A DNA stretch of 64,000 nucleotides from Albidovulum sediminicola (GTDB lineage: Bacteria; Pseudomonadota; Alphaproteobacteria; Rhodobacterales; Rhodobacteraceae): assembly GCF_025751575.1 (NCBI RefSeq), contig NZ_JAOWLA010000003.1:186001-250000 (forward strand). The letters run 5' to 3'. Below are positions 1 to 64,000 of the stretch, one piece after another. The position numbers and the translations under genes were made by a program. Every line of letters begins with the position of its first letter. The stretch's first letter is position 1. The notes beneath the pieces are model-generated. The model made no database searches, was not told the DNA's origin, and worked only from the letters and a program-made list of their open reading frames with translations.

Positions 1-97
1 GATCCTGCACGGCCGCTACATCTGCGTCGCGCGCAAGCCCAAATGCGGGGCCTGCCTGATCCGCGACCTTTGCCCCTATGAGGAGAAAACCCTGTGA
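1..97 (+). CDS. nth: Endonuclease III, C-terminal end (partial)
   Basis: Only the last 31 codons are present; the gene starts upstream of the window. The tail carries four cysteines spaced C-X6-C-X2-C-X5-C, the 4Fe-4S cluster signature at the C-terminus of endonuclease III, the DNA glycosylase/AP lyase that removes oxidised pyrimidines in base excision repair. The stop codon overlaps the GTG start of the next gene by two bases, so the two are probably translated together. The identification rests on cysteine spacing and terminal position; the catalytic helix-hairpin-helix part is not visible. Confidence 0.88.
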
Positions 98-1083
98 GCA
101 GATATGAGGTTGTCGGCATCGGCAACGCCATCGTCGATGTGCTGACCCAGTGCGACGACGATTTCCTCGACTGGATGGGGATCGAGAAGGGGATCATGCA
201 GCTTGTCGACCGCGAGCGGGGCGAGACGCTTTACGCCGCGATGAAGGAACGCACGCAGGCGCCGGGCGGTTCGGTCGGAAACACGCTGGCCGGTCTTGGC
301 AACCTGGGGCTGAAAACCGCCTTCGTCGGCAAGGTCAAGGACGACGCGCTGGGCCGCTTCTACGCGAAATCGCTGGAAGCGGAGGGGACGGCCTTCCCCA
401 ACCCGCCCTCGGCGACCGCCGAACTGCCGACCTCGCGCTCGATGATCTTCGTGTCGAAGGACGGGGAGCGTTCGATGAACACCTATCTGGGTGCGGGCGC
501 CGACTTCGGGCCGGAGGACCTGGACGAGGGGATCGCGCGGGCCGCCGACTATCTTTTCCTTGAGGGCTATCTGTTCGACAAGGACGAGGGCAAGGCCGCG
601 TTCCTCAAGGCCGCCGAAGCTTGTCACCAGGGGGGCGGCAAGGCCGGTATCTCGCTTTCCGACCCGTTCTGCGTGGATCGTCACCGCACGGATTTCCGGC
701 GGCTGGTGCGCGACCAGATGGACTACGTCATCGGCAACGAACATGAATGGAGCTCGCTCTACCAGCGCGATGATCTGGAGGCGGCGCTGGCCGAGGCCCG
801 CAAGGATTGCCAGTTGATCGTCTGCACCCGCTCGGGCGCAGACGTGATCCTGATCCGTGGCGGCGAGCGGGTCGAGGTCCCCGTGCATCGCGTGGTGCCC
901 GTCGACGCCACCGGCGCGGGCGACCAGTTCGCGGCCGGGTTCCTCTATGGTTTGGCCACCGGGCAACCCCTTCAGAGGGCGGGCCGCATGGGCTGCATCG
1001 CGGCGGCGGAGGTGATCAGCCATTTCGGCGCGCGCCCCGAGGCCGATGTCAAGGCGCTCTACCGGGCCGAAGGGCTGATCTGA
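94..1083 (+). CDS. PfkB-family carbohydrate/nucleoside kinase (adenosine-kinase-like)
   Basis: A 329-residue cytosolic kinase of the ribokinase/PfkB fold. The C-terminal signature [13 protein letters not shown] (about residues 271-283) holds the anion-hole GAGD with catalytic base Asp277; the N-terminal GNAIVDVL and the [15 protein letters not shown] stretch are the sugar-binding and di-glycine motifs. PfkB proteins next to nth in related bacteria are usually labelled adenosine kinase, but substrate cannot be read from sequence. GTG is taken as start because the protein begins at the expected first strand and overlaps the nth stop. Confidence 0.85.
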
Positions 1084-1103
1084 GCCCCCCGCGGGCGGAC
1101 GCC

Positions 1104-2543
1104 TCAAGGCAGGAACCCGGCGAGCGCACTCAGTTCCGCGCCGTGCAGCCAAAGGGCGAGCGCGGCGCCCGCCAGGCTGATCAGCGCCATGGCGGCATCG
1201 TGCAGCGGGTCCCAGCCGCCGTGCTTCCGCGCAAGGTGGATCACGACCCCATGGGCCAGAACATGGGCCAGCGCGAAGCCGAGGAAGGCCCCTTCGAGCC
1301 CCCAGTAGGTGATCCCCAGAAGGAAGAGCCCGGTCTGAAGGACGGCCCGTGTGAAGTTCAGGAAGAAGACGGCGCGCGAATCCCCGGCGGCGAAAGCCAC
1401 GGCCTCGTAGGTGATGCCGATCAGGTAGGGCAGGTTCATCAGCGCAACCGCGACGACCACGCCGCCCGAGGCAAGGAAGCGGTCGTCGTAAAGGATGTCG
1501 ATGATCGCCACGCCCAGCAGCGCCAACGCGATCTGGCTTGCGGCGACCACCACGGAAAACCGCATCCGGATACGGCGGACGAGCGCAAAATCAGCCGGAT
1601 CTTTCCCCGGCGGGTGGTCGCGGCAGAGCGGCAGCATCAGCCTGCCGTTGACGGCAATGGCAATGGCCATCGGCGCGGTGGCGATGAAGAAGCCGACGTT
1701 GTAGATGCCGATCCCCTCGATGGTCAGGAACTTGCCGAGGATGATCTTGTCGCTCTGCGAGAGCAGGAAGTTGAACGCCGTGCTCAGGAAGATCCATTTG
1801 CCGAAGCGGACAAGTTCGTGGCGGGCTTCCTTTTCCCAGCGGAAACGGTTGCGCGGGCCGGGCAGATAGCGGTCCATCAGGATCAGCTTGATGAGGCTGC
1901 CGATGACGTTTCCGATCGGCAGCGCCCAGACCGAGCGGGTGATCAACGCCAGGATGACCATCGCGACAAGGCCGAGCGCGTGCGACAAGAGTTCGATCAC
2001 CGTGAGCCGGCCGATCAGCAGGTGACGGGCGGCGGTGTGCGTGCGCGTGGGCAGGAAGCCCAGGAATACGAAGGCAAACCCTGCCACCGGCAGGAGTTGG
2101 GCCAGCATCGGCTCGCCGAAGAAGAGTGCCGCCGGCCAGGACAGGATGCAGCAGGCGATCCAGAGCAGGACGTTGCGGATCACCTGGATGGTCCAGGCGG
2201 TATCCAGAAAGTCCTGGTCGTCGCCGCGCTTGCTTTGCTGGATCGAGGGCGCGATGCCGATGTCCGAAAACATCGCGACGCCGACGAAGACGACCGTGAC
2301 CAGCGTCATCAGGCCGAAGGCTTCGGGAAACAGGATGCGCGAGAGGACCAGATTGCCGATCAAGCGCACCATCTGGCTGCCGAAATAGCCGCCGATGGTC
2401 AAAAGCGTTCCCGAGGCGATACGATCCGCCACCCTGCCAAAGGGGGCCGAACCCGTGGCCCGCGCCGCGCCACCGGGGGTGGACAACGCACGCGCGCCGG
2501 CGGCTTTGTCGAATGCTCGTCGCAAGATCTTCATCAAAACCAC
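1104..2543 (-). CDS. Wzx-type polysaccharide/lipopolysaccharide flippase
   Basis: A 479-residue integral membrane protein with about 12-14 hydrophobic helices, typical of the polysaccharide transport (PST/MVF) family that flips lipid-linked sugar units across the inner membrane. Helix 1 begins around residue 45 with the family-like pattern GGYFGSQMVRLIGNLVLSRI followed by FPEAFGLMTLV. The hydrophilic 40-residue leader is typical for this subgroup. GTG at 2543 gives this length; an ATG three codons later is an alternative. It is convergent with the PfkB gene (20 bp between stops) and divergent from the glycosidase gene. It opens the exopolysaccharide cluster. Confidence 0.85.
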   Translation of the reverse strand: MVLMKILRRAFDKAAGARALSTPGGAARATGSAPFGRVADRIASGTLLTIGGYFGSQMVRLIGNLVLSRILFPEAFGLMTLVTVVFVGVAMFSDIGIAPSIQQSKRGDDQDFLDTAWTIQVIRNVLLWIACCILSWPAALFFGEPMLAQLLPVAGFAFVFLGFLPTRTHTAARHLLIGRLTVIELLSHALGLVAMVILALITRSVWALPIGNVIGSLIKLILMDRYLPGPRNRFRWEKEARHELVRFGKWIFLSTAFNFLLSQSDKIILGKFLTIEGIGIYNVGFFIATAPMAIAIAVNGRLMLPLCRDHPPGKDPADFALVRRIRMRFSVVVAASQIALALLGVAIIDILYDDRFLASGGVVVAVALMNLPYLIGITYEAVAFAAGDSRAVFFLNFTRAVLQTGLFLLGITYWGLEGAFLGFALAHVLAHGVVIHLARKHGGWDPLHDAAMALISLAGAALALWLHGAELSALAGFLP

Positions 2544-2864
2544 TTACCCGCCAGGTTCGGCGACAACGCCTTGCGAGACACTTGAACCTCGGACCCGTTC
2601 AACTTTGGACACCTTCGGGAACCGCGCGATCGCGCGGCTGACGCTGTCCATCTATGCCGCGTTCAACGATGGAGTGCCATCGAAATGCGTGGCGGGATGG
2701 GCCTCGGTTTCCTTGGCTGCGCGCAGTCGCGCGGTTTCGAAACCTTTGTTGCCTCCGGGGAACCTGCCTGCAAGGGGCGGCGGGGCTGCCCATCCCTTGG
2801 GCTTCTGGCGCAATTGCCCCCAATGCGGACACCCGCATGGACAGCGCGGAGCAAGCCCTTCATC
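2544..2864. other. Divergent intergenic region with a 16-bp perfect palindrome
   Basis: This 321-bp gap separates the minus-strand flippase from the plus-strand glycosidase, so it should hold promoters for both. The only distinct structure is a perfect palindrome at 2622-2637, CCGCGCGATCGCGCGG, which could be an operator for a dimeric regulator or merely reflect GC bias. I see no clear -35/-10 pair. Confidence 0.35.
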
Positions 2865-4889
2865 ATGACAAGCGACCCGAGGTCATTGGTGCGGAGTGTC
2901 GTGGTGCGTCTGGTAAATCTGATCCTGCCGGTTCTTCTGGCCTTGTCCTGCGGCTTATGGGCGAGCGGCCCGAGGGCACAGACGCCCGGACCCGCCGAGG
3001 GTCTCGACGACCCGGTTATCGCCTTCAACCTGTCGAGCGTGGTGGACTGGAGCACCGCGATGCCCTTCCTTGATGTCGCCCGCACGATGCGTCCGTTCTA
3101 TGCCGGCACATTCGAAAACTGGGAAACGACCTCGCACGAGGATCTCGTCGCGGGGGGGTATCTGGATGCCGCGGGATGGCCGGTGCGGCTGCCGCCGGGG
3201 GCAACGCTTTTCCGGACCGGCTTCGATTGGAGCGGCGGGGGCGAGACCGCCTCGCGGATGGGGCGCTATGTCCTGACCTACGAGGGGAGCGGCCACATCG
3301 CACTCTTCGGCAATGTGCAGGAGGCGGCGCGCCAGCCGGGGCGCATCGTCTTTGACAACCCTGAGGGCCGGGGCTTCTGGCTCGAAATCCGGGACATCGA
3401 TCCGAAGAACTACATCCGCAATATCTCGATCCTGAGGGAGGACCGTATCGCGCTCTTCCAGGCCGGGGCGATCTTCAATCCGGATTGGCTGCGCCTGATC
3501 CAGGACGCGCGGCACCTGCGTTTCATGGACTGGATGGCGACCAACGGCTCCGACATCGAGACATGGAAAGGCCGGCCGCGGCCAGAGGACGCATCCTGGG
3601 CGGCCAAGGGCGTGCCGGTGGAAATCATGGTCCGGCTTGCGAACGAGATCGGTGCGGAGCCCTGGTTCACGATGCCGCACAAGGCCGACGACGCCTATGT
3701 GCGCGCCTTCGCCACCTATGTCCGCGATCATCTGGACCCGCGCCTGAAGGCCCGCGAGGAATTCTCCAACGAAGTCTGGAACGGAGGCTTCCGGCAGTTC
3801 TACTGGGTCGACCGCCGCGCGCAGGAGGAATGGGGCCGGGGCGCGGGGATCTATTACCATGCCAAGCGCGCGACCGAGATGGCCCTGATCTGGCAGGACG
3901 TTTTCGGCGCCGAGGCGTCCGCACGGCTGGTGAACGTGCTCGCGGGTCAGGCGGTTAACAGCTGGCTCACCGAGGAGCTTCTGACCGCTGGCGTCTGGCG
4001 CGAGGAAGAACCCCGCAGCTATGTCCCCCCCGACCAGGTTTTCCAGGAATTCGCGGTCACCACCTATTTCGGCACGGAGGTCATCGGGAACGAAGGCGTC
4101 CGCGAGACCCTGCGCGCCAAGCTGCAGCGGTCGCCGAAGGAGGCCGCGGCCTGGCTGACGCGTCGGATGCTCGACCCGGAGGTCGGCGATTCTGTTCCCT
4201 CGACGATGGAGTTCCTGCAAAGGCAGCGCGAGGTGGTGGAGGAACATGGTCTCAGGCTCGTGGCCTATGAGGGGGGACAGCATGTTCACCAGCTTTACGC
4301 CATCCGGGGGATCAGCGAGGAGGAGCTTGATCAACTGACCACCTTCATGCGCGACTATGTGCGCAGCGCGGATATGGCTGCGCTTTATGACGAGCTTTGG
4401 CAGGGGTGGCCCAAGGTCGGGCAGGGCCCGTTCATGCAATACACCGAGGCGGAAGGTGCCTCCAAATGGGGGTCGTGGGGGCTTTACGCTTATCTGGGCG
4501 ACCGCACGCCGCGATCGGACCTGATGGAGCGGCGCGCCGCGGTAGGCGGCGCCTGGTGGGGGGAGCACGGCGGCCCGCAATTCCGGCAGGGCGTGATCCG
4601 GCGCGCGGGGGCTTCGGGGGGGACGCTCGCCGGAACCCCGGAAGAGGATTTCCTGATCGGCGGCGCCAGCGACGACCGCTTCGTTCCGGGCGCCGGTGCG
4701 GACGGGATGAACGGCGGCGACGGCAGGGACACGGTCGTGCTGTCCGGCGCCTCGGGCGACTACCAGGTGCGGCGCGAGGGCGCGGGGCTCCTGCTATCCG
4801 GTCCCGACGGGGACAAGTATCTTTTCAACGTGGAGCAGGCGGAGTTCGCGGGCGGTGAGACCCGGACGCTGGCCGACCTGATCCCGTAG
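2865..4889 (+). CDS. Secreted glycoside-hydrolase-like protein with C-terminal RTX repeats
   Basis: Starting at ATG 2865 the protein has 674 residues; the open frame extends further upstream, but this ATG gives a clean Sec-type N-terminus (basic start, hydrophobic core about residues 15-35, cleavage near ARAQ). The body has two features of clan GH-A glycosidases: EEFSNEVWNGG in the middle (Asn-Glu, expected acid/base) and VAYEGGQHVH later (Glu, expected nucleophile). The last 90 residues carry GGASDD, GAGADGMNGGDGRD-type nonapeptides, i.e. calcium-binding RTX repeats. Its place in an exopolysaccharide cluster suggests trimming or remodelling of the polymer outside the cell or in the periplasm. 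The substrate is unknown and the GH assignment is inference. Confidence 0.72.
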   Translation: MTSDPRSLVRSVVVRLVNLILPVLLALSCGLWASGPRAQTPGPAEGLDDPVIAFNLSSVVDWSTAMPFLDVARTMRPFYAGTFENWETTSHEDLVAGGYLDAAGWPVRLPPGATLFRTGFDWSGGGETASRMGRYVLTYEGSGHIALFGNVQEAARQPGRIVFDNPEGRGFWLEIRDIDPKNYIRNISILREDRIALFQAGAIFNPDWLRLIQDARHLRFMDWMATNGSDIETWKGRPRPEDASWAAKGVPVEIMVRLANEIGAEPWFTMPHKADDAYVRAFATYVRDHLDPRLKAREEFSNEVWNGGFRQFYWVDRRAQEEWGRGAGIYYHAKRATEMALIWQDVFGAEASARLVNVLAGQAVNSWLTEELLTAGVWREEEPRSYVPPDQVFQEFAVTTYFGTEVIGNEGVRETLRAKLQRSPKEAAAWLTRRMLDPEVGDSVPSTMEFLQRQREVVEEHGLRLVAYEGGQHVHQLYAIRGISEEELDQLTTFMRDYVRSADMAALYDELWQGWPKVGQGPFMQYTEAEGASKWGSWGLYAYLGDRTPRSDLMERRAAVGGAWWGEHGGPQFRQGVIRRAGASGGTLAGTPEEDFLIGGASDDRFVPGAGADGMNGGDGRDTVVLSGASGDYQVRREGAGLLLSGPDGDKYLFNVEQAEFAGGETRTLADLIP

Positions 4890-4992
4890 CGAGTCGTTTC
4901 GCCCTGTTGAACAATCCGGGCGCCGTCGGGGCTTTTCTGCGCCATCGCCCAACGGTTTCGGGTCGGCCTTGTCACCGGGTGCGACGATCACA

Positions 4993-5012
4993 CCGCGCGG
5001 GTTTGCGCGCGG
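4993..5012. terminator. GC hairpin without U-tract
   Basis: Inverted repeat CCGCGCG (4993-4999) and CGCGCGG (5006-5012) with a six-base loop, 100 bp after the glycosidase stop. It lacks a following T run, so it may only be a weak terminator or mRNA 3' stabiliser. The rest of 4890-5119 shows nothing recognisable. Confidence 0.3.
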
Positions 5013-5119
5013 ATAGGGCCCTGGCAGGCACCGGAGGCGCCCCATCGCGCGGGCGGCGTTTGCAATCCCCCCGTGCGGCGCTACCCTGACCCGGTGCAGC
5101 GTGAAGAGTAGCCATCGGC

Positions 5120-5968
5120 ATGACAGCCCAAACCCCGGACGCGATGCTGAGCGTCATCGTCACCGCCTATAACGAGGAGCGCTATATCGGCGCCTGCCTC
5201 GACTCCCTGCTGGCGCAGGACCCTGTTGGCTGCGCCGTAGAGATTATCGTCTCCGCCAATGCCTGCCACGACCGGACGGAAGAGATCGTGGCAGGCTACA
5301 TGCCCCGCTTCGCCACACGCGGCTGGACGCTGCGCTGCCTGTCCAGCCCGATCCCCGGCAAGCCCGGCGCGCTGAACCGCGCGGATGCGGCTGCTCAGGG
5401 GGCGATGCGGGCCTATCTGGACGCCGATATCGTTTGCGAACCTGCGCTTCTGGCCCAGGTCGCGGCGGCGCTGGCCACCGATGCGCCGCGCTATGCCACC
5501 GGGCGGCTGACGGTCGCGCGCGCGAAGTCCTGGCTGACGCGGGCCTATGCGCGGCTCTGGTGCCGCCTGCCCTTCATGGAAAGCGGCGCGGTGGGCGCGG
5601 GCCTGTTCGCGGTCAACGCCGCCGGTCGCGCGCGCTGGGACGCATTTCCCGACATTATCTCCGACGACACCTATGCCCGACTCCAGTTCGCGCCGCAGGA
5701 GCGGGTCGAGGTGGCCGCGCGTTTCCACTGGCCCATGGCCGAAGGGTTGGGCAATCTGGTCCGCGTGCGGCGGCGTCAGGACGCGGGCGTGGTCGAGATC
5801 GCCCGGCTTTACCCCGCGATCCTCGCGAACGAGGGAAAGGCGGCACTGGGCGCGGGCGGCGCCCTCCGTTTGGCGCTGACCGATCCGGTGGCCTTTGTCG
5901 TCTATGCGACGGTTCATGTGATGGTGCGGACCCGCCCGCAAGGCCGTGAATGGAGCCGGGGCAGATGA
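5120..5968 (+). CDS. Family 2 glycosyltransferase
   Basis: A 282-residue GT-A fold transferase. The N-terminal strand SVIVTAYNEERYIGACLDSL is the nucleotide-sugar binding start of GT2 enzymes; AYLDADIVCE supplies the metal-binding DxD-type motif, and the Lys-Pro-Gly-Ala-Leu-Asn segment before it (SPIPGKPGALNRA) is also typical. A hydrophobic C-terminal stretch near residues 250-270 suggests peripheral or single-pass membrane association. It probably adds one sugar to a lipid-linked repeat unit on the cytoplasmic face; donor and acceptor unknown. A GAAGAG ribosome site lies about 11 bp before the ATG. Confidence 0.85.
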   Translation: MTAQTPDAMLSVIVTAYNEERYIGACLDSLLAQDPVGCAVEIIVSANACHDRTEEIVAGYMPRFATRGWTLRCLSSPIPGKPGALNRADAAAQGAMRAYLDADIVCEPALLAQVAAALATDAPRYATGRLTVARAKSWLTRAYARLWCRLPFMESGAVGAGLFAVNAAGRARWDAFPDIISDDTYARLQFAPQERVEVAARFHWPMAEGLGNLVRVRRRQDAGVVEIARLYPAILANEGKAALGAGGALRLALTDPVAFVVYATVHVMVRTRPQGREWSRGR

Positions 5969-6162
5969 GTGCGGCCCTTGCCGGTGGGGCCGAAAAGGCC
6001 GAAAATTTCCTATAGGCCGCCCGATGGGCCGCGCTTCGGATTTTTTGCGAGTGCAAGGTGTTGAAATGTTTCACGATCCGTCGTTTCGAGGCCGAGGTCC
6101 GGACAGCCCAATCCCGAAAAGGCACCAGTCACGACTCGCAGGGGGAATCGAGATCGGAAACA

Positions 6163-6999
6163 ATGATGCCTAAATCTGGGGCTTTGTTCATGGATCAGGC
6201 GTTGCGGCACGGCCTGGCCGAAGGCGAATTCCTGGGGGCCCCCTTCCACCGTGTCGACATGGACCGCGCGCTTGCGCTCGCCAACCGGGCAATGCGGGAT
6301 CACCAGCGGCTTCAGCATTGCGATATCAATGTCGCCAAGATCATCCAGATGCGTTCGGACCCCGACCTGGCGCGCTATGTGCGTGAAAGCGACATCGTCT
6401 GTATCGACGGTGCGGGGGTGATGCTGGGTTGCCGGGTCCTCGGCATCCCCACCGGGGGGCGCGTGACGGGCGTCGATCTGATGATGCGGACGCTCGATCT
6501 TTGCGAACACGCGGGTTTCAGGCCCTACTTCTTCGGCGCGCGGCAAGAGGTCGTGGAAGCCGTCGCGGAGCGTCTGGCCAAGACCCATCCGAACCTGAAA
6601 CTCGCCGGCTACCGCAACGGCTATTTCCGCAAGGAGGACGAGGCCGCGATCGTCGCCGAGATCCGCGCCTCGGGCGCCGACTGCCTTTTTGTCGGTATCA
6701 CCAGCCCGATCAAGGAACGCTTCCTGTTTGAACATCGCGACGCACTCGGCGTTCCCTTCCAACTCGGGGTCGGCGGGGCCCTCGACGTGCTGGCGGGCAA
6801 GGTCCGCCGGGCGCCGCGCTTCGTTCAGGCGATCGGGATGGAGTGGCTCTTCCGCGTGCTGCAGGAACCGCGCCGCCTGTTCTGGCGTTATCTTTCTACA
6901 AACACTCGGTTCGGTATGCTCCTTCTGGGGGCGCTGCTTCGCAAATGCCTGCGCCCCGACCGCAATGATCAAAACGGACAACGGCCGCCCGCATCATGA
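6163..6999 (+). CDS. WecG/TagA/CpsF-family glycosyltransferase
   Basis: About 278 residues from ATG 6163; the frame is open upstream, but that leader is not family-like. Family hallmarks are the HCDINVAKIIQM segment, the DGAGVMLGCRVLG motif (variant of the ADGMGVV motif of TagA), and the GGRVTGVDLMM and LGVGGALDVLAGKVRRAP segments. TagA and WecG transfer N-acetylmannosamine-type sugars to undecaprenyl-linked acceptors. This fits the next gene, which encodes the enzyme making UDP-ManNAc and whose ATG overlaps this stop (ATGA). No transmembrane helix is evident. Confidence 0.88.
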   Translation: MMPKSGALFMDQALRHGLAEGEFLGAPFHRVDMDRALALANRAMRDHQRLQHCDINVAKIIQMRSDPDLARYVRESDIVCIDGAGVMLGCRVLGIPTGGRVTGVDLMMRTLDLCEHAGFRPYFFGARQEVVEAVAERLAKTHPNLKLAGYRNGYFRKEDEAAIVAEIRASGADCLFVGITSPIKERFLFEHRDALGVPFQLGVGGALDVLAGKVRRAPRFVQAIGMEWLFRVLQEPRRLFWRYLSTNTRFGMLLLGALLRKCLRPDRNDQNGQRPPAS

Positions 7000-8147
7000 A
7001 AATCCTTGTCGTCTTCGGAACCCGGCCTGAGGCCATCAAATGCTTTCCCGTGGTGGAGGAGCTGCGGCGGCGGCGCGGGGTGCAGGTCATCGCCTGTACC
7101 ACCGCGCAGCATCGCCATATCCTCGATCAGGTGATGCAGCTCGTTGGGCTGGTGCCCGACATCGACCTGCACCTGATGCGCGACAAGCCCACGCTGACGG
7201 ACATCACGACCGATGTTCTCCACCGCATCGGCGAGGTGCTGGACAAGGAGCGCCCCGATCGCGTGCTGGTGCAGGGCGACACCACCACCGCCATGGCCAC
7301 CGCCATGGCCGCCTTCTATCGCGGTATTCCGGTGGGCCATATCGAGGCGGGGCTTCGGACCGACACGATCCTCTCGCCCTGGCCGGAAGAGGCCAACCGC
7401 CGCATCGTCAGCGTGATCGCGGACATGCATTTCGCGCCGACGACCGTGGCGCGCGACAATCTCCTGCGGGAAAACGTCAATCCCGGCGCGATCTACCTGA
7501 CCGGGAACACGGTGATCGACGCGCTGCACGCGGTGCGCGACCGGCTCGCGCTGGCGGAGGTGTCGCCCTTGCCCGATCATCCCGGGTTGCGCGCGGCGCT
7601 GGACCAGGGGCGGCGGCTGATCCTGATGACCGCGCACCGGCGCGAGAACTGGGGGGATGGCATCGACGCCATCTGCCGCGCCGCGCGCGCGCTCGCCGAG
7701 CGGGGCGACGTGGTGGTGGCGCTGCCGGTTCACCCGAACCCGCGCGTTTCGGTTCCGGTGCGGGCGGCACTGGGCGACCACCCCGCGATCTGCCTGCTCG
7801 ACCCGCTCGACTACGCGGAATTCGTGGCGATGCTGGGCCGGGCGGAGATCGTGCTGACCGATTCCGGCGGCGTGCAGGAGGAGGCGCCGGCGCTCGGCAA
7901 ACCGGTCCTGGTCCTGCGCGACACCACCGAACGGCCGGAGGGGGTGGCGGCCGGTTGCGCCCGGCTGATCGGGCTAGACAGCGGGCGTATCGTGGCAGAG
8001 GCGACGCGGCTTCTGGACGATCCTGCGGCCTATCGCGCGATGAGCAAGGTCGCCAACCCCTACGGCGACGGCACGGCATCGCGGCAGATCGCCGACGCGA
8101 TCCTGGGGGCAGCCGCCGGCCTGCACGCCCGTGCGGTCGGAACCTGA
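6996..8147 (+). CDS. wecB: UDP-N-acetylglucosamine 2-epimerase (non-hydrolysing)
   Basis: A 383-residue cytosolic enzyme interconverting UDP-GlcNAc and UDP-ManNAc. It opens with KILVVFGTRPEAIKCFPV, the nearly invariant WecB N-terminus, followed by VQGDTTTAMATAMAAFY, HIEAGLRT and, late, LTDSGGVQEEAPALGKPVL, which binds UDP. Length matches the family. Translational overlap with the WecG/TagA-type gene points to coupled supply and transfer of ManNAc. No wecC-type dehydrogenase is present, so ManNAc rather than ManNAcA is the simplest prediction. Confidence 0.95.
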   Translation: MKILVVFGTRPEAIKCFPVVEELRRRRGVQVIACTTAQHRHILDQVMQLVGLVPDIDLHLMRDKPTLTDITTDVLHRIGEVLDKERPDRVLVQGDTTTAMATAMAAFYRGIPVGHIEAGLRTDTILSPWPEEANRRIVSVIADMHFAPTTVARDNLLRENVNPGAIYLTGNTVIDALHAVRDRLALAEVSPLPDHPGLRAALDQGRRLILMTAHRRENWGDGIDAICRAARALAERGDVVVALPVHPNPRVSVPVRAALGDHPAICLLDPLDYAEFVAMLGRAEIVLTDSGGVQEEAPALGKPVLVLRDTTERPEGVAAGCARLIGLDSGRIVAEATRLLDDPAAYRAMSKVANPYGDGTASRQIADAILGAAAGLHARAVGT

Positions 8148-8162
8148 GCGGCGGGGGCAGCG

Positions 8163-9335
8163 GTGATCGTGCATTTCCTGGCCAAGTCCCTGTCCGACAC
8201 GCTGTCGGGGCGCGGCCCCATCCTCGCGGCGCGCGCCCAGACGACGAAGCACCCGGCGCATCTGGCTTCCGGTGCGGACTGGCTGATGCGCTCGATCGAG
8301 GCCTGTGGGGGGCAAGCGTCGTCCAAGGGCTACAGGTTCCTCAAGGGCTGGATGCCGCCCTACCCTGAGACGACGGGCTATATCATCCCGACGCTGCTTG
8401 CGCTTGGCGACCGTTTCGGCGAGCCGCGCTACGCCTTGACGGCGGCGCGCCTGGGGCAGTGGCTGACCACGGTCCAGCGCCCGGACGGCGGTTTCGCGGG
8501 TTATGAGCTTGGCCTTCAGCAGGAACCCGATGTCTTCGATACCGGGATGATCCTGCTGGGTTTCAACGCGCTCCTGCGGCGGGGGGCGTCCGCGCAGGTC
8601 GCGACGGCGGCGAAGCGGGCGGCGGAGTTCCTGCACGGCGCGCTTGACGGGGAGGGCGCCTTTGCCCGCCATGTCAGCCACAATATGCTGCATTGCTACA
8701 ACGTGCGCTCCGCCTGGGCGCTGGTCGCCTACGGCCGTATCGCGGACGATGCGGCGGCGGAGGCCGCAGGGCTCGCCAATGCCGACTGGGCGATCGCGCA
8801 GCAGCGCCAGAACGGCTTTTTCACCGAGAACGCCTTCAAGCCCGGCGGCAATGCCAACACCCACGGCACGGCCTATGTGATGCGCGGGCTCTTCCAGATC
8901 CACCAACTCACCGGGCGGGAGGATATCCTTGCCGCCGTGCGTCGGGCCGCCGACCAGATTGCCGCGCTCTATGAACGCGAGGGCTGGCTGGCGGCCGAAC
9001 TCGGCCCCAACTGGGAGTATCGCTCAAGCCACATCTGCCTGACGGGCTGCGCCCAGATCGCCATCGTTTTCCTGCGCCTTGCGGCAGTGACCGGAGAGGA
9101 GCGCTACGTGCCGCTTGCCGAACGCCTGATCGCACAGGTTGCGGCGACCCAGCATTTGCCGGGGCAGCACCGCCACAGCGGCGCGATCGCTGGGTCCTAT
9201 CCGATCCAGGGCGCCTATGCGCCGTTGCAATACCCTAACTGGGCAACGAAGTTCTTCGTCGACGCCCTTTTGGAGCGGGAACGCTGGCACATGGGGCAAC
9301 GCAGCCTGCCCGAGGATGAGCTGTTCGCGGGATAG
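8163..9335 (+). CDS. Alpha/alpha-toroid protein of unknown function in the polysaccharide cluster
   Basis: A 390-residue soluble protein, GTG start. I do not recognise a characterised family member, but the layout is that of an (alpha/alpha)6 toroid as in glycosidases, polysaccharide lyases and prenyl cyclases: repeated helical hairpins with aromatic-rich turns (GYRFLKGWMPPYPETTGY, VQRPDGGFAGYELG, NANTHGTAYVMRG, SSHICLTGCAQIAIVFLRL). No signal peptide, so it acts in the cytoplasm. It follows wecB by 15 bp and is probably in the same operon. A sugar-chain hydrolase/lyase or terpenoid-cyclase-like role is possible; neither is shown. Confidence 0.6.
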   Translation: MIVHFLAKSLSDTLSGRGPILAARAQTTKHPAHLASGADWLMRSIEACGGQASSKGYRFLKGWMPPYPETTGYIIPTLLALGDRFGEPRYALTAARLGQWLTTVQRPDGGFAGYELGLQQEPDVFDTGMILLGFNALLRRGASAQVATAAKRAAEFLHGALDGEGAFARHVSHNMLHCYNVRSAWALVAYGRIADDAAAEAAGLANADWAIAQQRQNGFFTENAFKPGGNANTHGTAYVMRGLFQIHQLTGREDILAAVRRAADQIAALYEREGWLAAELGPNWEYRSSHICLTGCAQIAIVFLRLAAVTGEERYVPLAERLIAQVAATQHLPGQHRHSGAIAGSYPIQGAYAPLQYPNWATKFFVDALLERERWHMGQRSLPEDELFAG

Positions 9336-9351
9336 GCCTGTCCGCGCGGGA

Positions 9352-10356
9352 TCACTTGTATTCGATGATCCGGCTGGAGCGCCCGCGCAACCGCCGCAGA
9401 TGGTAAAGGGCCGCACCTTGCAGGTTGCAGAACTTGGACAGGGTCAGCAAGCCGCCCGCCTTTGCTGCGTCCGGCGCCGAATACCCCAGGCGTGCGAAGC
9501 GCAGGCTGGAACGGCCCCAGGAGGCGACGTAAAGCGCCGCTACCACCACGGCGAGGGGGGGCGACCAGAGCCCCCCCGCCAGAGCGATGGCCGGAAGGAC
9601 CGCACCCCAGATCACCATGCGCCGCCGCGCGGCGGGATAAAGCGTGGGGTGGAGGCCCCCCACCTCGGCGAAGGCATGGCCCGCGCGCACATTGCGCCGC
9701 CACCACTGTGAAAAGCGATAGATCGCGGCGTCGTGGTAGCCCATCGACGCGTCGATCCTCCAGATGCCGCCTCCGCGCGCGATCAGGCGCTGGCACAGGT
9801 CGGGTTCCTCTCCGGCGATCAGGTCCTCGCGAAACCCGCCGACCCCCGCGACGGCCTCTTGCCGCATCATCGCGATGCCGCCGCAGGCGTCCGCCCGGCC
9901 AATGGGCGTGTCCCATTCCCAATCGCAGAGCCGGTTGTAGATCGAGGCCTGAACGTCGAGTTCGTGCAAGCAGCCACAGACCGCGACCGTGGCAGGGTTC
10001 GCCGAAAGGAAGGCCGCCGCCGTGTCGATCCAACCCGGGGCAAGGCGGCAGTCGCCGTCGATAAACTGGACGAACTGAACCTCTGGCCCGTCCTGAAGCG
10101 CCGCAAGACCCGCGTTGCGGGCGCGGGCCGCGGTAAAGGGGCGCGACATGTCCAGTTCGACGACCTGGGCACCCGCGCGGCGGGCCTCTTCGACGCTGCG
10201 ATCGGTGGACCCGGAATCCACATAGACGATCTGCGGAACATGAGGCGCGACCGACGCGAGACAGGCGACCAGCCGCGCGCCCTCGTTGCGGCCGATGATC
10301 ACCGCGGCGACAGAGGGCGTCGGGCCGCCCGATTCGATCTCCCCGGTCGAGGGCAT
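9352..10356 (-). CDS. Family 2 glycosyltransferase with C-terminal membrane segment
   Basis: From ATG 10356 the protein has 334 residues; the frame is open far upstream, but this start has an AAGGAAA ribosome site 11 bp before it and precedes the first GT strand. VAAVIIGRNEGARLVACLAS, VYVDSGSTDRSVEEA and QFIDGDCRLAPGW (DGD metal site) mark a GT2 domain. A hydrophobic region late in the protein (about residues 245-285) predicts one or two membrane helices. It is convergent with the toroid gene (16 bp gap) and divergent from the PKS gene. Confidence 0.85.
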   Translation of the reverse strand: MPSTGEIESGGPTPSVAAVIIGRNEGARLVACLASVAPHVPQIVYVDSGSTDRSVEEARRAGAQVVELDMSRPFTAARARNAGLAALQDGPEVQFVQFIDGDCRLAPGWIDTAAAFLSANPATVAVCGCLHELDVQASIYNRLCDWEWDTPIGRADACGGIAMMRQEAVAGVGGFREDLIAGEEPDLCQRLIARGGGIWRIDASMGYHDAAIYRFSQWWRRNVRAGHAFAEVGGLHPTLYPAARRRMVIWGAVLPAIALAGGLWSPPLAVVVAALYVASWGRSSLRFARLGYSAPDAAKAGGLLTLSKFCNLQGAALYHLRRLRGRSSRIIEYK

Positions 10357-10756
10357 GGTCGTGATCGTTTCCTTTTTAGGATGGCGGATTGTCATGCAGT
10401 GAAGGGGCCAGCGGTGGGCGGTGTCCAGCGAATTCTCCGCCATGGGAAGCACTTGGCGACGGGGGACCCGGATTGTGAGACTGGTAATGCGTTTGACGGG
10501 CAGAGTCGGACAGGCCCGTCGCTGGCCTTTCGTTTCTATATTTGTCACAATTTGGCATCCTTGCAGGACTGTCGGTCGGGCGTCGACAACGTGATGCGTC
10601 CGCAAATCGGAAGGCACGATGCACGAACGCCAACCCTTCAATGGAATCATGACCTTCCGGCGAAAGTTCGCGCGATCCGCGCCGCCGCCGCCGACCCGAA
10701 GGGTTGGAGCGCCCCGCCCCGATGCTAAACTTGGCCGGAGTGGGACGTACGAGTGA
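10357..10756. other. Divergent intergenic region upstream of the PKS
   Basis: About 400 bp between the minus-strand glycosyltransferase and the plus-strand PKS; both promoters should be here. The AT-richer patch at 10530-10560 (around TATATTTGTCACAATTTGG) is the likeliest promoter area, but I cannot assign hexamers with confidence. No small gene, hairpin or repeat was recognised. Confidence 0.4.
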
Positions 10757-13700
10757 ATGGCAAGCATGTCAGATAACCCCGTGATCGGCGAAAACGACAT
10801 CGCCATCGTTGGAATGGCGGCGCATCTGCCGGGTGCGGCCTCGATCGAGGCGTACTGGGAAAACCTTCGCGACGGGGTCGAATCCATCCGCCAACTCAGC
10901 GAGGAAGAGCTTCTGGCGGCCGGGGAAAGCCCGGCGCGGATGCGCGCGCCGAACTATGTTCCGGCCGCCGCGACGCTGGAGGGGTTCGAGCGCTTCGATG
11001 CGGAGTTCTTTGGCCTGTCGCCCAAGGAAGCGGCGATCATGGACCCCCAGCATCGCCAATTCCTAGAAACCGCGTGGGAGGCGATGGAGAACGCGGGCCA
11101 CACGCCCGACGGGTTCGAGGGTCCGATCGGCGTCTACGCCGGCTGCGGCATGGGCAGCTATTTCTACTTCAACATCTGCTCGAACCCGGACCTCGTGAAA
11201 TCCACGGGTATGTTCCTCTTGCGCCATACCGGCAACGACAAGGATTTCCTGTCGACGCGGGTCAGCCATATCTTCGACCTGAAGGGGCCGAGCCTTTCGG
11301 TGCAGACCGCCTGCTCGACCTCGCTTGTCGCCGTTCACCTCGCCTCGCAGGCGCTTTTGAACGGGGAATGCGACATGGCGCTTGCTGGCGGCGTGACGAT
11401 CGAGATCCCGCAGGCGCGCGGCTATCTCTATGCCGAGGGCGAGGTGCTTTCGCCGGACGGGCATTGCCACGCCTTCGATCACCGGGCGCAGGGCACGGTT
11501 TTCGGATCGGGCGCGGGCTGCGTGGTGCTGCGGCGGCTCAGGGACGCCATCGCCGATGGCGACCATATCTGGGCGGTGATCAAGGGCAGCGCGGTCAACA
11601 ACGACGGATCGGATAAGGCGGGCTACCTCGCGCCCTCGGTCGATGGCCAGGCCCGCGCCATGGCCGAGGCGCATGCCGTCGCCGGGGTCGATGCGGGGAC
11701 CATCGGGTATGTGGAGTGCCATGGCACAGGCACCTATCTGGGCGATCCGATCGAGGTCGCGGCCCTGACGCAGGCATTCCGGCAGACCACCGACAACCGG
11801 GGTTACTGCCGGATCGGTTCGGTGAAGACCAATATTGGCCACCTGGACACGGCGGCGGGCGTGGCAAGCCTGATCAAGGCGTCGCTGTCGCTCCATCACC
11901 GGCAGATGCCACCGTCGCTGGGCTATGAGAAGCCGAACCCGGCGATCGACTTCGAAACCTCCCCCTTCCGCGTCAACGACCGGCTAGCGGCGTTTCCGGC
12001 GCTCGGCGCCCCGCGCCGGGCCGCGGTCAACAGCCTTGGCGTGGGCGGCACCAATGCTCATGTGGTGCTGGAGGAAGCGCCCGTGCGCGCCGCGTCGGAG
12101 GAGAGCGACTGGCCGTTCCAGCCGCTCATCCTTTCGGCGCGCTCCAAATCGGCGCTGGAGGATGCCAGCCGCAACCTTGCCGCCCATCTGCGCGCCCATC
12201 CCGAACAGCCGCTTGCCGACATCGCCTGGACGCTGAAGCAAGGACGCCGCGCCTTCGACCGGCGCCGGGTGGTCGTGGCCGAAAGCCATGAAGAGGCCGC
12301 AAGCCTTCTGGAAACCGCCGATACGCGGCGCGTTTTCACGCACACCCATCTGGGCGACCGGCCCGAGGTCGTCTTCATGTTCCCCGGTGGCGGGGCTCAA
12401 TACGCGGGCATGGCGCGCGATCTTTATGAAACCGAGCCGGTCTTCCGCGAGTGGATGGACCGGGGGCTGGACCATCTGCAACCGTCGCTCGACTACGACC
12501 TGCGCGCACTCTGGCTGCCCGAGGCGCAGGCACATGCCGAGGCGGTGGAGCGGTTGAAGCGCCCTTCCGTCCAGCTGCCGCTGATCATGATCACCGAATA
12601 CGCGCTCGCCCAGCTCTGGATCAGCTGGGGGGTGGAACCGGCGGTGCTGGTCGGCCATTCGATGGGCGAAAACACCGCCGCCTGCCTCGCGGGCGTTATT
12701 TCGTTTGAGGATTGCATCGGGCTTGTGCACCTGCGCGGTCAGCTTTTCGACACCATCGCGCCGGGGGGCATGCTCTCGGTGCCGATGAGCGAAAGCGCGC
12801 TTGCCCCGCTTCTGGGTGCCGAGCTCGACATGGCCTCTGTCAACGCGCCCGATCTTTGTGTCGTCTCCGGTCCGCAGGCCGCGCTGGACGCGTTGGAGGC
12901 CACATTGCGCGCCCGCGAGGTGGAGCCGCAGCGCATCCAGATCGACATCGCCGCACATTCGCGAATGCTGGAGCCGATCCTGAGGCGGTTCGGCGACTAC
13001 CTACGCGCGATCCGGCTTTCGCCGCCCCGGCTGCCTATCATCTCAAACCGGAGCGGCAAGACCCTGAGGGCGGCAGAGGCGACGAACCCCGACTACTGGG
13101 TCCGGCACCTGCGCAATACTGTCCTTTTCGCCGACTGCGCGACCGCGCTGACCGAGCGTTCGGGTCGGGTGTATCTGGAAGTCGGCCCGGGCCGGGCGCT
13201 GTCCTCGCTGATCCAGGCCAACGGGGTGCCGGCGAACCAGGTTCTGTCGTCGCTGCGCCATCCAGACCACGAAGTCGCGGACGACATCTGGTTCATGACC
13301 ACGCTCGGCCGGCTCTGGGCGCTGGGCGTCCCGGTTGATTGGGCGCCGATCTGGGGTGAGGCGCGGCGCAACCGCGTGCTGCTGCCCACCTATCCCTTCC
13401 AGCGCCAGCCCTATTACATCGAACCCGGCCGCGCCGAGGCGGCGGCCGAGGATAGCTGGGCGGAGCGGATCGAGGATATCGCCGGCTGGGGTTGGAAACC
13501 GCACTGGCGTCCGCGCGCCGCCGATTGCGAGGTGGAGGCCGAGCAGCTTCAGGAGGCCCCCCGCCACGACTGGCTGGTCTTTGCCGACGAGACCGGGCTT
13601 TCCGACCGGATCGTCGCGCGGCTTCGGGGCGCGGGCCACCGGGCGATCGAGGTGCGGGAGGGCTTTTCCTTCGCCAAGCTGGGCGAGGACAGTTACAGCA

Positions 13701-16700
13701 TCTCGCCCGAGCGGGGGCGCGTGGATTATGACCGGCTGTTCCAAGTCCTGGGCGCCGAGGGGTTCAAGCCTGACCGCGTCGCCCACCTGTGGCTGGTGAC
13801 CGAAGGGGAAACTTTCCGGCTGGGTTCGAGTTTCTTCCTGCGCAACCAGGAGCAGGGGTTCCAGAGCCTTCTAGCCCTCGCCCAGGCGATGGCGGAAGCC
13901 GCCCTGCCAAGCCCGCTGCATGTGACCTGCGTTTCGACCGGCACCCAGCAGGTGCGCGGCGAAAGGCTCGCCAATCCGGAAAAGGCCACCGTCTTCGGCC
14001 CGCTGCGGGTGATCCCGCGGGAATTTCCGGGCGTCACTTGTTCGGCGCTGGACGTGGCGCTGTCCTCTGCCGCCGGGCGCGAAGCCGGGATGGATCGGCT
14101 GGCCGACCGGGTGATCGAGGAGCTTCTGGCCGAGCCCGCGAACCTGACGGCTGCGCTGCGGGATGGCAAACGCTACGAGTTGACCTGGCGCCCCGTGCCG
14201 CTTGAACCGTCAGAGACGCCGGTGCCCCAGGGCGCGGCCTGCCTGATCACCGGCGGATTTGGCGGCATCGGCCAGACGTTGGCCGAACGGCTGGTCGCCG
14301 AACGCGGCGCGCGCGTCGCGCTTCTGACCCGAACCGCGCTGCCGCCGCGCGAAAGCTGGGATGGCTACCTGCGGTCGGTCCCGCCCCAGGATGGCGCCGC
14401 CCGCCGCATTCGTGCCTTGCGGCGGCTGGAGGCGCTGGGGGCCACCCCCTTGGTCGTTGTCGGCGATGTCTGCAACCTCGAGGACATGAAGGCCGTGCGG
14501 GCCGAGGTCGAGCGTGCCTTCGGCAAGGTCGACGTGCTGATCCACGCGGCGGGCGTCGTCGATGACGCGCCGATCCTCACCAAGACCCCGGAAAGCACCG
14601 AGGATGTCCTCGCGCCGAAGGTCCACGGCACACGGGTGCTGGACAAGGTCTTCCCGGATGGAAGCCTGGGGATGATGGTTGTCTTTGCCTCGACCTCGAC
14701 CGTGACCGCGCCGCCGGGGCAGGTCGATTACGTGGCCGCGAACGAGTTCCTGAACGCCTATGCCCGGTCGCGCGCGGGCGGCAAGACGCGGGTCGTCGCG
14801 ATCAACTGGGGGATCTGGTCCGACGTGGGCATGGCGGCCGAGGCGCTGGCAGGTCCCGTCGCGGCGCCGGTGGAGCCGGTGGACGCGCCCATGCTCGACA
14901 CGCGCAGCTTCGATGACGCGGGCAACCGCATCTACAGCGCGACCTGGGACGTTGGGCGCTGGTACCTGGACGGCCACCGCACCATGTCGGGGCAGGCGCT
15001 GCTGCCGGGCACGGGTTACCTGGACCTTGCCGCCCAGGCGCTGCGGGCACAGGGCGAAACGGGACCGTTCGAGATCCGCGATCTCTATTTCCTCAGCCCG
15101 CTGACCGTTGAGGACAATGCCCCGCGCGAGGTGCAGGTGACCTTGGCGCGCGATGCCGACGGCTATGCCTTTGCCGTGCGCAGCGATGTCGAGGTCGAGG
15201 GGCGGCACGGTTTCCGGCTGAACGCCGAGGCGCGGCTGGTGCCGCACAATGCGCTCCCGGACCCGGTGGATCTGCCCGCGCTTCTGTCCCGCTGTGTCGG
15301 GGGCGTGGAAACCGGGCAGGGCCTGCGGTCGCCTCAGGAGGAGCATCTCGCCTTTGGCCCGCGCTGGCGGGTCCTTAACCGCCGCGCCTACGGTACGGGC
15401 GAAGGCGTCGCGGAACTGGCGCTGCCAGAGGCGTTCCGCGGCGATCTGGCGCGGGGCCACCTGATCCACCCCGCCCTGATGGACCTGGCGACGGGCTGGG
15501 CGATGGGGCTGATCGACGGCTATCGCCCGACGCATCTCTGGGTGCCGATGTCCTATGCCTCTGTCACCGTCTTTCGCCCCTTGCCCGATCGGATCTTCAG
15601 CTGGGTCCGCAACGCCGACGAAAACCGGGCGGACAAGCCCGTGGCGCGCTTCGATGTGTCGATCCTCGACCCCGACGGCATTGTCTGCGTCGAGATCAAG
15701 GGCTTCGCGATCATGAAGCTTGATCGCGGGCTGGACCTTTCCGCCCCCGTCAACCCGCGGGACGTGGAATTCCCCGAGGCCGAGGGCGCGGCCGCGCATC
15801 CGGTTTCCGCCGCCGAGGAACGTCTGCGCCACAACCTGTCACAGGGCATTCCCGCCGAAAGTGGGGCCGAGGCCTTCGGCCGCGCCCTTGCCCTTGGTCT
15901 GCCGCAGGTCGTTGTGTCCTCGATCGATCTGCCGACGCTGGTGGCCCAGGCCGACACGGTGCAGGCAACCGAGGGCGCCGGCGGTCAGGCCTTCGAGCGT
16001 CCCGAGCTTGACAACGCCTATGTCGAGCCGCGCAACGAGATCGAGCGCACACTGGTCGGCTTCTGGCAGGAGCTTCTGGGCGTCGGCCAGGTCGGGGTCG
16101 AGGACAGCTTCTTCGACCTTGGCGGCCATTCGCTGATCGCGGTGCGGCTTTTCGCGATGATCCGCAAGACCTTCGCGGTGGAGTTCCCGATCTCGATCCT
16201 GTTCGAGGCCCCGACGATCGCGGCCTGCGCGGCCCTGATCGAGGCGCGCGTCGGCCCGCGGGACGCGCCCGACGGCGCCACCCCCGCCGCGGTGCCGCTG
16301 CGGCGCTTCACCCATCTTGTGCCGATGAACCAGCACGAGGGCGGGACACGCCCGCCGTTCTTCGTCGTCGCCGGCATGTCAGGCAATATCCTCAACCTGC
16401 GCAGCATGGCGAAGATGCTGGGCGACAAGTGGAAATGCTACGGCCTTCAGGGCCGGGGCCTTTACGACGAGGACGCACCGCATGAAGACCTTGTCGATGC
16501 CGCGCGCGACTGCGTGGCCGAGATCCGGCAGGTCCAGCCCCATGGCCCCTATGTCCTTGGCGGCTTCTCTGGCGGTGGTTTGACGGCCTGGGAGATCGCC
16601 TGCCAGCTTGAGGCGGAGGGCGAGGAGGTCGCGCTTCTGGTACTCCTTGATACGCCGCTTCCGGTTCGTCCTTGGCCGGGTATTGCCGACCGGCTCAAGA

Positions 16701-17152
16701 TCAAGCTGAACCAGTTTGTCTCGGGCGGGCCGACTTATTTGCTGGAGTGGTTCCGCGACCGCCGTGCCTGGAAGGTCGAGGAACGCGCGCGCGCCGCCGC
16801 GGGCCCCGAGGCCGCGCGCGAGGCGCTGCTGACCAATGTCGAAAAGGCGTTCCTGCGTGCGGTCGGCAAGCTCACGCTGAAACCGCGATCGGGCCGGACC
16901 GTGCTTCTGCGTCCGCCCATCGACAAGCACTGGAAGGTGTTCGGTGGGCGCTGGGTGGACCGGGATCGGACCTATGTCTACGACGACAACGACCTGGGCC
17001 GCTTTGCCTCTGACCTTTCGGTGATCGAGGTGCCGGGTGACCACGACACGATGGTGCTGGAACCAAACGTCCGGGTCCTTGTTCACAAACTGCGCGAGGT
17101 GCTCGACGGCGCTGTGCCTGACGAGCGTCCCTTTCGTGCCGCGGCGGAGTAG
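10757..17152 (+). CDS. Type I modular polyketide synthase KS-AT-KR-DH-ACP-TE
   Basis: A 2131-residue single-module megasynthase. KS (about 15-440): Cys186 in TACSTS, with the two histidine motifs VECHGTGT and KTNIGHLD. AT (about 540-840): nucleophile Ser635 in GHSMG; the specificity motif reads IAAHS, neither the usual malonyl HAFH nor methylmalonyl YASH. KR: NADPH loop GGFGGIG from residue 1166, Ser and Tyr-Val-Ala-Ala-Asn active-site motifs, and a VDD close to the LDD of B-type KRs. DH: His1407 in HRTMSGQALLPG, Asp in HPALMDLATG. ACP: Ser1792 in LGGHSL. TE: Ser1938 in GFSGGG, His2096 in GDHDTM. All catalytic residues are present, so a reduced, dehydrated two-carbon extension with hydrolytic or transfer release is predicted. 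KR preceding DH is unusual. ATG 10766 is an alternative start. Confidence 0.93.
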   Translation: MASMSDNPVIGENDIAIVGMAAHLPGAASIEAYWENLRDGVESIRQLSEEELLAAGESPARMRAPNYVPAAATLEGFERFDAEFFGLSPKEAAIMDPQHRQFLETAWEAMENAGHTPDGFEGPIGVYAGCGMGSYFYFNICSNPDLVKSTGMFLLRHTGNDKDFLSTRVSHIFDLKGPSLSVQTACSTSLVAVHLASQALLNGECDMALAGGVTIEIPQARGYLYAEGEVLSPDGHCHAFDHRAQGTVFGSGAGCVVLRRLRDAIADGDHIWAVIKGSAVNNDGSDKAGYLAPSVDGQARAMAEAHAVAGVDAGTIGYVECHGTGTYLGDPIEVAALTQAFRQTTDNRGYCRIGSVKTNIGHLDTAAGVASLIKASLSLHHRQMPPSLGYEKPNPAIDFETSPFRVNDRLAAFPALGAPRRAAVNSLGVGGTNAHVVLEEAPVRAASEESDWPFQPLILSARSKSALEDASRNLAAHLRAHPEQPLADIAWTLKQGRRAFDRRRVVVAESHEEAASLLETADTRRVFTHTHLGDRPEVVFMFPGGGAQYAGMARDLYETEPVFREWMDRGLDHLQPSLDYDLRALWLPEAQAHAEAVERLKRPSVQLPLIMITEYALAQLWISWGVEPAVLVGHSMGENTAACLAGVISFEDCIGLVHLRGQLFDTIAPGGMLSVPMSESALAPLLGAELDMASVNAPDLCVVSGPQAALDALEATLRAREVEPQRIQIDIAAHSRMLEPILRRFGDYLRAIRLSPPRLPIISNRSGKTLRAAEATNPDYWVRHLRNTVLFADCATALTERSGRVYLEVGPGRALSSLIQANGVPANQVLSSLRHPDHEVADDIWFMTTLGRLWALGVPVDWAPIWGEARRNRVLLPTYPFQRQPYYIEPGRAEAAAEDSWAERIEDIAGWGWKPHWRPRAADCEVEAEQLQEAPRHDWLVFADETGLSDRIVARLRGAGHRAIEVREGFSFAKLGEDSYSISPERGRVDYDRLFQVLGAEGFKPDRVAHLWLVTEGETFRLGSSFFLRNQEQGFQSLLALAQAMAEAALPSPLHVTCVSTGTQQVRGERLANPEKATVFGPLRVIPREFPGVTCSALDVALSSAAGREAGMDRLADRVIEELLAEPANLTAALRDGKRYELTWRPVPLEPSETPVPQGAACLITGGFGGIGQTLAERLVAERGARVALLTRTALPPRESWDGYLRSVPPQDGAARRIRALRRLEALGATPLVVVGDVCNLEDMKAVRAEVERAFGKVDVLIHAAGVVDDAPILTKTPESTEDVLAPKVHGTRVLDKVFPDGSLGMMVVFASTSTVTAPPGQVDYVAANEFLNAYARSRAGGKTRVVAINWGIWSDVGMAAEALAGPVAAPVEPVDAPMLDTRSFDDAGNRIYSATWDVGRWYLDGHRTMSGQALLPGTGYLDLAAQALRAQGETGPFEIRDLYFLSPLTVEDNAPREVQVTLARDADGYAFAVRSDVEVEGRHGFRLNAEARLVPHNALPDPVDLPALLSRCVGGVETGQGLRSPQEEHLAFGPRWRVLNRRAYGTGEGVAELALPEAFRGDLARGHLIHPALMDLATGWAMGLIDGYRPTHLWVPMSYASVTVFRPLPDRIFSWVRNADENRADKPVARFDVSILDPDGIVCVEIKGFAIMKLDRGLDLSAPVNPRDVEFPEAEGAAAHPVSAAEERLRHNLSQGIPAESGAEAFGRALALGLPQVVVSSIDLPTLVAQADTVQATEGAGGQAFERPELDNAYVEPRNEIERTLVGFWQELLGVGQVGVEDSFFDLGGHSLIAVRLFAMIRKTFAVEFPISILFEAPTIAACAALIEARVGPRDAPDGATPAAVPLRRFTHLVPMNQHEGGTRPPFFVVAGMSGNILNLRSMAKMLGDKWKCYGLQGRGLYDEDAPHEDLVDAARDCVAEIRQVQPHGPYVLGGFSGGGLTAWEIACQLEAEGEEVALLVLLDTPLPVRPWPGIADRLKIKLNQFVSGGPTYLLEWFRDRRAWKVEERARAAAGPEAAREALLTNVEKAFLRAVGKLTLKPRSGRTVLLRPPIDKHWKVFGGRWVDRDRTYVYDDNDLGRFASDLSVIEVPGDHDTMVLEPNVRVLVHKLREVLDGAVPDERPFRAAAE

Positions 17153-17156
17153 TCGG

Positions 17157-18152
17157 ATGCCAAGCGTCCTCGTGGTCATCGTGAACTGGCGCACCGCCGA
17201 GATGGCGCTTGCCGCGGCCGAGGCGGCGCTCATCGCCATGAAGGGGATCGATGGCGCCATCACCATCGTCGACAACGATTCCGGCGATGGATCTGAGGCG
17301 ACCTTGCGCGAAGGCGTCATGAAGCGCGGCTGGGACCGGGTGCGGGTGATCCAGTCCGGGCGCAATGGCGGCTACGGCGCGGGCAACAACGTCGGCATCC
17401 GCGCGGGCCTGCCGGAGGGCGGCAAGCCCGACTATGTCTATGTGCTCAACCCCGACGCCTTCCCGGCGCCGGACGCGATCCGGGCGCTTGTCGAACACAT
17501 GGAGCGCCACCCCGAAACCGGCATCGCGGGCAGCTTTGTCCACGGTCCCGACGGGGTGCCGCATGCCTCCGCCTTCCGGTTCTTCTCCCTCGGGTCGGAG
17601 TTCGAGGACGCCGCCAAGACCGGGCCGATTTCCCGTCTGCTCGCCAGCGCGATCGTGCCCCTGCCGACGCCGAGCGAGACGACGCGCGTGGATTGGGTCT
17701 CCGGGGCCTCGATGATGCTCAGGCAATCGGTGCTGGACCGGATCGGCCTGTTTGACGAGGCCTATTTTCTTTATTTCGAGGAAACCGACCTTTGCCTCAG
17801 GGCCGCGCGCGCGGGCTATGCGACCGATCACGTCCGGCCGGCGCAGGTCACCCATATCGGCTCCGTCTCGACCGGGATGAAGACGCTGGCGCGGGTCCCG
17901 GCTTATTGGTTCGACAGCCGCTGGCGTTATTTCGCCAAGAACCACGGCCGCGCCTATGCCATCGCGGCCACCGCCGCGCGGACGGCGGGCGGCCTGCTGC
18001 TGGGGCTGCGCCGGCTGGTCGGCAGATGCGCCCAGCAGAACCCGCCCCATTTCCTGCGCGACCTTCTGGCCCACGGCCTCAGGACCGGATGCCGCGCCGT
18101 CGCCCCCGAGCGGGGAACCGCCACGACCGCCCCAGCTGGGAGTAAGACATGA
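17157..18152 (+). CDS. Family 2 glycosyltransferase (rhamnosyltransferase-like)
   Basis: A 331-residue enzyme from ATG 17157, four bases after the PKS stop. VLVVIVNWRTAEMALAA and the TIVDNDSGDGSE strand begin the GT2 fold, YVYVLNPDAF carries the metal-site NPD, and the segment FDEAYFLYFEETDLCLRAAR is the ED motif shared with RfbN/WcaE-like rhamnosyl- and galactosyltransferases. Its position between the PKS and the NRPS, with a four-base ATGA overlap to the NRPS, implies co-expression with the assembly line and suggests a glycosylated lipopeptide/polyketide or an acylated sugar chain. Confidence 0.87.
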   Translation: MPSVLVVIVNWRTAEMALAAAEAALIAMKGIDGAITIVDNDSGDGSEATLREGVMKRGWDRVRVIQSGRNGGYGAGNNVGIRAGLPEGGKPDYVYVLNPDAFPAPDAIRALVEHMERHPETGIAGSFVHGPDGVPHASAFRFFSLGSEFEDAAKTGPISRLLASAIVPLPTPSETTRVDWVSGASMMLRQSVLDRIGLFDEAYFLYFEETDLCLRAARAGYATDHVRPAQVTHIGSVSTGMKTLARVPAYWFDSRWRYFAKNHGRAYAIAATAARTAGGLLLGLRRLVGRCAQQNPPHFLRDLLAHGLRTGCRAVAPERGTATTAPAGSKT

Positions 18153-21100
18153 CCGCGTATTCCGCTGTTTTCGTTGGCAATGAATCCCTTCTGATCCAAT
18201 GCGCGGAGCTTTGGCTGGGCGCCGGAAACCGGATCGCGGCGGTGGTCACCCACAACGCGGACCTGGCCCGATGGGCGGGCGCGCGCGGCCTGCGGGTCGA
18301 GGCGCAGGACGCGGGCGTGGCCGACCGCCTTGCCGGGGTTGGCTATGACTGGCTCTTCTCGGTCGCGAACCTCCACATCCTGCCAGAGGCCCTGATCGCC
18401 GCGGCAGGGCGCGGCGCGGTCAACTTCCACGACGGGCCATTGCCGCGCCACGCCGGTCTGAACGCCCCCGTCTGGGCGCTTCTGGAGGGCGAGCGCCGTC
18501 ACGGCGTCGCCTGGCACCGGATCGAGGGCGGGATCGACGAAGGCGCGATCCTGCAAGCGCGCGACTTCGACATCGCGGCGGGCGAAACCGCGCTGACGCT
18601 GAACGCGAAGTGCTTCGAGGCCGCGATCGACAGCTTCGGCGCTCTGGTCGCGGACATCGGCGCGGACGCCCTTCAGCCGCACCCGCAGGATCTGTCGCAG
18701 CGGAGCTGGCACGCGCGTGCCGACCGGCCGCGCGCGGCGGCGCGGCTCGATTTCTCAGGCTCCGGCGAGGATGTCGCGCGGCTGGTGCGCGCGCTTGATC
18801 ATGGCGGCTACTGGAACCCGCTGGCGCTGCCGAAGATCGAGGTGGATGGTCGGGTCCTGGCCGTCGGCACGGCCGAGCCCGTTCCGGGCGAAGGGCCGGC
18901 CGGCACGGTTTTGGCTACCGAGGCGGAAGGGTTGACCGTCGCCTGCGGGCAAGGCGCGGTCCTGCTCGGCGGTTTGCGCGGCATGGACGGGCAGGCGGTC
19001 TGCCCGATGTCGCTGGACCTTGCCGGAAAGGCGCTGGGATCGCCCGGAACAGAAGAGGCAGAACGCATCGGTGCCGCAATTTCTGCTGCGGCGCCGGGCG
19101 AGGGGCGGTGGCGCGCGCGTTTGGGCGCGCTCCGCTCCGCCGACCTGCCGCTGGCGGGCCCCGCATCCGAGGCGCCCGACTGGCATCGCATGGGCTGCGC
19201 GATCGCGGGAGGGGACGCCGCCCGCGGGGCCGTGGCGCTTGCGCTTTTCGCGCGCGCATATGGCGGGGGCGAGCCCGTCGATCTGGCCTTCCACCTCGCC
19301 ACTGCCCCGCGCGAGCCGGGTTATGTCTCCGACTGGGTGCCCCTGAGGGCGGGGGAGGAGGCTTCTGCCGGCGCGTTCCTCGCATCCTTCCAGGCGGACC
19401 TTGCCGCCGCCATGAAGGCCCCGGCCTTTGCTGCGGATCTGCCGCTGCGCGATCCCGCCATCGGCGGCCTGACCTGCCCCGACATCGCGCTGAACCTTGG
19501 CGGTGACGCGCCGGTTTCGGGCAGCGCCTTGACCCTTGCGATCTCGGCCGAGGGGGCGGGGCTGCATTTCGACGCGGCCCGGCTCGATGCCGCGACAGCG
19601 CAGATCCTCGCCGACCGGATCGCGCATCTGGCCGATCAACTGGGCGCGGCGCATGGCGATCCGGCGCTGGCCGACCTGCCCGCGATGCCTCAAAGCGAAC
19701 GCGCGCTGCTGCTTGAGGCATGGAACCGCACCGGGGCCGATTTCGATCCGGATCTCTGCGTGCATCAGGCGTTCGAGGCGCAGGCCGCGCGGACGCCTGA
19801 GGCGACGGCCCTGATCCATGAGGGCGAAACGCTGACCTACGCGGCGCTGAACGCCCGGGCCAACCGCGTTGCGCATGTGCTTGGTGAGATGGGCGTGGGG
19901 CCGGGGACGCTGGTCGGGCTTTGCACCCGCCGCTCGCCGCTTCTGATGATCGGGGCGCTGGCGATCCAGAAGGCGGGCGGCGCCTATGTGCCGCTGGACC
20001 CGGCCTACCCGGCCGAGCGCATCGCGCTTTATGTCGAGGATTCCGCCTGCCCGGTGATCGTGACCGAAACCGCCCTGACGGGGAGCCTGCCGCAAAGTGC
20101 GGCGGCGATCCTGACGCTGGATGACGACCCGCGTCTGGCCGCCGCGCCCGAGGGCAATCCCGACAGCGGCGTGACGGGCGCGGACCTCGCCTACATGATC
20201 TACACCTCGGGCTCGACCGGGCGGCCGAAGGGCGTGATGATCGAGCACCGCAACGTCCAGAACTTCTTCACCGGCATGGACGCCCATGTCCGCCACGATC
20301 CGGCCGGCACCTGGCTTGCCGTCACATCGCTGTCCTTCGACATCTCGGTGCTGGAGCTGTTCTGGACGCTGGCGCGGGGCTTCCGCGTGGTGATCATGGG
20401 GGACGCCGACCGGGCGCTGGTTTCCGGTGCCGGCGCGTCTGGGCGGGGGATGGAGTTCAGCCTTTATTACTGGGGCAATGACGACGGTGTTGGCCCCGCG
20501 AAATACGACCTGCTGCTGGAAGGCGCGAAGTTCGCCGATGCGAACGGCTTTTGCGCCGTCTGGACGCCGGAACGCCACTTCCACGCCTTCGGCGGCCCCT
20601 ATCCCAACCCATCCGTTACCGGGGCGGCTGTGGCCGCGGTCACGCGCAACCTCTCGGTCCGGGCGGGGTCCTGCGTCGCGCCGCTGCATCATCCCGCGCG
20701 GATCGCCGAGGAATGGGCCGTCATCGACAACCTGACGAACGGGCGCGCGGGCCTTGCCATCGCCTCGGGCTGGCAGCCGGACGACTTCGTGCTGCGCCCC
20801 GAAAACACGCCGCCCGCAAACAAGCCCGCGATGTTCGACGCCATCGACAAGATCCGCCGCCTGTGGCGGGGCGAGGCGGTGGAATTCCCGACGGCTTCTG
20901 GCAAGCCCTTTGCCGTCGTGACCCAGCCCCGCCCGGTCTCAAAGGAGGTGCCGATCTGGGTTACGACCGCGGGCAACCCGGAAACCTGGCGTGAGGCAGG
21001 CGCAGCGGGCGCGAACGTGCTGACCCACCTTCTGGGCCAGTCGGTCGAGGAAGTCGGTGGCAAGATCAAGCTTTACCACGAGGCGCTCAGGGAGGCGGGC

Positions 21101-22729
21101 CGCGATCCGGCCGATCACACCGTGACGCTGATGCTGCACACCTATGTGGCCGCGGATCGTGAGACGGCGCGCGAAACCGCGCGGGAACCGATGAAGGACT
21201 ACCTGCGCTCGGCCGCCGGGCTCATCAAGCAGTACGCCTGGGCTTTCCCGGCCTTCAAGAAACCACATGGCATGACCAACCCGATGGAGATCGACCTGCG
21301 CTCGCTCACCGAGGAGGAGATGGAGGGCGTCCTCGACTTCGCCTTCCAGCGCTACTTCGAGGATTCGGGGCTGTTCGGCACGCTCGGGGACTGCCTGGCG
21401 CGGGTGGAGGAGTTAAAGCGCATCGGGGTGGGCGAGGTCGCCTGCCTGATCGACTACGGCATTCCGGTGCCCGTCGTGATGGAGGGGCTGGTGCCCCTGG
21501 CTGAGGTGCTGCGGCGCGCCAATGAGGGCGTGACCGAGGCGGAGGAGGATTTCTCCATCGCGGCCCAGATCGCGCGGCACCGGGTGACGCATCTGCAATG
21601 CACCCCCTCGATGGCGCGGATGCTGGCGATGAACCCCGAGTCGCGCGCCGCTCTGGCGGGGGTTCAGGAACTGATGATCGGGGGCGAGGCGCTGCCCGGC
21701 GCCCTTGTCGCGGACCTGGCGGAGGCGACGGGGGCGCGGGTGCTGAACATGTATGGCCCGACCGAAACCACGATCTGGTCCGCGGTCGCCGAGGCGGAGG
21801 CAGGGGCCGCTGTCTCTCCGGTCGGCCCCCCCATCGCCAACACGCAGCTTTACGTCCTCGACGACCGGGCGGACCCGGTGCCGCTGGGTGTAGCGGGCGA
21901 ACTCTGGATCGGCGGCGCGGGCGTGGCGCGCGGCTACTGGAAGCAGCCCGATCTGACCGACGACCGCTTCCGCCCCGATCCCTTCGCGGGCGGGCGGATG
22001 TACCGCACCGGCGACCTCGTGCGCCAGCGCGCGGACGGGATGTTCGACTTCCTCGGCCGCATCGACCACCAGGTGAAGATCCGCGGCTATCGGATCGAGC
22101 TGGGGGAGATCGAGGCGGCAGCCGAAGCCGCCCCCGGCGTCCGTCAGGCCGTCGTTCTGGCGCGGGAAGACGTGCCGGGCGATCTGCGCCTGGTCGCCTA
22201 TGCCACCACCGGCGCGGGTTTCTCGGCCGAGACGCTGGGGGCCCATCTGAGGGCGCGGCTGCCCGCGCATATGGTACCCGCCCATATCGTGCCGCTGGCC
22301 GACATGCCGCTGACGCCGAACGGCAAGGTGGACCGCAAGGCGCTTCCCGCCCCGGCCGAGGCCGCCCCGCCCGTGGCGGAGGCACATGTCGCCCCCGCCG
22401 AGGGGGTCGAGGCGACGATCGCCGCCATCTGGCGCCGGGTCCTCAACCTTCCCAAGGTCGGCGCGGAGGACAATTTCTTTGCCCTTGGCGGCCACTCGCT
22501 TCTGGCAGTGCAGGCGCATCGGGAGATCCGCGATGCGCTGGGCAGCGCGAAGCTGTCAATCACCGACATCTTCCGCTTCCCGACGCTGTCGGCACTGGCC
22601 CGCCACCTGGATGACCGTCCGGCGGCCGAGCCGCGCCTGCATATCGCTGGGGCCGCGAACGACCGGGCCGCTCTGCGTGCCGACGCCATGTCGAAGCGCC
22701 GTGCGCTTCGGGCCGGGCGCGCGGGGTGA
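18149..22729 (+). CDS. NRPS: formyltransferase - truncated C-like - A (with embedded LLM monooxygenase) - T
   Basis: A 1526-residue megasynthase. Residues 1-300 resemble methionyl-tRNA formyltransferase, with the catalytic Asn92/His94 (NFHDGPLPRHAGL) and Asp130. About 320-510 looks like only the C-terminal half of a condensation domain; no HHxxxDG is present. The adenylation domain starts near 530, with TSGSTGRPKG at 686-695 and the FDIS motif of A4, then is interrupted at about 768-1126 by a complete luciferase-like flavin monooxygenase, and resumes with VTHLQCTPSM and NMYGPTE (1200) through TPNGKVDRK. A thiolation domain ends the protein (Ser1450 in LGGHSL). This layout matches the MupA/Atu3671 class. 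FDIS and the final Lys suggest an alpha-amino acid substrate; the monooxygenase would oxidise the tethered residue. No TE or epimerase. Confidence 0.92.
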   Translation: MTAYSAVFVGNESLLIQCAELWLGAGNRIAAVVTHNADLARWAGARGLRVEAQDAGVADRLAGVGYDWLFSVANLHILPEALIAAAGRGAVNFHDGPLPRHAGLNAPVWALLEGERRHGVAWHRIEGGIDEGAILQARDFDIAAGETALTLNAKCFEAAIDSFGALVADIGADALQPHPQDLSQRSWHARADRPRAAARLDFSGSGEDVARLVRALDHGGYWNPLALPKIEVDGRVLAVGTAEPVPGEGPAGTVLATEAEGLTVACGQGAVLLGGLRGMDGQAVCPMSLDLAGKALGSPGTEEAERIGAAISAAAPGEGRWRARLGALRSADLPLAGPASEAPDWHRMGCAIAGGDAARGAVALALFARAYGGGEPVDLAFHLATAPREPGYVSDWVPLRAGEEASAGAFLASFQADLAAAMKAPAFAADLPLRDPAIGGLTCPDIALNLGGDAPVSGSALTLAISAEGAGLHFDAARLDAATAQILADRIAHLADQLGAAHGDPALADLPAMPQSERALLLEAWNRTGADFDPDLCVHQAFEAQAARTPEATALIHEGETLTYAALNARANRVAHVLGEMGVGPGTLVGLCTRRSPLLMIGALAIQKAGGAYVPLDPAYPAERIALYVEDSACPVIVTETALTGSLPQSAAAILTLDDDPRLAAAPEGNPDSGVTGADLAYMIYTSGSTGRPKGVMIEHRNVQNFFTGMDAHVRHDPAGTWLAVTSLSFDISVLELFWTLARGFRVVIMGDADRALVSGAGASGRGMEFSLYYWGNDDGVGPAKYDLLLEGAKFADANGFCAVWTPERHFHAFGGPYPNPSVTGAAVAAVTRNLSVRAGSCVAPLHHPARIAEEWAVIDNLTNGRAGLAIASGWQPDDFVLRPENTPPANKPAMFDAIDKIRRLWRGEAVEFPTASGKPFAVVTQPRPVSKEVPIWVTTAGNPETWREAGAAGANVLTHLLGQSVEEVGGKIKLYHEALREAGRDPADHTVTLMLHTYVAADRETARETAREPMKDYLRSAAGLIKQYAWAFPAFKKPHGMTNPMEIDLRSLTEEEMEGVLDFAFQRYFEDSGLFGTLGDCLARVEELKRIGVGEVACLIDYGIPVPVVMEGLVPLAEVLRRANEGVTEAEEDFSIAAQIARHRVTHLQCTPSMARMLAMNPESRAALAGVQELMIGGEALPGALVADLAEATGARVLNMYGPTETTIWSAVAEAEAGAAVSPVGPPIANTQLYVLDDRADPVPLGVAGELWIGGAGVARGYWKQPDLTDDRFRPDPFAGGRMYRTGDLVRQRADGMFDFLGRIDHQVKIRGYRIELGEIEAAAEAAPGVRQAVVLAREDVPGDLRLVAYATTGAGFSAETLGAHLRARLPAHMVPAHIVPLADMPLTPNGKVDRKALPAPAEAAPPVAEAHVAPAEGVEATIAAIWRRVLNLPKVGAEDNFFALGGHSLLAVQAHREIRDALGSAKLSITDIFRFPTLSALARHLDDRPAAEPRLHIAGAANDRAALRADAMSKRRALRAGRAG

Positions 22730-23403
22730 CGGTGGCCGCCCTGGCCGAGATCGCCGACCGGGTGCGGGGCCTTTTTCCCTGCCCGGTGGCAGTCTGCGCC
22801 GAGGGCATCGGCGCTTCGGAGGCTGAGCTTTGGCCCGTCGAGGCTGAGGCAATGCGCGCCGCCGTCCCACGCCGCCGGGCAGAGTTTGCGGCGGGCCGCG
22901 CGGTCGCGCGGCGGGCCATCGCGGAACTGGGCCTGCCCCCGGTCGCGATCCCAATGCAGCCCGACAGGTCGCCGGGCTGGCCGGCGGGGGTCGCCGGTTC
23001 CATCACCCACACCGATGTGCTGGCGCTGGCGGCCGTGGCGCGCGCCGAAGTCATTGCCGCGATTGGTATCGACGCGGAACCGGACGAGCCCTTGCCCTCG
23101 GGCGTGGCGGAGATGGTCTGCCGGCCCGAGGAACGCGCCTGGTGCGCCACCATGCCCGACCCGGCGCGTGCGGAGCGGTTGATCTTCGTTGCGAAAGAGG
23201 CCGCCTACAAATGCCAGTACCCGTTGTCCCGCGCAGGCCTGGAGTTTGACGCGCTCAGCATCGAAGCCGCGGCGGACGGCGCGCTTGTCGCCCGTTTCAC
23301 GCTTCCCGCCGGTCCGTTTGCCACCGGCGACCGGCTGAGCGGGCGCGCCGCCCGCTGCGGCGGGCTTGTCATCGCAGCCTTCGCGCTGCCACATCGGCCA
23401 TGA
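22726..23403 (+). CDS. 4'-phosphopantetheinyl transferase (Sfp/EntD type)
   Basis: A 225-residue enzyme that moves phosphopantetheine from CoA onto carrier-domain serines. EntD-type features: basic RRRAEFAAGRAVARRAI, GSITHTD, the Mg-binding IGIDAEP, and FVAKEAAYK in place of the WSxKEA motif. The GTG start overlaps the NRPS stop, so it is translationally coupled and presumably activates the PKS ACP (Ser1792) and NRPS T domain (Ser1450). A dedicated activator embedded in the cluster supports the PKS and NRPS genes being functional. Confidence 0.93.
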   Translation: MTVAALAEIADRVRGLFPCPVAVCAEGIGASEAELWPVEAEAMRAAVPRRRAEFAAGRAVARRAIAELGLPPVAIPMQPDRSPGWPAGVAGSITHTDVLALAAVARAEVIAAIGIDAEPDEPLPSGVAEMVCRPEERAWCATMPDPARAERLIFVAKEAAYKCQYPLSRAGLEFDALSIEAAADGALVARFTLPAGPFATGDRLSGRAARCGGLVIAAFALPHRP

Positions 23404-24392
23404 GTGGAGGGAGGATGCGCCGCAACCTCATTTTGCTGGGACTAGTCGCCGCCGGGGCACTAACGGCCGGGATCGTCGGCTGGCGGCGCTTGCGCCGCGA
23501 CCCGACCTTGCCGCCCGCGCGCCGCCCCATGCCTTGGGCCGAGTTCCGCGCCCTCTACGCCCGCCCGCTTGCCCCGCCCGCCGGGCCGCTCCGGGTCTTT
23601 CACCTGGGACACAGCCTGGTCGGCCACGACATGCCCGCCATGCTTGCCCAGCTTGCCGGACCCGGCCACCGCTACGAAAGCCAGATCGGCCGCGGGACGA
23701 CCCTGCGCGCCCATTGGGAGGATCACATCCCCATCGAGGGCTATGCGGAGGACAACGATCACGACCGCTTCCGCCCCGCCAAGGAGGCCCTCGCGAGCGG
23801 CGACTACGACGCGGTCATCCTGACCGAGCGGGTCGAAATCCGCACCTCGATCAAGGAAGAGGGCGCGGCCTCCTACCTCGCGCTCTGGGCCGCGCTGGCG
23901 CGGCAGGGTAACCCCGCGACGCGGGTCTATCTGTATGAAACCTGGCATTGGCTCAGCGATTCCGAAGGCTGGCTGGAACGGCTGGACCGGGATCTGCCAC
24001 GTCACTGGATCGGCGAGGTGATGCGTGGTGCCGCGGCCTATCCCGGCGGTGCCCCGGTCTATCTCATCCCCGCCGGACAGGTGCTGGCGCGGATCGCCCG
24101 CGCCGCCGAGGCCGGGGAGGTTCCGGGCATCGCAAGCCGCGAGGACTTCTTCGCCCGGACGGCGGAGGGCAAGCTCGACAAGATCCATATCGGCGATCTT
24201 GGCGCCTTCCTCGTGGCGCTGACGCATCATGCCGTCCTTTACGGGACCGAGCCTCCGGGGCTAATGTCCCGGATGCACCGGGCCGATGGCGCGCCAGCAG
24301 ACCTGCCGGAGGCGCTCGATCGCGCAGCGCTTTGGCGGATGGTCCGGGAGGTCGCCAGCGCCCTGCCCGAAACCGGGATGAGACAGAGTTGA
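23400..24392 (+). CDS. Membrane-anchored SGNH-hydrolase-like protein
   Basis: A 330-residue protein with an N-terminal hydrophobic segment (about 9-27) that is a signal anchor, placing the body in the periplasm. VFHLGHSLVGHDMPAML (Ser72) is a block-I-like SGNH/GDSL motif; IGRGTTLRAHWEDH may supply the oxyanion Gly, and DKIHIGDLGAFLVALTHHAV near the end supplies Asp/His candidates. SGNH enzymes in polysaccharide clusters usually add or remove acetyl or other acyl groups. Its ATG overlaps the PPTase stop, so it belongs to the same transcript and might attach or cleave an acyl group made by the PKS/NRPS. That link is inference. Confidence 0.68.
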   Translation: MSGGRMRRNLILLGLVAAGALTAGIVGWRRLRRDPTLPPARRPMPWAEFRALYARPLAPPAGPLRVFHLGHSLVGHDMPAMLAQLAGPGHRYESQIGRGTTLRAHWEDHIPIEGYAEDNDHDRFRPAKEALASGDYDAVILTERVEIRTSIKEEGAASYLALWAALARQGNPATRVYLYETWHWLSDSEGWLERLDRDLPRHWIGEVMRGAAAYPGGAPVYLIPAGQVLARIARAAEAGEVPGIASREDFFARTAEGKLDKIHIGDLGAFLVALTHHAVLYGTEPPGLMSRMHRADGAPADLPEALDRAALWRMVREVASALPETGMRQS

Positions 24393-24462
24393 AGGACCAG
24401 GATCATAAGCGCCGGCCCGCCCACCGGCACCGGAAGGGCGCGGCAGAAGGGGAACGCCCCTG

Positions 24463-26178
24463 ATGCCCAATTCGTTCGCCTATCTGATGCTGTTCTCCTG
24501 GCCGCTGGTCATCGTGTGCCTCTTCGCGGTGCTCCCCCGGTCCTATGCCATCGCGATTTCGATCATCGGCGGATATCTGATCTTGCCGGTGAGGACCGGG
24601 TTCAACCTGCCGCTGGTGCCGACGCTCGACAAATCGCTGCTGCCGTCGCTCTTCACCGCGATCATGTGTCTCGTGGTGACGGAGCGCCGAGCGCGCCCGC
24701 CCCGGCGTGGACCGCATGACGCCCGGACCCAGGCCAGCGTTTCGCAAGGCGAACCCGAAGCCCCGAGGGAGCGTCCCAAACCGTCCTACAGCCGCCAGCC
24801 GATCCGGGCGGCGGGCCGGGATGCCTCGGCGGCGCCAGCCGTCGCCCCCATGCGCACGGCATTGCCCGCCGTCGTCACCACCGGAAAGGCCCTGACGCCT
24901 GTCACCGTGCAGGGGGAACGGTCCGCAGAGCAGGCCGCGCCGATGGCACTCGTGCAGCCGGAAAAGACGGTGCGCGCCATCGTCCTGGCGCTCGTGGCGC
25001 TGGGGCTGCTATCACCGATCGCCACGGCGCTCACGAATCCCGATCCGCTCTTCTTCGGCTCCAGGTTCCTTCCCGGGCTCAGGCTCTACGATGCCATGTC
25101 GATGGCGATGAACGTCGGTGTTCACATGCTGCCGTTCGTCATCGGCTGGCTTTACCTTGGGTCGCCGCAGGATCTGCGCCGCCTCGTGACCGTGGTGGCA
25201 CTCGCCGGGCTTGCCTATTCGCTTCCGGCCCTGTTCGAGGTGCGGATGAGCCCCCAGCTCAATACCTGGATCTACGGGTTCTTCCAGCATTCCTTCCTTC
25301 AGCATATCCGCGCCAGCGGCTACCGGCCGGTGGTCTTCCTCGGCCACGGGCTGGCCCTGTCGATCTTCCTGGCCCAGACGGTGTTTGCCGCGATCGCGCT
25401 CTGGCGTGGGCGCGAAAGGGGGCGCGGGGCGGGCGCGCAATGGCTGGTCGCGGCGGCCTGGCTCTTCATGACCCTGATCCTGTCCAAGTCGCTCGGCGCC
25501 TTCGTGATCGCCTGCGCATTCGGTCTGCTCCTGCTGGTGGGGACCCGGCGCGCGATCACGATCTTCGCGGCGATCGTGGTCACTTCCGTCACCCTCTACC
25601 CGGTGCTGCGCGGCAGCAGCCTCTCGCCCGCGGACAGCGTCTATGAGATCGTCAACACCTTCAACGCCGAGCGCGCGGAGTCCTTCAAGTTCCGCCTCGA
25701 CAATGAGGATGAGTTGCTGGACCGGGCGAACCAGAAGCCCCTTTTCGGCTGGGGCAGCTGGGGGCGCAACCGGATCTTTGACCCAAGGACCGGCGAGGAT
25801 CTGAGTATTACCGACGGGGACTGGATCCTGACGATCGGCGTGTTCGGCTGGTTCGGATACATGAGCAAGTACGGCTTGTTCGCGATCCCGATCATCGCGC
25901 TGGCCCGGCGCCGAAAGGCCCCGCAACTGACCTTCGCAGCCTGCGGTCTTTGCATGATCCAGGCCGCGAATATCCTCGACGCCATTCCGAACGCCACGAT
26001 CGTGCCGGTCACATGGCTCATCGCCGGCGCGCTCGCCGGGTTTGCTTGCCGCGATGACACCCCCGCCGTCGGGGCGGGCGCCGGCACACGGGAGATCGGC
26101 GGCAGGGCGCGGCGCGGCGGGATTGCACCTGCGCCGGCGGCTCTGCGCCCGACCTCCTTCAACCGCACCCGTGGCTGA
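24463..26178 (+). CDS. Polysaccharide polymerase/O-antigen-ligase-like membrane protein
   Basis: A 571-residue polytopic protein with about 10-12 hydrophobic helices and a large loop containing FNAERAESFKFRLDNEDELLDRANQKPLFGWGSWGRNR. That arrangement, a charged loop ending in a PLFGWG motif, is characteristic of Wzy polymerases and WaaL ligases. Between helices 3 and 4 (about residues 75-165) lies a hydrophilic, Pro/Arg/Ala-rich insertion that looks disordered and cytoplasmic. The C-terminus is also Ala/Pro/Arg rich. It would polymerise or ligate the repeat units in the periplasm after flipping by the Wzx-like protein. Confidence 0.75.
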   Translation: MPNSFAYLMLFSWPLVIVCLFAVLPRSYAIAISIIGGYLILPVRTGFNLPLVPTLDKSLLPSLFTAIMCLVVTERRARPPRRGPHDARTQASVSQGEPEAPRERPKPSYSRQPIRAAGRDASAAPAVAPMRTALPAVVTTGKALTPVTVQGERSAEQAAPMALVQPEKTVRAIVLALVALGLLSPIATALTNPDPLFFGSRFLPGLRLYDAMSMAMNVGVHMLPFVIGWLYLGSPQDLRRLVTVVALAGLAYSLPALFEVRMSPQLNTWIYGFFQHSFLQHIRASGYRPVVFLGHGLALSIFLAQTVFAAIALWRGRERGRGAGAQWLVAAAWLFMTLILSKSLGAFVIACAFGLLLLVGTRRAITIFAAIVVTSVTLYPVLRGSSLSPADSVYEIVNTFNAERAESFKFRLDNEDELLDRANQKPLFGWGSWGRNRIFDPRTGEDLSITDGDWILTIGVFGWFGYMSKYGLFAIPIIALARRRKAPQLTFAACGLCMIQAANILDAIPNATIVPVTWLIAGALAGFACRDDTPAVGAGAGTREIGGRARRGGIAPAPAALRPTSFNRTRG

Positions 26179-26270
26179 AGCCCGGTGCGTTCGCGCGACC
26201 TGTCCGATTGCATTTCGCCCCTGACTTGACTATCTGGAACGCCTGACAGCGAAGCGCGGGACCCCGAGAG

Positions 26271-27197
26271 ATGAACTGGATCACCAATTACGTCCGGCCG
26301 AAGATCAACTCGCTCTTCTCGCGCCGCGAGGTGCCTGAGAACCTCTGGACCAAATGTTCCGAATGCGGAACGATGCTGTTCCACCGCGAACTGGCCGACA
26401 ATCTCAACGTCTGCAGCAATTGCGACCACCACATGGCGATCACGCCGCGCGCCCGGTTCGCCGCGCTTTTCGATGGCGGCATCTTCGCCGAGGTCAAGGT
26501 TCCCGAACCGGTCGCCGACCCGCTGCATTTCCGCGATCAGAAACGCTATCCCGACCGGATGAAATCCGCGCAGAAGAGCACCGGCGAAAAAGAGGCGATG
26601 CTCGTCGCGGAGGGAGAGATCGGCCGCACGCCGATCGTCGCCATCGCGCAGGACTTCTCCTTCATGGGCGGGTCGATGGGCATGTATGTCGGCAACGCGA
26701 TCATCGCCGCGGCCGAACGCGCGGTGAAGTTCAAGCGCCCGCTGGTCCTTTTCTCCGCCGCGGGCGGCGCGCGCATGCAGGAGGGGATCCTGTCCCTCAT
26801 GCAGATGCCGCGCACCACCGTCGCGGTCGAGATGCTGAAGGAAGCCGGCCTTCCCTATATCGTCGTGCTGACCCATCCAACCACGGGCGGCGTCACCGCC
26901 TCCTACGCGATGCTGGGCGACGTGCAGATCGCCGAGCCGAATGCGCTGATCTGCTTCGCGGGCCCCCGGGTGATCGAACAGACGATCCGCGAGAAACTCC
27001 CCGAAGGGTTCCAGCGCGCCGAATACCTGCTCGACCACGGGATGCTCGATCGCGTCACTCACCGCAAGAAGCTGCGCGAGGATCTCGTGACCATCCTGCG
27101 GATGCTGATGCGCCAGTCGCCCGCGGTCAAAGGCGACCTGCCCGCGCCCAAGAGCGAAGCCGCAAAACCCGACGCCCCCAAGGCCGAGGCGAAGTAA
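26271..27197 (+). CDS. accD: Acetyl-CoA carboxylase carboxyltransferase subunit beta
   Basis: A 308-residue subunit that with AccA transfers CO2 from carboxybiotin to acetyl-CoA, the first step of fatty acid synthesis. The N-terminal zinc ribbon is complete (Cys29, Cys32, Cys48, Cys51), followed by the crotonase-fold carboxyltransferase core with [23 protein letters not shown] and [16 protein letters not shown]. The last 35 residues are Pro/Lys/Ala rich, as often seen in alphaproteobacteria. It precedes folC, the classical accD-folC order. Confidence 0.97.
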
Positions 27198-27228
27198 CTT
27201 CTTCTTTTCGAAAATATCCTCGGGGGGT

Positions 27229-27251
27229 CCGGGGGGCAGACAGCCCCCCGG
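27229..27251. terminator. Strong GC hairpin between accD and folC
   Basis: Nine-base perfect stem CCGGGGGGC (27229-27237) / GCCCCCCGG (27243-27251) with loop AGACA, preceded by TTTTCGAAAATATCCTCGGG. I associate this block with a short intergenic repeat common after genes in Rhodobacteraceae. Without a T tract it is more likely an mRNA-processing or stabilising element than a full terminator. Confidence 0.5.
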
Positions 27252-27280
27252 CCTTGCCGCCAAACCGCAGCGAGGGTCCC

Positions 27281-28552
27281 ATGTCGCAAGGTTCCGACCT
27301 CATCCTGTCGCGGATGATGGCGCTTCATCCGAAGATCATCGACCTGACGCTCGACCGCGTCTGGCGCCTGCTAGAGGCGCTGGGTCATCCCGAACGCGAC
27401 CTGCCGCCGGTGATCCATATCGCGGGGACCAACGGCAAGGGCTCGACCCAGGCGATGATCCGCGCCGGGCTGGAGGCGATGGGCGGCCGCGTTCACGCCT
27501 ATACCTCGCCCCATCTCGCCCGCTTCCACGAACGCATCCGGCTGGCGGGCGAGCTGATCTCGGAGGACTACCTGACCGAGATCCTGGCCGAGTGCGAGGC
27601 CGCGAACGGCGGCATCCCGATCACCTATTTCGAGATCACGACCTGCGCGGCGCTTCTGGCCTTCGCGCGCACCCCCGCGGACTGGACGCTGCTTGAGGTT
27701 GGCCTCGGTGGCCGGCTCGACGCGACAAACGTGGTCGACCAGCCGCGGCTCACGATCATCACCCCGGTCTCCATCGACCATCAGCAGTACCTGGGCGAGA
27801 CCCTGCCCGAGATCGCGGGCGAAAAGGCGGGGATCATCAAGCGCGGCGTGCCTTGCGTTGTCGGCCCGCAGGAAGAGGCGGGGCTGGAGGCGATCGAGGC
27901 CAGGGCCGCGCGTCTTGGCGCGCCGCTTCTTGTCCACGGCCAGCACTGGCATGTCTGGGAAGAGCGCGGGCGGCTGATCTTCCAGGACGAAAACGGTCTT
28001 CTCGACCTGCCGCTGCCCAACCTTCCTGGGCCGCACCAGATCGACAACGCGGGCGCCGCGCTCGCCGCGCTGCGCCACCTTGGCGCTGACGAGGCCGCCT
28101 GCGAGGCGGCGGTGACAAAGGCCTACTGGCCCGCGCGGATGCAACGGCTGACCCACGGCCCGCTGGTCGAGGCGGCGGGGGCTTGCGAGCTTTGGCTCGA
28201 CGGCGGCCACAACCCCGCGGGCGGCCAGGCGGTGGCGGCGACGCTGGCGCGGATGCCGGCCAGGCCCACGCATCTGATCCTGGGCATGCTCAACACCAAG
28301 GACATTGCGGGCTATCTGCGCCCCGTCGCGGCGGCGGCGCGGACCCTGACGGCGGTGTCGATCCCGGGAGAGGCGAACACGCTGACGGCCGAGGAAACCC
28401 AGGCCGCCGCCGCCCGTGCCGGGATCTCTGCGGGCACGGCCGAAGGCGTGCTGGAGGCCGTCCGCACGATCGCCGCAGCCGACCCCGGCGCGCGCATCCT
28501 GATCTGCGGCTCGCTCTACCTGGCGGGCGGGGTTCTGCGGGACAACGGCTGA
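27281..28552 (+). CDS. folC: Bifunctional folylpolyglutamate/dihydrofolate synthase
   Basis: A 423-residue Mur-ligase-type enzyme that ligates glutamate to dihydropteroate and to tetrahydrofolates. The start is ATG 27281 (GAGGG ribosome site 5 bp upstream), although the frame is open into accD. Motifs: P-loop HIAGTNGKGST, TSPHLARFHERI, EVGLGGRLDATN, ISIDH-like VSIDHQQYLGET, EKAGIIK, and the C-terminal LWLDGGHNPAG. Length and order after accD fit the family. Confidence 0.97.
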   Translation: MSQGSDLILSRMMALHPKIIDLTLDRVWRLLEALGHPERDLPPVIHIAGTNGKGSTQAMIRAGLEAMGGRVHAYTSPHLARFHERIRLAGELISEDYLTEILAECEAANGGIPITYFEITTCAALLAFARTPADWTLLEVGLGGRLDATNVVDQPRLTIITPVSIDHQQYLGETLPEIAGEKAGIIKRGVPCVVGPQEEAGLEAIEARAARLGAPLLVHGQHWHVWEERGRLIFQDENGLLDLPLPNLPGPHQIDNAGAALAALRHLGADEAACEAAVTKAYWPARMQRLTHGPLVEAAGACELWLDGGHNPAGGQAVAATLARMPARPTHLILGMLNTKDIAGYLRPVAAAARTLTAVSIPGEANTLTAEETQAAAARAGISAGTAEGVLEAVRTIAAADPGARILICGSLYLAGGVLRDNG

Positions 28553-28657
28553 AACGACCCCTCGCATGGTCCTGGCGCGCCCTGCCTGTGCATCGGCGCA
28601 CTTCCTTGCGCGCGCCGCCCCGGCTATCCATGGGCATGACCCAGCGGAGCGGCCCAC

Positions 28658-29680
28658 ATGACCCTTGAATTCGCGCTCGATACCTTCGGCGACGTGACCC
28701 CCGGTGCCGACGGCACCCTGAAGCCGCAGGACCAGGTGATCCGCGACGTGATCGAGGAGGCGGTCCTGGCCGATCAGGTCGGGGTGGACTTCTTCGGTCT
28801 CGGCGAACATCACCGCGACGATTTCGCGATCTCGTCGCCCGAGGTGGTGCTGGGCGCCATCGCCGCCCGGACCAGCCGCATCCGGCTTGGGACGGCCGTG
28901 ACGGTGCTGTCCTCCGACGATCCGATCCGGGTGTTTCAGCGGTTCTCGACGCTTCAGGCGATTTCGGAGGGGCGGGCGGAGGTGATCCTGGGGCGGGGGT
29001 CCTTCACCGAAAGCTTCCCGCTCTTCGGCTTCGACCTTGCGGATTACGAGACGCTCTTCAACGAAAAGCTCGACCTTTTCGCGCGCCTCTTGCGGGACCG
29101 GAAGGTCACCTGGTCCGGCGCCACGCGCCCGCCGCTCCGGTCGCAGCCGGTTTATCCCCAGCCCGCCGACCCGATCCGCGCCTGGATCGGCGTGGGTGGC
29201 ACGCCGGAATCGGTGATGCGGGCGGTGCATTACGAGATGCCGATGATGCTCGCGATCATCGGCGGCGCAGCCCAACGTTTCCGCCCCTACGCCGACCTCT
29301 ACCGCCGGGCCCTGGCCGAGGCGGGGCGCCCCGCCCTGCCGGTCGGCGTCCATTCGCCCGGCCTTGTCGCCGACACCGACGAGGCCGCGCGCGAGGGCAT
29401 CTGGCCCGGCTACAAGGCGCTGCATGACCGGATCGGGCGTGAACGCGGCTGGGCGCCGACGACCCGCGACCAGTTCGAGCGCGAGATCGCGCACGGGTCG
29501 CTTTACGTCGGGGCGCCCGAGACCGTCGCGCGCAAGATCGCGGCCACCGTCAAGGCGCTGGACCTGAACCGGTTCGAGATGAAATATTCCTCCGGGCCGG
29601 TTCCGCATGCCTTGTTGATGCGCTCGGTCGAGCTTTACGGCACGCGAGTCGTGCCGCTGGTCCGCGACATGCTCAGCTAA
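28658..29680 (+). CDS. LLM-class flavin-dependent oxidoreductase
   Basis: A 340-residue TIM-barrel protein of the bacterial luciferase-like family. It shows the family starts FALDTFGDVTP, FFGLGEHHRDDF and SSPEVVLGAIAARTSRIRLG, then GRAEVILGRGSFTESFPLFG and WIGVGGTPESV. It probably uses reduced FMN to oxidise a small molecule; the substrate is unknown. It is unrelated in sequence detail to the monooxygenase embedded in the NRPS and separated from that cluster by accD-folC. Its last 8 bases overlap the convergent bestrophin gene. Confidence 0.88.
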   Translation: MTLEFALDTFGDVTPGADGTLKPQDQVIRDVIEEAVLADQVGVDFFGLGEHHRDDFAISSPEVVLGAIAARTSRIRLGTAVTVLSSDDPIRVFQRFSTLQAISEGRAEVILGRGSFTESFPLFGFDLADYETLFNEKLDLFARLLRDRKVTWSGATRPPLRSQPVYPQPADPIRAWIGVGGTPESVMRAVHYEMPMMLAIIGGAAQRFRPYADLYRRALAEAGRPALPVGVHSPGLVADTDEAAREGIWPGYKALHDRIGRERGWAPTTRDQFEREIAHGSLYVGAPETVARKIAATVKALDLNRFEMKYSSGPVPHALLMRSVELYGTRVVPLVRDMLS

Positions 29681-30572
29681 GAACGCCGTCCACGGGTTGG
29701 AGCGGTTCGGGCGCGGGTTCGTCCAGCGCCTCCGCCACGGCGATCTCGATCACCCGGCACATGGCGTCGAGGGGCAGCCCGTTGATCACGTCGCGAAACG
29801 GGTGTTCCAGTTCATCAGTGACGGCGGAGAGGCCGAAGAAGACATAGGCAACGACTGCCGCGACAAGCGGCGCGAACCAGCCTGCGGTGTCGATCAGCGC
29901 GAAGGGAAGCAGGGCGCAGTAAAGGTAGCTCGTCCGCAGCACGAGCAGCGAATAGACGAAGGGCAAGGGCGAACTGGCGATCCGTTCGCACCCGGCCTGC
30001 GCGAGCGAGAGCGAGGCCAGGCGTTCGGAAAGCGCCCGGCGCCCGATGTCCGAAAGGCGCCCGGCCTCGGCTTCCGCGCGCAGGACCTCGGCAATCTGGC
30101 GCAGCGCCGCGTCAGGCGGGTTGCGCCGCGCGGCGAAATCGGCGGCAGCCGGATCGGCGCGGAGCGCTTCGGCGCGTGCGTCGCTCTGGCGTAGCCATCC
30201 GCGGTGCAGATGCGCGAAGGCGGCGACGGTCTTCAGAACGCGCGCGCGCGCCGGGACGGCGCCGAGAAACACCAGAAGCTCGCGTGCGAGGCTGCGGACA
30301 TCGGCGATCATGCCGCCCCAGAGCTTGCGCGCCTCCCACCAGCGGTCATAGGCGGCGTTGTTGCGGAAGCCGAGAAAGAGCGACAGCGCGATGCCGAAGA
30401 TGCCCATGGCCGCGATCGAGACCTGCGGCAGCGGCAAAAGGGACCGGTCGATCCAGAGGATCGCCGCGGCGTAGAGCGTGAAGAACAGGATCTTCGGTGC
30501 GGTCTGCACGATGATCGAGCCCCTGATCGCGAACAGGAGCTGCGGCAGGCTTGGTGCGTCGCGGACGATCAT
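29673..30572 (-). CDS. Bestrophin-family (UPF0187/YneE) channel protein
   Basis: A 299-residue inner-membrane protein. Typical family positions are the N-terminal RGSIIVQTAPKILFF, then SLFLGFRNNAAYDRWWEARK and the cytoplasmic helices after GGMIADVRSLARE; the C-terminal FGLSAVTDELEHPF segment is also conserved. Bacterial bestrophins form pentameric anion or cation channels. The gene is alone on its strand and its 3' end overlaps the LLM gene by 8 bases, so the two transcripts are convergent and antisense at the ends. Confidence 0.9.
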   Translation of the reverse strand: MIVRDAPSLPQLLFAIRGSIIVQTAPKILFFTLYAAAILWIDRSLLPLPQVSIAAMGIFGIALSLFLGFRNNAAYDRWWEARKLWGGMIADVRSLARELLVFLGAVPARARVLKTVAAFAHLHRGWLRQSDARAEALRADPAAADFAARRNPPDAALRQIAEVLRAEAEAGRLSDIGRRALSERLASLSLAQAGCERIASSPLPFVYSLLVLRTSYLYCALLPFALIDTAGWFAPLVAAVVAYVFFGLSAVTDELEHPFRDVINGLPLDAMCRVIEIAVAEALDEPAPEPLQPVDGVLS

Positions 30573-30724
30573 CGGTGGCGGTCCCTGGGTGCGCTTGCGC
30601 CCCTTCTAGGCGGTTCCGGAAGCGATGGCACGGCGAAAGACGACACCACGCGTCTTGCTTGCGCTAGGGGAGGGGCCGTCCGGCCGGGCATCGAGCCCGG
30701 CGCGCCCGGCGCTGCCGCGGGACA

Positions 30725-31828
30725 TCAGCCCCGGTCCGCGTCCGGGTCCGCGCCCCAATCCGCGGCCTGCATCTCGCGCAGGCGGCTGGCGGTGCGCTCG
30801 AACTCGAAGGACCCTTCGCCCTCCATGTAGAGCCGTTCGGGCGCGTCGGCGGCCGACGCGATGAGGCGCACCTTCGCCTCGTAGAGCGCGTCGATCAGGG
30901 TCACGAAGCGGCGGGCCTGGTTGTAGTTTTCGGACGACAGGCGCGGGATGTCCTCAAGGATCAGAACCCGGACCGCGCCCGCGATGGCGAGGTAGTCCGC
31001 GGGCCCAAGCGCGCGGCCGCAGAGGTCCCAGAAGGATGCGCGGGCGACGCCCGCGTGATAGTCCGGGATCACCACCTCGCGCCCCTTCACGCTCAGCCTG
31101 AGTTCCGCATCGCCGCCGCCGCCCGTCAACTCGTCCCAAATGCGCGCCAGCGCCTCGGTCGCGGTGCGGTCGGCGGGGGCGAAATAGACCTGCGCGCCTT
31201 CCAGCCGGTGTTGGCGGTAGTCGGTCTCGCTCTCGATCTCGCGCACCTCCATCCGCTCTTTCAGGAGCTGGATGAAGGGCAGGAACAGCGGACGGTTTAG
31301 CCCGTCCTTGTAAAGGTCGTCCGGCGCCCGGTTCGAGGTTGTCACCACCGTGACCCCGCGGTCGAACAGCATCTGGAAGAGCCGCCCCACGATCATCGCG
31401 TCGGCGATGTCGGTGATCTGCATCTCGTCGAAGCACAGCAACCGGAGCTTGCCCGCGATCTCCTCGGCCACGGGGCGGATGGCGTCGTCCACCCCGGTCT
31501 TGCGCGCGGCATGAAGGGCCGACTGGACCTCTTGCATGAAGGCGTGGAAGTGGACGCGGCGCTTGGCCTCGACCGCGACATGGGCGTGGAACAGGTCCAT
31601 CAGCATCGACTTGCCGCGCCCGACCCCGCCCCAGAGGTAAAGCCCGCGCACCGGCTCCGGCGCCTTGCCGAAAAGCCCGCCCAGAAGGCCTCGGCGGCGT
31701 TCCGGAACGGCGCCGAGCGCGCAGCGGATACGCTCCAGCTCGGGCAGCAGCGCGCGCTGCGCGGCGTCCTGGCGCAGGTCGCCCGCATGGGTCATCCGGT
31801 CGTAGATATCTGTCAGCGTTTCGGCCAT
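30725..31828 (-). CDS. zapE: Cell division AFG1-type ATPase ZapE
   Basis: A 367-residue P-loop ATPase. Walker A is GGVGRGKSM (67-75), Walker B with sensor is LLCFDEMQITDIADA, and TTSNRAPDDLYKDGLNR is the AFG1/LCE1-specific block. ZapE associates with the Z-ring and affects division under stress in E. coli; in mitochondria the family handles respiratory proteins. Length is normal. It is a single gene with 170 bp to the divergent MFS gene. Confidence 0.94.
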   Translation of the reverse strand: MAETLTDIYDRMTHAGDLRQDAAQRALLPELERIRCALGAVPERRRGLLGGLFGKAPEPVRGLYLWGGVGRGKSMLMDLFHAHVAVEAKRRVHFHAFMQEVQSALHAARKTGVDDAIRPVAEEIAGKLRLLCFDEMQITDIADAMIVGRLFQMLFDRGVTVVTTSNRAPDDLYKDGLNRPLFLPFIQLLKERMEVREIESETDYRQHRLEGAQVYFAPADRTATEALARIWDELTGGGGDAELRLSVKGREVVIPDYHAGVARASFWDLCGRALGPADYLAIAGAVRVLILEDIPRLSSENYNQARRFVTLIDALYEAKVRLIASAADAPERLYMEGEGSFEFERTASRLREMQAADWGADPDADRG

Positions 31829-31998
31829 GTCCCCCGATAGCCCGCGGCGCGCGAACTGAAAAGAGGCGCAGTTCGGGGAGGTCTATCGGCGTGCCCGGCA
31901 GGGCGCATCGCGGATCGGAATTGTCCGCATCACAATTCGCGATTTGACGCCGCCCGCGACTGAGGACATGTTCGCGCCGCTTTGATCCCGGAGGCCCC

Positions 31999-33240
31999 AT
32001 GCCAGTGCGCGCGCCGCTTGTCACACCCGTCCTGATCGCGGGCTGTATCATCATCATGATCGGCTTCTCGATCCGGGCCAGCTTTGGCGTGTTCCAGATC
32101 CCGATCGCCTCGGAATTCGGGTGGATGCGCGCCGATTTCTCGCTCGCGATCGCGGTGCAGAACCTGGCCTGGGGCATCGGCCAGCCGCTGTTCGGCGCCT
32201 TCGCAGAACGATTCGGCGACCGCCGGGCGATCGTGCTGGGCGCTCTGATCTATGCGGCGGGGCTGGTGCTGTCGTCCTTCGCGGTGACGCCGGGCCAGCA
32301 TCAGATCCTGGAGATCCTCGTGGGCTTTGGCATCGCGGGCACGGGCTTCGGTGTCATCCTGGCGGTGGTGGGCCGCGCGGCCCATCCCGAAAGCCGCTCG
32401 GTCGCGCTGGGAATTGCGACGGCGGCCGGGTCCGCCGGGCAGGTCTTCGGCGCGCCGGTGGCGGAGCTGCTGCTTGGCCATTTCCCCTGGCAGTCGGTGT
32501 TCCTGATCTTCGCGGCAGCGATCCTGCTGAGCCTTTTTGCCCTGCCGATGATGCGTGCGCCCGCCCCGGCGAGCCGGGAGGAGCTCGAGGAAAGCATGGG
32601 CGAGGTCCTGCGCAAGGCCTTCCGCGATCCGTCCTACGCGATGATCTTCCTCGGCTTCTTCTCCTGCGGGTATCAGCTGGCTTTCATCACGGCCCATTTC
32701 CCGGCGATGGTGACCGAGATGTGCGGGGCCATCGCGCCCGGCGGGGTACTCGCGGGGCTCGGGATCACCACGACCTCGGTTTTGGGGGCAATCGCGATTT
32801 CCGTCATCGGGATGGCGAATATCGTGGGCACGATCACCGCGGGCTGGCTTGGCAAGCGCTACAGCAAGAAGAACCTGCTGGCGGGGGTCTATCTGGCCCG
32901 GACCGTGGTCGCGGCGGTGTTCATCTCGCTTCCGATCACACCGGCGTCGGTCCTGGTCTTCTCGGTCCTGATGGGGGCGCTCTGGCTTGCGACGGTGCCG
33001 CTGACCTCGGGGCTTGTCGCGCATCTTTACGGCCTGCGCTACATGGGCACGCTCTATGGTATCGTGTTCCTGAGCCACCAGCTGGGCGGCTTCCTCGGCG
33101 TCTGGCTGGGTGGGCGGATGTATGACGCCTACGGGTCCTACACCGCGGTCTGGTGGATCGGGGTTGGCGTCGGGGCATTCTCCGCGCTGATCCATCTGCC
33201 GATCCGCGAACGCCTGCCGCACATCGCGCAGCCGGCATGA
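31999..33240 (+). CDS. MFS transporter
   Basis: A 413-residue permease with 12 predicted helices and a central cytoplasmic loop (around APAPASREELEESMGE). It has the FGVFQIPIASEFGW and loop 2-3 ERFGDRRAIVLG (motif A variant GxxxDR) features seen in the oxalate/formate antiporter and monocarboxylate-type MFS group. GGAGG sits 5 bp before the ATG. Substrate unknown; small organic anions are the family norm. The next gene downstream is convergent. Confidence 0.88.
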   Translation: MPVRAPLVTPVLIAGCIIIMIGFSIRASFGVFQIPIASEFGWMRADFSLAIAVQNLAWGIGQPLFGAFAERFGDRRAIVLGALIYAAGLVLSSFAVTPGQHQILEILVGFGIAGTGFGVILAVVGRAAHPESRSVALGIATAAGSAGQVFGAPVAELLLGHFPWQSVFLIFAAAILLSLFALPMMRAPAPASREELEESMGEVLRKAFRDPSYAMIFLGFFSCGYQLAFITAHFPAMVTEMCGAIAPGGVLAGLGITTTSVLGAIAISVIGMANIVGTITAGWLGKRYSKKNLLAGVYLARTVVAAVFISLPITPASVLVFSVLMGALWLATVPLTSGLVAHLYGLRYMGTLYGIVFLSHQLGGFLGVWLGGRMYDAYGSYTAVWWIGVGVGAFSALIHLPIRERLPHIAQPA

Positions 33241-33243
33241 CGC

Positions 33244-33269
33244 GGCCGGGGCCAAACGCGGCCCCGGCC
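33244..33269. terminator. Bidirectional terminator-like hairpin
   Basis: Ten-base perfect inverted repeat GGCCGGGGCC (33244-33253) / GGCCCCGGCC (33260-33269) with a six-base loop, located in the 40-bp space between two convergent genes (MFS transporter and ornithine cyclodeaminase homologue). The position suggests a shared terminator despite the missing T run. Confidence 0.55.
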
Positions 33270-33280
33270 CAGGGCGCGCC

Positions 33281-34195
33281 TCAGGCGCCCTTCCAGGCGT
33301 CCAGGATGTAGCGGGCGGTCATCAGGTCCAGATGCGCGCCGCCGCCGTTCTTGCTCAGCGTGATCTCGTCGTCCGAGGCGCGCATGAAGGCGCCTGAGGG
33401 CAGGTCGTAGAAGTCGCCCAGGATATCCGCCTCGGTGATCGCGCCCGAGGCGATCGGGTCCATGATTTCGCCGATGTGATGGATGGTCGTCGCGCGCGCA
33501 TCGACGAAGACGCGGGCGCGGCGCATCACCTCGTCGTCGCATTCGCGCATGTCCTTGCGATAGGCGCCGATCAGGTCGAGATGGGTGCCGGGTTTCAGCC
33601 ATTCGCCCCGGATCAAGGGGGCGGTGGCCATGGTCGCCGTGGCGATCACGTCGGCCTTGCGCACGGCGGCTTCCAGGTCGGGCTCGGCCACGGCGCCGGT
33701 TTCGGCGGCGAAGGCGCGCGCGGTCTCGGGCGTGCGGGTCCAGACGTGAAAGCGCGCCTTGGGAAAGACCGCCGAATAGGCCTCGATCATTGAATGGGCG
33801 ACGGTGCCGGCGCCGACCAGGAGGAACCGCTCACTGTCCTTCCGCGCCAGGTGGCGCGCGGCCAGCAGGCTGTCGGCGGCGGTCTTCCACTTGGTGACGA
33901 GCGCGAAGTCGATATAGGCCTCCGGAATGCCCAAGCGGTCTTCGAAAAGCGCGACCGCGCCGTGCAGGTTCGGGACCCCGTGCTGGCCGTTGCCCGGAAA
34001 GATCGTCGCGGCCTTGACGGCGACGCCCATGCCGTCGATCCAGGCCGAGCGGGTCAGCAGCGTATCCGGGCCACGGCGCAGGAACGTGTCCCCGACCTCT
34101 GCCCGGGGCAGGCTGTGCCCGGCCTCCAGCGCCTTGGTCAGCGCCACCCAGTCGAGCTTGGCCTCCGCCTCCGGTCCGATGATGTCGATGGTCAT
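33281..34195 (-). CDS. Ornithine cyclodeaminase / mu-crystallin family protein
   Basis: A 304-residue protein from ATG 34195, overlapping the stop of the upstream HAD gene (ATGA). It has the NAD(P)-binding FLLVGAGTVAHSMIEAY and the DLIGAYRKDMRE segment of this family. The catalytic-region motif reads LVTKWKTAADS rather than the usual LTxxRTAA, so the Arg that binds the substrate carboxylate in ornithine cyclodeaminase is Lys; several relatives with this change act as delta1-pyrroline-2-carboxylate or ketimine reductases. I therefore favour an imine reductase or dehydrogenase role over true ornithine cyclodeamination. Confidence 0.82.
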   Translation of the reverse strand: MTIDIIGPEAEAKLDWVALTKALEAGHSLPRAEVGDTFLRRGPDTLLTRSAWIDGMGVAVKAATIFPGNGQHGVPNLHGAVALFEDRLGIPEAYIDFALVTKWKTAADSLLAARHLARKDSERFLLVGAGTVAHSMIEAYSAVFPKARFHVWTRTPETARAFAAETGAVAEPDLEAAVRKADVIATATMATAPLIRGEWLKPGTHLDLIGAYRKDMRECDDEVMRRARVFVDARATTIHHIGEIMDPIASGAITEADILGDFYDLPSGAFMRASDDEITLSKNGGGAHLDLMTARYILDAWKGA

Positions 34196-34815
34196 GGGGC
34201 GATATCCTCCGCTGTCAGCAATCCCTCGGCCTGAAGCCGCTCGGCCCAACCCATGGGGCCGTCAAAATGGTGAACCTGCCAGCCGCGCCGGGCGGCGGCG
34301 GCGATGTTGTCGTGCCGGTCGTCGGTGAAGAGCAGCCGGTCGGGCGCGATGCCGCAGTCCTCCTCGACCATCTCATAGATCCGCGCCTCGGGTTTGATCA
34401 CGCCCATATGGCCAGAGACATAGGCGCGGTCGAACTCCGAGAGGAAATCGTACCGCGTCTGGGCATAGGCGAAGCTGCCGATCCCGAAGTTGGTCAGCGC
34501 GAAGACCGGCACGCCCCGGGCGCGAAGGCGCCTGAGCAGATGCACCGATGGCGCGATGGCGGGTGTGGCCATCTCGATCCAGTTGTCATGCCAGGCCTGG
34601 ATCGCCCCGCGCCAGCGGGGGTAACGCTCGGCCCAGGCGTAGATCGTGCCGCGGAAATTCCCACCGCAGTCGATCTCGTCGTTCATGCCGTGAAGATCGA
34701 CCTCGGCGAACATCGCCTCCCGCTCTTCGCGGGGCATGACGGTGTCGTAGAAACGTTCGGGCTGCCATTCGATCAGCACGTTTCCGATGTCGAAGATCAC
34801 TGCGTCGATGGCCAT
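34192..34815 (-). CDS. HAD-family hydrolase (YihX-like, subfamily IA)
   Basis: A 207-residue phosphatase-type protein with the four HAD motifs: nucleophile Asp in FDIGNVLIEW, TNFG (motif II), Lys in GVIKPEARIY (motif III) and the acidic pair in LFTDDRHDNI (motif IV). The helical cap after residue 15 is typical of subfamily I. YihX-type enzymes dephosphorylate sugar phosphates; the substrate here is unknown. It is coupled to the downstream ornithine-cyclodeaminase-like gene. Confidence 0.87.
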   Translation of the reverse strand: MAIDAVIFDIGNVLIEWQPERFYDTVMPREEREAMFAEVDLHGMNDEIDCGGNFRGTIYAWAERYPRWRGAIQAWHDNWIEMATPAIAPSVHLLRRLRARGVPVFALTNFGIGSFAYAQTRYDFLSEFDRAYVSGHMGVIKPEARIYEMVEEDCGIAPDRLLFTDDRHDNIAAAARRGWQVHHFDGPMGWAERLQAEGLLTAEDIAP

Positions 34816-34872
34816 GACGCCTCCTTTTTCGGGCGCGATCTGATCACAGCGCGGGGCGGGATGAAAGGCCGC

Positions 34873-35841
34873 TCAGCGGCGATAGCGCGGCGTTTGCGGC
34901 ACTGTTTCCCGCCGCGCACGCGCCTCGCGCCAGACCAGCGTCAGGCCGGAGGCAATGATCAGCGCGATGCCCAGGAGCGCCACACCGTCGGGCCAGTCGC
35001 CAAAGACGATCACGCCCCAGATCACCGCAAGGGGCATGGCCGCGTATTCGAAGGGAGCGACCACGGCGGCCTCGGCCACGCGGTAGGCCTGGCTGATGAA
35101 AAAACCGCCGAAGGCGGAGGCGATGCCGACCACCAGCAGGACCAGCCAGTCGCGCCCCGAGGGCATCGACCATTCCCGCAGGAAGAAGTCGAGCGAGGCA
35201 TTGCCAGTGCCCGCAAACCGACCGTCACCGATCGCAAGCCCCGCCAGCGACGAAAACCCGATGAAGGTCAGCTGGATGTAGAACGACATCGACAGCGCGT
35301 TTTCAGTCCGGCCGATGTAGCGGGTCAGCATGTGCAGCGTCGCGTAGCCGAAGGCCGCCAGGACCGGCAGCAGTGCCGCGGCCTGGAAGACCGAGGTTCC
35401 CGGGCGCAGCACGATCAGCACGCCGAGGAACCCCAGGGCGAGCGCCGCCCAGCGGCGCGGGCCGACCGTTTCGCCCAGGAAGATCACCGAGAAGACGGTG
35501 ATGATCAGCGGCGAGACGAAGAAGATCGCGACCCCGTCGGCCAAGGGCAGCGAGGCAAGGCCGATGAAGAAGGTCATGTTCGCGAAGACGACGCAGGCAC
35601 CACGCGCCAGATGCATGCCAAGGCGCCGGGTCCTCAGCGCGGCAAGCCCGCCCGACCACGGCAGGATCAGCGCCAGGAGCACCGCCATGCCGATCAGCGC
35701 CCGGATCAGGACGACCTCGTGCAGCGCGTAGCTGTCCGACAAGAACTTGATCGCCATGTCGTTGATCGAAAAGCAGAACACCGCGCCGATGGCGCAAAGC
35801 GCCCCCAGAAGCGTCGGGTTGTCGGACAGAGGCGTCTGCAT
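34873..35841 (-). CDS. DMT-superfamily (EamA) transporter
   Basis: A 322-residue inner-membrane protein with ten predicted helices arranged as two EamA repeats; the first repeat contains INDMAIKFLSDSYALHEVVLIRALIG and ends in a PRRWAALALGFLGVLIVLRPG block, both widely conserved in S-adenosylmethionine/amino-acid exporters of alphaproteobacteria. Substrate not determinable. The gene lies 57 bp upstream of the HAD gene on the same strand. Confidence 0.88.
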   Translation of the reverse strand: MQTPLSDNPTLLGALCAIGAVFCFSINDMAIKFLSDSYALHEVVLIRALIGMAVLLALILPWSGGLAALRTRRLGMHLARGACVVFANMTFFIGLASLPLADGVAIFFVSPLIITVFSVIFLGETVGPRRWAALALGFLGVLIVLRPGTSVFQAAALLPVLAAFGYATLHMLTRYIGRTENALSMSFYIQLTFIGFSSLAGLAIGDGRFAGTGNASLDFFLREWSMPSGRDWLVLLVVGIASAFGGFFISQAYRVAEAAVVAPFEYAAMPLAVIWGVIVFGDWPDGVALLGIALIIASGLTLVWREARARRETVPQTPRYRR

Positions 35842-35904
35842 CGGCGCATGTGACCGCGAAGCCAGCGCCGGCGCAAGCGGTATCGTCGCGGAAGCCTTGC
35901 GGCC

Positions 35905-36351
35905 CTAGCGCGCTGCCCCGCGCAAGAGCCGGTCCAGCGCCGAGGAAAATCGCGCCCGGTCCTGCTTTGAAAACGCCTTTCCGCCGCCCTGCCGGAACGG
36001 ATCCGCCGAGCGGAGATCGGCCATCAGATCGCGCGTGGCGAGCGCCATGCCGATATTGGCCGCGCTCAAGGCCTCGCCGTTGTGCTTCAGGACCCGCGCC
36101 CCGGCGGCCACGCATTTCGCGGCCAGCGGGATGTCGGCGGTCACGACCACGTCCCCCGCCCCGGCGCGTTCAGCGATCCACTTGTCGGCCTCGTCGGGAC
36201 CTTCGGTCACGAAGACGGTTTCGACCAGCGGGTTGGGGTAGGGGCGGATGCCGCCGTTGCAGACCATCTTGATCGGCACGCCCAGACGTTCGGCGGCGCG
36301 GATGCACTCCTCCTTCACGGGGCAGGCGTCCGCGTCGACGTAAAGCGTCAT
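35905..36351 (-). CDS. YaiI/YqxD family protein (UPF0178)
   Basis: A 148-residue protein of the UPF0178 family, recognisable from [20 protein letters not shown] at the start, then [20 protein letters not shown] and the C-terminal [10 protein letters not shown]. The fold is PIN-like with an Asp cluster (DADACP, TADIPLA), so a nuclease activity is plausible, but no function is established. Its ATG overlaps the sthA stop codon by four bases. Confidence 0.92.
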
Positions 36352-37772
36352 TTCTTGCCCTTGCGCGAAACCTTGTAGGCCTCGGGGATCGGCATCCGGT
36401 TGAAGGCGTCGAGCCCGGCGATGCGGTACGCTTCCGCCAGCGTGGGGTAGTTGAAGGTGTTTTCGACGAAGTAGTCGACCGTGCCCTTCAGGTTCAGCAC
36501 CGCCTGCGCGATGTGGATCAGCTCGGTCGCGCCCTCGCCCACGATCTGCACGCCCAGAAGCCGCCGGGTCTTGAGGCTGACCAGCATCTTCAGCATGCCC
36601 TGTTCGATCCCCATGATGTGCCCGCGGGAGGTTTCGCGAAACCGCGCGATGCCGACCTCATAAGGGATGGCGCGGGCCTGCACCTCTTCCTCGGACATGC
36701 CGCAGGTGGAGATTTCGGGGACGGAGTAGATCCCGTAGGGGAACCAGGGGCTTTCCGGCAGCGTCGGCGTTTCCAGCGCATGACAGGCCGCGACCCGCCC
36801 CTGCTGGAGCGAGGTCGAGGCGAGCGAGGGGTGCCCGATCACGTCGCCTGCCGCGTAGATATGGGGAACCTTGGTCTGGTAGGTCTTGCGATCGACCTCC
36901 AGCCGTCCGCGATGGTCGGTTTCCAGCCCGACGGCCGACAGGTTCAGCGTGTCCGTCGCACCCATGCGCCCGGCGGCGTAAAGCAGCATTTCGCTGCGAA
37001 CATGACGGCCATTCTTCAGGCTGACCTCCACATGGTCGCCCTCGTCCTCGATCTTCTCGATGGCCGAGCCAAGGCGCAGGTCCAGGCCGTTTTCGCGGAT
37101 CTGATGGGTGAATTCCTCGATCGTATGGTGGTCGATGAAATCGAGGAAGCTTTCACGCGGCTCGATCAGCGTGACATGCACGTCAAGGGCCGTGAACATC
37201 GTCGCGTATTCGACCCCGATGACGCCCGCGCCGATGACGCAAAGGCTGCGCGGCAGCTGGCCAAGTTCCAGGAACTCGTCGCTGTCGACCACGGTCTTGC
37301 CGTTGAAGGGCACGTCCTTGGGCCGGTAGGTGCGGGTGCCGGTGGCGATCAGGAACTTCTTGGCGCTGAGCCGCACGGTTTCGCCCGAATGGGTCGCGAC
37401 CTCGACCTCATGCGGGCCGATGAAGCGCGCGCTGCCCAGAAGCGTTTCGACATGGTTGCGGTTGAACTGGTGCTCAAGGATATCGACCTCGTAGTCGAGC
37501 GTCTTGTGCAGCCGCGTCTTGAGGTCTTGGGAGCTGATATCTTCCTTCGCGCGGTAGGACCGGCCGTAGAAGGACCGTTCGCGCCAGCCCGACAGGTTCA
37601 GCACGGTTTCCCGTAGCGTCTTCGAGGGGATCGTGCCGGTATGCACCGACACGCCGCCCAGACGGTCCTTGCGGTCGATGACCAGGACCTTGCGCTTCAG
37701 CTTTCCGGCCTGGATCGCCGCGGCCTTGCCCGAGGGACCCGAGCCGATGATGATGAGGTCATAGGCGCTCAT
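36348..37772 (-). CDS. sthA: Soluble (Si-specific) NAD(P)+ transhydrogenase
   Basis: A 474-residue FAD enzyme of the disulfide-reductase fold that balances NADH and NADPH pools. FAD loop [16 protein letters not shown]; the region where relatives carry the redox CxxxxC reads [15 protein letters not shown], with Thr and Ser replacing the cysteines, which separates SthA from lipoamide dehydrogenase and glutathione reductase. [13 protein letters not shown] binds NAD(P). Length (about 465-475 in the family) is normal. Confidence 0.95.
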
Positions 37773-37778
37773 GGCAGA

Positions 37779-38612
37779 TCAATCCTGGAACAGGGCTTCG
37801 GCGTGGAAGGCGATGTGGTCACGCATGAAGGTCGAGACGAAGAAGTAGCTGTGATCGTAGCCCGCCTGCATGCGGAACTGGCCGTTCTGGCGGCGTTCCA
37901 TCATCGCGTGCGCCAGCGCCTCGGGCTTCAGGAGGTCCAGGAACTGGTCCTTCGACCCCTGGTCGATCAGCACCGGACCATCGAAGCCGAGCCGCTGCAT
38001 CAGCAGCGTCGAATCGTGCGGCGCCCAGCGGCTTTCGTCGGAACCCAGATAGGCGCCGAGCTGCTTGCGGCCCCAGTCCGATTGCGTCGGGTTGGAGATC
38101 GGCGCGAAGGCCGAGACGGAACGAAACCGCCCCGGCAACCGCATCGCCATCGTCAGCGCGCCATGGCCGCCCATCGAATGGCCGGTGATCGCCTGCCGGT
38201 CCTCGGCCACGGCGAAGTTCGCGGTGATGATGGTGGGCAGTTCCTCGGCCACATAGTCCCACATTCGGAAATGCGGCGCCCAGGGCGCCTCGGTCGCATT
38301 GACATAGAAGCCCGCGCCCTGGCCCAGGTCATAGGCCTCGTCATTGGCGACGCCTTCGCCGCGGGGGCTTGTGTCGGGAAAGACCAGTGCGATCCCGGCC
38401 TCGGCCGCCCATTCCTGGGCGCCGGCCTTCACCATCGCGTTTTCATGCGTGCAGGTAAGTCCCGACAGGTACCAAAGCACAGGGACCGGACCGTCGGCGG
38501 TTTCCTTGGGCAGAAACAGTCCGAAGGTCATGTCGCAGCCGCAGGCCTCGGAGGCATGCCTGTAGACACCCTGGACGCCGCCAAAGCACTTGTTTTCCGA
38601 GACTGTCTGCAT
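37779..38612 (-). CDS. fghA: S-formylglutathione hydrolase
   Basis: A 277-residue esterase-D-type alpha/beta hydrolase completing glutathione-dependent formaldehyde oxidation. The start at 38612 has GGAAG seven bases upstream, although the frame stays open beyond. Nucleophile Ser146 in GHSMGGHG, Asp in DQGSKDQFL, His in GYDHSYFFVSTF; WYLSGLTCTHENAMVKAGAQ is the family oxyanion region. It lies 6 bp after the sthA start on the same strand. The partner alcohol dehydrogenase is not in the window. Confidence 0.95.
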   Translation of the reverse strand: MQTVSENKCFGGVQGVYRHASEACGCDMTFGLFLPKETADGPVPVLWYLSGLTCTHENAMVKAGAQEWAAEAGIALVFPDTSPRGEGVANDEAYDLGQGAGFYVNATEAPWAPHFRMWDYVAEELPTIITANFAVAEDRQAITGHSMGGHGALTMAMRLPGRFRSVSAFAPISNPTQSDWGRKQLGAYLGSDESRWAPHDSTLLMQRLGFDGPVLIDQGSKDQFLDLLKPEALAHAMMERRQNGQFRMQAGYDHSYFFVSTFMRDHIAFHAEALFQD

Positions 38613-38626
38613 GGGTCTTCCTTTCT

Positions 38627-39556
38627 TCAGACGCGGGTGATCCAGGCGACCACCAGCGATACGGTCACGATGCTGAACACCGTGGATATCAGGATCGAGG
38701 CCGACACGCGCTGCGGCGCGACCCCGTAGTTGCGGGCCAGGATGTAGACGTTTCCGGCCACCGGCAGCGCGGCCGCCGCGATCATCACGCCCGCCGCGAA
38801 GGGCTCTACGCGAAAAACCACGAGCGCGGCAATGGCCACGGCCGCCGGATGCAATATCAGCTTCGCGAAGGAAAGCCAGAGCGCCACCGACAGCCGCTCC
38901 GCCGTTTTCGACGCGAGCGAGGCACCGATGGCGAAGAGGGCGCAAGGGGTGGCCGCCGCGCCGAGGATCGTCGCAAACTCCTCCACCGGGGCGGGCAACG
39001 AAAGCCCGGCCGAGGAAATGGCGAGGCCAGCGGCCATCGAAACGATCATCGGGTTCTTCGCCAGACCCAGCAACAGCACCTTGACGATGCGCGGCGACAG
39101 GTGCCCTTCGCGCGCGCCGGTGATGATCAGCGTGATCAGGCTTGAAAACACGATTAGGTCGATCGCCAGAACCATCAGGATCGGCCCCGCTGCCTCGGCC
39201 CCCAGAAGCACGGTCAGCAGCGGCACGCCCAGAAAGCCGGTGTTGCCGATGACGGCGCATTGCGCCTCGACCGCGGCCTCGGTCGCGGGGATGCGGCGCA
39301 GCCGGGCAACGAGCGTAGCCAACAGATAGACCGCAAGGCAGGCCGACAGATAGGCCGCCGCAAAGCGGGCGTCGAAGATCTCGGCCAGAGAGAGGTTGGC
39401 GGCAAAGCGGAACAGCATCGCGGAAAGCGCGAAGTAGAAGACGAAGCGGGTCAGGTATTCCGTTGCAGCGTCGGGGAAGAAACGCAGCCGGCCCGCGCCC
39501 CAGCCAAGGCCGATCAGCGCGAAAAAGGGCAGGGTCTTCAAAAAGATCGCGAGCAT
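38627..39556 (-). CDS. AEC-family (auxin efflux carrier-like) transporter
   Basis: A 309-residue inner-membrane protein with ten hydrophobic helices in two halves. The N-terminus MLAIFLKTLPFFALIGLGW and the later VIGNTGFLGVPLLTVLLG (the kinked Asn-Thr-Gly-Phe crossover helix) are hallmarks of the family, as is NPMIVSMAAGLAISSAGLSL. Bacterial members carry malonate, malate or other organic acids. It lies 14 bp upstream of fghA on the same strand, so may be co-transcribed. Confidence 0.88.
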   Translation of the reverse strand: MLAIFLKTLPFFALIGLGWGAGRLRFFPDAATEYLTRFVFYFALSAMLFRFAANLSLAEIFDARFAAAYLSACLAVYLLATLVARLRRIPATEAAVEAQCAVIGNTGFLGVPLLTVLLGAEAAGPILMVLAIDLIVFSSLITLIITGAREGHLSPRIVKVLLLGLAKNPMIVSMAAGLAISSAGLSLPAPVEEFATILGAAATPCALFAIGASLASKTAERLSVALWLSFAKLILHPAAVAIAALVVFRVEPFAAGVMIAAAALPVAGNVYILARNYGVAPQRVSASILISTVFSIVTVSLVVAWITRV

Positions 39557-39635
39557 CGTGTCCCGTGCCGTGGGGCGGCTCAGCCCCGGCCGCGCGCGGA
39601 CTGACTAGCACGCGGGAACGGCGGGGGGCCAGCGC

Positions 39636-40331
39636 TCATCCGGTGAAAAGCGTCAGAATCTCTGCGAGCGGTTTCTTGATCTTGGCGACGGCGGGTACGG
39701 CGGCGTCGTCGGCGGGGTGACCCACGGCGAGGATCATCACCGGTTTCTCGCTTTCCGGGCGGCCGCAAAGCGGGGCGAGGAACTTCATCGGATTGGGCGT
39801 GTGGGTCAGGGCGCAGAGCCCGGCGTGGTGTAGGGCCGCGATCAGCATCCCGGTGGCGATGCCCACGCTTTCGGGGACATAGTAGTTCTTGTAGCGCTGC
39901 CCCTCCAGCGTCACCCCGTAGCGCTGGGCGAATATGACGATCAGCCAGGGGGCGATGTCCAGGTGCGGCTTGTCCACGCCGGTTCCGATCGGTTCCAGCG
40001 CGCGCAGCCATTCGTCGCCGCCGCCGCCCGCGTAGAAGGCGCGCTCTTCCTCCTCGGCAGCGGCGCGGATCTGCGCTTTCAGGCCCGGATCGGAAATCGC
40101 GACGAAATGCCAGGGTTGGTGATTGGCGCCCGAGGGCGCGGTGCCCGCGGCCTCGACACAGGCGGCAATGATCTCGGCTGGCACCGGATCGGGGCGAAAA
40201 TCGCGCACGGTATGGCGCTTGCGCATGTAGTCGCGAAACCGAATGGCGGCGGAAAGCGCGGCATCATCGTCAAGCCGCACCCTGTCGGGCAGGGGGAGCG
40301 GTTCGTATCGCACTTGGTCCGGGCTGTACAT
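39636..40331 (-). CDS. Nitroreductase-fold flavoprotein, iodotyrosine-deiodinase-like
   Basis: A 231-residue FMN protein. RHTVRDFRPDPVP and AGTAPSGANHQPWHFVAI are the nitroreductase FMN-binding start. The lid region EEEERAFYAGG ... GVDKPHLDIAPWLIVIF aligns with mammalian iodotyrosine deiodinase, including its substrate-zwitterion triad: Glu96, Tyr100 and Lys121. The C-terminal GMLIAALHHAGLCALTHTPN also follows that family. It probably reduces halotyrosines or similar halophenols, or another zwitterionic substrate. BluB-like activity is a less likely alternative. Confidence 0.82.
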   Translation of the reverse strand: MYSPDQVRYEPLPLPDRVRLDDDAALSAAIRFRDYMRKRHTVRDFRPDPVPAEIIAACVEAAGTAPSGANHQPWHFVAISDPGLKAQIRAAAEEEERAFYAGGGGDEWLRALEPIGTGVDKPHLDIAPWLIVIFAQRYGVTLEGQRYKNYYVPESVGIATGMLIAALHHAGLCALTHTPNPMKFLAPLCGRPESEKPVMILAVGHPADDAAVPAVAKIKKPLAEILTLFTG

Positions 40332-40364
40332 GGGGCCTCCGTCGGCGTCGGAACGGCGGTGAGT

Positions 40365-41342
40365 CTAGCCACCCCCGATCAGAACGCCAGCGGCAAAGAC
40401 CAGCGCGCCGCCTAGTACCACCTGGAAGGTGGCGCGCAGGAAGGGCGTTTCCATGAAGCGGTTCTGGATCCAGACGATCGCCCAAAGTTCGACGAAGACG
40501 ATGGCGATGGCGAGCGTCGTGGCGGTCCAGAAATCCGGGATCAGATAGGGCATCGCGTGGCCGAGCCCGCCAAGCGCCGTCATGATGCCGGAGGCCAGCC
40601 CGCGCTTGACCGGCGAACCGCGGCCCGAGAGCACGCCGTCGTCATGCGCGGCCTCGGTGAAACCCATGGAGATCCCCGCCCCGACCGAGGCGGCGAGCCC
40701 GACCAGGAAGGTCGTCCAGGGATCGTGGGTCGCGAAGGCGGTGGCGAAGATCGGCGCCAGGGTGGAGACCGAGCCGTCCATCAGCCCCGCAAGACCGGGC
40801 TGGACCCAGGTCAGGATGAACTGCCGATGCGCGGCGCGATCCTCCTCGTCCTTGGCGTCCTCGTCCAGATGCCGCTCGGCGAGGTCGCCCGCCTTGGCCT
40901 CGTGCTTGGCCTCGGCGGCGGCAAGGTCGCCCAGAAGCTTGCGGGTATCGGCATCCTCGGTCCGTTGCGCGGCGCGGGTGTAGAAGGCGGCCGCGTCCCG
41001 CTCCATCGCCTCGGCCTCGTTCCGGATGCGGTCGAGGGTCAGGTTCTCGACCAGCCAGACGGGGCGGCGCGCGTAGAACCCCGCCACATGTTCGCGCCGG
41101 ATCAGCGGAATCGTGTCGCCGAAGCGCTGGCGGTGGCGTTCGATCAGCCAGTGGCGGTGGGTGTCCTCCTCCTTCGCCATGGCCTCGAAGATCGCGGCGG
41201 AGGCGGCGTAATCCTTGCGCAGCCGTTCGGCGTAGCTGCGGTAGATACGCGCGTCATCCTCTTCCGAGGAGATCGCGAGCGCCAGGATTTCCTGTTCACT
41301 CAGGTCCGAAAAACGGCGCCGGTTGGCCAGGCCAGGGATCAT
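40365..41342 (-). CDS. mbfA: Membrane-bound ferritin/rubrerythrin-VIT1 fusion, iron exporter
   Basis: A 325-residue fusion: a ferritin-like four-helix di-iron domain (about 1-160, with ExxH-type ligands in SSEEDDARIY, EEDTHRHWL, ERDAAAFY and AAAEAKHEAK) followed by a VIT1/CCC1-type membrane part with five helices (QPGLAGLMDGSVSTLAP). MbfA of Agrobacterium and Bradyrhizobium exports iron and protects against peroxide. A GGAGA site precedes the ATG. I looked for an Irr/ICE box upstream and did not find one. Confidence 0.93.
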   Translation of the reverse strand: MIPGLANRRRFSDLSEQEILALAISSEEDDARIYRSYAERLRKDYAASAAIFEAMAKEEDTHRHWLIERHRQRFGDTIPLIRREHVAGFYARRPVWLVENLTLDRIRNEAEAMERDAAAFYTRAAQRTEDADTRKLLGDLAAAEAKHEAKAGDLAERHLDEDAKDEEDRAAHRQFILTWVQPGLAGLMDGSVSTLAPIFATAFATHDPWTTFLVGLAASVGAGISMGFTEAAHDDGVLSGRGSPVKRGLASGIMTALGGLGHAMPYLIPDFWTATTLAIAIVFVELWAIVWIQNRFMETPFLRATFQVVLGGALVFAAGVLIGGG

Positions 41343-41529
41343 TTCAGTCTCCGTTATGAAACGCGGCCAAGACTAGGCTTGCGCGCACCGAGGGGCAAGG
41401 TCCGGGCCGGAACTGCGGCCCTATCGCGCAGACGGATGCGCCGGGAAAGTTGCCCGCGCGGCTTGCCGGGAGCGAAACCGAGCGTCTATCATCGCACGCC
41501 GCAGCCCCCCCGAAGCGAGGACCGCCACC

Positions 41530-42168
41530 TTGACCGCCCAAGCCATCGCGACCCCGAAGCGGCGCAAGTACGAACAGGTACTTGAAGGCGCGCTGGCGGT
41601 CTTTCTGCGCGAGGGCTACGAGGGCGCAAGCGTCGATGACATCGCGCGCGAGGCGGGCGTGTCCAAGGCGACGCTTTACAGCTACTTCCCCGACAAGCGC
41701 ATGCTGTTCGTCGAGGTGGCCACCCGCGAATGCCGCCGTCAGGCGGACGAGGCCGAGGCCGTGGTCGATCTGACCGACCCGCCCGAGGTCGTCCTGCCCG
41801 AAGCCGCGCGGCGCATCATCGCTTTCGTGATCTCGGACTTCGGGCGCAACGTCTTTCGCATCAGCGTGGCGGAGTCGGAGCGCTTCCCGGAACTGGGGCG
41901 CGAATTCTACGACAACGGCCCCGCGCTGTTGCGGGAGCGGATCGGGGCCTATCTGGCGGGCGCGGTGGCGCGGGGCCAGCTTCGCATCGAGGACATCGAC
42001 CTTGCCGCCTCGCAGTTCGCGGAGCTTTGCAAGGCGGAGATCTTTCCCTGCGTCTGCCTTGGCGTGAAGCGCAGCTTCAACGCCCAGGAGCAGGAGCGGA
42101 TCGCCAGGGGCGCGGTCGAGATGTTCCTGGCCCGTTACGGCACCCACCAGCGGCACAGCGCGGATTGA
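41530..42168 (+). CDS. TetR/AcrR-family transcriptional regulator
   Basis: A 212-residue repressor-type protein with TTG start (AGGA eight bases upstream). The N-terminal HTH is standard: ALAVFLREGYEGASVDDIAR then EAGVSKATLYSYFPDKRMLF. The C-terminal ligand domain contains the ISVAESERFPELGREFYDNG segment common in AcrR-like proteins of the TetR_C_7 type. It is divergent from mbfA with 187 bp between them and could regulate it or act elsewhere; no operator palindrome was found. Confidence 0.9.
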   Translation: MTAQAIATPKRRKYEQVLEGALAVFLREGYEGASVDDIAREAGVSKATLYSYFPDKRMLFVEVATRECRRQADEAEAVVDLTDPPEVVLPEAARRIIAFVISDFGRNVFRISVAESERFPELGREFYDNGPALLRERIGAYLAGAVARGQLRIEDIDLAASQFAELCKAEIFPCVCLGVKRSFNAQEQERIARGAVEMFLARYGTHQRHSAD

Positions 42169-42202
42169 TCCGGCCGTGCCGCCACGCGCATGTCAGGCGC
42201 TA

Positions 42203-42610
42203 CTACTGCTGGATGGTCTCCAGGTAGTAGGCGACCGACATGACGCGCCCGCGTGATTCCAGGATCGTTCCGTAGGGGTTCGCGGCGCTCGGCTCCTCGG
42301 ACATGAAGACGCGGCCGAAGACCGGCATCGGCCCGCCGTGCGCGCGCATGCCAGTGCGCCCATCGATCAGGTGGATGACCTTCAGCATCGGGAACTGGCC
42401 ATCGTTGTTCTTTGCCAGCAGGGTCAGGTTCGGGGCCGGTATGGTCATGATGCCCGCCATGTCGCCGTCGCCCTTGCCGCTCTCGCCATGGCAGGCGGCG
42501 CAGTAGTCCATGAAAAGCTCATGGCCGATATCGGCGCTTTGCGCCATGGCCTGCGAAGAAGATCCCGTGGCCGCCAGAAACACGGCGATCGTGAAGCAGA
42601 TTTTGTGCAT
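42203..42610 (-). CDS. Periplasmic monohaem cytochrome c
   Basis: A 135-residue precursor: Sec signal peptide (residues 1-23, cleavage after AMA), haem-attachment Cys37-x-x-Cys40-His41 (CAACH) and probable axial Met95 in GGPMPVFG. This is a class I c-type cytochrome, a small soluble electron carrier of the periplasm. The gene lies alone, 94 bp downstream of mtaB on the same strand and convergent with the TetR gene. Redox partner unknown. Confidence 0.9.
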   Translation of the reverse strand: MHKICFTIAVFLAATGSSSQAMAQSADIGHELFMDYCAACHGESGKGDGDMAGIMTIPAPNLTLLAKNNDGQFPMLKVIHLIDGRTGMRAHGGPMPVFGRVFMSEEPSAANPYGTILESRGRVMSVAYYLETIQQ

Positions 42611-42704
42611 CTCAGTTCTCCCGGTGAATCACGCGTTTCCCACGGAAGAATCGTAACAGGGCTGGGGTCTTTGGGACTGATCGCCATCAGCCCGGACAGA
42701 TGGA

Positions 42705-43958
42705 TCAGGCCGTCAGGCGCCCGTCCGTAAAGCCGGTGATCTCGGCCTCGAAGATCACGCCCTCCGGATGGTCGATTGCAAAGGCGACCTCGGTGAACTG
42801 TTCGGTTCGGCCCAGGCGCGGCCCTTCGGTCAGGATGCGGTGGGTCCGGCCCGCCTGCGCGGCCAGGTGCCGGGTCAGCGCCTCCTCTCCCACGGCGCGC
42901 AGGCGTGCGGCGCGCTCCCGGATGGCCGGGCCCCTGACCTGCGGCATGCGGGCGGCCGGTGTGCCCTTGCGGGGGCTGAAAGGGAAGACATGGAGGAAGG
43001 TGAGCCCGCAGTCCTCGACGAGTTTCACCGAGTTGTCGAACATCGCCTCGGTCTCGGTCGGGAAGCCCGCGATCAGGTCCGCGCCGAAGACGATGCCGGG
43101 GCGCAGGCGGCGCGCCTCCTCGCAGAAGCGGATGGCGTCGTCGCGCAGGTGGCGCCGCTTCATCCGCTTCAGGATCAGGTCGTCGCCATGTTGCAGCGAC
43201 AGGTGCAGATGCGGCATCAGGCGCGGTTCCGTCGCGATGGCCAGCATCAGGTTTTCGTCCGCCTCGATCGAATCGATCGAGGAGATGCGCAGCCGCGGCA
43301 GGTCCGGCACCAACCGCAGGATCCGCATCACCAGGTCGCCCAGCCGTGGCGCCCCCGGCAGATCCGCCCCCCACGAGGTCAGGTCGACCCCGGTCAGGAC
43401 GACCTCCTGGAAGCCCTTGCCGACCAGACGCTTGATCTGCTCGACCACCACGCCCGCCGGGACGGAGCGTGAATTGCCGCGCCCGTAGGGGATGATGCAG
43501 AAGGTGCAGCGGTGGTCGCAGCCGTTCTGGACCTGGACATAGGCGCGGTGGCGCCCGAATCCGTCGATCAGGTGGCCGGCGGTTTCCTTCACGCTCATGA
43601 TGTCGTCAACCGTGACCCGCTCGGTCTCGCCGATCAGGTCGGGGGCGGTGAGCCCCGCCCAAGTCGCCGCTTGCATCTTTTCGTGGTTGCCGATGACGCG
43701 GCTGACCTCGGGCATGGCTGCAAAGGTGTCCGGTTCGGTCTGGGCCGCGCACCCCGTCACGATCACCGGCGCGCCGGGGTTCTCGCGCGCCAGGCGGCGG
43801 ATTTCCTGCTTGGCCTTGCGCACCGCCTCTGCCGTCACGGCGCAGGTGTTGACGACCACCGCGCCCTCGACCCCGTGGGCAGCGGCAAGTTCTTTCATCG
43901 CCTCGGTCTCATAGGCGTTCAGGCGGCAGCCAAGGGTGGAAAAGACGGGCGGGCGCAT
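42705..43958 (-). CDS. mtaB: tRNA t6A37 methylthiotransferase MtaB
   Basis: A 417-residue radical-SAM methylthiotransferase that converts t6A37 to ms2t6A in ANN-decoding tRNAs. N-terminal UPF0004 cluster cysteines Cys11, Cys39 and Cys70; radical SAM Cys147, Cys151 and Cys154 in CDHRCTFCIIPYGRGNSRS; VLTGVDLTSWG and the C-terminal TRAM-like region complete the family pattern. It follows dapF by 6 bp on the same strand, forming a dapF-mtaB operon, and the t6A-bearing tRNA-Lys(UUU), a known substrate type, lies just upstream. Confidence 0.95.
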   Translation of the reverse strand: MRPPVFSTLGCRLNAYETEAMKELAAAHGVEGAVVVNTCAVTAEAVRKAKQEIRRLARENPGAPVIVTGCAAQTEPDTFAAMPEVSRVIGNHEKMQAATWAGLTAPDLIGETERVTVDDIMSVKETAGHLIDGFGRHRAYVQVQNGCDHRCTFCIIPYGRGNSRSVPAGVVVEQIKRLVGKGFQEVVLTGVDLTSWGADLPGAPRLGDLVMRILRLVPDLPRLRISSIDSIEADENLMLAIATEPRLMPHLHLSLQHGDDLILKRMKRRHLRDDAIRFCEEARRLRPGIVFGADLIAGFPTETEAMFDNSVKLVEDCGLTFLHVFPFSPRKGTPAARMPQVRGPAIRERAARLRAVGEEALTRHLAAQAGRTHRILTEGPRLGRTEQFTEVAFAIDHPEGVIFEAEITGFTDGRLTA

Positions 43959-43964
43959 CGGCGA

Positions 43965-44804
43965 TCAGACCAGCGCGGCAAGGAAGGCCGGGGTGAGCCA
44001 TCCGTCGAAGACATGCGCCGTCGGCCCGGTCATCCAGACGCCATCCGCGCGCCAGTCGATCTCCAGCGTGCCGCCGTCAAGATCCAGCGTCACATGTCGC
44101 CCCGTCAGCCCGCGCAGATGCGCGGCCACCGCCGTTGCGCAGGCGCCCGACCCGCAGGCCAGCGTGATGCCCGCCCCGCGTTCCCAGACCCGCATCCGCA
44201 GCCGGTCCGGGCCAGTGACGCTCGCGTATTCGACATTGGTGGCCTTCGGGAACAGCGGATGGCGCTCCATGGCCGCGCCGTCGCGGGGCAGGTCCACCGC
44301 CTCGGCGTCGGGAACGAAGAAGACGCAGTGCGGATTGCCCATGCCGACCGCCGCCGGGTCGCCCGCGACAGGCAGGTGCATCAGGTCGACCTCTTCCGAA
44401 AGCGGCACGCCGCACCAGTCGAGAATCGGTGCCCCCATGTTCACGCTCACCAGCCCGTCGGCACGGCGGACCGCCGAAAGCCGGCCGCGCTCGGTGACGA
44501 AGGTGACGTTGTCGCGGCCGAGGCCCGCCATCACATGATCGGCCACGCAGCGCGAGGCATTGCCGCAGGCACCCGCCCGGCTGCCGTCGGAATTCCAGAA
44601 ATCGAGCGCGAAATCCGCGCCTTCAGCGTCCCGGATCTCGGCCAGCTGGTCGAAACCCACGCCGCGATGCCGGTCACCGAGCGCGGCGGCAAGGGCCGGC
44701 GTGGTCACGGCCTCCCGGCCCCGTGAATCGAGGATCACGAAGTCATTTCCGGCGCCGTGCATCTTCATGAACGGCAAGGGGGCGTCAGGGCGGGCGTCTC
44801 TCAT
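43965..44804 (-). CDS. dapF: Diaminopimelate epimerase
   Basis: A 279-residue PLP-independent racemase converting LL- to meso-diaminopimelate for lysine and peptidoglycan synthesis. Catalytic thiols Cys80 (in GACGNASRC) and Cys217 (in LACGSGACA) are both present; [12 protein letters not shown] is the conserved N-terminus. ATG 44804 was chosen; the frame is open another 24 codons, but the extension is not family-like and would overlap the tRNA-Lys promoter. Confidence 0.96.
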
Positions 44805-44868
44805 GCCCCGCGATATACGCCCGACGCAGGGATTTTGCCAGTGGACGGATTTTTCTGCGCTTTTGCAC

Positions 44869-44895
44869 TTGACCACCCCGGGCGGTCTTCATAAA
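44869..44895 (+). promoter_or_regulatory. Probable promoter of tRNA-Lys
   Basis: TTGACC (44869-44874) as -35 and CATAAA (44890-44895) as -10, spaced 15 bp, placing the start about 10 bp before the mature tRNA. The spacing is short, so this is a candidate only. Confidence 0.45.
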
Positions 44896-44910
44896 GAGGC
44901 GCCCTGTGAT

Positions 44911-44986
44911 GGGCCCGTAGCTCAGTTGGTAGAGCAACTGACTTTTAATCAGTGGGTCACAGGTTCGAATCCTGTCGGGCTCACCA
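44911..44986 (+). tRNA. tRNA-Lys (anticodon UUU)
   Basis: A complete 76-nt cloverleaf with encoded CCA: acceptor 44911-44917 pairs with 44976-44982, D arm 44920-44935, anticodon stem ACTGA/TCAGT with loop CTTTTAA (anticodon TTT at 44944-44946), T arm ACAGG-TTCGAAT-CCTGT, discriminator A, CCA 44984-44986. It reads AAA/AAG lysine codons. The transporter/opsin array starts about 470 bp downstream. Confidence 0.98.
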
Positions 44987-45452
44987 CTTTATCCTGAATT
45001 TTCAGATAGTTCCGACGTTGACTGCCCGGTCAGCGTCCGAGACTGCCCGGCTCGGACGGCCCTTTCGGCGTCTGCAAAATGCCGGAAAATGTGGCGCGGT
45101 CTGACTGTGCTGGCGTGGCGGCGAAACCGTCTTGCGGCCATGATGGGTGCGAAGCCCGGTTCGCCCGATATCTAATGCGTTGATATCCCCATCTCGTGGC
45201 GGGTCTTTGCCGTTCAGGAATACATGAGTTCCGCGCATGAGGCCGCGACGTATCCGCCGGTTGGCACAGGCATAGGATTGCGCATCGCCGGCGTCCGCGG
45301 GCTGGTCTCCGATGCCCCGGCCGCTCAACCTGCGATGGGCATATGTCTCGCATATGGGGGGTATAGAACTTTGCTTCTTCCGCCGTTGCGGGGCTGCGGC
45401 ATTATGGGCGTCGACGAATTGCCTAGACAGGTTCCGAAGGGAGGAGACCACA
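44987..45452. other. Intergenic region upstream of the transporter/opsin array
   Basis: A 466-bp space between tRNA-Lys and the ABC binding protein. No convincing gene is seen; open frames here lack family features. It should contain the promoter of the long downstream array. The only striking element is the CATATG pair at 45340-45356. No integrase fragment or copy of the tRNA 3' end was noticed. Confidence 0.45.
45340..45356. promoter_or_regulatory. Candidate operator CATATG-N5-CATATG
   Basis: Two CATATG hexamers, each self-complementary, separated by TCTCG; extended to GCATATG they are also a direct repeat with an 11-bp period (one helical turn). The element lies about 100 bp before the binding-protein start and just upstream of TATAGA (45362), a possible -10. 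GntR- or LacI-type regulators bind such elements; no regulator gene adjoins. Confidence 0.4.
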
Positions 45453-46640
45453 ATGAACGCAGCTTTGCTGCGGATGGTATCGGTTTGTGCGCTCGGCCTC
45501 ATGGCCACCGCTGCGACCGCCGGCACGGAGGAGTTGCCGGACGACATCCGCGAGAATCTCTACAATCCCGCGCTGATGGACCCCAACCAGCCGTTGGGTG
45601 ACAGTGCCTACCGCGACTTCGTGGCGAAGAACCCGCCGCCGTGGAAGATCGGCTATGCCTCGTCCTACGCGGGCAACACCTGGCGTGCGGCGGTGATGGA
45701 CCGGCTTCAGAACGAGATCATCCCGAAGTGGCAGGGTCTCGGGATGATCGACGAGGTCGTCATCACCCAGTCGAACCTGAACGATGCCACCCAGATCCAG
45801 CAGATCCGGCAGCTTGTCGATCAGGGCGTCGATGCGATCATCGTGTGCTGCTCGAACCCGACGGCGCTCAATGCCTCGGTCGAATATGCCTACAGCAAGG
45901 GCGTGCCCGTCTTTTCGGGGATCGGCTATCTGACCAGCCCCTACGCGGTGAACTCCTCCGCCAACTTCGTCGTCGGCGGCCGGATGATGGGCGAATGGAT
46001 GGCCAACGAGATCGGCGGAAGCGGCACGGTGCTGAACGTCGAGGGCATCCCCGGCGCCTCCGCCTCCGACAGCCAGAACGTCGGGATCGAGGCCGCGATG
46101 TCCGAACATCCGGACATCAAGGTCAAGGGGCCGCTTTCGGGCATGTGGACCGACCAGGTCGCCCAGGCCGAGGTTCAGCGCTGGCTGGCGACCAACCCCG
46201 GCAAGCTCGACGGGATCATGATCCAGTCGGCCTCCGAGCTTGGCGCGCTGCGGGCGTTGCAACAGTCCGGCCGCGACATGGTGCCGATCACCATCGGCTC
46301 CGAAATGGGCGCGCTCTGCTACTGGCGCCACAACCCGGACTACGTGTCCGCGGCGATCCACGCCTGGCCTCCGGGGGATGACTTCGAGATGATCTGGAAC
46401 ATCATGATCCGGACGCTTCAGGGGCAGGGGCCGAAGATCCAGTCGATCCTGACGAAGCCCGTCATGATGTCCAAGGACGAGATGATGGCGGCGATCCCCG
46501 AAGACTGCTCGGAGCAGTCCGACCAGTGGTATCACCCCGGCATCGAAGCCTGGGCAGGCAAGGCGTATCTCGACAACTTCTTCCTGCGCCCGGCCGATCC
46601 CGAGGCCTATGATCCGGCGACCCATCCCGTCGCGAACTGA
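45453..46640 (+). CDS. CUT2-type ABC transporter substrate-binding protein
   Basis: A 395-residue periplasmic binding protein of the ribose/LacI-like fold. The signal peptide covers residues 1-22 (cleavage near ATA-GTE). WKIGYASSYAGNTWRAAVMD, IQQIRQLVDQGVDAIIVCCS, VGGRMMGEWMANEIGG and VLNVEGIPGASAS follow the RbsB pattern of the first domain; the tail is longer than in RbsB. It is preceded by a strong GGGAGGAG ribosome site. Ligand unknown; the gene partners (hydrolase, SCP2-like, opsin-like) make a simple sugar less certain than the family name implies. Confidence 0.9.
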   Translation: MNAALLRMVSVCALGLMATAATAGTEELPDDIRENLYNPALMDPNQPLGDSAYRDFVAKNPPPWKIGYASSYAGNTWRAAVMDRLQNEIIPKWQGLGMIDEVVITQSNLNDATQIQQIRQLVDQGVDAIIVCCSNPTALNASVEYAYSKGVPVFSGIGYLTSPYAVNSSANFVVGGRMMGEWMANEIGGSGTVLNVEGIPGASASDSQNVGIEAAMSEHPDIKVKGPLSGMWTDQVAQAEVQRWLATNPGKLDGIMIQSASELGALRALQQSGRDMVPITIGSEMGALCYWRHNPDYVSAAIHAWPPGDDFEMIWNIMIRTLQGQGPKIQSILTKPVMMSKDEMMAAIPEDCSEQSDQWYHPGIEAWAGKAYLDNFFLRPADPEAYDPATHPVAN

Positions 46641-46650
46641 AAATGTGCCT

Positions 46651-46676
46651 CCCGGCCGCGCCTAAGCGCGGCCGGG
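46651..46676 (+). terminator. Intercistronic hairpin after the binding-protein gene
   Basis: Eleven-base stem CCCGGCCGCGC (46651-46661) / GCGCGGCCGGG (46666-46676), loop CTAA, followed by TTTCCCCC. Such hairpins after binding-protein genes commonly stabilise the upstream mRNA and partly terminate, giving more binding protein than ATPase or permease. Confidence 0.6.
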
Positions 46677-46735
46677 TTTCCCCCAAGACCCACCCAACCT
46701 GAAACGCGGCCCCGGGCCGCGAAGGGAGAAGGACA

Positions 46736-48898
46736 TTGTCCGCAGTTGCCGCAGAACTCGTCGATGTGAGGAAGACCTTCGGGCCAACCGTCGCGCTCGA
46801 CCGGGTGTCCTTGCGCGCCTACACGGGCGAGGTGCACGCCATCATCGGCGGCAACGGGTCGGGCAAGTCGACGCTGGCCAAGGTGATCTCGGGCGTGCTG
46901 GTGCCCGACCGCGGCCAGGTCTCCATCTTCGGCAAAAGCGCCACCACCCCGGCGGAATCGAAGGCGCTCGGCATCTCCAACGTCTATCAGGAAGTGCTGG
47001 TCGCCGACGAATGCTCGGTGATGGACAACCTCTTTCTCGGCGCGGATTCGCTGTTCGGCACGGCCGAGCCGCACGATGTGCGCCACGCGCGGGCGCGCAA
47101 GATCATGGCCGAACTGCTGGGCTTCGATCTTGATCCTGACACGATCGTGGGCGACCTGCCGCTGTCGGTGAAGCAGTGGATCACCATCGCGCGCAGCATG
47201 CTGACGAACCCGCGCGTGCTCATCCTCGACGAAAGCTCCGCCGCGCTCGACTTCGAATCCACCGAGCGCCTTTTCCGCAAGATGCGCGAGATGAAGGCGC
47301 AGGGTTGCGCCATCTTCATCGTCACCCACCGCATCGCCGAACTGGTGCGGATCGCCGATCGTGCCACCGTCCTGCGCGACGGGGTGTCGGTGGGGACGCT
47401 GGAAAAGGACCAGATCACCGAGGAGAACATCCTTCACCTGATCGCCGGGCCGGAGCGCGAGCGGGCCCAGAGCGGAAGCAAGCCGGTCAAGCGGCTGGGC
47501 GAACGGCCGGTGCTCAGGATGGACGATGTCCGGGTCTGGCCGGATACGCACCGCTTCGATTTCAACCTCTATCCGGGGGAGATCGTCGGCATCACCGGCC
47601 TTGACGGCCAGGGACAGGCCGATTTCGTCCAGGCCATCGCCGGGGTCAAACCATTGCTCGACGGCCGCATCCATGTCGTCGATCACGGTGTGGCCGAGCC
47701 GGTCGTCAGCCTTTCGACCGCGCGCGAGAACGGCATCGCCTATGTCTCGGGCGACCGGAAGAAGGAAGGGATCTTTCCCAACCTCTCGATCTTCGAGAAC
47801 ATGAGCATGTCGATCTATCCGGAATACTCCGCGGGCGGGTTCTTCCGGTTCATCGACCGCCGCAAGCTTGACCCCGTCTTCGCGCATGAGACCGGGCAGC
47901 TTGCCACCAAGATGGGGAGCCCCGGAAACCTCATCACCTCGCTTTCCGGGGGAAACCAGCAGAAGATCCTGATCGCGCGCGCCTTCGCCGAACGTCCACG
48001 CATCCTGGTGCTGAACGACCCCGCGCGCGGCATCGACATCGGCGCGAAGCTGGATCTTTACCGCAACCTGCGCGAATTCGCCGGGCGGGGCCATGCCGTG
48101 GTGTTCCTGTCGTCCGAGGTCGAGGAGTTCCTGGACCTCTGCAACCGGGTCCTGGTGTTCCGCGGCGGCGTCGTCTCCTCGGCCTTCGAGCCGCCCTTCG
48201 ACACGCATGTGATCCTCAACGCCACCTTCGGGCGCAAGGCGCATGCCCGCCTTCCGGGCGAGGAGGAGCATCACGGCAATGTCGTCGATCTCTGGCGCCC
48301 GCGAATCGACGAGGGCCGCCCAGCCGCCCGCCCGGTCCGCCAGCGCCCCGTCATCAGCCAGAGGATCCAGATGAACCAGTCAGGCTTTCTCCTGCTCGCC
48401 CCGGAGATCCCGCAAGGCGGCAAGGTGCCGGAGCGTTTCGCGGAGACGAACCGCCGCTCGCCCGCGCTTGAGTGGGAATCCGTGCCGGATGGCACGCAAA
48501 GCTTCGCGCTCGCCGTCACCGATCCGGACCTGCCGTCCGAGTTCGACTTCCCGCGCAGCTTCGCGCATTGGCTGGTCTACAACATCCCCGCCGACGCGCG
48601 GCACTTGCCGGAGGGCGCGTCGATGACCTCGGCCATGCCCTCAGGCTCGCAGGAGCTGAACTCCGACTTCGTGACCTTCGGCATTCCCGGCTTCGGGCGC
48701 GGCTACGGCGGTCCCTGGCCGCCCGACCGCGCCCATCGCTACATCTTCACGCTCTATGCGCTGAAGACCCGAACGCTTGACCTGCCGGCGGACGCGGACC
48801 TTTCCGCCTTCGCGGCGGCGGTCCTGCCCGTGACCATCGACCAGACCAGTTTCACTGCAACTTACGGCCCGGCCAAGGCGGCGCTGCCAGCGGCCTGA
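46736..48898 (+). CDS. CUT2-type double ABC ATPase fused to a PEBP/YbhB domain
   Basis: A 720-residue protein from a TTG start (GGGAG seven bases upstream). Residues 1-500 form two ABC domains as in RbsA: first Walker A GGNGSGKST and Walker B VLILDESSAALD; second domain with degenerate P-loop GITGLDGQGQ, intact signature SLSGGNQQK and D-loop region LNDPARGIDIGAK. The linker 505-545 is Arg/Pro rich. Residues about 546-720 are a full phosphatidylethanolamine-binding/Raf-kinase-inhibitor-like domain (YbhB/YbcL type): FAHWLVYNIPADARHLPEG and YGGPWPPDRAHRYIFTLYAL. The frame has no stop between them. Such a fusion is not one I know. The PEBP part might also be made alone from an internal ATG at 48371. 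Confidence 0.9.
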   Translation: MSAVAAELVDVRKTFGPTVALDRVSLRAYTGEVHAIIGGNGSGKSTLAKVISGVLVPDRGQVSIFGKSATTPAESKALGISNVYQEVLVADECSVMDNLFLGADSLFGTAEPHDVRHARARKIMAELLGFDLDPDTIVGDLPLSVKQWITIARSMLTNPRVLILDESSAALDFESTERLFRKMREMKAQGCAIFIVTHRIAELVRIADRATVLRDGVSVGTLEKDQITEENILHLIAGPERERAQSGSKPVKRLGERPVLRMDDVRVWPDTHRFDFNLYPGEIVGITGLDGQGQADFVQAIAGVKPLLDGRIHVVDHGVAEPVVSLSTARENGIAYVSGDRKKEGIFPNLSIFENMSMSIYPEYSAGGFFRFIDRRKLDPVFAHETGQLATKMGSPGNLITSLSGGNQQKILIARAFAERPRILVLNDPARGIDIGAKLDLYRNLREFAGRGHAVVFLSSEVEEFLDLCNRVLVFRGGVVSSAFEPPFDTHVILNATFGRKAHARLPGEEEHHGNVVDLWRPRIDEGRPAARPVRQRPVISQRIQMNQSGFLLLAPEIPQGGKVPERFAETNRRSPALEWESVPDGTQSFALAVTDPDLPSEFDFPRSFAHWLVYNIPADARHLPEGASMTSAMPSGSQELNSDFVTFGIPGFGRGYGGPWPPDRAHRYIFTLYALKTRTLDLPADADLSAFAAAVLPVTIDQTSFTATYGPAKAALPAA
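48358..48373 (+). promoter_or_regulatory. Possible internal ribosome site and ATG for a free PEBP domain
   Basis: AGAGGA lies five bases before an in-frame ATG at 48371, exactly where the PEBP homology begins. Translation from here would give a 175-residue protein, the usual length of stand-alone YbhB/YbcL proteins. It may be a relic of a once separate gene or an active second start. Confidence 0.4.
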
Positions 48899-48914
48899 AC
48901 GACAGGAGAATGCC

Positions 48915-49319
48915 ATGAGCAAATACGGCGGCAGAAGTGCCTTCGACCTCGACTGGGTCGAACGCTGGGCGCGCCACGTGAATGAGGATCGCGTCCTTCC
49001 CAGGATCGGACGTTTCTTCACCGCGCGGTTCGTGCTGGGCATCGATGACACCGACTACCTCTGCCACGTGCGCAAGGGGAAGATCGAGAAGATCTCCGAG
49101 GGGCTCGAACCCTCGGACATGGGCTACGAGTTCGCGCTTCGCGCGCCGTCCTCGGCCTGGTCCAAATTCAGCCAGACCACCCCGCCGCCGATGTTCAACG
49201 ACATCTGGGCGATGGCGCACCCCCTGCACAAGCAGCTTCGCATCGAGGGCAACCAGCTGACCTTCTGGCAGAACCTGAGGGCGCTGACCTGGATGCTTGC
49301 GCTGATGCGCGAAGTCTAA
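48915..49319 (+). CDS. Small SCP2-like (sterol-carrier-fold) protein
   Basis: A 134-residue cytosolic protein with an AGGAGA ribosome site. I do not recognise a named family with certainty. The pattern of an amphipathic first helix, a beta-rich middle (RFFTARFVLGIDDTDYLCHV then GKIEKISEG) and the C-terminal LRIEGNQLTFWQNLRALTWM resembles SCP2 domains, which bind lipids or acyl-CoA in a hydrophobic tunnel; some are electron-carrier or enzyme accessory modules. Position inside the transporter array suggests handling of the imported, possibly hydrophobic, compound. Confidence 0.5.
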   Translation: MSKYGGRSAFDLDWVERWARHVNEDRVLPRIGRFFTARFVLGIDDTDYLCHVRKGKIEKISEGLEPSDMGYEFALRAPSSAWSKFSQTTPPPMFNDIWAMAHPLHKQLRIEGNQLTFWQNLRALTWMLALMREV

Positions 49320-49331
49320 GGAGTTCGACAG

Positions 49332-50288
49332 ATGAACAAGCACGACCCGATCGTAGGCCGCTACGTCTACGTCACCTGCCAAGGCAAGACCTATCGCACC
49401 TATTACGAGGAAGCGGGCGAGGGCATTCCGATGGTCTGCCTTCACACGGCGGGCGCGGACGGCCGCGAATACCGTCACCAGCTTTGCGATCCGGACATCC
49501 TTGCCAACTTCCGCGTTATCGCCTTCGACCTTCCCTGGCACGGCAAGTCGCTGCCGCCGGCCGGCTGGCACCTGATGGAGGACGAGTACAAGCTGACCAC
49601 CAGCTTCTACGCCGAGTTCATCCTGGAGTTCTGCCGCGCGCTCGACCTGCGCAAGCCGGTCGTGATGGGCCAGTCGATGGGGGGCAACATCTGCCTCGAA
49701 CTCGCGCTGCGCTATGAGAACGAATACTCGGCGCTGATCTCGCTCGAAGGTTGCGATCATAGCCCCGGCTGGTGGATCGACCCGCTGCACCATCCGCATA
49801 TCCATGGCGGCGAGGCGGTCGCGACCTCGGTCTTCGGCCTCATGGCGCCCGACAGCCCCGACGAATACCGCTGGGAGACCTGGTGGTACTACGCCCAGGG
49901 CGGCCCCGGCATCTTCAAGGGCGACCTTTACTACTACTCGGTCGACAGCGACTACCGCGACAAGGTGCACAAGATCTCCGGCCGGATTCCGATCTACTTC
50001 CTGACCGGCGAATACGATTTTGCCTGCACCCCCGAGATGACGATGCGCACCGCCGAGAAGGTAAAGAACAGCGAATGCATCATCTTCGGCGGCGGCCACT
50101 TCCCGACCTCGGAGGACCCCGAGAAGTTCAAGGAAGTCGTCACCCCGGTTCTGAAGAAGATCATCCAGAACGACCCGGAGCGGCGCGCCGGCGGCGGCAC
50201 GCGCGACTGGTCGGGCCGCGAGGGCGCGGCGCGCAACGCGCGCGCAAAGGGCGATCGTCCCTCGGAACGCCGCGTGATCGACCTCTGA
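49332..50288 (+). CDS. Alpha/beta hydrolase
   Basis: A 318-residue alpha/beta hydrolase with AAGGAG upstream. MVCLHTAGADGREYRH is the oxyanion-hole strand, IAFDLPWHGKS the next conserved strand, nucleophile Ser115 in GQSMGGN, probable Asp in TGEYDFACTPEM and His in GGGHFPTSEDPEKF. No signal peptide, so it works in the cytoplasm, likely hydrolysing an ester, lactone or C-C bond of the imported substrate. The C-terminal 40 residues are Arg/Gly rich and beyond the fold. Confidence 0.88.
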   Translation: MNKHDPIVGRYVYVTCQGKTYRTYYEEAGEGIPMVCLHTAGADGREYRHQLCDPDILANFRVIAFDLPWHGKSLPPAGWHLMEDEYKLTTSFYAEFILEFCRALDLRKPVVMGQSMGGNICLELALRYENEYSALISLEGCDHSPGWWIDPLHHPHIHGGEAVATSVFGLMAPDSPDEYRWETWWYYAQGGPGIFKGDLYYYSVDSDYRDKVHKISGRIPIYFLTGEYDFACTPEMTMRTAEKVKNSECIIFGGGHFPTSEDPEKFKEVVTPVLKKIIQNDPERRAGGGTRDWSGREGAARNARAKGDRPSERRVIDL

Positions 50289-50311
50289 AGGCGACTGTCT
50301 GACCCCTTGTT

Positions 50312-50332
50312 CCCCGCGGCCCGCCCGCGGGG
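50312..50332 (+). terminator. Intercistronic hairpin before the first permease
   Basis: Eight-base stem CCCCGCGG (50312-50319) / CCGCGGGG (50325-50332) with a five-base loop, in the 70-bp gap between hydrolase and permease genes. It may tune expression of the downstream membrane genes. Confidence 0.4.
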
Positions 50333-50358
50333 AGCCAAACCCCGACGATGGAAAACCG

Positions 50359-51690
50359 ATGGCCAACCGCGCCGCATCCTCGAACGCCTACCTGCTGGTG
50401 CCGATCGCGCTGATCGCGGTGCTGCTCTCGACGGCGGTCATCCGCGGCCCCAGCCTCGTGACGCCGGCAGGCGTCGGCAGCGCGATCATCGTGGCCGCGC
50501 CGGTGATCCTGGCGACCTACGCGCTCATGGTGCTGGCGGTCGCCGGACGCGGCACTGTCGATCTTGCCGTCGGGCCGCTGCTGGCCTTCATCAACGTCGT
50601 CGTCGTCAAGCTCAGCACGGCTGGCTATCTGTCGAGCCCCATCGCCACCTTCATCGTCGCGCTGGGGCTGGGGATGCTGTACCAGCTCCTGTTCGCGCTG
50701 ATCGTCATCTGGGTGCGGGTGCAACCGATCATCGTCGCGCTTTCGGGCTTTCTGGCGCTGACCGGCATCAACCTCGTGATCCTGCCCCGGCCCGGCGGCG
50801 TGGCGCCGGAATTCATGCAGGGCTGGGGGCTTGGCACCTCGATCTTCTCGCCGGTGCTGCTGATCCTCGTGCTGGCGACGGGCGCCTGGTATCTGTTCAC
50901 CGCGACGGCCTTTTACACCAATCTCAAGATGATGGGTTATGACGAACGGGCCGCGTGGACCTCGGGCGTCAAGACCGACATCGTCCGCATCGGCGCCCAC
51001 CTGATCGCTGGCATCTATGTCGGGCTTGGCGCGATCTGCTACACCGCTCTGATCTCCTCGGGCGATCCGACCCAGGGCCAGAACATGACGCTGACGGCGG
51101 TGACCGCGCTGGTGCTGGGCGGTGTGTCGCTTTCGGGCGGGCGCGGGGGGGCGACAGGCGCGCTGATGGGGGCTGTCAGCCTCTGGCTGATCGGCTATGT
51201 GCTTGCGACTTTCAACTTCGGCGCGATCCAGGCGTTCATGACGCAGATGGTCTACGGGCTGATCCTGGTCCTGTCGCTTCTTCTGACGCTGCTTGTCCCG
51301 CTGATTTCGCGCTACATCCACTTCATCTCGCCCTGGAGCGCGTTCCTCGTGCTCGGACTGATCGTGATCGGGATCATGTTGCAGGTCGGCACCCGCGGGT
51401 CCTTCTCGTCCGATCCGGTGGCGGTGAGCGCGGCGCTGGCCGACCGCTATTTCCTGACCTTGCCCGCGCGCGTCGGACCGGGGCTTGGTCTGACCGCGAC
51501 GCAGGCGATCGCTCTGCTGGCCGGGGCGGCTCTGCTGGCCTTCGTCTTCACCGCGCGGCTGGTGAACGCCGAAGCCGGTGCGCGGCGGATGGGGCTCTTC
51601 CCCTACGTTCTCGTCGCCGTCTTCATCCTCGCGCTCTTCGTGGCGCTGGTCGTCCAGCCTGAAACCACCTTGTTCGGAGGCGGGCAATGA
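50359..51690 (+). CDS. CUT2-type ABC permease with C-terminal extension
   Basis: A 443-residue inner-membrane protein. Its core follows the RbsC/BPD_transp_2 family: VAGRGTVDLAVGPLLAF, VRVQPIIVALSGFLALTGI and TAVTALVLGGVSLSGGRGG. After the usual end near residue 320 there are about 120 extra residues with three more hydrophobic helices, not normal for this family (about 320-340). Its last four bases overlap the second permease. The pair would form the heterodimeric channel for the ATPase-PEBP protein. Confidence 0.88.
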   Translation: MANRAASSNAYLLVPIALIAVLLSTAVIRGPSLVTPAGVGSAIIVAAPVILATYALMVLAVAGRGTVDLAVGPLLAFINVVVVKLSTAGYLSSPIATFIVALGLGMLYQLLFALIVIWVRVQPIIVALSGFLALTGINLVILPRPGGVAPEFMQGWGLGTSIFSPVLLILVLATGAWYLFTATAFYTNLKMMGYDERAAWTSGVKTDIVRIGAHLIAGIYVGLGAICYTALISSGDPTQGQNMTLTAVTALVLGGVSLSGGRGGATGALMGAVSLWLIGYVLATFNFGAIQAFMTQMVYGLILVLSLLLTLLVPLISRYIHFISPWSAFLVLGLIVIGIMLQVGTRGSFSSDPVAVSAALADRYFLTLPARVGPGLGLTATQAIALLAGAALLAFVFTARLVNAEAGARRMGLFPYVLVAVFILALFVALVVQPETTLFGGGQ

Positions 51691-53105
51691 GCATGAGCGA
51701 AAAGACCGGGCGCCTGTCGATGTTCCCGATCCCGAAATCCATCGCGATCGTCTGGCTCAACATCGCGCTGTCGCTGGTGCTTTCGGCGATCGCGCTGGGC
51801 GTGGGCTTCTCGCAAGGCAAGCTCGCCGCGCAGGAAGTCATTTTCTTCACCGTCATTCTCGCAGCAGTGCTGTTCGTGCTGCTCAACTACGTCGCGGTGG
51901 TGTTCGAGACCCGCGCGGCCGCCCGCGCCGCCGCGACGGAAGATGAGTCCGAGGCCGAAAGCGGCAGGGCGCGGCAGCTCTGGCACAGCAACCGCGTCCT
52001 GATCATCGGGATGGCCGGTCTCCTGGTTCTTTACCTTTTGATCACCGCCGGGGTGCCGGAATTCCGGTCGGTCAAGAACCTGATCGCCTTCCTGGTGCTG
52101 GAACTGATCCTGCTGTTCGCCTTCAAGGTATCGGGCTACTTCGCGGCGGGGCGCAGCGCCTTCATCGGGCTGATCGTTCTGGTGGCCCTGGTCGTCATCT
52201 CCGCCTTCTCTATCGAGGGGTTCCTTTCGGCCGCGAACATCCGGGCGATCCTGCTCTTCGCGGCGTTCCTCGGGATCGCGAGCGTCGGGCAGACGATGGT
52301 GGCCTTGATGGGCGGGCTGGACCTGTCGATCCCCTATGTCATCGGTTCGTCGAACATCGCGCTCTTGTTCCTCATCACGCTTGGCGTGCCCTCCTATGTC
52401 GCCTTCGGCTTCGTGCTGGTGCTTGGCGGGATCGTCGGGCTTCTGAACGGGATCATCAGCTTCCGGCTTCAGGGCCAGGCGCTGATCGTCACGCTTGGGA
52501 CGGGGTTCGCCGTGGCGGGCTTCACGCAAATCATGACCTCGATCGGTTCGCAGTTCGCGGGCAACGTCTTCGGCACGGTTCCGGGCTGGCTTTCCAACCT
52601 CGCGGCGATGAACGGGCGGTTCTTCGGCCTGCCCTTCCCGCCGACCATCATCATCTGGCTCGTCATCGCCGTGGTCATGATCGTCGGGCTGCGCACCACC
52701 GCCTGGGGCCGCAACCTTTACGCGCTTGGCGGCAACCGCCGCTCGGCGAGCCTGATCGGCGTCAGCGAGGTCAAGTACTGGATCGCCGCCTATGTCGTTT
52801 CGGGCGTCTTCGCGGCGCTGGCCGGGTCGTTGCTTCTGGGCTGGTCCGGCGGCGCGTTCATCGGCGTCGGCGATCCCTATCTTTTCACCACGCTCGCAGC
52901 CGTCGTCATCGGGGGCACTTCGTTGCTCGGCGGTAACGGCGGCTATGGCTTTACGGTCATCGGTGTGCTGGTGCTCCAGGTGCTGACCTCGTTCCTCCTG
53001 GGGATCGGCCTCGAATACGAATGGCAGCAGTTCATCTTCGGGCTGCTGATCCTTCCCATGGTCGCGCTTTACGGCCGCTCTCCGCATATCCGCGCCACAG
53101 TCTAG
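51687..53105 (+). CDS. CUT2-type ABC permease with N-terminal membrane extension
   Basis: A 472-residue inner-membrane protein. Residues from about 170 onward match RbsC-type permeases: GQTMVALMGGLDLSIPYVIG, QALIVTLGTGFAVAGF, GRNLYALGGNRRSASLIGVS and VVIGGTSLLGGNGG. The first 165 residues add about four hydrophobic helices plus an acidic loop (DESEAESGRARQ) not found in ordinary members. Start ATG overlaps the preceding stop (ATGA). Confidence 0.88.
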   Translation: MSMSEKTGRLSMFPIPKSIAIVWLNIALSLVLSAIALGVGFSQGKLAAQEVIFFTVILAAVLFVLLNYVAVVFETRAAARAAATEDESEAESGRARQLWHSNRVLIIGMAGLLVLYLLITAGVPEFRSVKNLIAFLVLELILLFAFKVSGYFAAGRSAFIGLIVLVALVVISAFSIEGFLSAANIRAILLFAAFLGIASVGQTMVALMGGLDLSIPYVIGSSNIALLFLITLGVPSYVAFGFVLVLGGIVGLLNGIISFRLQGQALIVTLGTGFAVAGFTQIMTSIGSQFAGNVFGTVPGWLSNLAAMNGRFFGLPFPPTIIIWLVIAVVMIVGLRTTAWGRNLYALGGNRRSASLIGVSEVKYWIAAYVVSGVFAALAGSLLLGWSGGAFIGVGDPYLFTTLAAVVIGGTSLLGGNGGYGFTVIGVLVLQVLTSFLLGIGLEYEWQQFIFGLLILPMVALYGRSPHIRATV

Positions 53106-53114
53106 GAATTCGGG

Positions 53115-53804
53115 ATGTTTACGACGCTTTACACTTCTCAGGACGTGGTCTCGACGACCCTGGTGGGGCTCGCCTTGATGAGCCTCGCGGCCGCGATGCT
53201 TTCCTTTCTCGGGCTGAGCTGGTCCAACGAACGCTGGCGCGTTCCGACGGCGATGGTCGGCACGGCCTGCCTGGTGACGGCGGCCTATTACGCCGGGGCC
53301 GCGGGGTTCTGGCTAAGTGGCAACGCTGCGAGCGCCGGGGCGCGTTTCTCGGCCTGGTACACTGTACATCCGCTTCAGGTCGCCGCGGTGTTCTTCTATG
53401 CGCGGACCCAAGGGGCGGTGCCCGTCGGGGTCTTCTGGCGCGTCACCGGGGCTGCGCTCCTGATGACCTTCGGGCGCTGGCTGGGTGATGCCTCCTTCTT
53501 CAACCCGACGCTTGGCGCGCTGATCTCCATCGGCTTCTGGCTCTATATCCTGGGCGAGATGTATTTCGGCGCGATGACCGAGGCGGTGCGCAAATCCGCC
53601 CGCCCGGTGCGCCTGGGCTACTTCTGGGTCCGGCTGATCTTCACCATCGGCTGGGCCGTCTACCCGATCCTGCATTTCGTCGATGTGGTCATCGGCGTCG
53701 GCCAGGCGCCCGCGATCATCGTGCTCTACAGCGCCTTCGACATGCTCAACCTCATCGTTCCATCTCTCATCGTCGTGGCCGTGGCCGGCCAGGACCGCTA
53801 CTGA
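53115..53804 (+). CDS. Seven-helix microbial-rhodopsin homologue lacking the retinal lysine
   Basis: A 229-residue, seven-helix membrane protein, AGGAA six bases before ATG. By eye it aligns end to end with proteorhodopsin and bacteriorhodopsin: helix C ARFSAWYTVHPLQ against ARYADWLFTTPLL; helix E GFWLYILGEMYFG; helix F IGWAVYPILHF against FGWAIYPVGYF; helix G LYSAFDMLNLIVPSL against IYNLADFVNKILFGL. Retained pocket residues: Arg77 (BR R82), Trp81 (W86), Trp180 (W182), Tyr183 (Y185), Pro184 (P186), Asp209 (D212). Lost: the Schiff-base lysine is Leu213 (BR K216, PR K231), the proton acceptor is Ala80 (D85) and the donor Ala91 (D96/PR E108). It therefore cannot form a normal retinal Schiff base or pump protons classically. 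It sits 9 bp after the permease gene and 31 bp before flotillin, inside one transcript. Confidence 0.85.
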   Translation: MFTTLYTSQDVVSTTLVGLALMSLAAAMLSFLGLSWSNERWRVPTAMVGTACLVTAAYYAGAAGFWLSGNAASAGARFSAWYTVHPLQVAAVFFYARTQGAVPVGVFWRVTGAALLMTFGRWLGDASFFNPTLGALISIGFWLYILGEMYFGAMTEAVRKSARPVRLGYFWVRLIFTIGWAVYPILHFVDVVIGVGQAPAIIVLYSAFDMLNLIVPSLIVVAVAGQDRY

Positions 53805-53835
53805 CCGCCTCCGGCTTCAAGGAAGGAAATCCGCC

Positions 53836-56037
53836 ATGACTGGTGCCGACATCATCGCCGTCATTATCCTGATCACGATCCTGATCGCCGTCGGGGTCTA
53901 CCTGCTCCACTGGCTCTACCGGCATTCGTCGAAGGACCAGAGCTTCGTCAGGACCGGCTCGGGCGGCGAGCGGGTCGTGATGGGCGGCGGCGCGCTGGTG
54001 ATCCCGATCATCCACGACATCACCGTCGTGAACATGAACGCGATCCCGATCGAGATCCGGCGCCAGGGCGAACAGTCGCTGATCACGAAGAACAAGATGC
54101 GCATCGACGTCACCACCGAGTTCTTCGTCCGTGTGATGGCGACCGCGGAGGGCGTCTCGACCGCGGCCCGGACGCTCGGCGCCCGGACGCAGGACCCGAT
54201 GCTGATGAAGGAAGTGATCCAGGGCCGGCTGATCGACGCCATGGCCACCGTCGCGGCCTCGATGACGATGGACGAGATCCACCAGAATCGCGGCGGCTAC
54301 ATCAGCCAGGTTTCTGCGCTGGTCGCCAAGGTGCTCGCCTCGAACGGGCTGGAGCTTGAGACGGCGGCGCTGACCGCGCTCAACCAGGCGGACATTTCCT
54401 ATTTCGATCCCTCCAACCACTTCGACGCCGAGGGCCTGACCCTGATCGTGCGCGAGACCGAGGAGCGCCGCAAGCTCAGGAACCAGATCGAGAACGAGAC
54501 CCGCGTGCAGATCAAGACCCGGGACTTCGAAGCCGAGCAGAAGGTCATCGAGATCGACCGCGACCTGGAATATGTCCGCATCGACCAGGCCCGCGACATC
54601 GCGGCCCGCAAGGCCCGCCAGACCGCCGAGATCGAGGCGGAGAACGCAAGCTCCCGCATCGCGGTGAGCCAGGCGCGCACCAAGGCCGACGAGGAAGCCG
54701 AGCGGGTCGCGATCGCCAAGGGCCGTGCGATCGAGGAAGAGCGCATCAAGTCCGAGAACGAGATCAAGGCGCTGGAGATCGAGCGCCAGCGCGACACGGA
54801 ACTGACCGAGATCACCTCCCGCACACGGCTCGAGACCGAGCGCATCCAGACCCGCCGGCAGGTCGAGGCCGAGCGCATCGAACGTGAGCGCGAGATCCGC
54901 GAGGCCGAAATCAAGTCGCGGCTGGACATTGCGACCTTCGAGACGAAGAGCGACGGTGAGATCGAGAATGCCCGCACGGTGATGCGGCAGGAGGTCGAGA
55001 AGGCGCGGATCGACACCGAAAAGGCGATCGAGCTGCTCACCGTCGAGCGCGAGAAGGCGGTGCGCGTCTCGGAGGAGAAGGCGCAGGCTGAGAAGGACCG
55101 CGCCGCGCTGGCCAAGAAGCTCGCCGTCGAAAGCGAGCGGCTGCAGACCGAGGAAAGCATCCAGGAACGCGACATCGCGCGCCAGCACAAGATCCGTCTG
55201 GCCGAGACCACCAGCCGGCGCGAAGTGGAAGACGCGCGCATCGTCGCGGACCGCGAGATCGAGGAACTGCGCGTCGCCGCCGCCCGCTACATCGAGCGCT
55301 TTGAGATCGAGCAGAAGATGGAAATCGAGCTGGCCGACAAGCAGCGCCTGATCTCGGTCGTGAACAAGGCGATCGACGAGGCGGTCGCGCGCACCAAAGA
55401 GGCCGAGGCGCGCAAGAAGCTTGCGCTGAGCGAAGAGCAGGTCGAATCCGCGCGCGCCGAGGAAAAGGCAAATCGCGCCAAGACCGTCGAGGTCATCGAT
55501 GCCGAGGCCCGCGCCAAGCGCGAGACCATCCGCCTGGTCCAGATGGCCGAGGCCGAGAAGGCCGCCAGCGAGCAGCGCGCCGAGGCCGATATCGCCGAGG
55601 CCAAGGCCGCCGAATACCGCTACGAGGTCGATGCCGAGGGCAAGCGCAAGCTGAACGAGGCCGAGAACCTGCGCAACGAGGACGCCCGCCGCAGCGCTAT
55701 CCTGGAAGGCGTCGTCACTCGCCTGCCCGAGATCATCCGCGAGCAGGTCAAGCCGATGGAGAAGATCGACTCGATCAAGATCCTTCAGGTCGACGGGCTT
55801 CCCGGTCTCAACAGCCCGTCCGAGGGTGGGCGCAATGGCGGGGCTACGGGCGGCGGTGGCGGCGGCAGCGTGACCGATCAGGTCGTGAATTCCGCGATGA
55901 AGTACCGCACGCAGGTCGCCTTCGTCGATGGGCTGATGGAAGAGATCGGCCTGCCGCTGAAGAACCTCGGCGCCGCGGGCGGGATGCAGTTCAAGAACTT
56001 CCCGCCGAAAGGCGAGGGCGGATCGAGCGACGACTGA
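53836..56037 (+). CDS. Flotillin/SPFH-domain protein with very long coiled coil
   Basis: A 733-residue protein from ATG 53836 (GGAAGGAAAT upstream). Residues 5-27 are an N-terminal membrane helix; about 30-220 form an SPFH domain (GGGALVIPIIHDITVVNMNA, DVTTEFFVRV); about 205-620 is an extremely charged Glu/Arg/Lys coiled coil with many Ala-Glu-Ala and IEREREI heptads typical of flotillins; a Gly-rich linker (ATGGGGGGSVTD) precedes a short C-terminal segment. Flotillins scaffold ordered membrane microdomains. Adjacency to the opsin-like protein and permeases suggests it clusters them. Longer than YqiK/FloT (about 510-550). Confidence 0.93.
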   Translation: MTGADIIAVIILITILIAVGVYLLHWLYRHSSKDQSFVRTGSGGERVVMGGGALVIPIIHDITVVNMNAIPIEIRRQGEQSLITKNKMRIDVTTEFFVRVMATAEGVSTAARTLGARTQDPMLMKEVIQGRLIDAMATVAASMTMDEIHQNRGGYISQVSALVAKVLASNGLELETAALTALNQADISYFDPSNHFDAEGLTLIVRETEERRKLRNQIENETRVQIKTRDFEAEQKVIEIDRDLEYVRIDQARDIAARKARQTAEIEAENASSRIAVSQARTKADEEAERVAIAKGRAIEEERIKSENEIKALEIERQRDTELTEITSRTRLETERIQTRRQVEAERIEREREIREAEIKSRLDIATFETKSDGEIENARTVMRQEVEKARIDTEKAIELLTVEREKAVRVSEEKAQAEKDRAALAKKLAVESERLQTEESIQERDIARQHKIRLAETTSRREVEDARIVADREIEELRVAAARYIERFEIEQKMEIELADKQRLISVVNKAIDEAVARTKEAEARKKLALSEEQVESARAEEKANRAKTVEVIDAEARAKRETIRLVQMAEAEKAASEQRAEADIAEAKAAEYRYEVDAEGKRKLNEAENLRNEDARRSAILEGVVTRLPEIIREQVKPMEKIDSIKILQVDGLPGLNSPSEGGRNGGATGGGGGGSVTDQVVNSAMKYRTQVAFVDGLMEEIGLPLKNLGAAGGMQFKNFPPKGEGGSSDD

Positions 56038-56056
56038 TCGGGCGGGGTGAACGGCG

Positions 56057-56524
56057 ATGGCAAGTCAGGACATGACCGACCGGCTCGACCGTCACGCGCT
56101 GGTGATGGCGATCTGGACGCCGGCGGTCTTTGCGGCGGCGGCGCTCCTGCATCGCGGCGTCCTTGTCGGCGGGGCGTGGTGGATCGCGGCGGGGTTTGCG
56201 GCGCTGCTGCTGGCCTTCGCCGGGCATGTGATCGCCAACACCGTGCTTGGCACCGGCTTCACGCCGGGCGAGACGGCCCTGGGGCTGGCCGTCTTCGCCG
56301 CCGCGCTTGGCGCGCTGCTGCTCTCGGCGCTGGTCGGCCCTGACGGGATCGGCGCAGATGTCTATCTCGCCCTCGGGCTGGGTTTCGCCGCGCTCGTCGT
56401 TGCCGTTGTCGCCTATCTTGTCATCGCGCACGGTCCGCGACGCGCCTTCGAGAAGTTCGACGTGATCCGTGACAACAACGCCCGGCGCGCATCGCGCCTG
56501 CCGCATCGCGGGGGGCGCCGATGA
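56057..56524 (+). CDS. Four-helix membrane protein preceding the symporter
   Basis: A 155-residue integral membrane protein with four hydrophobic helices (about 16-31, 38-60, 73-92, 99-122) and a basic C-terminal tail. I do not recognise the family. The gene overlaps the following symporter-like gene by four bases (ATGA). Many symporters of the SSS family are encoded with a small membrane partner (YjcH with ActP, DUF4212 proteins), so it may be an accessory subunit of the next protein. Confidence 0.7.
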   Translation: MASQDMTDRLDRHALVMAIWTPAVFAAAALLHRGVLVGGAWWIAAGFAALLLAFAGHVIANTVLGTGFTPGETALGLAVFAAALGALLLSALVGPDGIGADVYLALGLGFAALVVAVVAYLVIAHGPRRAFEKFDVIRDNNARRASRLPHRGGRR

Positions 56525-58428
56525 CCGCGCTTCTTCTGTCCTGCCTGATCCTCGTCGCGCTCTACGCCCTTTACATCGCGGCGCGGGTGGCGCGGATCGG
56601 CGCCGCGCCAGAGACCTTCCTGGATGCCGGTGGAACGCTGCCCGGCTGGAGCGTCATCTTCCTCTTGCCGGGGCTCGCCATGACCGCGCTGGGAGTGGAG
56701 CGGCACCTGGGCCTGGTGGCGCGCTTCGGGCTGCAGGCCTCGCATGTGGCCGTGGGGATCGTCCTACTGGCGATGGCCGCGCTCTTGATCTGGAACCGGC
56801 TGTGGTTCGCCGCACGGATCGCCGGACTGGGTTCGCCCGGCGCGGCGCTTGGGCAGTTCTACGGGTCCATCACCCTGCGCATTGCGGTGCTGATCCTCGC
56901 GCTTCTTTTCGCGCTGCCCTTCGCGGCCGATGTCCTGTCCTTTGCCGCGGCGCTTTTGGAAACCGCGACGCAGGGGCTGTTGCCGCGCGCGGCGGGGGCC
57001 TGGCTTCTGGCGATCGCGCTGACCATCCCCGCAATCGTCGGGGGCTGGCGGGGAACCGTCCTGACCCTCGCGATGCTGTCCCTGTCGCTTCTCGCGCTTT
57101 TGCCCGGCGTCACCGTCTTGACCGAGCTGACGGCGGCGGAACGCGGCTTTCCTGTGATGCCCATCGTCGTTGCCGACGGTATCCTCTGGGACCGTCTGCC
57201 CGGCGTCGTGCGCTATATCGGCGGGGTCGGGAAGCATGTCCCGCAAGAGGGGATCTTTACCGCCGTCGCGGTCTCGTCCTCGGCCCTGGCGCTGCTGGGC
57301 CTCGTCCTGAGCCCGCCTGCGCTTTATCTCGGCCAGACGCTTCGCGCCGGGCGGTCGTTCGGTGTCGCCTCCGTCTGGCTGACGGGCGGGCTGACGGCCG
57401 GTCTGGTCGTTCTTTGCGGACCGGTGCTGGCGGGGCGCCTGTCGGGCGGTGTTCCCGCGCTTGCCGCGGCGCTGCATGAGGCCGAACCGCTGGCCGGGAC
57501 GGCGCTGTTCCTGCTGCTGCTGCTGCCCGTGCTTCTCGCGGTCAGCTTCCTCGTGACCGGCGGCGCGTTGATCTGGACGCGCGAACTCGTCGTCGCCTAC
57601 CTTTTCCCGGGTCTCGCGCCCGAGGCGCAGCGTTTCGCCGCCCGTGTGGCGATTGCCTTCACCTTCTTCTTCATGGCCTTCATGGCGAGCTTCCTGCCGC
57701 TCACTTCAGCGGTCCTTGCCTCCGTCGCGCTGCCGCTTTCGGTTCAGCTTCTGCCCGCGCTGCTGGGCCTCGCCTTCTTTCGCTGGATCGGCCGCGGGGC
57801 TGTTCTGGCCGGATTGACGCTGGGCTGCCTGATCGTCGTCTTCACCGAACCCTTGGGCCTGATCCTGTTCGAGGGGCTGTTCGTCGATCTGCCTTGGGGG
57901 CGCTGGCCGCTGGGGATCCATTCGGCCGCCTGGGGACTGGTCTTCAACCTGCTGCTCGTGCTTCTGTCGGCCACGGTCACGCAAAGGGCGCCCGACCGGT
58001 TTCAACGCGACCGGCTGCATGACGCGCTTCTGGCGGCAACCGGGCTCCGGGTCGGCGGTCGCGGGCTTCTTTGGGCGCTGGCGCTGCTTTGGGGGTTCTT
58101 CGCCTATGGCCCGGGCGCGATCCTCGGCAACACGTTCTTCAGCGATCCGATCTTCGCGCCCGGCCCGGCCGCGGCGCTGGGGGTCCCCTCCCTCTGGGTC
58201 TGGCAGATCCTGTTCTGGCTGCTGGGCGTCGTGCTGGTCTGGTGGCTCGCCTATCGGCTCGGCTTCGGCCGCACCTCCGAAGACCGGATCAAGCCGATCA
58301 CGCTGGGCGAGGCGCCGGGGCTTCGGGTCCCTGACTGGCTGGCGGCTGGGGTGGCCCGGGTCACCGGCCGGGGGACGTTGCCTGCGGGACCCGTCGAGGC
58401 CCCGCGCCGCCGGGCCGCACGCCGATGA
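56521..58428 (+). CDS. Sodium:solute symporter (SSS)-like protein
   Basis: A 635-residue protein with about 13-15 hydrophobic helices. Weak but recognisable SSS features include the early TFLDAGGTLPGWSVIFLLPG (position of the TM1 substrate region), the C-terminal GIHSAAWGLVFNLLLVLLSA and the cytoplasmic RLHDALLAATGLR segment similar to acetate/pyruvate-type members. The canonical ActP sodium motifs are degenerate. Some histidine-kinase-associated SSS domains look similar, but no kinase domain is present. Substrate unknown; it ends the array. Confidence 0.72.
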   Translation: MTALLLSCLILVALYALYIAARVARIGAAPETFLDAGGTLPGWSVIFLLPGLAMTALGVERHLGLVARFGLQASHVAVGIVLLAMAALLIWNRLWFAARIAGLGSPGAALGQFYGSITLRIAVLILALLFALPFAADVLSFAAALLETATQGLLPRAAGAWLLAIALTIPAIVGGWRGTVLTLAMLSLSLLALLPGVTVLTELTAAERGFPVMPIVVADGILWDRLPGVVRYIGGVGKHVPQEGIFTAVAVSSSALALLGLVLSPPALYLGQTLRAGRSFGVASVWLTGGLTAGLVVLCGPVLAGRLSGGVPALAAALHEAEPLAGTALFLLLLLPVLLAVSFLVTGGALIWTRELVVAYLFPGLAPEAQRFAARVAIAFTFFFMAFMASFLPLTSAVLASVALPLSVQLLPALLGLAFFRWIGRGAVLAGLTLGCLIVVFTEPLGLILFEGLFVDLPWGRWPLGIHSAAWGLVFNLLLVLLSATVTQRAPDRFQRDRLHDALLAATGLRVGGRGLLWALALLWGFFAYGPGAILGNTFFSDPIFAPGPAAALGVPSLWVWQILFWLLGVVLVWWLAYRLGFGRTSEDRIKPITLGEAPGLRVPDWLAAGVARVTGRGTLPAGPVEAPRRRAARR

Positions 58429-58436
58429 CGGCGGCC

Positions 58437-58847
58437 TCAGGCGCGCTTGTCCCAGATCAGCGTCAGTTGGGTCTGCGTCACGATCGCCGCAGGCTTTCCA
58501 TCGGGGCGCAGGACCGTGGTCTGCCAGATCGTGGTCGTTCGCCCCTTGTGCAGGGGTTCGCAGCGTCCGGTGATGCGGTCGCCGATCCGGATCGGCCGCA
58601 GGAAGTTGGTCTTGCTTTCCAGCGTCGTGGTGCTTTGCCCCTCGGACAGGTTGATGGCCGCGGCGACACCGCCAAGCGCGTCGGCGAAGGCCATGATCGC
58701 GCCGCCGTGCATGACGCCGTTGCGATTGCTGTGCGCGGGCTGCGTTTCCAGCGACCCGACGACGAGGTCGGGGGAGATCTCTTCAAGCCGGATGCCGAGA
58801 TCCGCCGGAAAGTCGGGAAGCAGGTCTTGATCGAAGCTGTCGGGCAT
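58437..58847 (-). CDS. Hotdog-fold thioesterase (PaaI-like)
   Basis: A 136-residue protein from ATG 58847. It has the PaaI/YbgC-like signature HSNRNGVMHGGAIMAFADAL followed by TTTLESKTNFLRPIRIGD, which form the hotdog helix and CoA-binding strand. It hydrolyses an acyl- or aroyl-CoA thioester; substrate unknown. Convergent with the symporter gene (8 bp gap) and divergent from the MmgE/PrpD gene. Confidence 0.9.
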   Translation of the reverse strand: MPDSFDQDLLPDFPADLGIRLEEISPDLVVGSLETQPAHSNRNGVMHGGAIMAFADALGGVAAAINLSEGQSTTTLESKTNFLRPIRIGDRITGRCEPLHKGRTTTIWQTTVLRPDGKPAAIVTQTQLTLIWDKRA

Positions 58848-59036
58848 GCTGGCATCGCTGATGAGGAACCGGGTGCGACCACATGTGACCAGCCCTCGGG
58901 AAAAGGCAAGACCGCCATCGGCTGGGCCTATAAGGGCTCTAGCAAGAACTGCGCGCGGGAACCTGGCCGTTCGGCGGGGAGTGGGAATGCCCCCGGGATC
59001 AGAGCCGGTCGCGCGTGACACGAGAGAGGACTGACG

Positions 59037-60356
59037 ATGCCACTGATTGATGAGATGATCGCGCTGGCGGGCCTGCCCGCCCCGGATCTTCCGGCCCCGG
59101 CGATGGCGCTTGCCCGCTTCTCGCTTCTCGACTGGATGGCCTGTGGCATTGCTGGGATCGGCGAGCCCCTGGTGCAAAAGCTGCGCCGCCTTGCCGGGGA
59201 AGAGGCGGGGCAGCGCGCGGCCTCGGTGATCGGGGGCGGCATGGTGCCGGCCCGGATGGCGGCGCTCGTGAATGGCGCGACCAGCCATGCGCTTGACTAT
59301 GACGACACCCATTTTGCGCATGTCGGGCACCTGTCGGTCGGTATCTATCCGGCCGCCCTCGCGGCGGGGGAGGAGACCGGCGCATCGTTGGACGAGGTCG
59401 TGGCGGCCTTCCTTGTCGGGGCCGAGGCCGCGATCCGCATCGGCTGCGTCCTGGGTGCGGCGCATTACAATCTCGGCTTTCACCAGACCGCGACGGCGGG
59501 CGCCTTCGGGGCGACGCTTGCCGCTGGCCGTCTTTATGGCCTGTCGGATGCTGAACTGCGCGCGGCCGTCGGGCTTTGTGCCACGCGCGCCTCGGGGTTG
59601 AAGTCGCAATTCGGCACGATGGGCAAGCCCTACAATGCCGGGATCGCCGCCGCCAACGGCGTCGAATGCGCCAAGCTGGCACGTCTGGGCATGACCTCGG
59701 CGGACGATGGCCTGATGGGGGCGCAGGGTTTCGTTCCGACCCACACGCCCGAGGCCGATGAGGCGGCGGGGACCATCCCGAGCTGGCGCGAGGCCTTCCT
59801 GTTCGAGGACAACAAGTACAAGCTTCACGCCTGTTGCCATGGCACCCATGCGATGATCGAGGCCTTGCTGGGCGCAGCGGCTCTGTCGGGGCTGGGGCTT
59901 GACGACATCGCCGGATTTTCGCTGCGCACCAGCCCGCGCTGGCTTCGGGTGTGCGATCTGAAGCGGCCGCGCACGGGGCTGGAGGTCAAGTTCAGCTATG
60001 CCTGGCTTGCTGGCATGGCGCTGCGCGGTGACCGCACCGGCGACGACCGGGTCTATACCGATGCGCTTGCCGGCGATCCGGTCCTGGCCACCTTCGCCGA
60101 ACGGGTCGAGGTCCTGGGGGACGCGTCCCTTTCGGACATGCGCGCCGAAGGCACGGTGCTGCTGCGCGACGGAACCGAGATCGCCGTGTCCCACGATCTG
60201 GCGGCGCGGCTTCCCGAGGCGGTTCTGGCCGCCAAGCTCAGGGACAAGGCCGTCGCCATGCTGGGCGCGCAGGGCGCGTCGATCTGGGAAAGCTTCGCCG
60301 ATCCCGAAGGCAAGACCGCGCGCGATGCGGGCGCGGCCCTGCGCGACGCCGGCTAA
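59037..60356 (+). CDS. MmgE/PrpD-family protein
   Basis: A 439-residue member of the MmgE/PrpD fold (2-methylcitrate dehydratase, cis-aconitate decarboxylase and relatives). Typical stretches: VNGATSHALDYDDTHF, HPAA-like HLSVGIYPAALAAGEE, GFHQTATAGAFGATLAAG, LKSQFGTMGKPYNAGIAAAN and YKLHACCHGTHAMIEA. Length fits (about 440-480). A GAGAGGA site precedes the ATG. Together with neighbouring MaoC-like and acyl-CoA dehydrogenase genes it suggests dehydration or decarboxylation of a C5-C7 polycarboxylate. Confidence 0.9.
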   Translation: MPLIDEMIALAGLPAPDLPAPAMALARFSLLDWMACGIAGIGEPLVQKLRRLAGEEAGQRAASVIGGGMVPARMAALVNGATSHALDYDDTHFAHVGHLSVGIYPAALAAGEETGASLDEVVAAFLVGAEAAIRIGCVLGAAHYNLGFHQTATAGAFGATLAAGRLYGLSDAELRAAVGLCATRASGLKSQFGTMGKPYNAGIAAANGVECAKLARLGMTSADDGLMGAQGFVPTHTPEADEAAGTIPSWREAFLFEDNKYKLHACCHGTHAMIEALLGAAALSGLGLDDIAGFSLRTSPRWLRVCDLKRPRTGLEVKFSYAWLAGMALRGDRTGDDRVYTDALAGDPVLATFAERVEVLGDASLSDMRAEGTVLLRDGTEIAVSHDLAARLPEAVLAAKLRDKAVAMLGAQGASIWESFADPEGKTARDAGAALRDAG

Positions 60357-60366
60357 GGCCGGCTGT

Positions 60367-61209
60367 TCAGAGCCGCCGGAGCGTCGCTTTCATCGAGACC
60401 ACGCCGTCCGAGCGTTCGATCTGACCGTGCCGCTCCGGTCCCGGCACCCCAAGCTGAAGGCGGACCGGCGTTGTCGCGAAGACCGGCGCCTGCGCGCGGT
60501 AGCTGAACCGCAGCGGGCCCAGACCCTCGCGCATCGCGTCGCAAAGTTCCGTCGCCATCATCGGACCGTGCACGACGAGGTCGGGATAGCCTTCGATGTC
60601 GCGGCAGAAGTCGCGGTCCCAATGAATGCGGTGGCCGTTGTGGGTGACAGCCGAGTAGAAGAAGAGCTGGCTTTCGGGATGGGCGAAATAGCCGTCGGGA
60701 ACCGGATCGCCCGGCGCGCGCAGGGCCTCTTCCTTGCCCCCCCTGTCCCGGTAGACGATGGTCTGGATCTCCTCGACGCAGGGGGCGCCCTCCTGCTCGA
60801 TCTGGTGGAAGACCGTGACGAAACAGAGCGGCCCGGTGGTCCCGTCCTTGAACGCGACGTCCCGGATCGTAGAGACCCGCCGTGCGGGAAGCCCTATCCG
60901 CAGCGCCTGAAGAACCGTGACATCGCCCGCCGCCCACATCCGGCGCGGCAGCGGCGCCGGGGGAAGGAACAGTCCCAGACGCTCATGGAAGTCCTCACCC
61001 TGATCGCCGAGGGCGACGGGGCGGTTGAAATAGACCCAGTGCCAGGTCGGGGGCAGGAATTCCTGCGCCAAGTCCTGGCCGAGCAGGACGGCGAGTTTCT
61101 CCGCGGCCTCCGGCGCGAGCGTGTCCTCTGCCTCGCGGCGGCGACCGATGAAGCTCTCGCACAGCCTGCGTACATCGTCGGGGATACGCTTCGCCGCCTG
61201 GGTCGACAT
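60367..61209 (-). CDS. MaoC-like double-hotdog hydratase (mesaconyl-C4-CoA hydratase-like)
   Basis: A 280-residue protein from ATG 61209 (AGAGGA nine bases upstream; frame open beyond). The N-terminal hotdog includes FLPPTWHWVYFNRP and LGLFLPPAPLPRRMWAAGD; the C-terminal one has FFYSAVTHNGHRIHWDRDF and EGYPDLVVHGPMMATEL, the pattern of fungal Htd2 and Chloroflexus mesaconyl-C4-CoA hydratase. The His/Asp dyad needed for hydration is likely in NGHRIHWD. Likely an enoyl- or mesaconyl-CoA hydratase. Convergent with the MmgE/PrpD gene (10 bp). Confidence 0.85.
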   Translation of the reverse strand: MSTQAAKRIPDDVRRLCESFIGRRREAEDTLAPEAAEKLAVLLGQDLAQEFLPPTWHWVYFNRPVALGDQGEDFHERLGLFLPPAPLPRRMWAAGDVTVLQALRIGLPARRVSTIRDVAFKDGTTGPLCFVTVFHQIEQEGAPCVEEIQTIVYRDRGGKEEALRAPGDPVPDGYFAHPESQLFFYSAVTHNGHRIHWDRDFCRDIEGYPDLVVHGPMMATELCDAMREGLGPLRFSYRAQAPVFATTPVRLQLGVPGPERHGQIERSDGVVSMKATLRRL

Positions 61210-61340
61210 GGGCTCGGTCCTCTTCCGGTAGACGCATTTGGGGCTGCGGTCCCGGCATCCGACCGGGGCGCAGCCGAAGCCTAGCGTCAGGTCCGCAGGA
61301 AAATCCAATACAGTCGAACAAGGCCGCCCATAGGCGCTGG

Positions 61341-62282
61341 CTATCCCTGCTCGGGAATGCTCGCCGGCCAGATGCTCCGCCCGACAAGATCGGCCACGAC
61401 CTCGCGGCAGGTCTGCTCGGTCCGGCGGCTTGCCACCGTGGCCGGTGTCGCGGCCGTGCGGACCAGGAAGATATCGCGCTGCAGGGGGGGATCGATGATC
61501 GGGCTTCCAATCAGCGTTCCGTCGGCCACCAGGTCGCTGACCGCGGCGGGCGACAGGATCGTGTAGCCGCTGCCCCGCGCCACCAGCGCCTTGATCTGCG
61601 TCATCGAGTCAATGGCGATCGAAACCCGCAGCGCCAGCCGTTCGGCCCGCGCGACACGTTCGACGAACGAGCGAAGCCCGTGGCGTTCCGAGGGCAACAC
61701 AAGTTCGGTCTGGGCGACCTGCGCGAAGGTCACCGGCGCGCCCGGCGGCGTGTCGAAGGGCCAATCCTCGGGCGCAGCGTAGAACCACAATGTCTCATGA
61801 ACCAGAAGGCTCGCCGAGCACTCCCCGATGTTCGACACGTCGTATAGAAGGGCCAGATCGACCTCGCCCTTCATCACCCATTCCCTGAGGTGACCGGTCA
61901 TCGCCTCGGTCACGCTGAACTGCACCTGCGGCATCTCCAGCCGGATCGTCTCGGCGATCGGGATCGTCAGCGCCATCGAAACGGACGGGGGCATGCCGAA
62001 GACGACCTGGCCGGTAGGTTCCGAGCCGAGACCGACCACGTCGGCCCGCGCCGCGGCCAGGATGCTTTCGATCCGGCAGGCGTGGTGGTGAAGCCGCTGC
62101 CCGGACTCGGTCGTCGAGATGCCGCGCGCGGTGCGGATCAGAAGCTCGACCCCAAGCGATTCCTCAAGGTTCCGGACAAGCTGCGAAAGCGAGGGCTGCG
62201 CGATGCCGAGGGTCCGCGCGGCACCGCTCATCGAGCCGCACTCGACGATCTCCCGGAAGTATCTGAGTTGCCGCGAATCCAA
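61341..62282 (-). CDS. LysR-family transcriptional regulator
   Basis: A 313-residue regulator, TTG start with AAAGG upstream. The N-terminal winged HTH reads LRYFREIVECGSMSGAARTL then GIAQPSLSQLVRNLEESLGV; the C-terminal periplasmic-binding-like effector domain follows from residue 90. It lies 27 bp downstream of the acyl-CoA dehydrogenase and 131 bp upstream of the MaoC-like gene, all on the minus strand, so it is probably co-transcribed and controls this locus. A CoA ester or dicarboxylate would be a reasonable inducer. Confidence 0.93.
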   Translation of the reverse strand: MDSRQLRYFREIVECGSMSGAARTLGIAQPSLSQLVRNLEESLGVELLIRTARGISTTESGQRLHHHACRIESILAAARADVVGLGSEPTGQVVFGMPPSVSMALTIPIAETIRLEMPQVQFSVTEAMTGHLREWVMKGEVDLALLYDVSNIGECSASLLVHETLWFYAAPEDWPFDTPPGAPVTFAQVAQTELVLPSERHGLRSFVERVARAERLALRVSIAIDSMTQIKALVARGSGYTILSPAAVSDLVADGTLIGSPIIDPPLQRDIFLVRTAATPATVASRRTEQTCREVVADLVGRSIWPASIPEQG

Positions 62283-62309
62283 CGATCGGCCTTTCTTCGG
62301 GGGCCCGCC

Positions 62310-63467
62310 TCAGTATGTGCGGGGCATGCCAAGGACGTGCTCGGCAAGGTAGGAGAGGATCAGGTTGGTGGAGATCGGCGCCACCTGGTAAAGCCGCGTT
62401 TCGCGGAACTTGCGCTCGACGTCATATTCCTCGGCGAAGGCGAACCCGCCGAAGGTCTGCATCGCGGCCTCCGCCGCCTGCCAGCTTGCCTCGGCCGCGA
62501 GCATCTTGGCCATGTTCGCCTCGGCGCCGGGGTTTTCGCCCGCCTCGTAGCGGCGCACGGCGTCATGCACCATCAGCTCCGCCGCCCGCATCCGCGCGTA
62601 GGCCTGCGCGATGGGGAAGGCGATGCCCTGGTTCTGGCCGATCGGGCGGCCGAACACCTCGCGCTCACCTGCATAGGCCGCAGCCTTGGCGATCAGCCAC
62701 TTGGCGTCACCGATGCATTCCGATGCGATCAGGATCCGTTCGGCATTCATGCCCGAGAGGATATAGCGGAAGCCCTTGCCTTCCTCGCCGATCAGGTTCT
62801 CCGCGGGCACCTCGACATCGTCGAAGAAGACCTCGCAAGTGGAGTGGTTCATCATGGTCCGGATCGGCGAGATGCGGAGCCCCTTCTTCTTCGCCTCGCG
62901 CATGTCGAGGATGAAGACCGAAAGCCCGTCGGTCTTCTTCTGCACCTCGGCCACGGGGGTCGTGCGGGCGAGCAGGATCATCAGGTCCGAATATTCCGCG
63001 CGCGAGGTCCAGATCTTCTGGCCGTTGACGATGTAGCGGTCGCCCTCCTTCTTCGCGAAGGTCTTCAGGGCTGCGGTGTTGGTGCCGCTTGACGGCTCGG
63101 TCACGCCGAAGGCCTGAAGCCGCAGCGATCCGTCCGCGATGCCCGGAAGGTAGCGCTGTTTCTGCGCCTCGTTGCCATGCCTGAGCAGGGTGCCCATCGT
63201 GTACATCTGCGCATGGCAGGCGCTGGCGTTGCAGCCGGCGCGGTGAATCTCCTCCAGGATCGCGGACGCCGCCGAAAGGCCAAGCCCGATCCCGCCGTAT
63301 TCTTCCGGGATCAGCGCCGACAGATAGCCCTGCTCCGTCAGCGCCTTCACGAAGTCGGCCGGATAGGCGCGCTTTTCATCAAGCTTGCGCCAGTATTCGC
63401 CGGGAAAATCCGCGCAGAGCTTGGCGACGGCTGCCCGGATGTCTTCATGCATGTCGATCGCGGTCAT
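62310..63467 (-). CDS. Acyl-CoA dehydrogenase
   Basis: A 385-residue FAD enzyme from ATG 63467 (GGAGGA six bases upstream). Family blocks: QAFGVTEPSSGTNTAALKT, NGQKIWTSRAEYSDLMILLA, EVPAENLIGEEGKGFRYILSG and QTFGGFAFAEEYDVERKFRE. The position of the usual catalytic Glu (MCAD E376, YEGTSQ) reads QVAPISTN, so that residue is missing; Glu243 in MNAERILIAS sits where isovaleryl-CoA dehydrogenase has its base E254 and likely takes the role. This points to a branched or dicarboxylic acyl-CoA substrate. Confidence 0.93.
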   Translation of the reverse strand: MTAIDMHEDIRAAVAKLCADFPGEYWRKLDEKRAYPADFVKALTEQGYLSALIPEEYGGIGLGLSAASAILEEIHRAGCNASACHAQMYTMGTLLRHGNEAQKQRYLPGIADGSLRLQAFGVTEPSSGTNTAALKTFAKKEGDRYIVNGQKIWTSRAEYSDLMILLARTTPVAEVQKKTDGLSVFILDMREAKKKGLRISPIRTMMNHSTCEVFFDDVEVPAENLIGEEGKGFRYILSGMNAERILIASECIGDAKWLIAKAAAYAGEREVFGRPIGQNQGIAFPIAQAYARMRAAELMVHDAVRRYEAGENPGAEANMAKMLAAEASWQAAEAAMQTFGGFAFAEEYDVERKFRETRLYQVAPISTNLILSYLAEHVLGMPRTY

Positions 63468-63582
63468 CTGATCCTCCGTTGCCGCGAGAGTATCCCAGGG
63501 GAGAAAATCGCGGCAGAGCGGAAGAGTGATCGCCCGCATAGGGCGGCCCTATAGCCGGTGGATCAGGCGGGGTTTGGATGTG

Positions 63583-64000
63583 TCAGGCGGTCTGGGAGGG
63601 CGTGCGGCGCCAGAGTGCCGGGCCGGTCTTGTGGATCGAGTTGCCCTGGCTGTCGACGGCCACGGTGACGGGCATGTCTGCCACCTTGAGGCGATAGATC
63701 GCCTCCATCCCGAGGTCCTCGAAGGCGACCGGCTCGGCCTCCACGATGGCCTTCGAGACGAGATAGGCCGCGCCGCCGACCGCGATGAGATAGGGGGCCT
63801 TGTGCCGGGCGATGGCCTCCAGCGCTTCCGGCCCGCGTTCGGCCTTGCCGATCATGAGCTTCAGGCCCGTGGCTGCAAGGATCCGGTCGGTGAACTTGTC
63901 CATCCGGGTGGCAGTCGTGGGTCCGGCTGGGCCGATCGCCTCGTCGCCCACCGCATCGACAGGGCCGACGTAATAGATCGCTCGCCCTTTCAGGTCGACG
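63583..64000 (-). CDS. Class I fumarate hydratase, C-terminal (beta) part, partial
   Basis: The gene runs off the right edge; the last 138 codons are visible. YYVGPVDAVGDEAIGPAGPT and TATRMDKFTDRIL, then MIGKAERG and LIAVGGAAYLVSKAIVEAE, are conserved in the fumarase C-terminal/beta domain of iron-sulfur fumarases and L(+)-tartrate dehydratase beta subunits. Fumarase (TCA cycle) is the likelier call. Its stop is 115 bp upstream of the acyl-CoA dehydrogenase start on the same strand. Confidence 0.85.
   Translation of the reverse strand, partial: VDLKGRAIYYVGPVDAVGDEAIGPAGPTTATRMDKFTDRILAATGLKLMIGKAERGPEALEAIARHKAPYLIAVGGAAYLVSKAIVEAEPVAFEDLGMEAIYRLKVADMPVTVAVDSQGNSIHKTGPALWRRTPSQTA

Follow-up and report, generated by a model that had tools for sequence, protein, structure and literature searches.

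A conserved gene cassette of Albidovulum sediminicola, encoding a PKS, a GT2 glycosyltransferase, a starter NRPS and a PPTase, on balance probably serves a Wzx/Wzy exopolysaccharide pathway as its own tailoring branch, adding a small acyl group to each repeat unit as it is built. Membership of the cassette in the polysaccharide pathway is well supported; we infer from the gene content the covalent attachment of the group to the polymer and its structure. The window, by which we mean the whole 64,000 nt stretch of DNA that was analysed, corresponds to positions 186,001-250,000 of NZ_JAOWLA010000003.1 (GCF_025751575.1, forward strand). The cassette occupies positions 10757-23403, with an SGNH-fold protein and Wzy encoded downstream. 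By its sequence, it comprises a glycine-specific starter with a formyltransferase and an embedded LLM monooxygenase, a one-module PKS with a thioesterase, a PPTase and one GT2 that travels along between genomes. The presence of this matched assembly-line set inside sugar-polymer clusters of many Rhodobacter-like bacteria suggests a polymer with an unusual glycine-derived group.

Table. Features of the cassette and its surroundings in the window.
Feature	Position	Strand	Support
Wzx-type flippase	1104..2543	-	PF13440 E 4.7e-41
RTX-repeat protein, recurs beside the cassette	2685..4889	+	PF00353 barely over cut-off
GT2a glycosyltransferase	5120..5968	+	PF00535 E 3.1e-18
WecG/TagA/CpsF-type glycosyltransferase	6058..6999	+	PF03808 E 2.6e-56
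WecB, UDP-GlcNAc 2-epimerase	6996..8147	+	TIGR00236 456 bits vs cut-off 210
Protein of weak alpha/alpha-toroid likeness, no function assigned	8163..9335	+	weak PF13243, PF07944
GT2b glycosyltransferase	9352..10887	-	PF00535 E 1.7e-13; start uncertain, domain at ORF residues 196-317
Type I PKS, KS-AT-KR-DH-ACP-TE	10757..17152	+	Pfam domains
GT2c, cassette glycosyltransferase	17157..18152	+	PF00535
NRPS: formyltransferase, half C, A split by LLM, PCP	18149..22729	+	Pfam, TIGR04020
NRPS formyltransferase domain	18149..19003	+	PF00551, PF02911
NRPS half condensation domain, between formyltransferase and A	19034..19756	+	predicted fold
NRPS LLM monooxygenase between A-domain halves	20456..21508	+	TIGR04020 479 bits vs cut-off 244
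Sfp-type PPTase	22726..23403	+	PF17837, PF01648
SGNH-fold protein, N-terminal helix	23400..24392	+	predicted structure
Wzy_C / O-antigen ligase family polymerase	24463..26178	+	PF04932 E 1e-7

The original prediction had described a PKS, an NRPS and a PPTase interleaved with a glycosyltransferase, and all four genes proved real at confirmed coordinates; the flanking flippase (on the minus strand), WecG, WecB and the Wzy_C polymerase/ligase were each confirmed by a family match. It had also placed ATGA couplings from the glycosyltransferase through NRPS and PPTase to the SGNH gene. This holds for the GT-NRPS and PPTase-SGNH junctions, but the NRPS-PPTase junction is GTGA; between PKS and GT2c there is a 4-base gap and no overlap. 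The SGNH hydrolase call was borne out by the predicted fold (model pLDDT 91.6, resembling a DUF4886 protein and PatB) and by S72, D260 and H263, the Ser-Asp-His set of the superfamily, which are invariant across 18 aligned rows; no Pfam family was matched at E 0.001. Chance can be excluded for the cassette because its domains, catalytic residues and gene order are conserved.

Left unreported in the earlier reading of this DNA were two features: the NRPS consists of one starter module, equipped with a formyltransferase domain and an A-embedded monooxygenase, and the PKS has a thioesterase at its end. The formyltransferase lies N-terminal to A and PCP, the arrangement of a formyltransferase-A(Gly)-PCP loading module, and its N92, H94 and D130, which we take to be the catalytic set, are kept in 91 of the 92 aligned NRPSs. 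All 92 carry the glycine code DILQxGxIWK, one with an undetermined letter (DILQMGMIWK in the window), and the amino acid activated by the NRPS is very probably glycine. The A domain is split into halves at residues 542-755 and from residue 1133, with the TIGR04020 LLM monooxygenase inserted at 770-1120. The insert is present in 90 of the 92 aligned NRPSs, 80 of them picked by LLM peptides, and its nearest solved chain is PuwE (6ket, E 9.8e-103). The half condensation domain (model pLDDT 91.5) has no Pfam match and finds C and C-A domains as its best PDB matches; a full-length condensation domain at this place was ruled out, since the fold shows a half only and Pfam none. A standalone LLM gene at 28658-29680 was set aside as a pathway member, as it belongs to a different LLM subfamily and lies beyond accD-folC.

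The PKS has one extension module and a terminal thioesterase, with no ER domain by Pfam. Of 83 aligned PKSs, 79 have every one of the 13 inspected catalytic positions intact, the window PKS among them; the alignments took in frames above 1800 bits together with L034, L035, L038, L129 and L131, shorter or cut-off copies being omitted. The AT motif leaves the extender unit unsettled and the DH is without the usual residue at aspartate +4. In one genome (G129) the LLM and the DH are lost jointly with the catalytic residues of the KR, and the formyltransferase, PCP, KS, AT, ACP and TE sites are retained.

Most of the 80 named loci, 70 in all, share the order PKS-GT2-NRPS-PPTase; they belong mainly to Rhodobacterales, with some in Comamonadaceae, and the GT2 gene usually stands between those for PKS and NRPS. 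These loci are the best 80 of 548 confirmed and were selected with LLM peptides, which makes the set blind to LLM-less variants and skewed to close relatives. The cassette was passed into Comamonadaceae together with its GT2. In Hydrogenophaga another polysaccharide-family match (at E 1e-4) was found in four of five loci (L044-L046, L100); the remaining one, L043, is a fragment of 10 kb.

Co-occurrence was profiled in 198 family genomes chosen neither by LLM peptides nor by closeness, 70 of which, about a third, carry the NRPS. NRPS and GT2c occur together in 66 genomes, apart in 6 and are both missing from 126 (Fisher p 6e-45); the corresponding numbers for the NRPS and the window family of Wzy are 66, 13 and 119 (p 2.7e-37), the p values being descriptive as related genomes are not independent. 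The GT2c family is thus found in 66 of the 70 NRPS genomes and the Wzy family likewise. These counts take one place per genome, omitting the second NRPS of G158, G170 and G176, the second GT2c of G176 and the second Wzy of G170, which was scored as "other contig" for Wzy though its second Wzy shares the NRPS contig. The PKS was kept out of the comparison because at E 1e-150 it matched in 84 of the 198 genomes, in some by the KS-AT part only. Distance correlations with the NRPS, calculated on locus sets that differ and uncorrected for shared ancestry, were 0.92 for the PKS, 0.87 for Wzz, 0.84 for Wzy, 0.75 for GT2a and 0.67 for GT2c; GT2c tracks the NRPS less closely than the other four, a comparison that we do not use as proof.

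The surroundings of the cassette are rich in polysaccharide genes. Among the flanks of the best 80 of 548 loci, homologues of the Wzx flippase were found in 36, of GT2a and of WecG in 32 each, of the RTX-repeat protein in 27 and of the SGNH protein in 19. WecB, which had been stressed in the original prediction, had no match in the flanks of any of these 80 loci and cannot be upheld as a steady partner. Of the 68 named loci of at least 24 kb, 65 have one or more of twelve polysaccharide reference families (RTX and SGNH excluded), 49 have three or more, and 58 have Wzx, Wzy or Wzz; L051, L111 and L118 have none of the twelve. The same search found none in the 74 kb of the A. sediminicola genome adjoining the cluster, and none in the 40 kb of the non-cassette loci L038 and L039. 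The window itself holds a flippase, a Wzy-family polymerase and several glycosyltransferases, the composition of a Wzx/Wzy cluster. An initiating sugar transferase, Wzz and BY-kinase are absent from the cluster within the 104 kb examined (window, L040, L041). The parts missing from the window cluster lie together on contig C11 of the same genome: an initiating sugar transferase, Wzz, a match to BY-kinase and a weak one to an export protein. In G026 the initiating transferase, Wzz and BY-kinase are all encoded within 40 kb around the cassette, and in G023 Wzz and BY-kinase are. No MFS or ABC exporter family was detected among 20 recurrent neighbours scanned, several of which have no family assignment.

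The PKS/NRPS block could also be a mobile insert missing from otherwise identical polysaccharide clusters, a case that the original prediction had itself raised against its reading. Within the genus this was rejected, as of 22 genomes three have the NRPS, and exactly these three also have the gene at 8163..9335. Across the family, 9 of the 75 genomes with a window-type Wzy are without a full-strength NRPS match. Two of these (G129, G141) have altered cassettes; for the remaining seven, 20 kb around Wzy are without a PKS/NRPS match and the GT2 relative is more distant (32-39% identical); these are different clusters and not identical ones minus the cassette. An empty site, with pfkB beside accD in congeners, was unsupported: wherever pfkB was matched (20 genomes), it is on another contig than accD or removed from it by tens of kb or more, although drafts can hide adjacency. 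When viral contigs were searched with one query protein, a search that reaches close relatives only, four stretches matched a pattern and none encoded a relative.

In the tailoring pathway that we propose, glycine would be loaded on the PCP and N-formylated, and the LLM may oxidise its alpha carbon to give an N-formyl-alpha-hydroxyglycyl unit, or a glyoxylyl unit after loss of formamide. The KS would then add a single extender unit, assumed to be malonyl, KR and DH would act on the beta-keto group, and the thioesterase would deliver the C4 acyl group to a sugar amino or hydroxyl on a lipid-linked repeat unit in whose assembly GT2c takes part. Wzx would flip this unit and Wzy polymerise it, and the SGNH protein, where encoded, might trim or move acyl groups outside the cytoplasm. 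The original prediction had proposed a polysaccharide or glycolipid with an amino-acid-derived acyl group, or else a glycosylated lipopeptide; it stands in part, the polysaccharide with an acyl group being the best supported.

The tailoring reading draws on the conserved gene order, the co-occurrence of the NRPS with GT2c and Wzy, the polysaccharide families that surround the long loci and are missing from the control stretches, and the GT2 that accompanied the cassette into Comamonadaceae, where Hydrogenophaga loci show such families. It is also favoured by the missing cluster parts found together on C11, the invariant glycine code, the joint loss of LLM, DH and KR catalytic residues in G129 and, among the 20 neighbours scanned, the lack of exporter families. 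Against it, the product chemistry is read from the genes, the AT motif and the atypical DH add doubt, and a thioesterase of this type could merely release a free acid. The nine Wzy genomes without a full-strength NRPS indicate that Wzy works without an intact cassette, GT2c has the lowest correlation with the NRPS, the window cluster is without its initiating transferase, Wzz and BY-kinase, and three long loci show no polysaccharide family. We think it rather unlikely that the line makes a diffusible small molecule whose genes are merely kept and expressed with the polysaccharide genes, both for instance serving surface life. The terminal thioesterase would suit such a product, as would the related NRPS/PKS pairs of L038 (Methylobacterium) and L039 (Aliiroseovarius), which have neither GT2c nor polysaccharide families in their 40 kb, and G188, where the NRPS is diverged (46%) and both GT2c and Wzy fall under threshold. 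However, a single GT2 family accompanies nearly all NRPS genomes, and its gene remains close by even in three loci with a changed gene order (L035, L051 and L109).

The position of the GT2 between the PKS and NRPS genes and the frequency of Wzx homologues, near 36 of the best 80 of 548 loci, would also be in accordance with a GT2c that glycosylates the product, giving a distinct glycoside or glycolipid that would be exported by the flippase without being built into the polymer. Yet a monomeric glycoside needs no polymerase, and Wzy is present in 66 of the 70 NRPS genomes; the one-module line moreover predicts a very small product that would make a poor lipid, and we regard this route as unlikely. 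Quite unlikely, in our estimate, is a product that forms part of the backbone, where a hydroxylated C4 acid would be glycosylated by GT2c and linked through its carboxyl to the next sugar, Wzy polymerising a mixed polyketide-peptide-sugar repeat; if true, the polysaccharide chain would contain a monomer made by an assembly line. A lipid or terminal anchor role has been proposed for RkpA-type PKSs, and the line might make such an anchor of the polysaccharide and not a substituent of each repeat. The location of type I PKS genes (wcbR/rkpA) in capsule clusters, as far as described in the available text of PMC3908369, is compatible with this. However, a formylated glycine starter, no ER by Pfam and a single extension module with a thioesterase do not make a fatty chain unless the line is iterative, and we consider an anchor very improbable.

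Should the product be bound to the polymer, a common group of mostly aquatic bacteria would carry an assembly-line-made group on its surface polysaccharides, one that composition analysis by sugar hydrolysis would overlook. The analysis points to something definite to look for, a C4 group derived from glycine and formate, and G129 offers a natural variant without the oxidation steps. The cassette can serve as a marker gene set for mining, and PKS/NRPS genes classed as secondary metabolism may belong to envelope synthesis.

PKSs in capsule clusters are already known from RkpA and WcbR. The original prediction knew of no described product with such a gene set, and in accordance with this we found no description of the PKS-GT2-NRPS-PPTase set or its product in the open-access literature. 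The nearest solved sequence to the LLM insert, PuwE (PDB 6ket), is part of a cyanobacterial lipopeptide pathway; the match itself carries no context information. The MOX monooxygenases and the window LLM are probably one family, judging by their shared placement and code. MOX domains are described inside the glycine A domains of the myxothiazol, melithiazol and some corallorazine-like clusters, like the insert of the window NRPS, in the available text of two papers (PMC11342130; PMC12283262). The MOX code DILQLGMIWK given in one of them (PMC12283262) is one position apart from that of the window and identical in 4 of the 92 aligned NRPSs. As outlined there, a thioesterase releases leftover glyoxylate in MOX systems (PMC11342130; PMC12283262), whereas in the cassette the starter module stands behind a formyltransferase and a PKS comes next. 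Conglobatin and oxazolomycin have formyltransferase-A(glycine) loading modules that, as described in the part of PMC4504003 available, likewise prime a PKS with formylglycine; conglobatin uses four PKS extension modules and contains an oxazole (PMC4504003), whereas the cassette has a single PKS module, carries an LLM insert and lies among polysaccharide genes. In Phaeobacter inhibens the PKS Inhi_1972 and the NRPS Inhi_1974 are listed among secondary-metabolite genes (PMC4062626), two locus numbers apart as the cassette would predict for a roseobacter, a likeness by description; the available text gives neither a product nor a polysaccharide link (PMC4062626). Similar in gene context are the WcbR/RkpA type I PKSs of capsular polysaccharide clusters (PMC3908369), which like the window PKS lie among polysaccharide synthesis and export genes. 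In a comparison by description, the available text on them mentions no formyltransferase-A-LLM starter NRPS (PMC3908369), and the cassette, unlike WcbR/RkpA, combines a glycine start, no ER and a terminal thioesterase with Wzx/Wzy-type neighbours.

The polysaccharide cluster of this 4.13 Mb genome extends from the flippase gene at 1104 to the end of the polymerase gene at 26178 and is followed by housekeeping genes (acetyl-CoA carboxylase and FolC). The PKS, GT2c, NRPS and PPTase genes, here called the cassette, form its middle. The gene calls of the original prediction for this cluster were correct, and of the ATGA couplings that it described from GT2c onward the first and third are present while the second is GTGA. 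The PKS/GT2c junction has a 4-base gap upstream of GT2c. The same span contains the toroid gene; its 390-residue product weakly matches models for the squalene-hopene cyclase C-terminus, GH127 and LanC-like proteins.

Coordinates of the features discussed
Feature	Sequence	Position	Strand
RTX-repeat protein	window	2685-4889	
Toroid gene	window	8163-9335	
PKS	window	10757-17152	+
GT2c	window	17157-18152	+
NRPS	window	18149-22729	+
PPTase	window	22726-23403	+
SGNH-fold protein	window	23400-24392	
Wzy	window	24463-26178	
PPTase and transposase fragment, Ruegeria sp. SCSIO 43209	L032	22662-24246	
Second NRPS, Hydrogenophaga	L046	18700-24700	
Second NRPS, Hydrogenophaga	L100	20113-26193	
Second NRPS, Paracoccus marcusii	L036	1-2552	
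Export-gene matches, contig C11	L134	1340-2801	
Export-gene matches, contig C11	L133	13350-17014	
Cassette variant G129	L129	10177-19828	
NRPS of variant G141	L130	15193-18531	
PKS of variant G141	L131	1522-7515	

Both the gene content and the association of the cassette are observed directly. A scan with the NRPS alignment of one genome per species (84,980 species) confirmed at least 548 NRPS relatives, the best 80 of which were kept as named loci; because the scan patterns were peptides of the luciferase-like monooxygenase (LLM) inserted in the A domain, these 80 cannot reveal LLM-less forms. Among the matches listed, the closest named relative of the window's NRPS is that of Defluviimonas sp. 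WL0002 (81% identical). In these best 80 of at least 548 loci we found GT2c in 80, the PKS in 79 and the PPTase in 74, with the order PKS-GT2-NRPS-PPTase in 70; within the flanks examined Wzy was present in 37 and the SGNH protein in 19, making the latter an accessory. Homologues of the RTX-repeat protein lie beside the cassette in 27 of the 80 loci. The Ruegeria sp. SCSIO 43209 locus has an apparently truncated PPTase gene with a transposase fragment behind it, and then UbiA, GtrA, FAD oxidoreductase and SDR genes, a set that we take to resemble polyprenyl-sugar epimerisation. A second NRPS lies near the cassette in Paracoccus marcusii and in two Hydrogenophaga loci, where its reading frame is open over about 2,000 residues. 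Sixteen plasmid records carry at least 80% of the NRPS, and nine were examined, of which six came with gene annotation and three lacked it. In five records (two of Ruegeria and one each of Parasedimentitalea, Aminobacter and Paracoccus) the cassette genes sit amid glycosyltransferase and other polysaccharide genes, unlike in the Aliiroseovarius record. The PKS is reversed in the Aminobacter, Shinella and Rhizobium stretches, with GT2c elsewhere in Shinella and not found within the stretch for the others.

Co-occurrence was assessed in 198 genomes of the family (197 genera), with matches to the NRPS in 70, GT2c in 68 and Wzy in 75. NRPS and GT2c occurred together in 66 genomes, NRPS only in 4, GT2c only in 2 and neither in 126; for NRPS and Wzy the figures were 66, 4, 9 and 119. 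GT2c lies at most 8 kb from the NRPS in 63 of 66 genomes, the remaining three having them on other contigs. Of 53 pairs of NRPS and Wzy that share a contig, 50 are no more than 25 kb apart; in 13 further pairs the two genes are on different contigs, although G170 is among these only through the omission of its second Wzy place. Of 22 genomes of the genus, 3 carry the NRPS, and the same 3 carry the toroid gene.

The families recurring near the cassette include Wzx, Wzy, WecG, several GT2s, GT4, BY-kinase-like proteins and a Wzz-like family that fell under Pfam's cut-off in the example scanned. A tblastn search of the 80 named loci with twelve polysaccharide families (E value 1e-8) matched Wzz in 40, Wzy in 37, Wzx in 36, WecG and GT2a in 32 each, BY-kinase in 31, GT4 in 30, GT2b and GT2d in 20 each, sugar transferase in 16, and WecB and the export reference in none. 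Of the 68 loci with at least 24 kb, 65 have at least one of the twelve families, 49 at least three, and 58 have Wzx, Wzy or Wzz. By the same search none of the twelve was found in 74 kb of this genome adjoining the cluster, nor in two loci (Methylobacterium and Aliiroseovarius) with related NRPS/PKS pairs that lack GT2c. The window's cluster itself is without an initiating sugar transferase, Wzz or BY-kinase. Matches to these three lie within a few kilobases of each other on contig C11 of the same genome, together with a weak export-protein match, and nothing in the 38 kb examined there matches the cluster's Wzx, Wzy or glycosyltransferases. These observations are consistent with a single export system divided between two loci, the C11 set apparently being its other half, although the connection between them is inferred.

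Seven Wzy-only genomes had no PKS or NRPS match in the 20 kb examined but carried a GT2 32-39% identical to GT2c, plus other polysaccharide families. Judged from these sequences Wzy and a GT2c relative can therefore work without the assembly line, which speaks for the cassette as an optional tailoring branch rather than a step essential to the polymer in general. The SGNH protein, with S72, D260 and H263 invariant across 18 aligned rows, has a predicted SGNH-type fold (pLDDT 91.6) whose best PDB matches are a DUF4886 protein and the peptidoglycan O-acetyltransferase PatB. Its N-terminal helix and the lipobox-like sequences seen by eye in some homologues suggest that it sits outside the cytoplasm.

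The PKS has the order KS-AT-KR-DH-ACP-TE, and 79 of 83 aligned proteins retain the 13 catalytic positions checked in these domains; the exceptions are two ORF fragments (L046 and L121), the G129 variant and the broken G141 copy. Four positions beyond the DH aspartate, 80 of the 83 have Gly, so that DH activity is likely but not certain. The NRPS comprises a formyltransferase, an A domain split by the LLM (MupA/Atu3671 subfamily, 479 bits against a cut-off of 244) and a PCP; 91 of 92 aligned proteins, all but that of G141, retain the N/H/D of the formyltransferase and the serine of the PCP. Between formyltransferase and A domain, a 241-residue stretch without a Pfam match has a predicted structure (pLDDT 91.5) that matches condensation domains, themselves about twice as long. 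The 10-residue A-domain code, obtained by alignment with positions assigned after GrsA, reads DILQMGMIWK in 77 of the 92, the window's included; the other codes differ at the fifth position and in two also at the seventh.

G129 and G141 are genomes matched by the GT2c and Wzy searches and not by the full NRPS. For G129, the match to the window's NRPS skips from residue 758 to residue 1135 and that to its PKS from 1351 to 1680, so that LLM and DH are absent; the KR Ser and Tyr are replaced as well, and the remaining catalytic sites checked are all intact. Oxidation and beta-keto processing were thus lost together in one lineage, a single case suggesting a shared site of action for LLM and KR/DH on the product. 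G141 also lacks the LLM, and catalytic residues of its formyltransferase, PCP, KS and AT are replaced, as are the KR Tyr and DH His. Its A-domain code, ACP and TE residues are retained and its NRPS and PKS frames are almost wholly open, with one stop, in the PKS; these genes could be decaying or could encode a pseudo-enzyme that serves a different role. A tree of the formyltransferase-A-PCP part, with the LLM left out, places the two variants in different LLM-bearing groups, and the LLM was probably lost twice. Support for the G141 group is 100/100; the placement of G129 is less sure, its partner being a long-branched Paracoccus row (94/95). Curvibacter (100/99) and Hydrogenophaga (97/80) are nested amid Rhodobacterales at two places, suggesting horizontal transfer. 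At an E value of 1e-4, four of five Hydrogenophaga loci showed WecG, sugar-transferase, GT4, GT2 or Wzx matches and the Curvibacter locus only cassette genes and SGNH.

We propose that the cassette would make a small acyl group begun with N-formylglycine, which would be oxidised by the LLM, extended once on the PKS (a malonyl extender is assumed) and passed to one of the repeat unit's sugars through the PKS thioesterase. We infer the sequence of reactions from domain content and the precedents below; the acceptor and bond are guesses. Formylglycine loading has been proposed for conglobatin (PMC4504003), and a code of DILQLGMIWK is described as common to four glycine A domains that contain MOX (PMC12283262). 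The MOX domain of myxothiazol and melithiazol is described as hydroxylating the glycine alpha carbon, after which the N-C bond breaks and glyoxylate remains on the carrier until a TE releases it (PMC11342130). Because of this precedent, formamide might alternatively be lost and a glyoxylyl starter enter the PKS. Among the articles listed by full-text literature searches, none was found to describe a polysaccharide cluster with a formyltransferase-A(LLM)-PCP/PKS/GT2 cassette. PMC11340318 and PMC3102044 describe polysaccharide loci without such a cassette, PMC4062626 notes PKS and NRPS genes of roseobacters as secondary metabolism, and type I PKSs in capsule clusters (RkpA/WcbR) are known (PMC3908369).
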